Shown here one piece after another: positions 1 to 37,129 of a stretch of DNA of 37,129 bases. The position numbers were made by a program, and so were the translations under genes. Each line of letters begins with the position of its first letter. Positions within the stretch are counted from its first letter, which is position 1. The notes under the pieces are model-generated. The model was not told where the DNA came from. It did not search any database and saw only the letters and a list, made by a program, of their open reading frames with translations. Location of the stretch: contig NZ_RHOG01000030.1 in assembly GCF_003946405.1 (NCBI RefSeq), positions 1 through 37,129 on the forward strand. The letters run 5' to 3'. Origin of the DNA: Lacticaseibacillus yichunensis. GTDB taxonomy: Bacteria; Bacillota; Bacilli; Lactobacillales; Lactobacillaceae.

Positions 1-10
1 GCTTAAAGCA

Positions 11-40
11 TAGCACCGGGGAAGACCAGGTGCCTTTTTT
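11..40 (+). terminator. Rho-independent terminator at window start
   Basis: GCACC at 13-17 pairs with GGTGC at 29-33 and is followed by six T at 35-40. It probably ends a gene lying to the left of the window. Confidence 0.55.
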
Positions 41-78
41 GTTATTCAAAAAAGGTCCAAAACTTCCGGCGTTGTCAC

Positions 79-136
79 AATCAACACCAAAAATTTTAGA
101 CCCCTTTTTCTGTGCCGTTTTTGGTGTGAGTTGATT
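79..136. repeat. imperfect inverted repeat upstream of the adhesin
   Basis: The arm at 79-93 (AATCAACACCAAAAA) is the reverse complement of 118-136 apart from a four-base bulge. The loop is T-rich. No recognised element or ORF goes with it. The rest of 140-400 is AT-rich with homopolymer T and A runs, and I see no gene in it. Confidence 0.4.
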
Positions 137-408
137 ATAATTTTTGACCAGATCCGGGCGGCTGTGGGGGCCGGATTTTTGGGCCTTGCCGTTTTTGCAG
201 ACAAAAATGATGGAAGAATTCAATTTTTTTGAAAATTGGACAGATTTTGGTCGTTTTGTTAATTAGTTGACGTCCGTTATTTAAAATTGACACGGGGACG
301 CGGCCGTATTTCTTGACAAGTCTTGACCCCCGTAAGTGACCATGACCGCAAAAGTGTGGGTTGAACGGTCTAGACACAAATTTAGCTGGCGGAAAATTAG
401 TTCTTTTC

Positions 409-414
409 TATAAT
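409..414 (+). promoter_or_regulatory. possible -10 element for the adhesin gene
   Basis: A consensus TATAAT lies about 170 nt upstream of the adhesin start, in an AT-rich stretch. No good -35 hexamer is seen 16-18 nt upstream, so this is only a candidate. The adhesin start at 586 is supported by GGGGGA at 574-579. Confidence 0.3.
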
Positions 415-585
415 GTATCTTTTCGCGCCGCTTGTTTACAAAGTGAAGTTATTTCAAATCAAACAAAAATATTTTTCGAAATTAGACATTAGCTGATTTT
501 GATCTTGGGTAATATGGACTCGAATAGATATTTATAAATTGCGACAACACAAGGCAGACGCCATCTCAAAATTGGGGGACTATTT

Positions 586-3500
586 ATGCAGAATACACAT
601 AAGCGGTTGGATCAGCTCACTAACGATGAAAAGCGCCATTTCAAGATGTACAAGATGGGTAAGGTCTGGGTCACGGCCGGGATCTCTCTGATCTTCTCGG
701 GCGCAATGGTAATGCAGGCACCTCAGCTGGTGGGAGCTGAGACGCAGGCACCGGTTGCGGCGGAGACGAGTGCGGCGGGGAGCTCAGCGACTAGTTCGGC
801 GGTCAGCTTGGAGACGAGTTCGGAGACGGATTCGGCGACAAGTTCGGCGACAAGTTCGGCGACGGATACGGCGGCGGCTGGGACGGATGATGATGCGACG
901 GTTGTGGAGGCAACCCAGGCTTCTGACACCACTGACAGCACTGAAGCCACCGAAGCTACTGCGGAAACGGGTACTTCTGCAGTAACTCCCGGCGCGACTG
1001 AAACTTCTACCGATCAGGTGACCGCTTCTGCAGACACCAGCGCAGATACGGCTACTTTGGAGTCCGTTGCTTCGAAGACCGCGGCCACTCAAGGCCAGTC
1101 ACAACTGAAAACGCAGGTCGCGGCGGTGGCCGCTGCCCAAACGGCGACTGGGACGGTGAGCCTGGATCACGATACGATCGGTAATGATGGGATTAAGGGC
1201 AATGTGACTCTGACGTTTGCGATGTTTGCGCCTGCCGGGACAAGTGCGACGTTTACGCTGACCCTGCCGGCTGGAGATACTTATTCCTACGACAGCGAGA
1301 TCGAAAAAATGCCGGCCGCAGATGGGACGACCACGACTAAGAAGAATGCGGACGGCTCGATCACGGTGACCAATGTTTTGAGTCATGGGGGCAATTTCTC
1401 TCAGGAGATCGTGCTTCATGAATATACGAATGGCTTTGATCGCTCGGCCGGCCTGACAGAAGTGGGCACGACGGTCAAGTCATTTACTTACACCATTGAT
1501 GGCGTTGAACAAACGCCGGTGACCTTGACGCAATATTTCACACCGGGGCTCGACTTAGACACGCCGACGCTGAAATATCCTTCCAAAAATACGGATGCCT
1601 TGCTGCCGGATACCACTTATGTTTTTTCCATCGGCGCAAATGAATGGAACGGGGTCCAAGACCAGGGCGGGTCTCATAGCCGGGTCAACTCAGCCGTCAA
1701 TTATGGTGGCACGACGATCACGATTCCCGTACCAGCGGGCTTTACACTGGACAGTGACCTGACAAATAAGCTGAATGTGTTTACCGATGGCACAACCATC
1801 ACACAGGCCGCACCTGGTGGGGATGTACTCATCACAGTTCCGGCGAAAAAAGGCGGGCAGACCGATTCCAAGCCCTATTTATTGGCTGGGGCTTTTGAAG
1901 TGGCTCAAACTTCAGAAGAACAGACCTTAACTGCGGCGGGTGATGCCTCCTTTGAACAGATCACCAATCCGGCTGGAGATGTGCTGACCGATGAGGCGGA
2001 TAACCCGTGGCAAGTGGTCATTGCAGCGGCCGACTCAGAGATCCCGCTGGGCAAGGCGAGCGTGACGGCCAAGGGCAATAGTAATAATGATCACAGCAAA
2101 ATTTTGCTCGATACCGATGACACCAATGATGCAGATTATTTGGAAGGCTACACATTCAGTACCTCTTCGATCGCCGAATTGACTGACGCCAAACTGACGA
2201 TCACGATTCCCGATGGCTTTGCGGCAACCAGTGTAGTTTTGCCGATGACGAACGCGGGCAAAGCTGGTGCGGATTATTTGCTGAGCATTACGAATTACCA
2301 GTATGTTCTGACCTTGGCGGATGGCACGCAGATGAGCGGCGTGGCGGCTCCTGGCGCGACATTGACGACCACTGGAAGTGCGATTCGAACGATCGAGCTT
2401 TCTCCAGATTTGTTGGTGCCGGGTACTGTGAGTGGTGCCGCAAACTCCATGAAAGGTGACATCGGTGGCATTTATGTCACTGGTAAGCTTGCTTCCACCT
2501 ATGATGATGGCACGCCGGTCAATCGCGGTGATCAGCTGAAAACGTCGATCACCTTGACCAGTGCCGGCTTACAAACGGCCACAGCGACCCAAACTCAGAC
2601 TGTGATCACGGCGGAAGATACGATTGCCCAAGTTTCGATCTATGTGAATCAGTCGACGAGCGAACCAGGAGCCATCAAGGCGGGACTGATCAGTTTGTCG
2701 ACGACTGGGGATGCCGGACAGACCGCGTTTAGCGTGTTTGAACCGATCTATTACTATGTGCTCCCAGCGGCCACGACATTCAATGGTGTTTCAGGTGTTG
2801 ATCCGGCCGCAACGGTGACGGAATACACAACAGCGGATGGCCGGCGCGGCATCAAGATCGACTATACCGGTACTGGGATCTGGGTCACGACTCAGGAGAC
2901 AGGCAAGGTCCAGGTCAACCTCAGTAACAGTGCCGATGCTTTGCCAGGCGACTATCCGTACGAGGCCTATGTGACTTCGCCGCTTGTGAAGCTGACCAAT
3001 TCGAAAAAGCCGTCCGATCTAAGTTTGACGGATGGCGATGCAAGTGCAGTGATGTTTTCAGATCATAAGGTCGCCGGTCCGGGCACTTGGGGAATCGCCT
3101 CAGTCGCCACCTCCAAGATCGTGTCGCTTGCGCAGGGCAACGTGGATGGGGATGCGGTTTTGAGCGGGACCCAGGATGTGCTGCAGTCAACTGGCGACGT
3201 CGCGAATTTTCTGACGATGATGAACACGTCTGATAAAGGCGTCAGTCATGCGACCGCGCTGATCAACTTGCCCCAGGTTGGCGATAGCATTGGCTCCACG
3301 GTCAATGGCCACCTCACTGGCCCAGTGAAGGTGCCAACGACGTATGCGGATGGCACCGAGATTCCGGCTGGGACGGTCACGGTGCTTTATTCGACGACCG
3401 CGCAGACACCGGTGACGGGCGGCGAAGGCACACAGCCGAGCACCGAGGGCTATGTCACGGCCGACCAGATCACTGATTGGGCCACGGTCAAGTCCGTGAT

Positions 3501-5070
3501 TCTGCAATACACTCAGATTCCGAAAAACAATTCCACCGACCGCATTGAGCTGGACTGGAACGTCGATGATCAATTTCACGAGATCGGCGGGGTCGGCTAC
3601 CTGCAGACGGCGTACTACGCGGATGCGTATCAGCCAGACATTTCCGTTGCGGCGACTTCCGCGTCCGTCTCCTTCACGGCCAACGCCGAAGTGACCGCGC
3701 GCCTGCATTATGTCGACGACAACGGCACCGACCAGTATGTGGACCTGCCGGACCTCGCGAAGAGTTACCAGGCCGGGACAGACACGATGGCTGAGACCGA
3801 TTTTCCACAGACACTCAACGACACGGATACCGCGCTGATTCCGGCCGGCTACGAGCTCGTTGAAAATTCGCGCAGCGTGATCAACAGCGATGATGACTAC
3901 GGGACGCATGAGAATCTGACGGCCACGATCGGCGGGCAGGTTCAGTACTATTTTAATCATGATATTGTGCAGTACGAGCTCGTGGCAGAACAGGCGGCGC
4001 AGATCTCGTTTATTGATGATGCCCTTGATACGACGCTTGAGACGAAGACAGTGCATGGTGGCTCTAATGAAACGAGCATTTATTCGGCGGCGGATGCGAT
4101 CGCGGCATACGAGGCGCAAGGTTACGCGCTCGTTTCCAGCGACGTGCCTGCGACGCTGGTCTTTGACGACGACGCAGACGCGCTTCAGAGCTACACCGTG
4201 CATCTGACACATCAGATCACCACTGGCACCACGCAGACAACGCGCACGATTCATTACCAGATTCTGAACGCAGATAGCACGGTCGCAGAAGATCAGACCC
4301 AGGCCCCAGCTGAAAAAACGCAGACGATCGCCTGGCACACGGTGACGGACAAGGTCACGGGCGAAAGCTATGCCACGGCGCAGGGCTTTTATGAAGCCGT
4401 CCCGACGCCAGGTGTGACAGGCTACGACGCAAGCGAGGCCGAAGTCGCGGAGGCGCGGCTCGGTAATGTGCCTTTGCGCGAGGCGGTTGATTCGGCTGTC
4501 ACGGTGACCTACACGCCGGCCGCCAAAGCTCTGACCATTGAATTTGTCGATGACGATGCGGACGGTCAGGTCGTGGGGGATCCTCAGACGATTCCGGGCG
4601 CCACCAATACGCCATATGACTGGACGGCGGGCACCTTGCCGACTGGCTACAAGCTGGCTGATGGGCAAGCGACCAGCGGGACCTATCCATTCGCCGTGGA
4701 TGGGACTGGGCTGATTCAGATTCATCTGAAGCACATCATCACCTACAGTTTCAAGATCACGACGGACCTCATTCAGTATCAGATCAATGATCCGGATGGA
4801 AATGCGGCTGCCGATCAGTCACTTGCACCTGCTGATGTGGCTATGAAGACCCTTTGGACAGTTGTGACCGACGAGGCAACAGGCAAGAGTATCGCAACGA
4901 CACATGCGTTCTTTAAACCGTTTGTTAGTCCAGAAATTGAGGGGTACCACCCGAACCTAGACTCGATCGCATTTTCAAGTCAAACCTCGACGCCATTGGC
5001 TAACGTGACAGATGGACCGACAACGATTGTTTATTACTCGCCGATTCCCCGGCAGCTGACGCTCACCTAA
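586..5070 (+). CDS. Giant LPxTG-type mucin-binding adhesin, N-terminal part (ends at in-frame TAA)
   Basis: This is the N-terminal 1494 residues of a secreted surface adhesin. Residues 20-28 (KMYKMGKVW) fit the KxYKxGKxW signal motif, followed by a hydrophobic segment and a likely cleavage site near residue 50. Residues ~50-190 are a Ser/Thr/Ala-rich, low-complexity stalk. A long beta-rich region of unknown fold (~190-1030) follows, then repeats with the YVDDD / GY.LA.GQ / HLTHII / TIHYQ pattern of MucBP/Muc_B2-type mucin-binding domains; this is pattern recognition, not a search. The frame stops at TAA 5068-5070, exactly where the sibling repeats have Tyr or Phe, and stays open afterwards to a sortase signal. 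Without that signal this product would be secreted but not anchored. The start is set by GGGGGA upstream of ATG 586. Confidence 0.9.
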   Translation: MQNTHKRLDQLTNDEKRHFKMYKMGKVWVTAGISLIFSGAMVMQAPQLVGAETQAPVAAETSAAGSSATSSAVSLETSSETDSATSSATSSATDTAAAGTDDDATVVEATQASDTTDSTEATEATAETGTSAVTPGATETSTDQVTASADTSADTATLESVASKTAATQGQSQLKTQVAAVAAAQTATGTVSLDHDTIGNDGIKGNVTLTFAMFAPAGTSATFTLTLPAGDTYSYDSEIEKMPAADGTTTTKKNADGSITVTNVLSHGGNFSQEIVLHEYTNGFDRSAGLTEVGTTVKSFTYTIDGVEQTPVTLTQYFTPGLDLDTPTLKYPSKNTDALLPDTTYVFSIGANEWNGVQDQGGSHSRVNSAVNYGGTTITIPVPAGFTLDSDLTNKLNVFTDGTTITQAAPGGDVLITVPAKKGGQTDSKPYLLAGAFEVAQTSEEQTLTAAGDASFEQITNPAGDVLTDEADNPWQVVIAAADSEIPLGKASVTAKGNSNNDHSKILLDTDDTNDADYLEGYTFSTSSIAELTDAKLTITIPDGFAATSVVLPMTNAGKAGADYLLSITNYQYVLTLADGTQMSGVAAPGATLTTTGSAIRTIELSPDLLVPGTVSGAANSMKGDIGGIYVTGKLASTYDDGTPVNRGDQLKTSITLTSAGLQTATATQTQTVITAEDTIAQVSIYVNQSTSEPGAIKAGLISLSTTGDAGQTAFSVFEPIYYYVLPAATTFNGVSGVDPAATVTEYTTADGRRGIKIDYTGTGIWVTTQETGKVQVNLSNSADALPGDYPYEAYVTSPLVKLTNSKKPSDLSLTDGDASAVMFSDHKVAGPGTWGIASVATSKIVSLAQGNVDGDAVLSGTQDVLQSTGDVANFLTMMNTSDKGVSHATALINLPQVGDSIGSTVNGHLTGPVKVPTTYADGTEIPAGTVTVLYSTTAQTPVTGGEGTQPSTEGYVTADQITDWATVKSVILQYTQIPKNNSTDRIELDWNVDDQFHEIGGVGYLQTAYYADAYQPDISVAATSASVSFTANAEVTARLHYVDDNGTDQYVDLPDLAKSYQAGTDTMAETDFPQTLNDTDTALIPAGYELVENSRSVINSDDDYGTHENLTATIGGQVQYYFNHDIVQYELVAEQAAQISFIDDALDTTLETKTVHGGSNETSIYSAADAIAAYEAQGYALVSSDVPATLVFDDDADALQSYTVHLTHQITTGTTQTTRTIHYQILNADSTVAEDQTQAPAEKTQTIAWHTVTDKVTGESYATAQGFYEAVPTPGVTGYDASEAEVAEARLGNVPLREAVDSAVTVTYTPAAKALTIEFVDDDADGQVVGDPQTIPGATNTPYDWTAGTLPTGYKLADGQATSGTYPFAVDGTGLIQIHLKHIITYSFKITTDLIQYQINDPDGNAAADQSLAPADVAMKTLWTVVTDEATGKSIATTHAFFKPFVSPEIEGYHPNLDSIAFSSQTSTPLANVTDGPTTIVYYSPIPRQLTLT

Positions 5071-7690
5071 GTGGATGATGATGCGGCGGGCAAAACGGTG
5101 GGCAGCTCGCAGCCAATCGATGGCGTCACCACCGAAACGGTTGATTGGAACACCGATGACAAACCAGTTGGCTTCGCATTGGCCGATGGGCAAGAGGCCG
5201 CGGGCAGCTACACGCTGACTGGTGCGGATGATCAGACGGTCACAGTTCATCTGACCCACATTATCACCAACAGCACGAAGACCACGACGCGCACCATTCA
5301 TTATCAGATCAACAAGGCGGACGGCACGCCGGTAGCTGACCAGACTGAGGCGCCTGCGAGTGTCACTCAGGAGATCACGTGGAAAATTGTGACCGACGAG
5401 GCGACAGGCGAAAGCGTCGCAACGGCGCAGTCTGCCTATGCCCCAGTGACGAGCCCAACCGTCGCAGGCTATACTGCAGACTCTGCTGAGGTCGAGACCT
5501 TGCCACAAGGGTCGCTCCCGACTGCGGAAGTGACGAATGCGGCGGACGTGACAGTTGCCTACACGCCAGATAGCCAGGCTCTGACGATCGAATATGTCGA
5601 TGATGACCTGGATGGCAAGGTTGTGGCCACCTCCGACCCAATCGATGGTGTCACCAACGAAACAGTTTCATGGAACACCACCGACAAACCGGCGGGCTAT
5701 ACGTTGGCCGCGGGGCAAGACGCCGCGGGCTCATACGCTTTGACCGATGCGGCTGATCAGACCGTAACAGTCCACTTGACGCACATCATCACGAACAGCA
5801 CGATCACCACGACGCGCACCATTCACTACCAGATCAACAAGGCGGATGGTACGCCGGCAGCCGATCAAAGCGGTGCGCCGACCGATGCCACTCAGGAGAT
5901 CACGTGGAAAATTGTGACCGATAAAGCCACAGGGGCGAGCTTTGCCACCGCACAGTCGGCGTATGCTTCGGTGATCAGTCCAACTGTCGCGGGGTACACT
6001 GCGGATACGCAAACGGTCGGTGTTTTGCCACAAGGCGCGTTGCCGTTGGCTGAGGTCGCAAACGCGGAAGACGTGCTGGTTGGCTATGTGCCAGATGGTC
6101 AGACCTTGACCCTGACTTACGTTGACGATGATCTCGGCGGTCAAACTGTTTTGAGCTCGGATCCAATTGATGGGGCGACGAACGAGACTGTTTCTTGGAA
6201 CACCGATGACAAACCGGCTGGCTATGCATTGATCGATGGGCAAGATGCCAGCGGGTCGTACACTTATACGGCCTTTAACGATCAGACAGTGATCATTCAT
6301 CTGAAGCACATCATCACTAACAGCACGAAGACCACGACGCGGACGATTCACTATCAGATCAACAATGCAGACGGGACGCTGGCGACCGGCCAATCCAAGG
6401 CCCCAGCGGACAGCCTGCAGACGATCGAGTGGCACGTGGTCACGGACCAGGCAACTGGCACCAGCTACGCGACGGCGCAGGACGGCTATGCGGCTGTGAC
6501 GAGTCCAACCGTTGCGGGCTACAGCACCGACGCTTCTGAAGTCGCGCCTTTACGTGAGGGCAATGTTCCTGCCGATGAAGCGCAGGATGTGGCTGTCACG
6601 GTTGCGTATACGCCAACTGACCAGACTTTGGCGATCGAATACGTCGATGATGACGAGGACGGCCAGATCGTGGGTGATGCGAAGGCGGTGGCCGGGGTGA
6701 CGGATCAGGTGATCAACTGGAATACGGATGATCTGCCGGATGGGTACGCCTTGGCTGCGGGCCAGGATCGAAGCGGCACCTATACCTTTGGTGCTGACTC
6801 GAATCAGACGGTGAAAATTCATCTGACGCACATTATTTCCACCGGCACTGTCACGACCCATCGCACCATTGACTATCAGCTCAACGATGCAACTGGCGCG
6901 CCGGCCGCTGATCAATCCAAGGCACCTTCAGAAGTGATTCAGACGATCAATTGGCACGTGGTCACCGACAAGGCAACTGGCGAAAGCGTCGCAACGGCAC
7001 TGGATGCCTATGATGCGGTTGTCAGCCCGGACGTTGAGGGGTACACGCCGTCCGCAGCCGCAGTCGCATATTCACAGCCAGGCACGTTGCCTGTGGCGCT
7101 TCCGGGAAATGCACCGACGCTGACTGTTGTGTACACCCCGATCACCCAGCATCTGACCCTGAATTATGTGGATGACGATGCGGCTGGCAAAAAGGTGGGC
7201 GAATCGACGCCATATGCTGGGGGCACCGACACCACTGTTTCGTGGCAAACGGATGACAAGCCTGCTGGATATGTTTTGGCAGCCGGGCAAGCCGCAACCG
7301 GCACGTACGAATTTTCCGCGGCAGCGGACCAGACCTTGACCATCCATGTGAAGCATTTGCTGACCAACAGTATGGCCACCACCACGCGCACCATTCACGC
7401 GGTGGCTGGCGTGGGCGTGGATGCGACTACGCTGCCGGCGGATATCGTGCAGACGATCGACTGGCAGATCGTGACCGACCACGCACTTGGCACGAGTGTC
7501 GCGACGCCGCAAGCAATCTATGCGGCGCAGACACTGCGGCCAATCAGCTTGGGTAATGGCGAGACGCTGATTCCAGATCAGACCCAGATCGCGCAGGCTG
7601 TGCTGACCGCGACGACGGATCTTTCAACGCTGAGCGATGCCACGGTGGCAGTCACATACAGTTTGGCGAAAATTCCGACGACGGATCCGC
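3994..7690 (+). repeat. Seven tandem ~525-bp mucin-binding-type repeat units (A-G)
   Basis: Unit starts, aligned on the codons before the YVDDD-like motif, are ~3994 (divergent), 4531, 5056, 5581, 6106, 6628 and 7153; spacing is 525, 525, 525, 522 and 525 bp. Each unit encodes VDDD...GYxLAxGQ...TVxxHLxHII...TTTRTIHYQ...VTDxATGxS...SPxVxGY. The interrupting TAA lies in unit C. The second half of unit B (4740-5066) is clearly more divergent than the others. Confidence 0.85.
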
Positions 7691-10524
7691 AAGTGAAAAA
7701 TAGTGTGCCGGTTGATGACGATCAGACTGCCCAGAGCTACACGGTCGAATTTGTCACGTATGATGGGACACTTGTAGGCACCACAACACTGATTGGTAAC
7801 GAAGGAAACCACTCCACAGTGGAAGCCCCGGTTGGTTGGAGTTTTGCCCCTGGCGTGGACGGGAATGTGGAACTGACAGACACGCCGGAAACACCAATCA
7901 CGAAATTGGTCGCGGCGCCAGCTGGTCAGGTTCCGACTGATGGGACGCAGGCTTGGTTCAATGATGAGAATGCAGACGCGCCTTCTGCGGAAGTATACAC
8001 GGTCAACTTTGTCACATACGACGGGACGATTGTTGGCACTGAGACTTTCGACGGCAATGAGGGAGACCTGCATCAAGTTGTTGCCCCAGCTGGTTGGGTG
8101 TTTGCGCCAGGCGTGGATGGAAATGTGGAACTGACAGACACGCCAGAGACGCCGATCACGAAATTGGTCGCGGCGCCAGCTGGTCAGGTTCCGACTGATG
8201 GTACGCAGGCTTGGCTCAATGATGAGAATGCAGATGCGCCATCTGCAGAAGTATACACGGTCAACTTTGTCACCTCTGATGGGACAATTGTTGGAACCAC
8301 AACACTCAATGGCAATGAGGGGAATCACTTCATGGTGGATGCCCCAGCTGGGTGGAGTTTTGCCCCTGGTGTGGATGGAAATGTTGAATTGACTGACACG
8401 CCGGAAACGCCGATCACAAAACTAGTCGCGGAGCCAAAGGGCGTTGAGACGGCGGATAACCCGCAAGTTTGGATCAAGGAGGAGAATGATGAACCCGCCG
8501 TCTCTGCAGGACATTACACGCTCAACTTTGTCACCTACGATGGGACCATCGTTGGAACCGAGACGTTCGATGGTAATGCGGGCGATCTGCATCAAGTTGT
8601 TGCGCCGACTGGTTGGGTCTTTGCCCCAGGTGTGGACGGCGATGTAGAACTGACTGACACGCCGGAGACGCCGATCACGAAACTGGTTTCGGAGCCGAAG
8701 GGCGTTGAGACGACGGATAATCCGCAAGCTTGGGTCAACGATGTGAATGAGGATGCACCTTCTGCGGAAGCTTACACCGTCAACTTTGTCACTTACGATG
8801 GGACGATTGTTGGCACCACAACACTCAACGGCAACGAAGGTAACCACTTCATGGTGGATGCCCCAGAAGGCTGGAGCTTTGCCCCAGGTGTGGACGGCGA
8901 TGTAGAACTGACAGACACGCCGGAAACGCCGATTACGAAATTGGTCGCGGAGCCGAAGGGCGTTGAGACGACGGATAATCCGCAAGCCTGGGTCAACGAT
9001 GTGAATGAGGATGCACCTTCTGCGGAAGTGTATACCGTCAACTTTGTCACTTACGATGGGACGATTGTTGGCACCATGACCGTAAACGGCAACGAAGGTA
9101 ATCACTTCACGGTGGATGCCCCGGCTGGTTGGACTTTTGCCCCGGGTGTGGACGGCGATGTTGAACTGACTGACACGCCGGAGACGCCGATCACGAAACT
9201 GGTCGCGGAGCCAAAGGGCGTTGAGACGACGGATAATCCGCAAGCTTGGACCAACGATGTGAATGAGGATGCGCCTTCTGCGGAAGCGTATACCGTCAAC
9301 TTCGTCACTTACGATGGGACGGTTGTTGGGACCGCAACGCTCAACGGCAACGAAGGTAACCACTTCATGGTGGATGTCCCAGCTGGTTGGCGCTTTGCCC
9401 CTGGTGTTGATGGGGATGTTGAACTGACTGACACGCCGGAGACGCCGATCACGAAACTGGTTTCGGAGCCGAAGGGCCAGGATACGACGAACAACCCGCA
9501 AGCTTGGACCAACGATGTGAATGAGGATGCGCCTTCTGCGGAAGCGTATACCGTCAACTTCGTCACTTACGATGGGACGATCGTTGGCACCACAACACTC
9601 AACGGCAACGAAGGTAACCACTTCACGGTGGATGTCCCAGTTGGTTGGCGTTTTGCCCCTGGTGTTGATGGGGATGTTGAACTGACTGACACGCCGGAGA
9701 CGCCGATCACGAAACTGGTCGCGGAGCCAAAGGGCGTTGAGACGACGGATAATCCGCAAGCTTGGACCAAGGAGGAAAATGGCGAGCCTACTACTGCGGA
9801 AACGTACACCATCAACTTTGTCACCTATGACGGAATGATTGTCGGCACCCGGACGCTCAATGGCAACGCGGGCAATCACTTTACCGTCACCGCCCCGAAT
9901 GGTTGGACGTTCGCGCCTGGTGTTGATGGGGATGTCGCGCTGACTGATACACCGGACACCGCGATCACGAAATTGGTCGCGGAGCCAGCTGGTCAGGAAA
10001 AGACAACAAATCCACAGGTGAAGACGCAAGTGCCAACGACGGATGTGCCGACCGCCAACCGCTACACGATCACCTTCGTCAATGAAGATGGTGATGTGGT
10101 TGACTCCATGACGCTGGATGGCAATGCCGGTACGATGCGCACTGTGACGGCGCCGGCTGGTTGGCATTTTGCCCCGGGCACGGACGGCAACGTCACGCTC
10201 ACTGATACGCCGGAGGAAGTGATCGCACTTGAGGTCGTGGCAGACTCAATTGGCGATCAGCCGATGACGGATGATGCGGCGGTGGAAAATGGCCCATCGC
10301 TGCCACTGACTGGCGGCGCCGGGACAGGCGAAGCGACCGGGAAGGCTGCAGCGCCAACGTCAGGTCAGACGGCCGGCACAAGCGCCAGCCAGTCAAGTCA
10401 GAATGCGGCAAGTAAGACGCTGCCGCAAACTGGCGACAGCCACAACAGTCTGCTTGCAGTTCTGGGCGTTTCGCTGCTGAGTGTGCTGGCTTTGGCCGGC
10501 TGGCGGCGGAAGCGGGAAGACTAG
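5071..10524 (+). pseudogene. Adhesin C-terminal part: mucin-binding-type repeats, 86-residue repeats and LPQTG anchor, separated by a stop codon
   Basis: This continues the frame of the preceding ORF for 1817 codons. The apparent GTG start is the Val codon directly after TAA; there is no Shine-Dalgarno sequence or signal peptide, so independent synthesis of a surface protein is unlikely. It holds the rest of interrupted unit C and four complete mucin-binding-type units (~525 bp each, to ~7690). Ten units of a second repeat follow (7738 to ~10255; core GWxFAPGVDGDVELTDTPETPITKLV split by variable positions). The C-terminus has LPQTG at 10420-10434, a hydrophobic segment and the basic tail RRKRED, a classic sortase anchor. 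An extra LPLTG lies at 10300-10314. Together with the upstream part the protein would have about 3312 residues. Sequencing error, nonsense allele or stop-codon readthrough are all possible. Confidence 0.8.
7738..10255 (+). repeat. Ten tandem 258-bp repeats near the adhesin C-terminus
   Basis: Repeats start at 7738, 7996, 8254, 8515, 8773, 9031, 9289, 9547, 9805 and 10063. The period is 258 bp (86 codons), with one 261-bp interval. Units 5-8 are nearly identical at DNA level, pointing to recent homogenisation or copy-number change. The last unit is degenerate. I do not recognise the domain; the conserved core is YTVNFVTYDGTIVG...GWxFAPGVDG. Confidence 0.9.
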
Positions 10525-10630
10525 GCGGGCCGCGCTGGATACCCCCAATTCCAGCAGGCAGGTTTCGTCAACTCACTTTATCCGCTCAAGTAACTGTCTA
10601 GATGCGCGTCCCCTCCCTTGGGCGCGCGCC

Positions 10631-10669
10631 AAAAAAACCAGCGATCTCTGTTGATCGCTGGTTTTTTGG
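10631..10669. terminator. Bidirectional terminator between the adhesin and fba
   Basis: CCAGCGATC at 10638-10646 pairs perfectly with GATCGCTGG at 10653-10661, with a six-base loop. A seven-A run precedes it and a six-T run follows, so it can act in both directions. Confidence 0.85.
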
Positions 10670-10778
10670 TGTGTCTGGGTGATGCTGGGAGAAAATCCAG
10701 GAGGCAAATGATGAGCCAGATGGACACTATTTTTCCTGAAGACAAAAAACTGGCAGGCCGCAAATTTTCCCAGGGTAC

Positions 10779-10807
10779 AAAAAAACACCGAGGCCTTGAC
10801 CTCGGTG
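10779..10807 (-). terminator. fba terminator (- strand)
   Basis: CACCGAGG 10786-10793 pairs with CCTCGGTG 10800-10807. The A run at 10779-10785 gives a U run on the - strand, 19 nt past the fba stop codon. Confidence 0.85.
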
Positions 10808-10825
10808 CGCAGTCGTAAGAAGGGA

Positions 10826-11707
10826 TTAGATCTCTTCTGGGACCATCTTAACTGGGCGAGTGCCCATCCAGCCACTGATCTCCTTGAAGGTGTCAGTGAT
10901 GGCCTTGGTGCCAGGTGCCAGGAGCTTGCGAGGGTCATAACCCTTGCCTTCCTGATCCTTGTTCGCCAAGATGTATTCGCGAGTTGCCTTAGCAAAGGCA
11001 AGCTGGCATTCGGTGTTGATGTTCAGCTTGGAAATGCCCATGGAGATGGCCTTTTCAACCTGATCCTGAGGAATGCCGGAGCCACCGTGAAGGACAAGAG
11101 GCAGATCAACGGCGTCAGCGATCTCTTGCAGACGGTCGAAGTGCAGGCCCTTCCAGTTTGCCGGGTACTGGCCGTGGATGTTGCCGATGCCAGCAGCCAG
11201 GAAGTCGATGCCGGTTGCAGCCAAGGTCTTGGCTTCTTCAACAGAAGCAAGTTCGCCTTCGCCAACAACGCCGTCTTCTTCACCGCCGATGGAACCAACT
11301 TCGGCTTCAACAGAGATGCCCTTGGCGTGTGCCAACTTGACGATCTCCTTGGTCTTCTCAACGTTTTCTTCGAACGGCAGATCATGGCCGTCGAACATCA
11401 CGGAGTTGTAACCAGCAGCGATCGCTTCCTTAGCAGCTTCGTAATCGCCGTGGTCCAAGTGAATAACAACCGGAACGGTGATGTTCATTGCTTCTGCTTC
11501 AAGTTCGATGAGGGCTTTGCAAAGCTTGTAGCCGCCCATGTACTTAGCAGCGCCCATGGAAGTCTGGATCAGGATCGGGACATTGAGGTCCTGAGCACCC
11601 TGAAGCAAAGCACGGGTCCATTCAAGGTTGTTGGTGTTGAACGCACCGATAGCGTAGTGACCCTTACGAGCCGCTTGGAACAATTCTGTGCCGCGTACGA
11701 ATGGCAT
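10826..11707 (-). CDS. fba: Class II fructose-1,6-bisphosphate aldolase
   Basis: This cytoplasmic glycolytic enzyme reversibly cleaves fructose-1,6-bisphosphate to dihydroxyacetone phosphate and glyceraldehyde-3-phosphate, using a divalent metal. The 293-residue protein is the usual length for the class II family. Visible landmarks are the early GAFNTNNLE, the HLDHG segment with the metal/catalytic His-Asp region, EAEVGSIGGEEDG, the phosphate-loop HGGSGIP and the LNINTE stretch. ATG at 11707 follows a strong AGGAGG on the - strand. The gene stands alone, convergent with the adhesin and divergent from the cop operon, with its own terminator. As a core metabolic gene it probably marks stable chromosome between the accessory blocks. 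Confidence 0.97.
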   Translation of the reverse strand: MPFVRGTELFQAARKGHYAIGAFNTNNLEWTRALLQGAQDLNVPILIQTSMGAAKYMGGYKLCKALIELEAEAMNITVPVVIHLDHGDYEAAKEAIAAGYNSVMFDGHDLPFEENVEKTKEIVKLAHAKGISVEAEVGSIGGEEDGVVGEGELASVEEAKTLAATGIDFLAAGIGNIHGQYPANWKGLHFDRLQEIADAVDLPLVLHGGSGIPQDQVEKAISMGISKLNINTECQLAFAKATREYILANKDQEGKGYDPRKLLAPGTKAITDTFKEISGWMGTRPVKMVPEEI

Positions 11708-11749
11708 AAGTGTAATTCCTCCTACTGTAAACAGAATTTTGACAACTTC

Positions 11750-11758
11750 ATTTTAGCA
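11750..11758 (-). promoter_or_regulatory. Extended -10 of the fba promoter
   Basis: On the - strand the sequence reads TGCTAAAAT (TGn plus TAAAAT), about 43 nt upstream of the fba start. No clear -35 hexamer is visible, as is usual for extended -10 promoters. Confidence 0.4.
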
Positions 11759-11779
11759 TATATTTTCAGAATGTGCCGG

Positions 11780-12120
11780 TGGTTTTTACCGCGTGTTTCA
11801 TAGAACGAACTGGCTGCTACAGCGCCGGCATTGGCAGCGCATTCATGATTTTCGCCTAAAATGGCAAAACAATGAGCGGCTGTTTTTCACTGTGTCTGTT
11901 GCCGTATCGATACAGTTGAAGAGACAGCTTTGCGGGGCAAAATACGAGGCGGCCGGTGGCGTCGGGGCGCGTTGACGGCTGCTGGCTCGGGCGCTGGTTT
12001 TGTGAAGCAAAAACAAAAAAAGAGGGTGCGCTACCCTGATCTGGCGAGCGCCTGGCCAGCATCGCGGGCACAAGGCTTGCTATCATGAAAATGGGAAGTA
12101 CAAAAATATTTATCTTTGTC
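11780..12120. other. Intergenic region between fba and copY
   Basis: I see no convincing gene here; the short ORFs lack ribosome-binding sites and recognisable sequence. The one structure is a small hairpin, AGGGT 12023-12027 / ACCCT 12033-12037, with an A-rich run at 12013-12020. On the - strand it would resemble a weak terminator, but no - strand gene lies upstream of it. Confidence 0.4.
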
Positions 12121-12121
12121 G

Positions 12122-12171
12122 TTGACAACTGTAAACGGCGTGCTATTCTAGAAATGTAATCTACAACTGTA
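12122..12171 (+). promoter_or_regulatory. copY-copB promoter with two CopY boxes
   Basis: The -35 TTGACA at 12122-12127 and extended -10 TGCTATTCT (hexamer 12144-12149) are 16 nt apart. A cop box matching TACANNTGTA perfectly (TACAACTGTA) lies at 12162-12171, over the expected start point. A one-mismatch copy (GACAACTGTA) at 12124-12133 overlaps the -35. Two CopY dimers would block this promoter until copper displaces the repressor's zinc, as known for the CopY family. Confidence 0.85.
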
Positions 12172-12190
12172 AACGAAAGAAGGCCCGGCA

Positions 12191-12658
12191 ATGAATGACA
12201 CAAATACGATCGAAGAGATCACCCCGGCGGAATGGGAGGTCATGCGCATCATCTGGACGCTTGGCCAGGCTTCGGCCCACCAAGTGATCGACCTGCTCCA
12301 GCAAAAACGCGACTGGTCGGATTCGACGATCAAGACGCTACTGGGCCGGCTGGTGAAAAAAGGATTGCTTGAGACCAGCAAAGACGGCCGCAGTTTCATC
12401 TATAAGCCACTGATCTCTGAGACAGCGGCGATGAATGGGACAGCCAGCCAACTATTTTCCCATCTTTGTGCGATGAAGCGGGGCAAAACGTTGGTCGAGC
12501 TGATCGAAACGCTGCCGCTGTCGCGCGGCGACATCGAAACGCTGCAGGCCGCGCTGGCAAAGAAGCTGCCGGACGCGCCGGAAATGGTCGACTGCGACTG
12601 CCTACCAGGCGGGATGCAGGAAACTGACTGCAACTGCAAGGAGGACCACCATGACTGA
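12191..12658 (+). CDS. copY: CopY-type copper-responsive repressor
   Basis: This is a cytoplasmic repressor of the copper operon, of the BlaI/MecI/CopY winged-helix family. The N-terminal ~75 residues carry the DNA-binding domain (EWEVMRIIWTLG...STIKTLLGRLVKKGLL). The C-terminus has the metal site CDC-x6-CNC (CDCLPGGMQETDCNC), the hallmark that separates CopY from BlaI: Zn(II) keeps it on DNA and Cu(I) releases it. The length, 155 residues, is normal. ATG 12191 follows AAGAAGG. It overlaps copB by 8 nt, so the two are probably translationally coupled, and the two boxes upstream imply autoregulation. Confidence 0.95.
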   Translation: MNDTNTIEEITPAEWEVMRIIWTLGQASAHQVIDLLQQKRDWSDSTIKTLLGRLVKKGLLETSKDGRSFIYKPLISETAAMNGTASQLFSHLCAMKRGKTLVELIETLPLSRGDIETLQAALAKKLPDAPEMVDCDCLPGGMQETDCNCKEDHHD

Positions 12659-15047
12659 TGAGATGAAAGACAAGAAGCCAATGGGCGAAATGACGCACGA
12701 CGACATGACGGACATGGACCACAGCAAGATGGCTCATGGCGACATGGCAGGGATGGGCCACGAGAATATGAATATGGCTGATAACCAGATGGACCATATG
12801 GATATGAGCCATGGTGATATGTCTGACATGGACCACAGTGAAATGAGTCACGATAACATGCCGGGCATGGCTCACAGCCAGATGAGTCACGATGGGATGT
12901 CTGACATGGACCATAGCCAAATGAGCCATGACGAGATGTCTGACATGGATCATTCAAAGATGGATCACAGTCAGATGAACATGAATCATCACGATATGAG
13001 TCATATGGATATGAGCCACGGTAATATGGCCGGCATGGATCACATGAACATGGACCACGGCGACATGGACATGGCGATGCCGGGTGGCGGCCACATGCAC
13101 ATGAGCAATTTTAAACAGAAATTCTGGGTCTCGTTGATCGCGGCCGTACCGGTGTTTGTGCTGTCGCCGTTCATGGGGCTCCATCTACCGTTTCAGTTCA
13201 CCTTCCCCGGCTCTGATTGGATCGTGTTGATTCTTTCGACCTTCCTTTATATTTATGGCGGCGAGCCGTTCCTGTCAGGCGCGAAGGCGGAGCTGAAGGA
13301 CAAGGCACCGGCAATGATGACCCTGATCGCGATGGGTATCTCGGTTGCTTATGTTTATAGTATCTACGCATTTATTGCCAATCATTTTCTCTCGCCGCAG
13401 GGCCATGTGATGGACTTCTTCTGGGAGCTCGCCAGCCTGATCGTGATCATGCTGCTGGGCCACTGGATCGAAATGAATGCGGTGATGAGCGCAGGCAACG
13501 CGCTGGAGAAAATGGCGGCGCTTCTGCCTGGGTCCGCGCATGTCGTTGACAATGGCACGACGCGCGACATTCCGCTCAGTGACCTGCAAGAAGGGGCCAC
13601 GATTCAGATCTTGGCCGGCGAAAAGATTCCCGCGGATGCGCGCATTATCTCTGGGACCAGTGCAGTGAATGAGGCGCTGGTCACCGGCGAGGCCAAGGCG
13701 GTCGAAAAAAAGGCCGGCGATACCATCATCGGTGGGGCGGTCAATGGCAATGGCACACTGACGGCCACGGTCACTGGGACCGGCGAAAATGGGTACCTGG
13801 CGCAGGTCGCCAAACTCGTTAGTGAGGCCCAAGCTGAAAAGTCCAAGGCTGAGACGATGGCGGATCATGTTTCCCGTTGGCTGTTTTATGCCGCAATGGC
13901 GGTCGGGCTGATCGCGTTTTTCACCTGGCTGGCCATCGATGGAATGGATACTGGGCTTGAGCGGATGGTGACGGTGCTGGTCATCGCCTGTCCGCACGCC
14001 CTTGGGCTCGCCATTCCGCTGGTCGTTGCGCGCAGCACGTCCCTCGCCGCGACGCACGGGCTCTTGATCCGCGATCGGCAGGCGCTTGAATCGGCGAAAA
14101 ACGTCGACACGATTCTCATGGACAAGACCGGGACCCTGACTGAAGGCGTCTTCAAGGTCCACACGCTGGCTGCGTTTGGCGATGCCGATGAAAAGACGGT
14201 GCTCGCTGAGTTTGCCGGCCTGGAACAAAGCTCCAGTCATCCACTGGCTACCGGCATCTTGGATGAGGCAAAGGCGCGCGAAGTCACGCCGGCCTCAGCG
14301 GAAGAGGTGCAGGCGCTTCAAGGCGTTGGTCTGACTGGCACCGTGAATGGCCGCGCGCTGGCGATTGTCACGGCGGCTTATTTGGATGAAAACCAGATCG
14401 CATACGACAAGGCTCAATTCAAGACACTTGCGGGGGCCGGGAACTCGGTCAGCTATCTGATCGAAGACAAGACCGTGCGCGGGTTGATCGCGCAAGGGGA
14501 TGAAATCAAGCCGGCCGCGAAGTCGTTCATTGCGCAGCTGAAGAAAATGGGCATCACACCGATCATGCTGACAGGGGACAATCAGCCGGCTGCTGAAGCC
14601 GTTGCTGCCCAGCTTGGAGGCCTCGAAGTTCGCGCCGAGCTCAAGCCGGAAGACAAAGCCCGCATCGTGAAGGAGACGCAGGCCGCTGGTCACACTGTGA
14701 TGATGGTCGGCGACGGCATCAACGACGCGCCGAGTCTGGCTTCCGCCAACATCGGTGTGGCGATCGGCGCGGGGACGGATGTCGCGATCGACTCGGCCGA
14801 TGTGGTTCTGGTCAAGTCGGATCCACAGGACATCCTGAATTTCCTGACGCTGGGTCGTGCGACATCGCGCAAGATGACACAAAATCTCTGGTGGGGCGCT
14901 GGCTACAACATTCTCGCCATTCCGCTGGCGGCCGGTGTGCTGGCCGGGGTCGGCATCATCTTGAGCCCAGCAGTTGGGGCGCTGGTCATGAGCCTTTCGA
15001 CGGTCATCGTGGCGATCAATGCCATGACTTTGAAGATGACGGCTTAG
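12651..15047 (+). CDS. copB: CopB-like copper-exporting P1B-type ATPase with Met/His-rich N-terminal extension
   Basis: This membrane ATPase exports copper (possibly silver). The first 151 residues are a highly repetitive metal-binding tail with about 40 Met and 22 His, built from MxH and MDHS/MSHD units. The ATPase body follows: membrane helices, the actuator TGE (VTGEA), the metal-binding CPH motif at residues 447-449 in the sixth transmembrane helix (CPH rather than CPC marks the CopB branch), the phosphorylated Asp491 in DKTGT, the nucleotide-domain SSSHP (His530) and GDGINDAP (Asp688). Its 798 residues exceed a typical CopB because of the long tail. The start overlaps the end of copY and is preceded by AAGGAGG. 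A strong terminator follows. No copper chaperone (copZ) or CopA partner is seen. Confidence 0.95.
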
Positions 15048-15056
15048 CAATTTCTC

Positions 15057-15126
15057 GGACGACCAAAAAAGACGTTTCGGGTTCTGCGCGATGATACGCA
15101 GAGCTGAAACGTTCTTTTTGTCGTCC
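15057..15126 (+). terminator. Terminator of the cop operon
   Basis: A long hairpin pairs GACGTTTC (from 15071) and the following CTGCG with CGCAG and GAAACGTTC (to 15113), then a T run. The outer GGACGAC...GTCGTCC arms extend it. Confidence 0.85.
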
Positions 15127-15195
15127 TATTTTTGTCCCGGTTTGGCATTGTGCCCAAAATTCGGGTGAAATTTTTGTGCATGTTTAGATTTTTTG

Positions 15196-15231
15196 TCGAT
15201 TCTCACTTTTTTGAAAAAAGGTCAGAATCGA
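15196..15231. repeat. AT-rich imperfect palindrome
   Basis: TCGATTCT...TTTTT pairs with AAAAAAG...AGAATCGA around a centre near 15213. A further GATTCT at 15239-15244 offers an alternative pairing. No T run follows on either strand, so it is not an ordinary terminator for copB. Confidence 0.45.
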
Positions 15232-15618
15232 AAAAAAAGATTCTGGCCCTTATGTACAACAAACACACCGGTCGAGGTGTCGTTTTAAGCATTGCCAGTG
15301 TGTTTGCGTGATTATTAGATTAGGATACTGCGGGCGCCTTGCTTGTGGGGCTTGGCGCGATCAGATTTCAACGGCGACAGCGTGATCAAAAGTCGATGCT
15401 TACTGCCGGACAACGACGCGACTGAGGGACCGTCGCGCTCGTAAAACTGGTAAAACGATGGATCTGTGAAACACCCACTCACCTAATTTATGACACCACT
15501 GACTCGGATGCCCTTCATAGCAGCTACTCTAGGTTTGCTCGAGGAAGCCCTCCCCGCTGGGTCCGCCTGTCTCCGGGAAATCAGTTCGTGTGGCCACACC
15601 GAACACCCTTCCACTGTG
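15231..15618 (-). ncRNA. Candidate ~390-nt structured non-coding RNA, family not recognised
   Basis: A strong - strand promoter (15624-15653) points into a region without a credible ORF. On the - strand the expected transcript contains several hairpins: GTTCG-TGTGG/CCACACGAAC near its 5' end, CGCGAC/GTCGCG around 15410-15435, GGCGC pairs around 15335-15355, and a 12-bp hairpin CAAACACACTGG/CCGGTGTGTTTG spanning about 15265-15310. A run of eight T (A at 15231-15238 on the + strand) could mark the end. I checked by eye for tmRNA, RNase P, 6S, SRP, T-box and common riboswitch cores and found no convincing match. It could instead be the remnant of a mobile element. Confidence 0.4.
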
Positions 15619-15623
15619 GCTAT

Positions 15624-15653
15624 AATATAGCACCTGAGAAATAAATTTGTCAA
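15624..15653 (-). promoter_or_regulatory. Strong - strand promoter of the candidate RNA
   Basis: On the - strand, TTGACA (15653-15648) is followed after 18 nt by an extended -10, TGC-TATATT (15632-15624). The -35 matches consensus perfectly. No coding sequence with a ribosome-binding site follows. Confidence 0.6.
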
Positions 15654-15851
15654 CAATTTTCTTCGGATGAGAAAGCGCAACTATCGCCTAGATATTAAGG
15701 GATTTAAAGTGTCACGACAGGGAAAGAATTATTTCTTTTAAATAACCAATTCTCAAGCAAACTTCGATCATCAATGCACAAGCATATTGTGTGACAAAGG
15801 AGAAATCAGAGACTACACTTTTCTCAAACAATCGAAAGGGAGGAACGGTCA

Positions 15852-16805
15852 ATGGCAAGGCCGAGGAAGACACTCACATTGTATGGGTGGATTCTTGATG
15901 CTGGTCAGTACGATGTCTTTGATCCAGAGAGTGGAAGGGTCACGAAACGGTTGTTGATCGAAATGGGGATGGACGTAGCCCAAGCAGGTGATGCGGACCC
16001 GGTTCAGATGATGTCGACGCGTGTGTTTGTTGAAGTCACGCCAGCGGTGCACACGAAGAGAGAATTATTCTGGGACGCTGCCACGTTATTCCAGTTCACG
16101 GGAGAAGTTTCGACGGGCGTTGTTGCCGCAAACCCTGAGACGCGCAGTCAGTTGAAAAAGACAGCGGCACAGATCACTGAGAAACAGTATGGCGTAGAAG
16201 CTAGTTGGCTCGGACGCATTACCAATGATGGATGGGTCTCAAAGGCAAAATCTGCACAGCTTGAGAAGGTGTTGGCACGCGTGAAGGAGGGCAGACTAAC
16301 GATCAGCGAAGCCGTCAGCGTCCAAGAATCAGTTTTACGAAGTGACGGTGGCAGAATTCGCGGCTCTCTCAAGAAAAAGGCTGCCCGCGAAACGGCCATT
16401 GTCCAAGACGCCCTGAGCCGATTGCCACCACTACGCTATCTTTTGCTCAATACGCGCGGCGTAAAAGGACTCTGGCTTGCCAGCCAAACGGACATACCGA
16501 AAGTCGCGCCATATCCGGGGACGTATCAGGTGGAAGACCAAGTATTGGCACGCCGGGTGTGGAAGATTCACTGGCAGGCATTGTGGCGTAAAGCCCAGCA
16601 TGTGCCCTTTTACGGTCTCTCGCGCTGGCCCGTGAATCGTCAAATTCAACATTACTGGCCTGAAGCGGGACTACCTGCGAATGAGAATGAACTGACAAAT
16701 TGGAAACCGATAACGGAGGCGGAACATGTTCTCACAAAACTTCAAAGCAATGTTGAGCGGCGTGATCACCCGGGGGTCAACGGAGGTGATGATCGGCAAA
16801 AATAA
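15852..16805 (+). CDS. Hypothetical protein, 317 residues
   Basis: I do not recognise a family. The start is well supported by AAGGGAGG about 6 nt upstream of ATG 15852. The protein is soluble, with no signal peptide or membrane segment. Its N-terminus is basic (MARPRK). The middle (about residues 95-185) is Lys/Arg/Glu-rich and predicted helical. The C-terminal part is aromatic-rich, with several Trp residues (VWKIHWQALWRK, HYWPEAGL). The last 80 nt overlap the next ORF in another frame, which suggests coupled expression. It is flanked by the candidate RNA and a terminator at 17482. The isolated, unfamiliar pair looks like an accessory insertion, but no phage or plasmid hallmark is seen. Confidence 0.75.
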   Translation: MARPRKTLTLYGWILDAGQYDVFDPESGRVTKRLLIEMGMDVAQAGDADPVQMMSTRVFVEVTPAVHTKRELFWDAATLFQFTGEVSTGVVAANPETRSQLKKTAAQITEKQYGVEASWLGRITNDGWVSKAKSAQLEKVLARVKEGRLTISEAVSVQESVLRSDGGRIRGSLKKKAARETAIVQDALSRLPPLRYLLLNTRGVKGLWLASQTDIPKVAPYPGTYQVEDQVLARRVWKIHWQALWRKAQHVPFYGLSRWPVNRQIQHYWPEAGLPANENELTNWKPITEAEHVLTKLQSNVERRDHPGVNGGDDRQK

Positions 16806-16908
16806 TCGTCTTTTCCAGCGAGATATCCAGCATCTCAATGTCAACGAAAGTACTGTTGAGGCGCTGGATCCGATGCTAGACTATTCTGGCAGGTTCGATG
16901 ACGTGTGA
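16726..16908 (+). CDS. Small hypothetical ORF, 60 residues; possibly the N-terminal part of the next gene
   Basis: ATG 16726 has a good GGAGG at 16715-16719, six nt upstream, and overlaps the preceding gene by 80 nt. An internal ATG at 16789 follows GGAGGTG too closely to be an obvious start. The ORF ends at TGA 16906-16908, immediately followed in the same frame by ATG and another 174 open codons. The residues on both sides of the TGA (GRFDDV / MPFDANVF) read smoothly as one sequence. Either a 236-residue gene has acquired a nonsense codon, or two short ORFs abut. No family is recognised. Confidence 0.55.
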   Translation: MFSQNFKAMLSGVITRGSTEVMIGKNNRLFQRDIQHLNVNESTVEALDPMLDYSGRFDDV

Positions 16909-17433
16909 ATGCCATTTGACGCAAATGTGTTTTCCCTTGAAATCAGTATCGGGGATGTGGCTGATGTGACCGGGACGCTGGCCAACATGCAGGTGATCGA
17001 TCCGGCAAAAGGCGCGGCGCTACTCAAACGCGACGTAAACTTGCGGCGGAGGTTGATCAGCGAAGCGCAGGGGTTCGCGAAGGACGATGCCAAGAAAAAG
17101 CCGGTGGTGCTTGCCGCCCAGCGATTTTCCAATCATCAGATCACGTTTGATGAGATGCAGCGTGCCCAAGAGCAGTTCTTCGGCGCGCCGACCCGCGTGC
17201 CAAACGACTTCAAGCGCGACATGACCAAGCGCCTGGCTGATTGGCAGGCCCTGGTCGCGGATGAAAAAGCGGCGACGATTATCCAGGAATCGGTCATCAA
17301 GATCAACGAGGTCGATTACGAAAACAATGTTGACAGCGCCAAAGCATTGGTCGTTGATGTTCAGCGTGCTTTCTCGGATCCCGCGTACGCGCACCAGATG
17401 TTTTTGAAGTGGGGCCAGAACCAGCCGGAATAG
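16909..17433 (+). CDS. Hypothetical protein, 174 residues, in frame with the upstream ORF
   Basis: This soluble, mostly helical, charged protein has no recognised motif. The best upstream purine run, GGCAGG near 16889, is about 15 nt from the ATG, so an independent start is weakly supported. The only thing separating it from the 16726 ORF is one TGA codon in the same frame. Repeated charged heptad-like stretches (for example VNLRRRLISEAQGFAKDDAKKK) hint at helices or a coiled coil. A terminator follows at 17482, closing the unit with the 317-residue gene. Confidence 0.65.
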   Translation: MPFDANVFSLEISIGDVADVTGTLANMQVIDPAKGAALLKRDVNLRRRLISEAQGFAKDDAKKKPVVLAAQRFSNHQITFDEMQRAQEQFFGAPTRVPNDFKRDMTKRLADWQALVADEKAATIIQESVIKINEVDYENNVDSAKALVVDVQRAFSDPAYAHQMFLKWGQNQPE

Positions 17434-17481
17434 GGAGGTAATGTCGCTCAGGCCTGATAAATAATAGGAAGTGATAAGTGA

Positions 17482-17517
17482 GGGGCTGCCCAACGCTGAT
17501 GGGCAGGCCCCCCTTTT
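17482..17517 (+). terminator. Terminator of the hypothetical gene set
   Basis: GGGGCTGCCC 17482-17491 pairs with GGGCAG-GCCCC (from 17501) with one bulged base, followed by TTTT. Confidence 0.75.
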
Positions 17518-17654
17518 GAATCGAGGAGAGAGTCGCGCAATTCAGCGTTTCGGCTTGTGCCCAGAAGCAATCCGGGTACAACCGCCCTTCGCCATTCTGC
17601 ACCCGCCCGCGACGTGGGGTATACTGGAGTCATTCACGCAAAAGGAGTCGATCA

Positions 17655-18239
17655 TTGTTGCAGACCGTATATCTCATGCGCCACGGCCAAACGGTGTTTA
17701 ACCAAGAAGGCCGCATTCAGGGCTGGGTGGATTCGCCGCTGACCGCAAACGGCATTGCCCAAGCCGAAGCCGCTCGCGATTGGTTTCATGACAACGGCAT
17801 CAAGTTTGGCGCGGCGTATGCGTCGACCGTCAAGCGCGCGCAGGACACGTTGAAAATTGTCACGGATCAGCCATTCACCAAGCTGGATGGGCTGCGCGAG
17901 TGGCATTTTGGTGATCTTGAAGCGACGATTGGGCATGTCGACCTCGCCAAGTCTTATGGGGACTATTTTCTCAAGCGTGGCGGGGAAAGTCAGACGCAGG
18001 TCCAAACGCGGATGGGGTACACGATGCTGACGCTGATGCAGCGCGAAGAGGCGGCGTCAACGCTGGTGGTGTCGCATGCGGGGGCGATTCGTAACTTCAT
18101 GGTGTTGTGGCGGCCGGAAGATGAGACCGAATTGGCCAACCACTTGCCGAACTGCGGCATCGCCGAATATGCGTTTGACGGGACACTTTTTCACTTCAAA
18201 CGCGTGATCGATCCGGTCAAGGAAAAGGGGCTCAGGTAA
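17655..18239 (+). CDS. Histidine phosphatase family protein (phosphoglycerate mutase-like), first of two
   Basis: This cytoplasmic enzyme belongs to the histidine phosphatase superfamily. The phosphohistidine motif RHGQT lies near residue 10, the acidic residue in LREWHFGD near 80, and the second catalytic His in VVSHAGAIRNF. At 194 residues it fits the small broad-specificity phosphatase/GpmB-like group better than glycolytic phosphoglycerate mutase; the substrate cannot be told. It starts with TTG: 17655 or the next TTG at 17658, which would give the same MQTVYLMRHG start as its neighbour. AAAGGAG at 17641-17647 supports either. A possible -10, TATACT, lies at 17620-17625. The stop overlaps the next gene by one base (TAATG), so the two are coupled. 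Confidence 0.88.
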   Translation: MLQTVYLMRHGQTVFNQEGRIQGWVDSPLTANGIAQAEAARDWFHDNGIKFGAAYASTVKRAQDTLKIVTDQPFTKLDGLREWHFGDLEATIGHVDLAKSYGDYFLKRGGESQTQVQTRMGYTMLTLMQREEAASTLVVSHAGAIRNFMVLWRPEDETELANHLPNCGIAEYAFDGTLFHFKRVIDPVKEKGLR

Positions 18240-18808
18240 TGCAGACAGTATATCTGATGCGGCACGGCGAGACGTTGTTCAATGTGCAGGGCCGCATTCA
18301 GGGATGGTGCGATTCGCCGCTGACGGCCAAGGGCATTCAGCAGGGAAAACAGGCACGCGATTGGTTCCAGCAGGCGGGCATCCACTTCGGCGCGGCGTAT
18401 TGTTCAACCGCCGAGCGGGCCGCGGACACGTTGGAGCTAGTCACCGCTCAGCCGTACACGCGGGTCAAGGGCTTGCGCGAATGGGGCTTCGGCGAGTTTG
18501 AGGCGCAGCCGGAATACCTCAATCCGAAAATTCCGTATGGCGACTTTTTTGTCCCGTATGGCGGGGAGAGCGAGACGCAGATTCGGACGCGGATTGGCCA
18601 GACAGTGCTGACACTGATGCAACACGAACCGGCGGAAACGACGCTGATCGTGTCGCACGCCGGGGCGATTCGCAATTTCATGAGTCTGTGGCCGCAGCCG
18701 GATGGGACGCAGCAGAAAAAGCGCCTGCCAAATTGCGGCATTGTTGAATATCGCTTCGACGGCCACGAATTTTTCTTCCAGCGGCTGGTCGATCCGGCGC
18801 AGGCGTGA
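18239..18808 (+). CDS. Histidine phosphatase family protein, second tandem copy
   Basis: This close paralogue of the preceding gene shares MQTVYLMRHG, GRIQGW-DSPLTA, LREW-FG, a GGES-TQ segment, TL-VSHAGAIRNFM and LPNCGI. The catalytic RHGET and SHAG histidines are both intact, so it should be active. It has 189 residues. The two genes arose by tandem duplication and form a two-gene unit with a one-base overlap. Similarity is high at protein level, but enough changes have built up that this is not a recent duplication. The substrate is unknown; sugar phosphates or nucleotides are typical for the family. Confidence 0.88.
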   Translation: MQTVYLMRHGETLFNVQGRIQGWCDSPLTAKGIQQGKQARDWFQQAGIHFGAAYCSTAERAADTLELVTAQPYTRVKGLREWGFGEFEAQPEYLNPKIPYGDFFVPYGGESETQIRTRIGQTVLTLMQHEPAETTLIVSHAGAIRNFMSLWPQPDGTQQKKRLPNCGIVEYRFDGHEFFFQRLVDPAQA

Positions 18809-18864
18809 AATTTTCACCAGGCAGGGCTGCCATCGTTGTAAAATAGACGCGAGGGGGCGTTAAC

Positions 18865-19815
18865 GTGATCACATTATCGGATGTCGCCAAGAAAGCAAAT
18901 GTCTCGAAGATGACGGTGTCGCGGGTCATCAACCACCCAGAGCAGGTGACAGATGAGCTCAAACAGCTCGTCTTCGCGGCGATGAAAGACCTCGATTACC
19001 GGCCGAATGTGGCGGCGAAGGCACTGGCCAATAACCGCAGTCAGGTGATCAAGTTTTTCATTCTGGAAGATATCGACACCACCGAACCCTACTATATGAA
19101 TCTGTTGTTTGGCATCGCCAAGGGCCTGGATGAAAAACAGTACGCGCTGCAGCTGGTCACGAGCCGCAATTATGATCTGGGCAACTCGGACGGCTACATC
19201 ATCACCGGCGCCCGGGCCAAGGACCAGGAATGGCTCGACCGGCTGGAGAAGCCCGCGGTGGTGTTTGGTGAAAATCGGTACGGGTATGATTTTGTCGACA
19301 CGGATAATAAACAGGGCACGACCATGGCCACTGAATACGCGATCGCCAAGAATTACCAGTCGCTGGTGTTCATCGGCATCGATGTGAAAGAGGCATTCGA
19401 ATATTCGCGCGAAGCTGGCTTCATCAACACCATGCAGCAGCACCAGATGATTCCGAAGATCTACCGGATGGCCAACCACAGTCATTTGTCGGAACAGTTC
19501 ATCAATGATAATTGGCAAAAATTCGCCCGCAACACGGCATTTATTTGTGCCAGTGACCGCCTGGCGATCGGTATTGTCCGGGGGCTTGCGCATCATGATG
19601 CCGCCATTCCCAATGATTTTGGCGTGTTCGGCTTCGATGGCGTCTTTTTGGATCAAGTGTCCAATCCCAAACTCGCCACGGTCAAACAGCCGATTCAGGA
19701 ACTCGGCCGGCTGTGCGCCCGGATGTTGTTGCAAAAGATCGCGCAGTCTGGCTCGCCACAGGGAGAACTGCTGGTGACGCCGGAGCTTGTGATCCGCGAC
19801 TCGATGCGAAAATAA
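18865..19815 (+). CDS. malR: LacI/GalR-family transcriptional regulator, probable maltose regulator MalR
   Basis: The N-terminal helix-turn-helix (LSDVAKKANVSKMTVSRVINHPEQV, broken here by conserved positions) and hinge (YRPNVAAKALANN) are typical LacI. The rest is the periplasmic-binding-like effector domain, ending in the family's FGFDG and LATVKQP segments. It has 316 residues and starts with GTG 18865 after GAGGGGG. A -10-like TAAAAT lies about 22 nt upstream. It reads in the same direction as the mal genes 3.3 kb downstream, and in related lactobacilli a LacI-type regulator neighbours the maltose operon. Three LacI-type palindromes in front of malL, malE and malP are its likely targets. 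Their position upstream of the core promoters suggests activation. The assignment is from context. Confidence 0.8.
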   Translation: MITLSDVAKKANVSKMTVSRVINHPEQVTDELKQLVFAAMKDLDYRPNVAAKALANNRSQVIKFFILEDIDTTEPYYMNLLFGIAKGLDEKQYALQLVTSRNYDLGNSDGYIITGARAKDQEWLDRLEKPAVVFGENRYGYDFVDTDNKQGTTMATEYAIAKNYQSLVFIGIDVKEAFEYSREAGFINTMQQHQMIPKIYRMANHSHLSEQFINDNWQKFARNTAFICASDRLAIGIVRGLAHHDAAIPNDFGVFGFDGVFLDQVSNPKLATVKQPIQELGRLCARMLLQKIAQSGSPQGELLVTPELVIRDSMRK

Positions 19816-19829
19816 ATTTTATGAGACGC

Positions 19830-19873
19830 AAATACGCCACTTGCGGGGAGACTCGCAGGTGGCGTATTTATTT
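19830..19873 (+). terminator. malR terminator
   Basis: AAATACGCCACTTGCG 19830-19845 pairs with CGCAGGTGGCGTATTT 19854-19869 (one wobble/mismatch), followed by ATTTT. Confidence 0.85.
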
Positions 19874-19922
19874 TGTCTTGACCGCCTGCATTTTGGCTTG
19901 GCGCGATTTAGTGAGAGCTTGA
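19872..19922 (+). pseudogene. C-terminal remnant of a small membrane-peptide gene (module copy 1)
   Basis: The frame reads FVLTACILAWRDLVRA and stops at 19922. It matches the end of the 50-residue peptide at 22208-22360 (LLAACTQAWRDFARVR), and both are followed by similar AAAAA-CCGC...GCGG-TTTTT hairpins. The 5' part is missing: the remnant starts right after the malR terminator. It lies 1.8 kb to the left of the matching downstream repeat, with the IS in between. Confidence 0.45.
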
Positions 19923-19944
19923 CAGGTCAAGTAAGTTGCCATAC

Positions 19945-19981
19945 AAAAAACCGCTCACGCTTCCACAGCTAGCGGCTTTTT
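19945..19981. terminator. Bidirectional terminator of module copy 1
   Basis: AAAAAACCGCT 19945-19955 pairs with AGCGGCTTTTT 19971-19981 with one mismatch. It is homologous in sequence and position to the hairpin at 22373-22410. Confidence 0.7.
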
Positions 19982-20088
19982 GAATTAGGGCAAGGAAACA
20001 CGTTCTTTCAAGGACGTGATGAATTGCCCTTTTTCTGTGTCCCAGGCACTCTTCACATGGTACAAGATGCCATGCTATAATTACTAGT

Positions 20089-20541
20089 ATGAAGGATACT
20101 AAACGTGTCACGTATGGTAGAACATCTGTCTATAATCTCAATTACCACCTCATTTGGGGCACTAAATACCGAAACCGCGTTCTGAAAGGAAACGTCGAAG
20201 CTGTGCTTAAGCGAATCCTCTATGAGGTCGCCGCACAATATGGGTTCAGTATCGACCATATGGAGATTGGTAAGGATGACCACGTTCATTTGTTGGTGAG
20301 TGCACCGCCGAAATTGTCGGTGACTAACATCGTTCGGTGGTTAAAGGGTATTTCGGCTCGTCAAATGTTCGTTGAGTGTCCCGAACTTCAACGAAGCTAT
20401 TGGAAACACCAAGGGCGTCACCTGTGGTCACCCAGCTACTACGTCGAGAGTATCGGAACAACGAACCAGGAGGCTGTTGCTAAATACATTGATGATCAAC
20501 GGGCTAAGGAGCTGAACTCACTTGACCTTGAAGACCTTTAA
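20089..20541 (+). CDS. tnpA: IS200-type Y1 HUH transposase TnpA
   Basis: This single-strand transposase of 150 residues has normal family length. The metal-binding HUH motif is H65-V-H67 (DDHVHLLV). The nucleophile is Tyr133 in KYIDDQ, with Gln137 four residues on, matching the Tyr/Gln arrangement known for IS608 TnpA. It would excise and insert the element as a single-stranded circle, recognising the end hairpins. It overlaps tnpB by 20 nt. All catalytic residues are present. Confidence 0.96.
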   Translation: MKDTKRVTYGRTSVYNLNYHLIWGTKYRNRVLKGNVEAVLKRILYEVAAQYGFSIDHMEIGKDDHVHLLVSAPPKLSVTNIVRWLKGISARQMFVECPELQRSYWKHQGRHLWSPSYYVESIGTTNQEAVAKYIDDQRAKELNSLDLEDL

Positions 20542-21676
20542 GCTGCGCATCTATCCAAACGCAACGCAGCGCCAACAGATCGAACGTAACTTCGGTATGT
20601 GCCGCTTCGTGTGGAACGAACTACTCAACATGCAAATTCAACGCCATAATAATGGCGGTAAGTACCTCAATGAGTTTCAGATGAACTACCTGATCAAGCC
20701 ACTCAAACAGCAGTATCCCTGGCTCAAAGAGGCTGATGCGACTAGCCTGATTGCTGTCAGTCACAACTTGCACCTAGCGTTTCAGAATCTGTTCAAGAAG
20801 CGTGCCGGGTACCCTAAGTTCAAAGCCCGGCGCTTCGCTAAGCCAACGTACCGGGCCAATGCGGTCAACGGCAATATTGTGCTTACCGATGCAACCCATT
20901 TGCGCATGCCAAAGCTGGGCCCGATCCTGTTCCGTACGGGGCAGCGCCCAGTTGGTGAAATCAAAACTGCTACGGTGGTGCGCGACCGCGTGGGCGATTA
21001 TTACGTTCTAGTGGTTGCGGAAGTTGAACTAGAATTGTGGCCGAAGAGCGAGGCAGCGGTTGGACTAGACATGGGAATCGCAGACCTGGTCATCACCAGT
21101 GACGGCATGAAGTATCCCACCAAACGTTTCGACAAGGCTAACGCCAAGAAAAAACACTACTGGGAAAAACGCCTGGCTCGCCGGCGTGCACAAGCCGAAA
21201 AGGAAATCGCTTGGGACCGCCACCTTAAGCTGGAAGCCCCGCGGCAACTCAGTGACTTCAAAAACTATCTGAAGGCTAAGCGCATGGTGGCCAAATACAG
21301 CGCGAAGGAAGCCAACCAACGTCGCGACTATCTCCAGAAGCTCAGCACAGGACTTATACGCCAGTACGACCTGATCAAGCTAGAAGACCTGAAAACCAAG
21401 GGCCTCCTGCATAATCACAAGCTGGCTCGTGCCATCGTAAACCAGGCCTGGCGAGAATTACGCCTGATGCTTGAGTACAAGGCGGCCTGGTATGGTAAAC
21501 AAGTTGTGGTAGTATCGCCATACAAAACCTCGCAACGCTGTTCAAATTGCGGTTACGACGACGGAAAACACGAGCTAGACGTGCGCGAATGGATCTGTCC
21601 ACAGTGTGGCACGCGCCATGATCGTGATATTAACGCCGCTAAGAATATCTTGGCAGCTGAGCAACAAACAGTTTAA
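20522..21676 (+). CDS. tnpB: TnpB, RNA-guided nuclease of IS200/IS605 (Cas12-like ancestor)
   Basis: The 384-residue protein has the TnpB N-terminal region (FKLRIYPNATQRQQIERNFG). Its split RuvC site has Asp183 (GLDMGI), Glu288 (KLEDLKTKG) and Asp369 (HDRDINAAKN), and a CxxC...CxxC zinc ribbon lies near residues 340-365. In the studied members TnpB uses an RNA from the element's right end (omega RNA) to cut at sites next to the transposon's target motif, helping the element persist. The start is TTG 20522, inside the end of tnpA; TTG 20528 is an alternative. Length and residues indicate a functional copy. The probable RNA comes from the end of tnpB through about 21807. Confidence 0.95.
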   Translation: MTLKTFKLRIYPNATQRQQIERNFGMCRFVWNELLNMQIQRHNNGGKYLNEFQMNYLIKPLKQQYPWLKEADATSLIAVSHNLHLAFQNLFKKRAGYPKFKARRFAKPTYRANAVNGNIVLTDATHLRMPKLGPILFRTGQRPVGEIKTATVVRDRVGDYYVLVVAEVELELWPKSEAAVGLDMGIADLVITSDGMKYPTKRFDKANAKKKHYWEKRLARRRAQAEKEIAWDRHLKLEAPRQLSDFKNYLKAKRMVAKYSAKEANQRRDYLQKLSTGLIRQYDLIKLEDLKTKGLLHNHKLARAIVNQAWRELRLMLEYKAAWYGKQVVVVSPYKTSQRCSNCGYDDGKHELDVREWICPQCGTRHDRDINAAKNILAAEQQTV

Positions 21677-21818
21677 AACCTGATAGGGTTTGTGGCGCGG
21701 GACGCGCCTTGGTCAATAGCCGTAACCTCTGCACAAAAAGCTCAGTGCTGGATGTGTAAGTCAGCGGTGTTCCCAGAAGCTCGGTCATTTATGGCCGAAT
21801 AGTTCACGAAATAAGCTA

Positions 21819-21940
21819 GTGGGATCACCATACGATGTGAGAGAGGTTCGCTCTCGAAGGCGCGGTCGCCACCCGCGCTCTTTTTGTATGGTCATCATCC
21901 CTAAAACTAGAGTAACATGGACAGCTACGATTTTCACCAG
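21819..21940. repeat. 122-bp structured repeat, copy 1 (downstream of the IS)
   Basis: It is clearly homologous to 22422-22542 along its whole length. It contains a closing pair of arms (ATCACCATAC / GTATGGTCAT), a GAGAG/CTCTC hairpin and a GCGCGG/CCGCGC hairpin followed by T5. In the other direction both copies could encode a related short peptide with the shared segments VHVTL and MMT-QKERG. Confidence 0.75.
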
Positions 21941-22095
21941 TTGGCTTGAGGGGCTAGTGTCAAAAATATAGCGTATCAATTCTGTTTGAAAAGCAATCTA
22001 GAAGTCGACTGCGTTTGTTATCTATACTAGTATTTTTACCTTTTATATAAGGAAATAATTTTCTTTTATTGTTCTTTTAAACGACCGTTCTCTGG

Positions 22096-22101
22096 TATAC
22101 T
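22096..22101 (+). promoter_or_regulatory. Extended -10 of the small-peptide module copy 2
   Basis: TGG-TATACT, with a weak TTCTTT 18 nt upstream, precedes the GGGAGGAG ribosome-binding site at 22133-22140. The region 21960-22090 is AT-rich and I see no gene in it. Confidence 0.45.
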
Positions 22102-22140
22102 ATGAGCAACACAGTAAAAGCGGTGATCCCCCGGGAGGAG

Positions 22141-22360
22141 ATGATGCCGATGCAGTGAAACATTCTGCCATCGCTGAAATCTTTGAGAAAGGAGGATATT
22201 TGTCCCTGTGGCGCATTTGGCCATAGTGACTCTCGCATGCGTGCTTACTCTGGTGTGCCTGCTTCGGCAGCTGCTAGAGGAATGCCTGTTGGTGGTGCAA
22301 TTATTGGCCGCCTGCACCCAGGCGTGGCGCGATTTTGCGAGAGTAAGGCGAGAGCAGTAA
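22141..22360 (+). pseudogene. Small toxin-like membrane-peptide locus, reading frame apparently shifted
   Basis: A ribosome-binding site (GGGAGGAG 22133-22140) precedes ATG 22141/22144, but that frame stops after a few codons at TGA 22156-22158. GTG 22155 overlaps this stop and opens 23 codons (KHSAIAEIFEKGGYLSLW...), ending at about 22226. A third frame from GTG 22208, preceded by AAAGGAGG at 22188-22195, encodes a 50-residue hydrophobic peptide (AHLAIVTLACVLTLVCLL, then a basic tail AWRDFARVRREQ). Joining the second and third frames needs one indel near 22207-22212. The layout of short hydrophobic peptide, basic tail and bidirectional terminator resembles type I toxin and holin-like toxin loci of lactobacilli. 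I cannot confirm the family. It is either frameshifted or translated from 22208. Confidence 0.4.
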
Positions 22361-22372
22361 TTCGTCAGACAC

Positions 22373-22410
22373 AAAAAGCCGCCCAAACTTTCACAGGTTA
22401 GCGGCTTTTT
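22373..22410. terminator. Bidirectional terminator of module copy 2
   Basis: AAAAAGCCGC 22373-22382 pairs perfectly with GCGGCTTTTT 22401-22410 across an 18-base loop. It would end the peptide transcript and any antisense RNA coming from the other side. Confidence 0.8.
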
Positions 22411-22421
22411 GAACTAAATAT

Positions 22422-22542
22422 GTGGAATCACCATACTATGTGAGAGAGAGTCTTCTCGAGGGCGCGGCTGGTGACCGCGCTCTTTTTGTCTGGTCATCAT
22501 CTCTATAAATAGAGTAACATGGACGATCCCGATTGTCATCAG
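22422..22542. repeat. 121-bp structured repeat, copy 2
   Basis: This is the second copy of the 21819-21940 element. The loops differ (CTGGTGA against TCGCCAC) while the GCGCGG/CCGCGC stem and T5 tail are kept. It lies 11 bases after the module terminator. In copy 1 the matching gap holds the IS. Confidence 0.75.
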
Positions 22543-22616
22543 TCGTATGCGAGAGGTGCCGACAAAATCGTAACAGTCAACTGGTAGGAAAAGGGAGGAG
22601 AACATAAACGTCTCAA

Positions 22617-23014
22617 GCACCCGAGCCAAGTTAGCTGCCCACCCAAAAAGCGCTCGGCTCCGCACCCTTCAGTTGGGCTGCGGCCCGCATGTCGGAAGCA
22701 TCTAGGCGTCTCATGCACGTATGGCCAAGGACGCCATACGCGCCCGAGCCGACCTAGCTGTTCCGCCATCCCGCGGGCCTCCGCACCCTTTCCTAGTCAG
22801 GCTGCGCCGAGCAGGGGTGGGACAGATAGTCGTCCCGGTCGCCCGATGGCAAAAAACGCCATCAACCGCCCGGGCCGAACTATCTGCCCACCCCAAAGCG
22901 CTCGGCTCCGCACCCTCAGTTGGGCTCCGGGGGCCAGGCCTGAGACAGATAGTCGTCCCGGTCGTTCGATGGCCAAGTACGCCATCAACCGCCCAGGCCG
23001 AACTACCTGCTCAG
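22617..23014. repeat. Hairpin-element array 1 (three full units plus a half unit) upstream of malL
   Basis: Three long hairpins lie about 124 bp apart. Unit A (22690-22765): CATCTAGG/CCTAGCTG and CGTATGGC/GCCATACG. Unit B (22814-22894): GGGGTGGG/CCCACCCC, CAGATAGT/ACTATCTG and GATGGC/GCCATC. Unit C (22940-23014): CTGAG/CTCAG, CAGATAGT/ACTACCTG and GATGGC/GCCATC. 22617-22640 is the right half of a further unit. Between units are small hairpins of the CCGCACCC...GGGCTGCGG type. Paired bases change together between units. It ends 31 nt upstream of the malL operator. I see no gene in 22545-23040. Confidence 0.8.
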
Positions 23015-23045
23015 ACCTCCCGGCCCCCTCCGCACCCTCCTCTTT

Positions 23046-23107
23046 TGTTATCGCTAACAGGCGCTTGCTGGTTGCTCCCGGTGGCGCATTTTTTTACGCT
23101 TAGGAGG
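23046..23107 (+). promoter_or_regulatory. malL promoter with upstream LacI-type operator
   Basis: Palindrome TGTTATCGCTAACA at 23046-23059 is followed after 33 nt by TTTACGCTTAGGA at 23093-23105. The same box, at the same spacing, lies in front of malP. A weak core promoter TTGCTC (23073-23078) / TACGCT (23095-23100) fits, placing the operator centre near -54. The ribosome-binding site GAGGGG is at about 23116-23121. Confidence 0.65.
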
Positions 23108-23127
23108 AACAAAGAGAGGGGATAACT

Positions 23128-24807
23128 ATGGCGAAGTGGTTTGATAATGCGGTGATCTACCAGATCTATCCGAAGTCGTTTCAGGACAGCAATGGCGATG
23201 GCATCGGCGACCTGGCGGGGATCCGCCGGCGCATTCCGTATCTGGTCTCACTTGGCATCAACGCGGTGTGGCTCAATCCTGTGTTTGTGTCGCCGCAAGT
23301 GGACAATGGCTATGATATTGCGAACTATTTTGCCATCGACCCGGCGATGGGGACGATGGCCGACATGGAAGGGCTGATCGCCGACCTGCACCAGCACGGC
23401 ATCCACCTGATCATGGATTTTGTCCTCAACCACACGTCGGATCAGCATCCCTGGTTTCAAGACGCGATCGCCGACCCGAAGAGCATTTACCGCGACTACT
23501 ATCTGTTCGCCGGGGAAAATGGAAAACGGCCCAACAACTGGGGCAGCTTTTTCGGCGGGTCGGTGTGGGCCCCGGATCCAGCGGGCACGGGGCAGTCGTA
23601 TTTTCACCTATTCGACAAGCATATGCCGGATCTGAATTGGCAAAATCCGGAGGTGCGCCATGCGATAAGGGATGTCGCCGATTTTTGGCTGAACAAAGGC
23701 GTCGATGGGCTTCGGTTGGATGCTTTCATCCACATCGCCAAGGCGGATCTGCGGCAGGACTTTCCGCTGGCCCCAGGTGAAAAATCGCCGGTGGTCGCCG
23801 AGCCATTTTTCGCCAATCTGCCGAATGTCCAGGCGTGGCTGCGGCCATTTTGCGCGCAGATCAGAACGGATTATCCGGACACATTTTTGCTGGGCGAGGC
23901 GGCGAGCGCGAATGTCAATTTGGCGGTGGATTATACGAGCAAGCATAACGGGTTGATGGACAGCGTGATCACGTTCCGGACGTTTGCCGACGACGATCGC
24001 CAAGTGGATCCGCGGATTCCAGCGGGGATGCAGCCGCAGCCAATGGATATTCCAGCGTTCAAGCAAAACCAGGTGACGTGGCAACAAACGCTCGCCGGAG
24101 TGTCGCTGCCGGTGCTTTATTGGAACAATCACGACATGCCGCGGGTGGCGACGCGTTACGCCAAGCCCGGGCCGCTGCATGACACGCAGGTGAAGAGTCT
24201 GGCGATGCTGATGTACTTGCAGCGCGGGATTCCGGTGATCTATTACGGCGAAGAGCTCGGCATGGAAAATATGGCGCTGCCGGATCAAGCGGCGTTCAAT
24301 GACTTGAATGTCGATGACTTCTTTGCGCAAGCCAAGGCGGCGGGCTATGAAGACGATGCGATCTTGGCGATGGTCAACGCGACGCATAAGATGCCGGCGC
24401 GCGGGCCGATGCAGTGGCAGACCGGCGCCAACAGCGGCTTTTCCACGCATCAGCCGTGGCTAGATGGCCAGCGGGACGAGACGCGCAATGCCCGCGATGA
24501 GGAAGCACAAGGGGGCAGCGTGTTACACTTTTATCAGGCCCTGATTCAGTTGAAAAAGACGCCGTTGTTTGCAGGCGGCGATGACTTTTTGCAGACCACG
24601 GATGATCGCAGTTATGTGTATGAACGGCGGCTTGACGGCGCCCGCGCGCTGGTGGCAATCAACTTGACGGATCAGCCGCTGACGCTGGCGGCACCGTCTG
24701 CTGGGGCCACGGCGCGCTTGACCGCTGGCACCGCAACGCTGAGCGGTGATCAGCTCACGCTCAGCCCGTATGCTGGGGTGGTCTATGTTGAAGAGATGGA
24801 GGACTAA
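23128..24807 (+). CDS. malL: GH13 alpha-glucosidase / oligo-1,6-glucosidase-type enzyme (MalL-like)
   Basis: This cytoplasmic glycoside hydrolase of the GH13 oligo-1,6-glucosidase group has 559 residues. The (beta/alpha)8 catalytic residues are nucleophile Asp198 (GLRLDAF), acid/base Glu257 (LLGEA) and Asp336 (NNHDMPR). The fifth conserved region reads MPDLN at 166-170, the form known for enzymes intermediate between oligo-1,6-glucosidases (QPDLN) and neopullulanases (MPKLN). The residue after the nucleophile is Ala rather than the Val of isomaltases, which suggests alpha-1,4 preference (maltase or maltodextrin glucosidase); this is inference. It is the first gene of its unit, three bases from the neopullulanase gene. 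It probably releases glucose from imported maltodextrins. Confidence 0.92.
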   Translation: MAKWFDNAVIYQIYPKSFQDSNGDGIGDLAGIRRRIPYLVSLGINAVWLNPVFVSPQVDNGYDIANYFAIDPAMGTMADMEGLIADLHQHGIHLIMDFVLNHTSDQHPWFQDAIADPKSIYRDYYLFAGENGKRPNNWGSFFGGSVWAPDPAGTGQSYFHLFDKHMPDLNWQNPEVRHAIRDVADFWLNKGVDGLRLDAFIHIAKADLRQDFPLAPGEKSPVVAEPFFANLPNVQAWLRPFCAQIRTDYPDTFLLGEAASANVNLAVDYTSKHNGLMDSVITFRTFADDDRQVDPRIPAGMQPQPMDIPAFKQNQVTWQQTLAGVSLPVLYWNNHDMPRVATRYAKPGPLHDTQVKSLAMLMYLQRGIPVIYYGEELGMENMALPDQAAFNDLNVDDFFAQAKAAGYEDDAILAMVNATHKMPARGPMQWQTGANSGFSTHQPWLDGQRDETRNARDEEAQGGSVLHFYQALIQLKKTPLFAGGDDFLQTTDDRSYVYERRLDGARALVAINLTDQPLTLAAPSAGATARLTAGTATLSGDQLTLSPYAGVVYVEEMED

Positions 24808-24810
24808 CAG

Positions 24811-26559
24811 ATGGAATTAGCAGCACTTCGGCACCGCCCGGAAAGTGAAGATGCCTTTTTGTATGACCCGACTCACATGCGCGTGCGCTTGCACGCCAAG
24901 GCGGGGGATGTCGCAGGCGTCTCCGTTTTGTTCAACGACCCGAACTGGTTTGAAGACCGCGATGGCAAGATGACGTTCATTTATCACGAAAAGACGTTGG
25001 CGAAACTTGGCACGGGCCAGCTTCAGGAATACTGGGGTACCACGCTCACGGCGCCGTATCGCCGCCTGCAGTACCTCTTTGTGGTGACCGGCACGGATGG
25101 CACCACCACGCTGTTTGGCGATCGCGGCACACGCGCGGATTCAGAAGCGGAGCGCCAGGAGCTCGGCAATTATTTTCGGATGCCGTATTTTCACCAGATC
25201 GACCGGGTCAAAACGCCGGATTGGGTGAAGGAAACGGTGTGGTATCAGATTTTTCCGGAGCGCTTTGCCAATGGCGATAAGACCAACGATCCGGACGGCA
25301 CGAAGCCGTGGCAGCCAAGCGACCATCCCGGCCGTGACGATTATTATGGCGGCGATTTGCAGGGCATCCTGGATCATCTGGATGACCTGCAGGAATTGGG
25401 TATCAACGGGCTGTATTTTTGCCCGCTGTTCAAAGCCAGCTCCAACCATAAATACGACACGATCGATTACCTTGAGATCGACCCGGATTTTGGCGACAAG
25501 GCGCTGTTTGCCAAGCTCGTCAACGAGGCCCACAAGCGCGGCATGAAGGTGATGCTGGACGCGGTGTTCAATCACATGGGCTACGCGTCGCCGCAGTGGC
25601 TGGATGTTGTTGAAAATGGCGAGCAGTCCCGCTTCAAGGACTGGTTCCACATTTACGAATTCCCGGTGACCCCTTACCGCAACCCGGTGCTCAAGGAAGG
25701 CGCGCCGCAATTTGACACGTTTGCGTTTGGTGACAACATGCCCAAGCTCAACACGGCCAACCCCGAGGTGCAAGACTATCTGTTGACGGTGGCGACGTAT
25801 TGGATCAAGCAGTTTGATATCGACGCATGGCGGCTGGATGTGGCCAACGAGGTCGATCATCATTTCTGGGCAAAGTTCAATGCGGCGTGCAAGGCGGTCA
25901 AGCCGGACTTCTACATTCTCGGTGAGATCTGGCACTCCAGCCAAAATTGGCTCAATGGCACCGAATTTGACGGTGTGATGAATTATGCGTTCACCCAGCA
26001 GATCGAGGACCACTTCCTGACGGGAAAACAGGACGCGAAAACGGCGATGGCGCTGCTGGTCGATCAGCTGATGCTGTATCGCGACCAGACGGATCAGGTG
26101 ATGCTCAACATGCTGGATTCCCATGACACGCCGCGCATTCGGACGATCGCAGGGGGCGATGAGGACAAGGCGCTGCAGGCGCTGGCCTTTACGTTCCTGC
26201 AGACCGGCGCGCCGTGCATTTACTACGGCACCGAAATGGGGATGGAAGGGGCCAACGATCCGGATGACCGCAAGCCGATGGACTGGTCGCAGCTCGGCCA
26301 GCCGATCTGGCAGCGCGTCCAGCAACTGATCGCGCTTCGGCACCGTTTTGCCAAGCTGCTCGGCACCGGTACCACTCAGCTTGAGGTGCGCGAAGATGGT
26401 CTGATTCAGGTGACGCGCAAGCTCGCTGACCAGACTTTGATCGGCTTGTTCAACACAACGGATCAGCCAGTCGCTATTGAGGTCAAGGCCCCGGCCTACA
26501 CCCAGCAGTTTGGCGATGGCGCGCTTTTGCCGCTTGGGGTTGCCGTATCCATCAGCTGA
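24811..26559 (+). CDS. Neopullulanase / maltogenic amylase (GH13)
   Basis: This 582-residue GH13 enzyme has an N-terminal CBM34-like beta domain (~1-120, ALRHRPESEDAFLYD...), typical of the neopullulanase, maltogenic amylase and cyclomaltodextrinase group, which usually dimerises through it. The catalytic residues are Asp343 (WRLDVANE), Glu372 (ILGEIW) and Asp439 (DSHDTPR). MPKLN at 310-314 is the neopullulanase signature. There is no signal peptide, so it acts inside the cell on imported maltodextrins or cyclodextrins, giving maltose for the phosphorylase. GGAGG lies just upstream, within the end of malL, so the two are cotranscribed. Substrate choice within the group cannot be read from the sequence. 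Confidence 0.93.
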   Translation: MELAALRHRPESEDAFLYDPTHMRVRLHAKAGDVAGVSVLFNDPNWFEDRDGKMTFIYHEKTLAKLGTGQLQEYWGTTLTAPYRRLQYLFVVTGTDGTTTLFGDRGTRADSEAERQELGNYFRMPYFHQIDRVKTPDWVKETVWYQIFPERFANGDKTNDPDGTKPWQPSDHPGRDDYYGGDLQGILDHLDDLQELGINGLYFCPLFKASSNHKYDTIDYLEIDPDFGDKALFAKLVNEAHKRGMKVMLDAVFNHMGYASPQWLDVVENGEQSRFKDWFHIYEFPVTPYRNPVLKEGAPQFDTFAFGDNMPKLNTANPEVQDYLLTVATYWIKQFDIDAWRLDVANEVDHHFWAKFNAACKAVKPDFYILGEIWHSSQNWLNGTEFDGVMNYAFTQQIEDHFLTGKQDAKTAMALLVDQLMLYRDQTDQVMLNMLDSHDTPRIRTIAGGDEDKALQALAFTFLQTGAPCIYYGTEMGMEGANDPDDRKPMDWSQLGQPIWQRVQQLIALRHRFAKLLGTGTTQLEVREDGLIQVTRKLADQTLIGLFNTTDQPVAIEVKAPAYTQQFGDGALLPLGVAVSIS

Positions 26560-26563
26560 TTCT

Positions 26564-26624
26564 GATAACGGTAACAAAGGTTTATTGATTGTAAAAGCGG
26601 TTTCAACTTTGCATAATAAAATAC
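26564..26624 (+). promoter_or_regulatory. malE promoter with LacI-type operator and cre-like site
   Basis: Operator TGATAACGGTAACA at 26564-26577 has one mismatch to TGTTANCGNTAACA. The -35 TTGTAA (26589-26594) and -10 CATAAT (26612-26617) are 17 nt apart. A cre-like TAAAAGCGGTTTCA at 26592-26605 has one mismatch to TGNAANCGNTTNCA and lies between the two hexamers, fitting CcpA repression. The leader to malE is ~130 nt, with GGGAGGAAT before the start. Confidence 0.7.
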
Positions 26625-26753
26625 GTAAGGCAGCGACAGGCGAACTTAGATGAAATAATTTTGGCTAGACCAATTTTTAAAATCATATGAGCTCACTTAT
26701 CGACACTTCAAGTTAGGCGTTATCAGTCTATTTCATTAGGGAGGAATAGCATT

Positions 26754-27989
26754 ATGAAGTTATGGAAAAAGGTCATCATGGGGAGCGCATCGCTGGTTGC
26801 GATCACGCTGCTCGCAGCTTGCGGCTCCGGTTCGTCGTCCAGCGATAGCTCGACGAAGAGCTCTACTGCCACCAAGATCTCCGGCGATGTCACCCTCTGG
26901 GTCGATACCGCGCAGGTGCCGTCTTATAAGAAACTGGTCGCCAGTTTTGAAAAGAAGTACCCGGATGTCAACGTTAAGCTGACGCAAAGCCCGAACGGCT
27001 CATCCAACGCGAAGACGGATGTCGGCAAGGACCCAGCCAAGGCTGCGGATGTTTTCCAGGTGCCAAATGATCAGCTGGGGCAAATGGCTGAAGCCGGCTA
27101 CATCAATCCGCTGTCGCCAGACGCAGAAAAGGAAGTCAAGGCCGACAACATCGACATGGCCGCCACTGCGATGACCTGGAAGGATAAGATGTACGGTTAT
27201 CCATGGGCTCAGCAAGCCAACATCCTTTATTACAACAAGAGCAAATTGTCCGCAGACGATGTGAAGTCTTGGGACAGCTTGACGGCTAAAGGTGTGATCG
27301 GGCTGGACTTCACCGTGCCATACAACGTCTATCCTGTTTTCCTGACCGCCGGCACCAAGCTTTACGGCGATGATGGCGAAACACTGGACGGCTCCACGGT
27401 TGCTTCCGACGAAGGCGTGGCCGCGATGAAGTGGTTCGCACAGCAAAAGGCGAACAAGGGTGTCATGCAGACGTCCAACGCGTTGAACCAGCTCAAGGCT
27501 GGCAAGGTCGGCGCGATCATCGACGGCCCATGGGATGCCACGAACATCAAGAACTTGCTCGGCGATAACTTCGCTGTGACGACTCTGCCAACGCTGACCA
27601 TCAATGGCGAGCAAAAGCAGATGCAGGCATTTATCGGCGTGATGGCCTTCGCTGTCAACTCGCACACCGCGACCAAGAACCAAAAGGCCGCCCAGACGTT
27701 GGCCGCTTGGGTCACCAACAAGGCTGGTCAGACCGAACTTTACAAGAGCCAAGGTCAGATTCCTGTTAACAAGGAAGCCCTTGATGCCTCTGATGTAAAG
27801 GCTGATCCGGTTGCCGTTGCGGTCGACAAGCAGTCCGCCGTTTCGACGTTGATGCCGAAGATGCCGCAAATGGCAACGGTCTGGAATGATGCGGCGGCGC
27901 TGACCAACGGCGCGTACACCGGCTCCATCAAGGCGGCCGACTACATGACGCAGCTCCAGAAGTTCCAAGACGCCATTTCGAAGAAGTAA
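26754..27989 (+). CDS. malE: Maltose/maltodextrin ABC transporter substrate-binding lipoprotein
   Basis: The 411-residue extracellular binding protein is anchored by lipid. The signal peptide ends in the lipobox LAAC, with Cys23 as the modified residue, followed by a Ser/Thr-rich linker. The mature part is a family 1 solute-binding fold (VTLWVDTAQVPSYKKLVASFEKKYP split by variable positions; later the W-rich ligand region YGYPWAQQANILYYNKS and IDGPWDATN). It captures maltose and maltodextrins and delivers them to MalF-MalG. It has its own promoter. A partial terminator at 28006-28034 between malE and malF would let the binding protein be made in excess over the permease. Confidence 0.94.
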   Translation: MKLWKKVIMGSASLVAITLLAACGSGSSSSDSSTKSSTATKISGDVTLWVDTAQVPSYKKLVASFEKKYPDVNVKLTQSPNGSSNAKTDVGKDPAKAADVFQVPNDQLGQMAEAGYINPLSPDAEKEVKADNIDMAATAMTWKDKMYGYPWAQQANILYYNKSKLSADDVKSWDSLTAKGVIGLDFTVPYNVYPVFLTAGTKLYGDDGETLDGSTVASDEGVAAMKWFAQQKANKGVMQTSNALNQLKAGKVGAIIDGPWDATNIKNLLGDNFAVTTLPTLTINGEQKQMQAFIGVMAFAVNSHTATKNQKAAQTLAAWVTNKAGQTELYKSQGQIPVNKEALDASDVKADPVAVAVDKQSAVSTLMPKMPQMATVWNDAAALTNGAYTGSIKAADYMTQLQKFQDAISKK

Positions 27990-28005
27990 TTTAAGACGCT
28001 CGAGC

Positions 28006-28034
28006 AAAGGTTGGGCCGTGCGCTCAACCTTTTC
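28006..28034 (+). terminator. Attenuator-type hairpin between malE and malF
   Basis: AAAGGTTGGGC 28006-28016 pairs with GCTCAACCTTT 28022-28032 (G-T pairs included), with a short T run. malF has no promoter of its own, so partial read-through is likely. Confidence 0.65.
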
Positions 28035-28054
28035 TCTTAAAAGGAGAAGGTTCT

Positions 28055-29413
28055 ATGTTTAAGAGAAAAAATAAGCGCAAGCCCGCAGCGACATACAGGG
28101 AAGTCTTCACCAAAGGCGACTGGGCGACCAAGCTCTCGTTCGTCGTGATGGGGGCCAGCCAGTTGAAGCACAAACAATGGGCAAAAGGCCTGGCCTTTTT
28201 ACTCATCGAAGTCGGCTTCTTCGTTTGGCTCATCCACACTGGGATCAGTGAGCTGTCGCTTTTCACCTCGCTGGGCCCGATCAAGGCCAAAAAAGTGGTC
28301 TTCGACAACGCCCAGGGGATCTACATCACCAAGTTGCCGAGCAATTCGGTGGTCATCCTGCTGTTCGGGGTGCTGGCGCTGATCATCTTGGCGGCGCTGA
28401 TCGGCCTGTATATCTTCAACTTGCGCTCGACCCGCAATCTTTATGTCGCAGACCGCGACCATGAAACGATCGAGACCAACAAACAGGAGCTCAAGTCCCT
28501 GTTTGATACCCGCCTGCACGCGACGTTGATGACCATTCCAATCATTTTGATTGTGGCCTTCACCGTCTTGCCGACGATGTACATGATCTCGATGGCGTTT
28601 ACTAATTATAACCGCGAGCACGCGATCGCCTTTTCCTGGACCGGGTTCCAGGCGTTCGGGCAAGTCCTTTCCGGGGACCTGGCCGGCACGTTCTTCCCAG
28701 TTTTGGGTTGGACGCTGCTGTGGGCGGTGATGGCCACGGCCACCACGTTCTTCTTCGGCGTTTTGCTGGCGATGCTGATCGAATCAAAAGGAATACGCTT
28801 CAAAGGCTTCTGGCGCACGCTGTTCATCATCGTGTACGCCGTGCCGCAATTCGTGTCACTACTTTTGATGGCGCAGTTCCTTGATCTGCAAGGGCCACTG
28901 AACAACTTGCTGCTCAGCTGGGGCTGGATCGATCACGCGATCAACTTCATCGGCGCCTCCGCCAATCCGTGGGTCGCGCGGGCCACGGTCATCGTGGTCA
29001 ACATGTGGATCGGGATTCCGGTGTCCATGCTGGTCTCCACCGCGATCATTCAGAACCTGCCGCAAGATCAGATCGAAGCGGCGCGGATGGATGGGGCGGG
29101 TCCCCTTCAAGTTTTCCGCCACATCACGTTCCCGCAGATCTTGTTCGTCATGGCGCCGAGTCTCATCCAGCAGTTCATCGGCAACATCAACAACTTCAAC
29201 GTCATCTATCTGTTGACGGGCGGGTATCCGATGAACAACAACTACAACGGTGCCGGCGATACCGACCTGCTTGTCACGTGGTTGTATAATCTGACATTCG
29301 GGCAGCTGCAGCGCTACAACGCCTCTGCGGTCTTGGGGATCTTGATCTTCATCATCAGTGCGGTGTTCTCGCTGCTGGCATACCGTCGCACAAACGCATT
29401 CAAGGAGGGCTAA
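28055..29413 (+). CDS. malF: Maltodextrin ABC transporter permease MalF
   Basis: This 452-residue polytopic membrane protein has a basic cytoplasmic N-terminus (MFKRKNKRKPAATYREV). An extra hydrophobic segment (AFLLIEVGFFVWLI) and a second segment around residue 100 come before the conserved permease core, a pattern typical of MalF proteins of Firmicutes. The EAA loop, which contacts the ATPase, is EAARMDGAGPLQVFRHITFP. A good AAAGGAGAAGG ribosome-binding site precedes ATG 28055. The stop is followed after four nt by malG. It forms the channel heterodimer with MalG. The ATPase partner is not encoded in the window. Confidence 0.94.
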   Translation: MFKRKNKRKPAATYREVFTKGDWATKLSFVVMGASQLKHKQWAKGLAFLLIEVGFFVWLIHTGISELSLFTSLGPIKAKKVVFDNAQGIYITKLPSNSVVILLFGVLALIILAALIGLYIFNLRSTRNLYVADRDHETIETNKQELKSLFDTRLHATLMTIPIILIVAFTVLPTMYMISMAFTNYNREHAIAFSWTGFQAFGQVLSGDLAGTFFPVLGWTLLWAVMATATTFFFGVLLAMLIESKGIRFKGFWRTLFIIVYAVPQFVSLLLMAQFLDLQGPLNNLLLSWGWIDHAINFIGASANPWVARATVIVVNMWIGIPVSMLVSTAIIQNLPQDQIEAARMDGAGPLQVFRHITFPQILFVMAPSLIQQFIGNINNFNVIYLLTGGYPMNNNYNGAGDTDLLVTWLYNLTFGQLQRYNASAVLGILIFIISAVFSLLAYRRTNAFKEG

Positions 29414-29417
29414 CGAG

Positions 29418-30275
29418 ATGAAATCTTATCATGAACGTCAACGCGTCTCCTTGATCTCGCGTTATGTGTTGTTGATCTTCTTGGCGCTGGTCTGGCTGTT
29501 TCCAATCGTGTGGATCGTGCTCGCGAGTTTTTCCTATAACGACACGGGCTTTATTTCCACGATCTGGCCGGAGCAGTTCACCATTCAAAACTATGTCGGG
29601 ATCTTGACCAACAGCCAGTTCCCATTCCTGTACTGGATCCGCAACACCCTGGTGGTCTCCTTGGTCTCCATGGTGCTGTCGACCTTTGTAACGATCTCCG
29701 TGGCGTATTCGCTGTCTCGGCTGCGTTTCAAATTCCGGAAGCCGTTTCTGCAGATTGCCTTGGTCCTGGGGATGTTCCCTGGGTTCATGTCGATGATCGC
29801 CTTGTACTACATTCTGAAGTCCTTCAACATGCTGAACCTGGCCGGTTTGACGATGGTCTACATCGGTGGCGCGGGCCTCGGGTTCTACATTGCAAAAGGG
29901 TTCTTCGACACCATTCCGATCGCGATCGATGAGGCGGCCGTGATGGATGGCGCAACCAAGTGGCAAAGCTTCATTCACGTGGGCCTGCCGCTGTCGCGCC
30001 CGATGATCGTCTACACCGCCTTGACCACCTTCATGGCGCCATGGGTCGACTTCATCTTCTCAGGGATCATCCTGAGTTCATCCGGCAACCCAAAGGACTA
30101 CACCATCGCGTATGGCCTGTACAACATGCTGCACAGCGCAAAAGGCGCCTCAACCACCTACTTCGCGCAGTTCATCGCAGGATGTGTGATCATCGCCATC
30201 CCAATCACCATCATCTTCGTGATCATGCAGAAGTTCTACGTGAACGGCATTACACAGGGCGCGGATAAAGGATAA
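29418..30275 (+). CDS. malG: Maltodextrin ABC transporter permease MalG
   Basis: This 285-residue permease has about six membrane helices and the EAA loop DEAAVMDGATKWQSFIHVGLPLSRP (split by variable positions). I chose ATG 29418, after AAGGAGGG in the end of malF, over the longer frame from 29358, which overlaps malF and starts inside its coding sequence. The C-terminus ends NGITQGADKG, typical for the family, which supports a complete gene. A shared malG/malF organisation is normal, but here the next gene is not an ATPase. Hairpin units and a terminator follow instead. Confidence 0.94.
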   Translation: MKSYHERQRVSLISRYVLLIFLALVWLFPIVWIVLASFSYNDTGFISTIWPEQFTIQNYVGILTNSQFPFLYWIRNTLVVSLVSMVLSTFVTISVAYSLSRLRFKFRKPFLQIALVLGMFPGFMSMIALYYILKSFNMLNLAGLTMVYIGGAGLGFYIAKGFFDTIPIAIDEAAVMDGATKWQSFIHVGLPLSRPMIVYTALTTFMAPWVDFIFSGIILSSSGNPKDYTIAYGLYNMLHSAKGASTTYFAQFIAGCVIIAIPITIIFVIMQKFYVNGITQGADKG

Positions 30276-30603
30276 CCAGTGCGGAGACCCGCGCTTATGA
30301 CCGGACAGCTAGCTGCGGCAAGCGCTTTGCTCGCGTCCTTTGCGAGCAGAGTGATTGACGTTGCTAGATGCGCCGGTCATGCGGGGCGCAGCACGAGGAT
30401 GAGAACCAGTGCGGAAGCCCGCGGTTATGGTCGTGCAGCTAGGCTCGCCTTGCGCATTGGACCGGTCTTAGGCCAGTGTGTGAGGCGACCTAGATGTCTC
30501 GACCATGCGGGCTGGAGCACGACGATTCTGAAATGGCGGACGTCCGCAACTGGTGGCGCGAAATGGCGGAGCGCCAATCTAACATATTGGCGCACGCAAC
30601 CAG
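30276..30603. repeat. Hairpin-element array 2 between malG and malP
   Basis: Two direct units start with CCAGTGCGGA at 30276 and 30406 (period 130). Unit D pairs ATGACCGG 30297-30304 with CCGGTCAT 30373-30380, CAGCTAGC with GCTAGATG, and TGCTCGC 30328-30334 with GCGAGCA 30342-30348. Unit E pairs ATGGTCG 30427-30433 with CGACCAT 30500-30506, CAGCTAGG 30436-30443 with CCTAGATG 30489-30496, and CGCCT with AGGCG. A further hairpin is GCGCCAAT 30571-30578 / ATTGGCGC 30586-30593. Units D and E match unit A of array 1 in the opposite orientation. I see no gene here; the ORFs are stem by-products. Confidence 0.8.
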
Positions 30604-30682
30604 AACGACCAACGCACCGCCACCCCGGCCCTCCGCACCCATTTTCCCAATAACCCAGCGCCCGCCAACCACAAGGCGCACC

Positions 30683-30719
30683 AAAAAAGCGGGACAAACG
30701 CGTATTGCCCCGCTTTTTT
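30683..30719. terminator. Terminator of the malEFG unit
   Basis: AAAAAAGCGGGACAA 30683-30697 pairs with TTGCCCCGCTTTTTT 30705-30719 (one mismatch). It separates malEFG and hairpin array 2 from the malP promoter. Confidence 0.85.
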
Positions 30720-30732
30720 CGACCGGTGATGT

Positions 30733-30794
30733 TGTTATCGGTAACACCAAGGCGTCTGTTGTCGTGCCGCCTGGCTGCCTTTACGCTTAGGAAT
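30733..30794 (+). promoter_or_regulatory. malP promoter with upstream LacI-type operator
   Basis: TGTTATCGGTAACA at 30733-30746 is followed after 33 nt by TTTACGCTTAGGA at 30780-30792, the same arrangement as malL. TTGTCG (30759-30764) and TACGCT (30782-30787) form a weak core promoter with 17-nt spacing, putting the operator near -54. Confidence 0.65.
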
Positions 30795-30824
30795 GTGAAC
30801 AGTGACAAGGAGAAGTGAAGACAT

Positions 30825-33083
30825 ATGAAACGAATTTTTGAGATCGATCCTTGGGTGATCAAAAGTCGCACGCTGAACCCCGAAGACAAGCGCCTCCAGG
30901 AGAGCCTGACCGCGATCGGCAACGGCTACATGGGCATGCGCGGCAACTTTGAGGAAGGCTATTCCGGCGACCACCTGCAAGGCACCTACTTGGCCGGCGT
31001 CTGGTATCCAGACAAGACCCGCGTTGGCTGGTGGAAAAATGGGTATCCCGAGTATTTTGGCAAGGCAATCAACGCCCCGAGCTTTATCGACTTCGGGCTG
31101 ACGCTCAATGGCGTGAAAATTGATCTGGCGACCCTTCGACCGAGTGATTTTTCCCTCGAGCTGGACATGCACCAGGGCCTGCTGACGCGCAGCTTCGTCG
31201 TCGAGGCAGGCGGCGCCAAGGTTCGGCTCACCTTCCAGCGCTTCTTATCCAACGAGATCAAGGAAGCGGGGCTGATCAAGCTGACCGCCGAGGCCTTGAC
31301 GGGGACGGCGACGCTCACGGCGACCCCGGCGCTTGATGGCAATGTCGTCAACGAAGACTCGAATTACGAGGATAGTTTCTGGCAGCCGCTGGGTGAAAAT
31401 CGTGAGGCGGAGACCATTCAGTTGATCACCAAGCCAAATCCGTTCAAGGTGCCACAATTCAGTGTGTTGCTCAAACAACACACCACGCTGAACGGCCAGC
31501 CGCTTCAAGGCACCGCCACCTCAACCAGTGGCCGGGTCCAGCGCGAGGCGAGCTTCACGCTGGCTGCCGGCGAGACGGCGGAGCTGGTCAAAACAGTGAT
31601 TGTGGTCACGAGCCGTGATGTGCCAACGGAGGCTCAGGCTGAGGCGGCGGAGACGCTGATGGCGCAGGCACTGGAGGCTGGCTGGGCCGGGTTGCTCGAT
31701 GCGCAGACGACTATTTGGGCGAAGCGCTGGGCGTTGTCGGATGTTGTGATCGACGGCGATGAGGCCGCGCAACAGGGCATCCGCTTCAACATTTTCCAAC
31801 TCTTCATGACGTATTATGGTGAGGATAAACGGCTGAACATCGGGCCAAAGGGCTTCACCGGCGAAAAATACGGTGGCGCGACCTATTGGGACACCGAGGC
31901 CTATATCGTGCCGATGTATTTGGCCACGACCAAGCCCGATGTGACCCGCGCGCTGCTCCAATATCGCCACGACCAGCTGCCCGGCGCATATCACAACGCC
32001 CAGCAACAGGGTCTTGCCGGGGCGCTGTTTCCGATGGTGACGTTCAATGGCATCGAATGTCACAACGAGTGGGAGATCACGTTTGAGGAGATTCACCGCA
32101 ATGGGGCAATCGCGTTTGCCATCAAGCAGTACACCGATTACACAGGCGATGAGTCCTATGTCAACGAAACGGGCATCGATGTGTTGGTTGGCATCAGCCG
32201 CTTTTGGGCGGACCGGGTGCATTTTTCCCAGCGCAAAGGCCAGTACATGATCCATGGTGTCACCGGGCCCAACGAGTATGAAAACAACGTCAACAATAAC
32301 TGGTACACCAACACGATGGCCCAGTGGACGCTGCAATACACACTGGCGCGCCTGCCGAAAGCGGACAAGGCTGTCGTTGAAAAATTGGCGGTCTCCGATG
32401 CGGAAAAGACGCACTGGCAGGACATCATCGACCGGATGTATTTTCCGGAAGACAAGGACCTTGGCATCTTCGTGCAGCACGACACGTTCCTGGACAAGGA
32501 CCTGCGCCCGGCCAGCAGCATTCCTGCCGATCAACGGCCGATTAATCAGCACTGGTCCTGGGATCACATTCTGCGCAGCCCGTACATCAAGCAGGCGGAT
32601 GTCTTGCAGGGCATCTATTTCCTGAATGACCGCTTCACGCGCGAACAAAAGGAGAAGAACTTCGACTTTTACGAACCGCTGACGGTGCATGAAAGCTCGT
32701 TGAGTGCCTCGATTCACGCGATCTTGGCGGCGGAGCTTGGCAAGGAAGACAAGGCCGTCGAGTTGTATGCCCGCACCGCGCGGCTGGATCTGGACAATTA
32801 CAACAACGACACGACAGACGGGTTGCACATCACCTCGATGTCCGGCTCGTGGCTCGCAATCGTCCAGGGCTTTGCGGGGATGCGCGACAACGATGATCAA
32901 CTGTCATTCAAGCCGTTTTTGCCAAAGGACTGGACGCATTACAGCTTCAAGATCCTGTACCGCGGGCGCACGCTGGCGATCTCGGTCACCCGCGAAGGCA
33001 CGGACATCGCGTTGGTGGCCGGCCCGGCACTGACCGTTGTCATTAACGGCAAGGCTGTAGCATTGCCGGCAGCTGAAAATTAA
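30825..33083 (+). CDS. malP: Maltose phosphorylase (GH65)
   Basis: This cytoplasmic enzyme converts maltose plus phosphate to D-glucose and beta-D-glucose-1-phosphate, saving ATP compared with hydrolysis. Its 752 residues are normal for GH65. The N-terminal beta-sandwich starts [22 protein letters not shown] (split by variable positions), and the (alpha/alpha)6 barrel contains the catalytic acid Glu484 in [14 protein letters not shown]. The segments [11 protein letters not shown] and [30 protein letters not shown] mark the active site. ATG 30825 follows AAGGAGAAG. It has its own promoter and operator and is followed by a strong terminator and pgmB. Kojibiose or trehalose phosphorylase are possible by family, but the maltose context decides. 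Confidence 0.94.
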
Positions 33084-33090
33084 TTGGCTG

Positions 33091-33122
33091 GCGCCGCGCT
33101 GGAAATGGCGCGGCGCTTTTTT
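33091..33122 (+). terminator. Strong hairpin terminator between malP and pgmB
   Basis: GCGCCGCGC 33091-33099 pairs perfectly with GCGCGGCGC 33108-33116, followed by six T. pgmB starts 18 nt later without a visible promoter, so it would depend on read-through. Confidence 0.85.
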
Positions 33123-33139
33123 AAGAAGAGGAGACTATT

Positions 33140-33805
33140 ATGCTAAAAGGCTTACTGTTTGATCTGGATGGGGTGTTGACGGATTCGGCGAAGTTCCATC
33201 TCGCCGCCTGGGGCAAGGTTGCCGAATCGATTGGCATCACCTTGCCGCCCGAAGCCAACGATGGCTTGCGCGGCCGCTCGCGGATGGATTCGCTGGACTT
33301 TATTTTGCGTGGGGCCGGCCAGGAAGACCGCTTCACCGAGGCGGAAAAGGAAGCACTGGCGACCAAGAAAAACGCGATGTATGTCGAGGCAATCAAAAGC
33401 ATGACCCCAGCCGATATTTTGCCTGGGATCCCCCAGCTGTTGGCGGATGCGAAGGCGAAGCAGCTGAAAATGATCATTGCCTCGGCGTCAAAAAATGCGC
33501 CGACCATTTTGCGCCAGCTGAAGATCGCCGATGATTTTGATGGTATCGTGGATCCGGCCACGCTGCATCGCGGCAAGCCCGATCCGGAGATCTATGTGCG
33601 GGCCCAGGAACTCGCGGGGCTGCAGGCAGATGAGGTGGTCTCGTTCGAGGACGCCTCGGCCGGGGTGGCGGCGATCAAGGCAGCGGGCCAATTCGCCGTG
33701 GGCATTGGTGACAAGACTGTTTTGGCGCAAGCCGACTATATCGTTCCGACCACCGCTGCGTTACAATTGAGCCAAATTGAGGCCGCTTTCAACGCACAGC
33801 ACTAG
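33140..33805 (+). CDS. pgmB: Beta-phosphoglucomutase
   Basis: This HAD-superfamily enzyme converts beta-glucose-1-phosphate, the product of MalP, to glucose-6-phosphate for glycolysis. Its 221 residues are the normal length. The N-terminal DLDGVLTD carries nucleophile Asp8 and acid/base Asp10. The helical cap region includes LRGRSRMDSL, the substrate-binding stretch. Later motifs are ASASKNAP (second HAD motif), GKPDPEI (third, Lys) and SFEDASAGVAA (fourth, acidic pair for Mg). AAGAGGAG precedes ATG 33140. It lies between malP and the GH31 gene, the standard lactobacillus arrangement. Confidence 0.95.
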   Translation: MLKGLLFDLDGVLTDSAKFHLAAWGKVAESIGITLPPEANDGLRGRSRMDSLDFILRGAGQEDRFTEAEKEALATKKNAMYVEAIKSMTPADILPGIPQLLADAKAKQLKMIIASASKNAPTILRQLKIADDFDGIVDPATLHRGKPDPEIYVRAQELAGLQADEVVSFEDASAGVAAIKAAGQFAVGIGDKTVLAQADYIVPTTAALQLSQIEAAFNAQH

Positions 33806-33826
33806 CGGTCATGGAGGCTATTCATT

Positions 33827-36148
33827 GTGAGTGAGATCACCATTCAAAGCACCGAGAAACCGAGCACCTGGCTGATCACATTGGCCGATGGGCGAAAACG
33901 CGGCGTGACGGCGCTGACGCCGGAAATTTTGCATGTGTATGACGCTGCGGTTCCCGCGCCGCATAATCGCGAGGTGGTGAGCGGGCAGGCGCAAGACGTT
34001 GCGGTGGTCGTCGATGATCACGGCGACCATGTGACGCTGGCCACGTCGGCGTTGACGCTGACGATGGATGCCGTGGGGTATGTGGATGTCGTCGATGCTT
34101 CGGCTCAACCGGTGGTGACGGCGTATCGCGGCCGCCGTCAGCCGCTTGATACCAACGCGGATCCGGCGCTAGCCGACGCCGAACATGCGGCGGCGCGCCA
34201 CGCCATGGTCGGCGAGCATCATGTCTCCGATGTGCCAGGCGCCACGCCGATCGAGGTGGCGTTCACCTTGGCGGATGACGATCATTTTTACGGCTTGGGC
34301 GACAAGACGGGCTTCACTGACAAGCGTGGGTACGCCTGGGAAAATTGGAACTCGGATGACCCGACACCGCATCAAGAAGACCTGGTGCGGCTGTATAAGA
34401 GCATTCCGTTTGTCATCGGCCTGCATGAGGACCGCGCATACGGGCTGTTTTTCCCAGACACATTTCCGAGTCGGCTGGACCTTGGCCGCGAAAGCCGCGA
34501 TTACTTCTATTACAATGCGGTGGCGGGCCGGCTGGACTACTACATTTTCGCCGGGCCGGCCATGCCAGACGTGGTGGGCGAGTACACCTGGTTGACCGGG
34601 ACCACGCCGCTGCCGCAAAAATGGACGCTGGGGTACCAGCAGAGTCGCTGGAGCTACATGAATCGCCAGACGGTCGAAACGGTCGCGGCGAAAATGCGGC
34701 AGTACCACCTGCCGTTTGATGCGATTCACCTCGACATCGATTACATGGATGGGTACCGCGTGTTCACGACGGATCCCAAGCGTTTTCCCGACTTCAAGGA
34801 AATGGTCGCGCAGCTCGGCGAAGACGGCGTGAAGGTCGTCACGATCATCGATCCGGGGGTCAAGCAGGATCCTGGCTATCGCGTCTATGATGAAGGCGTC
34901 GCGCATGGCTATTTTGCCAAGGACGCGGCCGGCCAGCTGTATGTGAACCGGGTCTGGCCGGGCAAGTCGGTGTTCCCCGATTTTGGGGCGCCGGCCGTTC
35001 GCAAGTGGTGGGCGCACAATACCGATTTTCTCACGGGCAATGGCGTGAGTGGCATCTGGAACGACATGAACGAGCCGGCCAGCTTCGACGGGCCACTGCC
35101 GGATGATGTGGCGTTGACGGATGAGGACCATGGCACCACGATTCTGGAACTGCACAACGTTTACGCCCACAACATGGCCCGCGCGACCTATGCGGGGATG
35201 AAGGCGAAAACAGGCAAGCGGCCGTTCATCATTACGCGCGCGGCCTTCAGTGGGACGCAAAAATTCGCGACGGTGTGGACCGGCGATAATCGCTCGACCT
35301 GGGCGCTATTGCGGCTGGTCATTCCGCAGCTCACCAATCTGGGGCTCTCCGGCTTTAGTTTTGCCGGCACCGATATCGGCGGCTTTGGTGAAAGCGCGAC
35401 GCCGGAACTGTTGACGCGGTGGATCGAGGCGGCAATCTTTTCCCCGCTGCTGCGCAACCATTCGGCAATCGGCACGCCGCTTCAGGAGCCTTGGGTCTTC
35501 GGCGAGCCCACCTTGGCGATCTATCGCAAGATGCTGGAATTGCGCTACCGCTTGCTGGATCTGTTGTACGATCTGTTTGAAGCCGGCACGCGCACCGGTC
35601 TGCCGGTGATGCGGCCCCTTGTGCTGCATTATCAAGATGACGCGACCGCGCAGACCATCAACGATGAATTTTTGGTCGGGGAGACCTTGCTGGCGGCGCC
35701 GGTGGTCGAGCCGGGCGTTGATCACCGGATGGTCTACCTGCCGGCGGGCGAGTGGCTGGATTATTGGACCGGCGAGGCTTACACAGGTGGCGACTATTAT
35801 GTCGTGGCCGCCCCGCTGGACCACTTGCCGCTGTTTGTGAAAAACAATAGCATCCTGCCGCTTCGGCCACTGGTTGAATATGTGGATCCGGCCACAGAGG
35901 ACACGATTGGCTTCAAGGTCTTCGGCACGCATGGCCATTATGAGCATTATCAGGACAACGGCGCGGATTTTGCCTATCAAAATGGAGCCTTCAACCGCTA
36001 TGTGATCGATGTCGATGACAACGGGTTGCGGGTCGCGCTGAGTGTCGATGGGTTGGCCCAGCATTACGACACGGTCTTCGTGGAAGTCGGCGGGGTCGCG
36101 CATCAGTTTGCCTATAGTGGGTCTACGGGCACATATCAAGAAATTTAA
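33827..36148 (+). CDS. GH31 alpha-glucosidase
   Basis: This 773-residue cytoplasmic GH31 enzyme has an N-terminal beta-sandwich (~1-240, including FYGLGDKTGFTDKRG). Its (beta/alpha)8 barrel has nucleophile Asp413 in GIWNDMNEP and acid/base Asp487 in WTGDNRSTW, and a beta-rich C-terminus follows. The family's HLDIDYMDGYRVFTTD and GFSFAGTDIGGF segments are complete. It starts with GTG 33827 after ATGGAGG, 21 nt past pgmB, so it is probably cotranscribed. It would hydrolyse alpha-glucosidic oligosaccharides, perhaps isomaltose or panose-type or short maltodextrins; linkage preference is not visible. No signal peptide is present. A terminator follows at 36163. Confidence 0.93.
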   Translation: MSEITIQSTEKPSTWLITLADGRKRGVTALTPEILHVYDAAVPAPHNREVVSGQAQDVAVVVDDHGDHVTLATSALTLTMDAVGYVDVVDASAQPVVTAYRGRRQPLDTNADPALADAEHAAARHAMVGEHHVSDVPGATPIEVAFTLADDDHFYGLGDKTGFTDKRGYAWENWNSDDPTPHQEDLVRLYKSIPFVIGLHEDRAYGLFFPDTFPSRLDLGRESRDYFYYNAVAGRLDYYIFAGPAMPDVVGEYTWLTGTTPLPQKWTLGYQQSRWSYMNRQTVETVAAKMRQYHLPFDAIHLDIDYMDGYRVFTTDPKRFPDFKEMVAQLGEDGVKVVTIIDPGVKQDPGYRVYDEGVAHGYFAKDAAGQLYVNRVWPGKSVFPDFGAPAVRKWWAHNTDFLTGNGVSGIWNDMNEPASFDGPLPDDVALTDEDHGTTILELHNVYAHNMARATYAGMKAKTGKRPFIITRAAFSGTQKFATVWTGDNRSTWALLRLVIPQLTNLGLSGFSFAGTDIGGFGESATPELLTRWIEAAIFSPLLRNHSAIGTPLQEPWVFGEPTLAIYRKMLELRYRLLDLLYDLFEAGTRTGLPVMRPLVLHYQDDATAQTINDEFLVGETLLAAPVVEPGVDHRMVYLPAGEWLDYWTGEAYTGGDYYVVAAPLDHLPLFVKNNSILPLRPLVEYVDPATEDTIGFKVFGTHGHYEHYQDNGADFAYQNGAFNRYVIDVDDNGLRVALSVDGLAQHYDTVFVEVGGVAHQFAYSGSTGTYQEI

Positions 36149-36162
36149 CGATTTATTTCGCG

Positions 36163-36198
36163 GCGGATGGGCGTTTGTGGCCTGTCCGCTATTTTTTT
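36163..36198 (+). terminator. Probable terminator after the GH31 gene
   Basis: GCGGA..GG at 36163-36170 pairs with CC..TCCGC ending at 36189, followed by A and seven T. The rest of 36199-36384 contains GTGAAACGGTTCGC (36219-36232), a CG-centred LacI-like half palindrome too weak to call. Confidence 0.6.
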
Positions 36199-36384
36199 GG
36201 CCGCGAGTGCTTTCATTTGTGAAACGGTTCGCTAAAATGTACTGGACCCGCAGAAGAAATGCGGTTGGTGTGGTTCTAAATGCGCCGCATGGGGTCAGTG
36301 GATGTGCCTAGCGGGATGGCCGGATGTCTGGTGCGATTCCTAGGCGCGTGACAATATAATGAATTGATTTGAGGGAGTGCGCTT

Positions 36385-37068
36385 ATGATTATTGAAAAAC
36401 GCGGGCGTTTTGCCTGGCTGACTTTGGCGGATGGCCGCCAGTTTGCTGTTGGCGCTTTGCGGCCGAACATCATTCAGGTGCGCAATGGCGGCGACTTACC
36501 GCATTCGTACGCAACAGTGCCGATGGAAGCCGAAGATTTTGCGCTGACGATCGATGAGACCGCAGACGGCATGCGGCTGGCCACGAAGGCGGTGGTGGTG
36601 ACCGTTGATGAGGCGGGCCATATCGATGCGTTTTACCCGGATGGCACGGCGATGGTGCAGGACTTTCGCGGGGCGCGGACGCCGCTGGTGCGCGATACGG
36701 ATCCGCAGATCGCCAGCGCCGAGAACCTGGATGCGTCGGCGGTGGCGATGCAGGACCACTCGCTGACGGATGTGCCAGGGGTGGCGCCGCTTGAGATCGT
36801 CAAGTCGCTTCGGCCGGATGAGCATCTGTACGGGCTCGGCGATCACGCCGGCTTTTTGGACAAGCGCGGCTATGCCTGGGAAAATTGGAACACGGATGAA
36901 GGCCGCCCGCATCAGGAGGACCTGGCGCGGCTGTACAAGAGTATTCCGTTTGTGATCGGCTTAACGCAGGGGCGGGCATACGGCTTGTTTGTCGACAACA
37001 CGTACCCGACGCGGTTTGATTTGGGCAAGGAAAGCGCGGATTATTATTACATCCTGGATTATTCATAG
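36385..37068 (+). pseudogene. Truncated GH31 alpha-glucosidase paralogue (N-terminal domain only)
   Basis: This 227-residue ORF is clearly paralogous to the N-terminal part of the upstream GH31 enzyme (shared DKRGYAWENWN, PHQEDLARLYKSIPFVIGL, RAYGLF and DLGKESADYYY-type segments). It stops at 37068, where the full enzyme enters its barrel. Nucleophile and acid/base regions are absent, so it cannot be a working glycosidase. The last residues (ILDYS) do not match the full copy, suggesting a deletion joined foreign sequence or a shifted frame. It keeps a ribosome-binding site (GAGGGAG) before ATG 36385, so it may still be expressed as a lone beta domain. A terminator follows at once. Confidence 0.8.
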
Positions 37069-37077
37069 AATTTCAAA

Positions 37078-37120
37078 AAAGCAGCGCAATCCCATGATTC
37101 ACACGGGACTGCGCTGCTTT
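37078..37120. terminator. Terminator at the window end, stronger on the - strand
   Basis: AAAGCAGCGCA 37078-37088 pairs with TGCGCTGCTTT 37110-37120, and CCC/GGG extend the stem. The A run at 37075-37080 gives a good U run on the - strand, so it may mainly end a gene arriving from the right. On the + strand only three T follow. Confidence 0.65.
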
Positions 37121-37129
37121 GGTGTTTCA

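Follow-up and report, generated by a model that had tools for sequence, protein, structure and literature searches.

The long hairpins beside the mal genes of Lacticaseibacillus yichunensis are units of one dispersed repeat family of about 121 nt per unit, and the family is not confined to the mal genes. Each unit folds into one long hairpin with interruptions, which a basal stem and a GNA/GNA internal loop close; compensatory changes preserve this fold on one strand. The family is large and old as well as dispersed and structured. As to its role, we lean slightly towards an explanation in which these repeats, their RNA fold being conserved, act in mRNA 3' ends like REP, ERIC or NEMIS elements.

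Hairpin units beside the mal genes

The window, i.e. the whole stretch of 37,129 nt that was analysed, contains two arrays of units. Their features and those of their surroundings are as follows (scores in bits are those of the covariance model).

22608..22667, minus strand: truncated unit (model positions 1-60), closing array 1 on its 3' side
22671..22788, minus strand: full unit A of array 1, 106.4 bits, model positions 1-121
22795..22915, minus strand: full unit B of array 1, 125.3 bits
22918..23037, minus strand: full unit C of array 1, 124.6 bits, its 5' end toward the 5' side of the gene at 23128
29358..30275, plus strand: MalG-like permease gene, its stop codon adjoining array 2; open reading frame as listed, start perhaps further in
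30277..30398, plus strand: full unit D of array 2, 74.3 bits
30407..30524, plus strand: full unit E of array 2, 87.2 bits
30683..30719, no strand assigned: inverted repeat ending in A/T, resembling a terminator by eye, 15-nt arms, 93% complementary

A preliminary description of this DNA had reported five stem-loops. All five are real, each being matched end to end by a single covariance model, and array 1 holds a sixth unit of which only the 5' half is present (22608-22667, minus strand). The description was also right that the arrays have opposite orientation (array 1 units on the minus strand, array 2 units on the plus strand), that paired bases change together between units and that a CAGNTAG stem is common to them. 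The single mismatch that it saw shared among units is a G.A opposition that is frequent family-wide (G in column 33 in 140 of 147 rows, A in column 93 in 123 of 147). Array 2 had been drawn as far as 30603 and in fact ends near 30524; the unit borders had to be redrawn as well. Array 1 had been placed upstream of a malL promoter. It does lie on the 5' side of the gene at 23128; a simple consensus scan found no promoter there, a result that leaves room for one.

Array 2 starts directly after malG, with unit D beginning 1 nt past its stop codon, the last base of which is 30275. The top NCBIfam model for the product of this frame (29358..30275) is MalG, with a score below the cut-off of that model. 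The inverted repeat at 30683..30719 sits between array 2 and the next gene; a terminator scan listed none in 30250-30850.

Family size and distribution

In about 740 kb sampled around elements of the same genome, we counted 203 full and 23 partial units in 105 arrays. Among the partial units, five gave end-to-end matches to the covariance model and two were internally deleted. The family is spread genome-wide, and the sampled units alone make up 1.0% of the 2.56-Mb genome. One model (R1) had hinted at a restriction to the genus, with matches in none of 30 genomes outside it. This was overturned by the genus-level model R2, which found the family in 123 of 301 genomes of Lactobacillaceae and in 19 of 40 genera (genus and family names were inferred from named loci). 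Nine genomes outside the bacterial family also carry it according to the latter model. Copy numbers per genome are lower bounds, with a ceiling of 150, 60, 11 or 18 matches depending on the survey.

A blastn query with array 1 gave no match to plasmid or phage copies. No Rfam family reaches its gathering score in the window, and seven loci gave only six weak matches below gathering score, three of which fall on units and belong to microRNA models (E 0.22-0.58). The best of the weak matches, RefB11 (E 0.015), falls beside and not within the units of its locus, and we put it down to chance. We found no account of this repeat family in the literature searched.

Conservation of the fold

A unit has 41 modelled pairs and a GNGY/RCNC foot. 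In the first alignment, 95.0% of cells were paired, compared with 30-39% when the alignment was slid, and none of 500 shuffles attained any of the five observed pairing measures; pairing by chance is therefore excluded. Within the genome, both sides had changed in 32 of the 41 pairs, with a covariation score of 0.54 against at most 0.09 in slid controls. Covariation is also present across the genus and holds in other genera (35-row alignment, including a reverse-strand echo of locus L339). Alignments A2 to A6 were fitted to the structure of a model; alignment A1, the basal stem and the sequence-only alignment of orthologous units were not. The basal stem is absent from the model; it is 95.0% paired, one of its pairs using all four Watson-Crick types, and in other genera it covaries too. 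The GNA/GNA loop has all four of its letters in 134 of 147 rows and, in other genera, in 28 of 35 (the L339 echo being one of the 35). A K-turn at the base of the hairpin was considered and rejected, as position 8 is too variable.

G.T oppositions far outnumber A.C oppositions, namely 442 to 41 in the genome itself, 141 to 15 in the genus and 77 to 13 in other genera (again in an alignment with the L339 reverse-strand echo). It is therefore the fold of one strand that is conserved and, since it accepts G.U but not A.C pairs, probably the fold of an RNA. When the inner, mostly wobble pairs are left out, the ratio is 293:142 over 332 units. An order-level alignment of 13 rows gave just 17:12. 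Both figures count against an RNA fold.

Units that remained in place are constrained too. Among 33 orthologous unit pairs (reciprocal best, at least 0.86 identical), differences fell in 93 of 2681 paired and in 103 of 1268 unpaired columns. Watson-Crick double changes were seen 8 times versus 1.2 in simulation, and single changes creating mismatches 19 times versus 46.2. Changes forming G.T numbered 32 versus 37.7 simulated and those forming A.C 13 versus 32.8, a modest excess of G.T (P 0.024). Together with the covariation in the genome, the genus and other genera, this constraint strongly supports the selection on structure that the preliminary description had proposed.

Could such covariation arise by mutation alone? 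Long imperfect palindromes readily undergo templated correction, and quasipalindrome correction combined with gene conversion could restore the complementarity of the arms without selection. Exchange between units is indeed likely, and the association of stem modules drops with distance along the stem. However, correction would handle G.T and A.C equally, yet G.T is kept, and the G.A opposition and the GNA/GNA loop persist uncorrected. We therefore consider a purely mutational origin highly improbable.

Position relative to genes

In 27 of 102 arrays, a sense stop codon lies between -3 and +10 nt from the 5' end. The control, antisense stops at the 3' end, gave 1 of 102 (P 3e-8); it is imperfect, as the start of a next unit, mostly uncounted in the array, follows 81 of the 102 arrays and pushes antisense stops outward. 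With a limit of 15 nt, the figures are 27 versus 4 of 102. In other genera a crude ORF rule gave 17 of 34 versus 2 of 34 units, the L339 echo row having been dropped from this count.

Gene calls came from a simple script, and weak frames that overlap arrays were removed before orientation was classed. Of 99 classed arrays, 47 have a sense and 52 an antisense gene upstream. This near-even orientation speaks against an action in mRNA, and so does array 1 of the window, which runs antisense to the gene next to its 5' end. A run of at least five T residues stands just upstream of 15 of 102 arrays, so little transcript may remain at those arrays. We also considered the units as terminators on their own strand and rejected this, since inspection by eye showed no regular T-run after the 3' end.

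The near-even orientation, like the genome-wide spread, would suit an element of the chromosome that acts as DNA (a cruciform or a protein-binding site, as in BIMEs) and is indifferent to transcription. A cruciform, however, folds both strands, so that G.T tolerance on one strand would be unexpected, and it is the 5' and not the 3' end that abuts stop codons, with the reservation about the 3' control made above. A DNA-level element is thus very unlikely in our view.

Position and structure would suit an mRNA role resembling that of ERIC and NEMIS. Under the explanation that we favour, a 5' end within a few nt of the upstream stop codon would make the hairpin open the 3' untranslated part of the mRNA, where it might act as REP, ERIC or NEMIS elements are reported to. 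It might shield the message from 3' exonucleases, offer a cleavage site or hinder ribosomes at the stop codon, and array 2 would tune malEFG mRNA. Units would then be copied incidentally, through slippage and ectopic exchange at their conserved ends, or copying would require a further factor.

Arrays, shared sites and probable exchange of units

Units follow each other head to tail, none of the 105 arrays being of mixed orientation, and most arrays are closed by the start of one more, truncated unit. Orthology was established for 51 of the 105 arrays (both flanks inside sister-genome stretches), 42 of them with full units on both sides. The intergenic sites are shared with a sister species and the units in them often differ, both mal arrays included. 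At the mal sites of the sister genome, the best unit identities are 0.78 and 0.77, and the units there fit the structural model with 124.2, 89.9 and 87.1 bits; the orthologous array 1 is closed by a near-identical truncated unit. The sister comparison suggested in the preliminary description thus turned out as expected for a structured element: both mal sites are occupied by folded units of different sequence.

Near-identical units occur at separate sites of one genome, with the identity stopping at the unit ends, and where a unit has no partner at the orthologous site it often matches one elsewhere (in this matching, units differing by more than 8 nt in length were not compared and read as 0). 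In arrays L251 and L256 the unit order looks exchanged. No clean empty site or clean new insertion was seen at the compared sites, so no target duplication could be read. To the eye, the unit matrices show no CRISPR-like polarity, in which new units would stand at one end only. We infer that units have been duplicated, lost and copied between sites, and part of the differing contents may reflect differential loss from longer ancestral arrays.

No candidate enzyme follows the family. The Y1 transposase (PF01797) was found in 13 of 30 genomes of the genus and is missing in G001, G006, G011 and G014, each with at least 50 to 60 family matches. Mobilisation by Y1/RAYT is therefore no requirement. 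The genome itself has two Y1 matches of equal score, one of them an IS200/IS605 TnpA beside TnpB. Reverse transcriptase (PF00078) occurs in 11 of the 30 genomes and is missing in G000, G021, G001, G006 and G011, and integron integrase (TIGR02249) stays below the cut-off in all 30, with lower-scoring matches in each; neither tracks the repeats as a partner would. A MITE would have terminal inverted repeats, a target duplication and a partner transposase; here the whole unit is an inverted repeat, and no partner was found among the Y1 transposases.

The units might still be selfish, some enzyme recognising the folded single strand (DNA or RNA) and copying only what can fold, for no benefit to the host. 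Copies whose identity ends at unit ends, partnerless units with matches elsewhere and a one-strand structure without consistent gene orientation would all fit. Against it stand the constraint on paired columns in orthologous units that remained in place, the lack of association with any of the three enzymes and the absence of a clean new insertion at compared sites. We regard this reading as possible but, on the whole, unlikely. Integron cassettes, with the hairpin as attC-type site, come to mind as well, given that folded units with conserved ends stand in arrays, fold on one strand and undergo replacement. This is extremely unlikely, as no integron integrase exceeds the curated cut-off in the 30 genomes, more than 100 arrays occur in the sampled part of one genome, and by eye the ends form no matching core-box pair of the attC consensus.

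Comparison with known repeats

The family would work most like REP and ERIC repeats while standing outside the REP and BIME groups. Like REP and BIME elements it is high-copy, extragenic, folded and often near stop codons. The REP parallel drawn in the preliminary description is apt for position (abutment of stop codons, array 2 right after malG) and fails for membership on length, orientation and Y1 absence. REPs have stems of 5-13 bp according to PMC3733652, whereas a unit here has about 121 nt and 41 modelled pairs. No GTAG or CGTC tag is seen by eye at the hairpin foot, the RAYT gene is missing in several high-copy genomes, and the arrays run directly head to tail, in contrast to the alternating REPs of BIMEs. 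The same source describes CGTC REPs without a dedicated transposase, so that Y1 absence excludes the GTAG kind only. It also reports that the TAG stop of a flanking ORF often comes from a GTAG REP and that these REPs show G-T pairing (PMC3733652). REPs less than 16 nt from a stop codon are reported to lower translation (PMC12306157, citing Liang et al. 2015).

By description, the family resembles ERIC and NEMIS in being intergenic and folded and ERIC in length, but differs in forming arrays of differing units. ERIC elements measure about 127 bp and, like NEMIS, occur mostly as single copies. Both ERIC and NEMIS are intergenic; their cotranscription with neighbouring genes and folding as RNA hairpins are reported in PMC1590033, which also mentions preliminary mRNA-stability data for Efa elements. 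The Efa/EFAR elements of Enterococcus faecalis, from the same bacterial order, are by description likewise folded intergenic repeats. EFAR elements are modular and palindromic, with variable length and many sequence types. BOX, RUP and other Gram-positive stem-loop repeats are also dispersed, non-coding and structured; they differ from the family in length and layout.

Significance

A family that takes up 1.0% of a genome in the sampled part alone and occurs in many lactobacilli has no Rfam match. Whole folded cassettes are shared among sites with no evident enzyme behind it, which makes the family a concrete case for study. This may even be a cassette exchange of a new kind, in which 121-nt folded-strand units are copied among more than 100 standing sites without Y1 transposase, reverse transcriptase or integron integrase, although we find this rather doubtful. 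Sites that are shared between sister species and hold different units amount to natural swap experiments at many genes, and comparing transcripts of both species at these sites could separate the tuning of expression from a selfish repeat. If cassette exchange holds true, species would keep the sites and reshuffle the pairings of hairpins and genes, possibly re-tuning mRNA 3' ends genome-wide.

Hairpin arrays beside the mal genes

The window is one whole contig (C24) from the 2.56-Mb, 73-contig genome of Lacticaseibacillus yichunensis, at 55% GC. The preliminary description had reported at least five long hairpins in two arrays beside the mal genes; we recovered five full units, plus one truncated unit. 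The features of the window are as follows.

586-10524: two large adjoining ORFs that share one reading frame and, judged by eye, encode a repeat-rich surface protein; a stop codon at 5068-5070 lies between them, and they look like one interrupted gene
12651-15047: P-type ATPase-like frame (named by reading the sequence) with an N-terminus very rich in His, Met and Asp, beside a regulator-like frame
18865: LacI-type regulator
20089-21676: IS200/IS605 element encoding TnpA and TnpB; contig C3 holds another Y1 match with the same score
22608-23037, minus strand: array 1, upstream of the gene at 23128
23047-23058: palindrome GTTATCGCTAAC, before the gene at 23128
23128: alpha-amylase-family gene, previously called malL; its top NCBIfam models are phosphotrehalases, below cut-off
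30277-30524, plus strand: array 2, starting 1 nt past a MalG-like gene's stop codon
30734-30745: palindrome GTTATCGGTAAC, similar to the first, before the gene at 30825

The two palindromes look like candidate operators for a regulator of the LacI type, for instance that at 18865. The family-65 glycosyl hydrolase of the window has its best named relative in L. daqingensis (74% identical), and the covariance model finds two hairpin units at that locus as well.

Family size, array layout and distribution

Blast searches of the own genome gave at least 53 matches for array 1 and at least 37 for array 2, and a covariance model of the family built from 43 units gave at least 150, the 150 scored all being end to end. 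The window and 59 fetched stretches served as a sample of 739,740 bases, with an overlap between two of the stretches. It contained 105 arrays, made up of 203 full and 23 partial units; no array was of mixed orientation. These units span 25.6 kb, or 1.0% of the genome length. Sixteen of the partial units are 5' parts that stand on an array's 3' side; the covariance model aligned five others from end to end, and two are internally deleted. Of 102 arrays, 81 have the start of another unit within 16 nt past the last full one, compared with 3 at a control offset, so that the usual array consists of n full units and the start of a truncated one. By eye, the array flanks at seven loci (L245, L247, L251, L244, L205, L233 and L221) hold hairpin-less remnants in which two basal unit parts are joined. 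Deletion between the short repeats on either side of the hairpin would be expected to leave such remnants, which suggest repeated hairpin loss.

With model R1 of the family, 24 of the 29 other genus genomes gave matches, and none of 30 from outside the genus did. With the genus-level model (R2), matches were found in 123 of 301 genomes of the bacterial family, representing 19 of 40 genera, and a draw over the order gave 13 of 198 genomes, nine of them outside the family. The matches outside the family are fewer and weaker; that they are real is suggested by one locus (L358) that holds two adjacent units. Among 80 named loci around maltose phosphorylase relatives, seven carry unit matches: those of L. 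daqingensis, Levilactobacillus acidifarinae, Paucilactobacillus kaifaensis and Secundilactobacillus silagei, that of Lentilactobacillus rapi with a four-unit array and the start of a fifth, and, with weak matches, those of Agrilactobacillus fermenti and Pilibacter termitis. Searches of open-licence papers turned up no account of this family.

Selection on the fold

Covariation far exceeded that of slid controls at every level of comparison.

Pairing and covariation over 41 modelled pairs (paired cells; pairs changed on both sides; covariation score; score when slid)
First alignment of units (A1): 95.0%; 31/41; 0.504; 0.05-0.10
Own genome, 147 distinct rows: 96.5%; 32/41; 0.542; 0.04-0.09
Species of the genus: 90.9%; 41/41; 0.792; at most 0.128
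Other genera: 94.0%; 38/41; 0.888; at most 0.155

The basal stem, GNGY/RCNC, lies outside the model and is 95.0% paired in other genera, where one of its pairs takes the forms TA (16), AT (8), CG (6), GC (4) and TG (1); for two of the five measures on this stem, 90 and 109 of 500 shuffles did as well. A GNA/GNA loop lies between this stem and the first helix, and its four conserved letters are all present in 134 of 147 own-genome rows and 28 of 35 rows from other genera. Regularity is lowest in the inner stem module, where every modelled pair forms in 97 of 178 units (173/203, 154/198 and 102/109 for the other modules).

Constraint was also evident in place, in 33 orthologous unit pairs from this genome and its sister G021 (locus 93% identical). 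Differences affect 93 of 2681 positions in paired columns and 103 of 1268 in unpaired ones (P 1e-9). Watson-Crick double changes number 8 against 1.2 simulated (P 4e-5), and single changes that turn a pair into a mismatch 19 against 46.2. The earlier proposal that selection keeps the structure is thus borne out by covariation in the genome, the genus and other genera together with this constraint: the hairpin fold is selected.

G.T oppositions outnumber A.C oppositions by 442 to 41 in the own-genome alignment (147 rows) and by 293 to 142 in 332 units without the inner, mostly wobble pairs, though by only 17 to 12 in the order-level alignment (13 rows). Among the orthologous pairs, G.T-forming changes are near simulation (32 vs 37.7) and A.C-forming ones are depleted (13 vs 32.8; G.T vs A.C, P 0.024). 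The excess of G.T over A.C means that conservation acts on the fold of a single, particular strand, which favours an RNA fold; single-stranded DNA is also compatible. No partner enzyme for the family was found among three candidates in 30 genus genomes. Y1 transposase (PF01797) occurs in 13 of them and in none of the high-copy genomes G001, G006, G011 and G014, and reverse transcriptase (PF00078) in 11, with none in this genome or the sister. Integron integrase (TIGR02249) is above cut-off in none; the lower-scoring matches in all 30 are presumably XerC/D-type recombinases.

Shared sites with differing units

Both flanks were found in fetched sister stretches for 51 of 105 array sites; the sister has units at 46 of these and none at five, and unit number is often unequal. 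In the reverse direction, 47 of 76 sister arrays were comparable, one being without a unit in this genome. At four of these six zero-unit sites the beginning of a unit, or half of one, is still visible by eye, so that these sites resemble contractions or deletions more than unoccupied targets.

The best unit identity between orthologous arrays was at least 0.88 in 29 of 42 cases. In the other 13 it was 0.66-0.84, roughly what random pairs show (mean 0.71, SD 0.07). Both window arrays belong to the low group (0.78 and 0.77). Comparison with sister strains had been proposed as a check on the hairpins: at both mal sites the sister's units differ, yet score 124.2, 89.9 and 87.1 bits with the structural model. 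At the array 1 site the sister has one full unit of a different type and, behind it, a truncated unit that is nearly identical. An additional weaker match (49.4 bits) is present in the sister mal region (L299, 16399-16516).

Adjacent units barely exceed random pairs in similarity (mean 0.728, n=158), a minority of neighbours being near-identical, and units without a partner at the orthologous site often have a match of 0.85-0.98 elsewhere in the sister. At the site of the cleanest case, 40 nt upstream are identical between the two species and the units are only 70% alike; each species' unit matches a unit elsewhere in its own genome, at 97.5% or 99.2% identity, and this likeness stops near the unit ends. 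Shared sites carry differing units, and different sites near-identical ones. Differential loss from longer ancestral arrays could account for part of the differing contents. The stem modules are themselves mosaic: their normalised association is 0.41-0.50 for neighbours (shuffled 0.08-0.15), 0.16-0.27 two apart (0.09-0.11) and 0.14 three apart (0.06), as expected if units exchange central segments.

Position relative to genes

Called genes are overlapped by at most 60 nt in 100 of 105 arrays. The upstream and downstream genes of 99 arrays fall into the classes ++ (26), -- (35), +- (21) and -+ (17), and so show no overall orientation bias. A T-run of at least 5 lies directly upstream of 15 of 102 arrays; the leader GATTCA is found at eight of 102, all behind a T-run (L212, L229, L230, L240, L243, L258), and at L243 part of it recurs in the linker to the next unit.

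A sense stop codon lies at -3 to +10 nt of the 5' end in 27 of 102 arrays, and an antisense stop equally near the 3' end in one; with a 15-nt limit the figures are 27 and 4. The contrast is an upper estimate because the uncounted unit starts behind most arrays lower the 3' figure. In other genera the same test gave 17 and 2 of 34 units, with a crude ORF rule and several units sharing an array. The first G of the element completes a TAG stop in eight arrays, in the same manner as GTAG REPs are reported to supply TAG stops (PMC3733652). REPs near stop codons are reported to reduce translation (PMC12306157). By analogy with reports on REP/ERIC repeats, the stop-codon polarity suggests that part of the arrays may act at mRNA 3' ends; the numerous arrays found elsewhere either are tolerated or have some other role.
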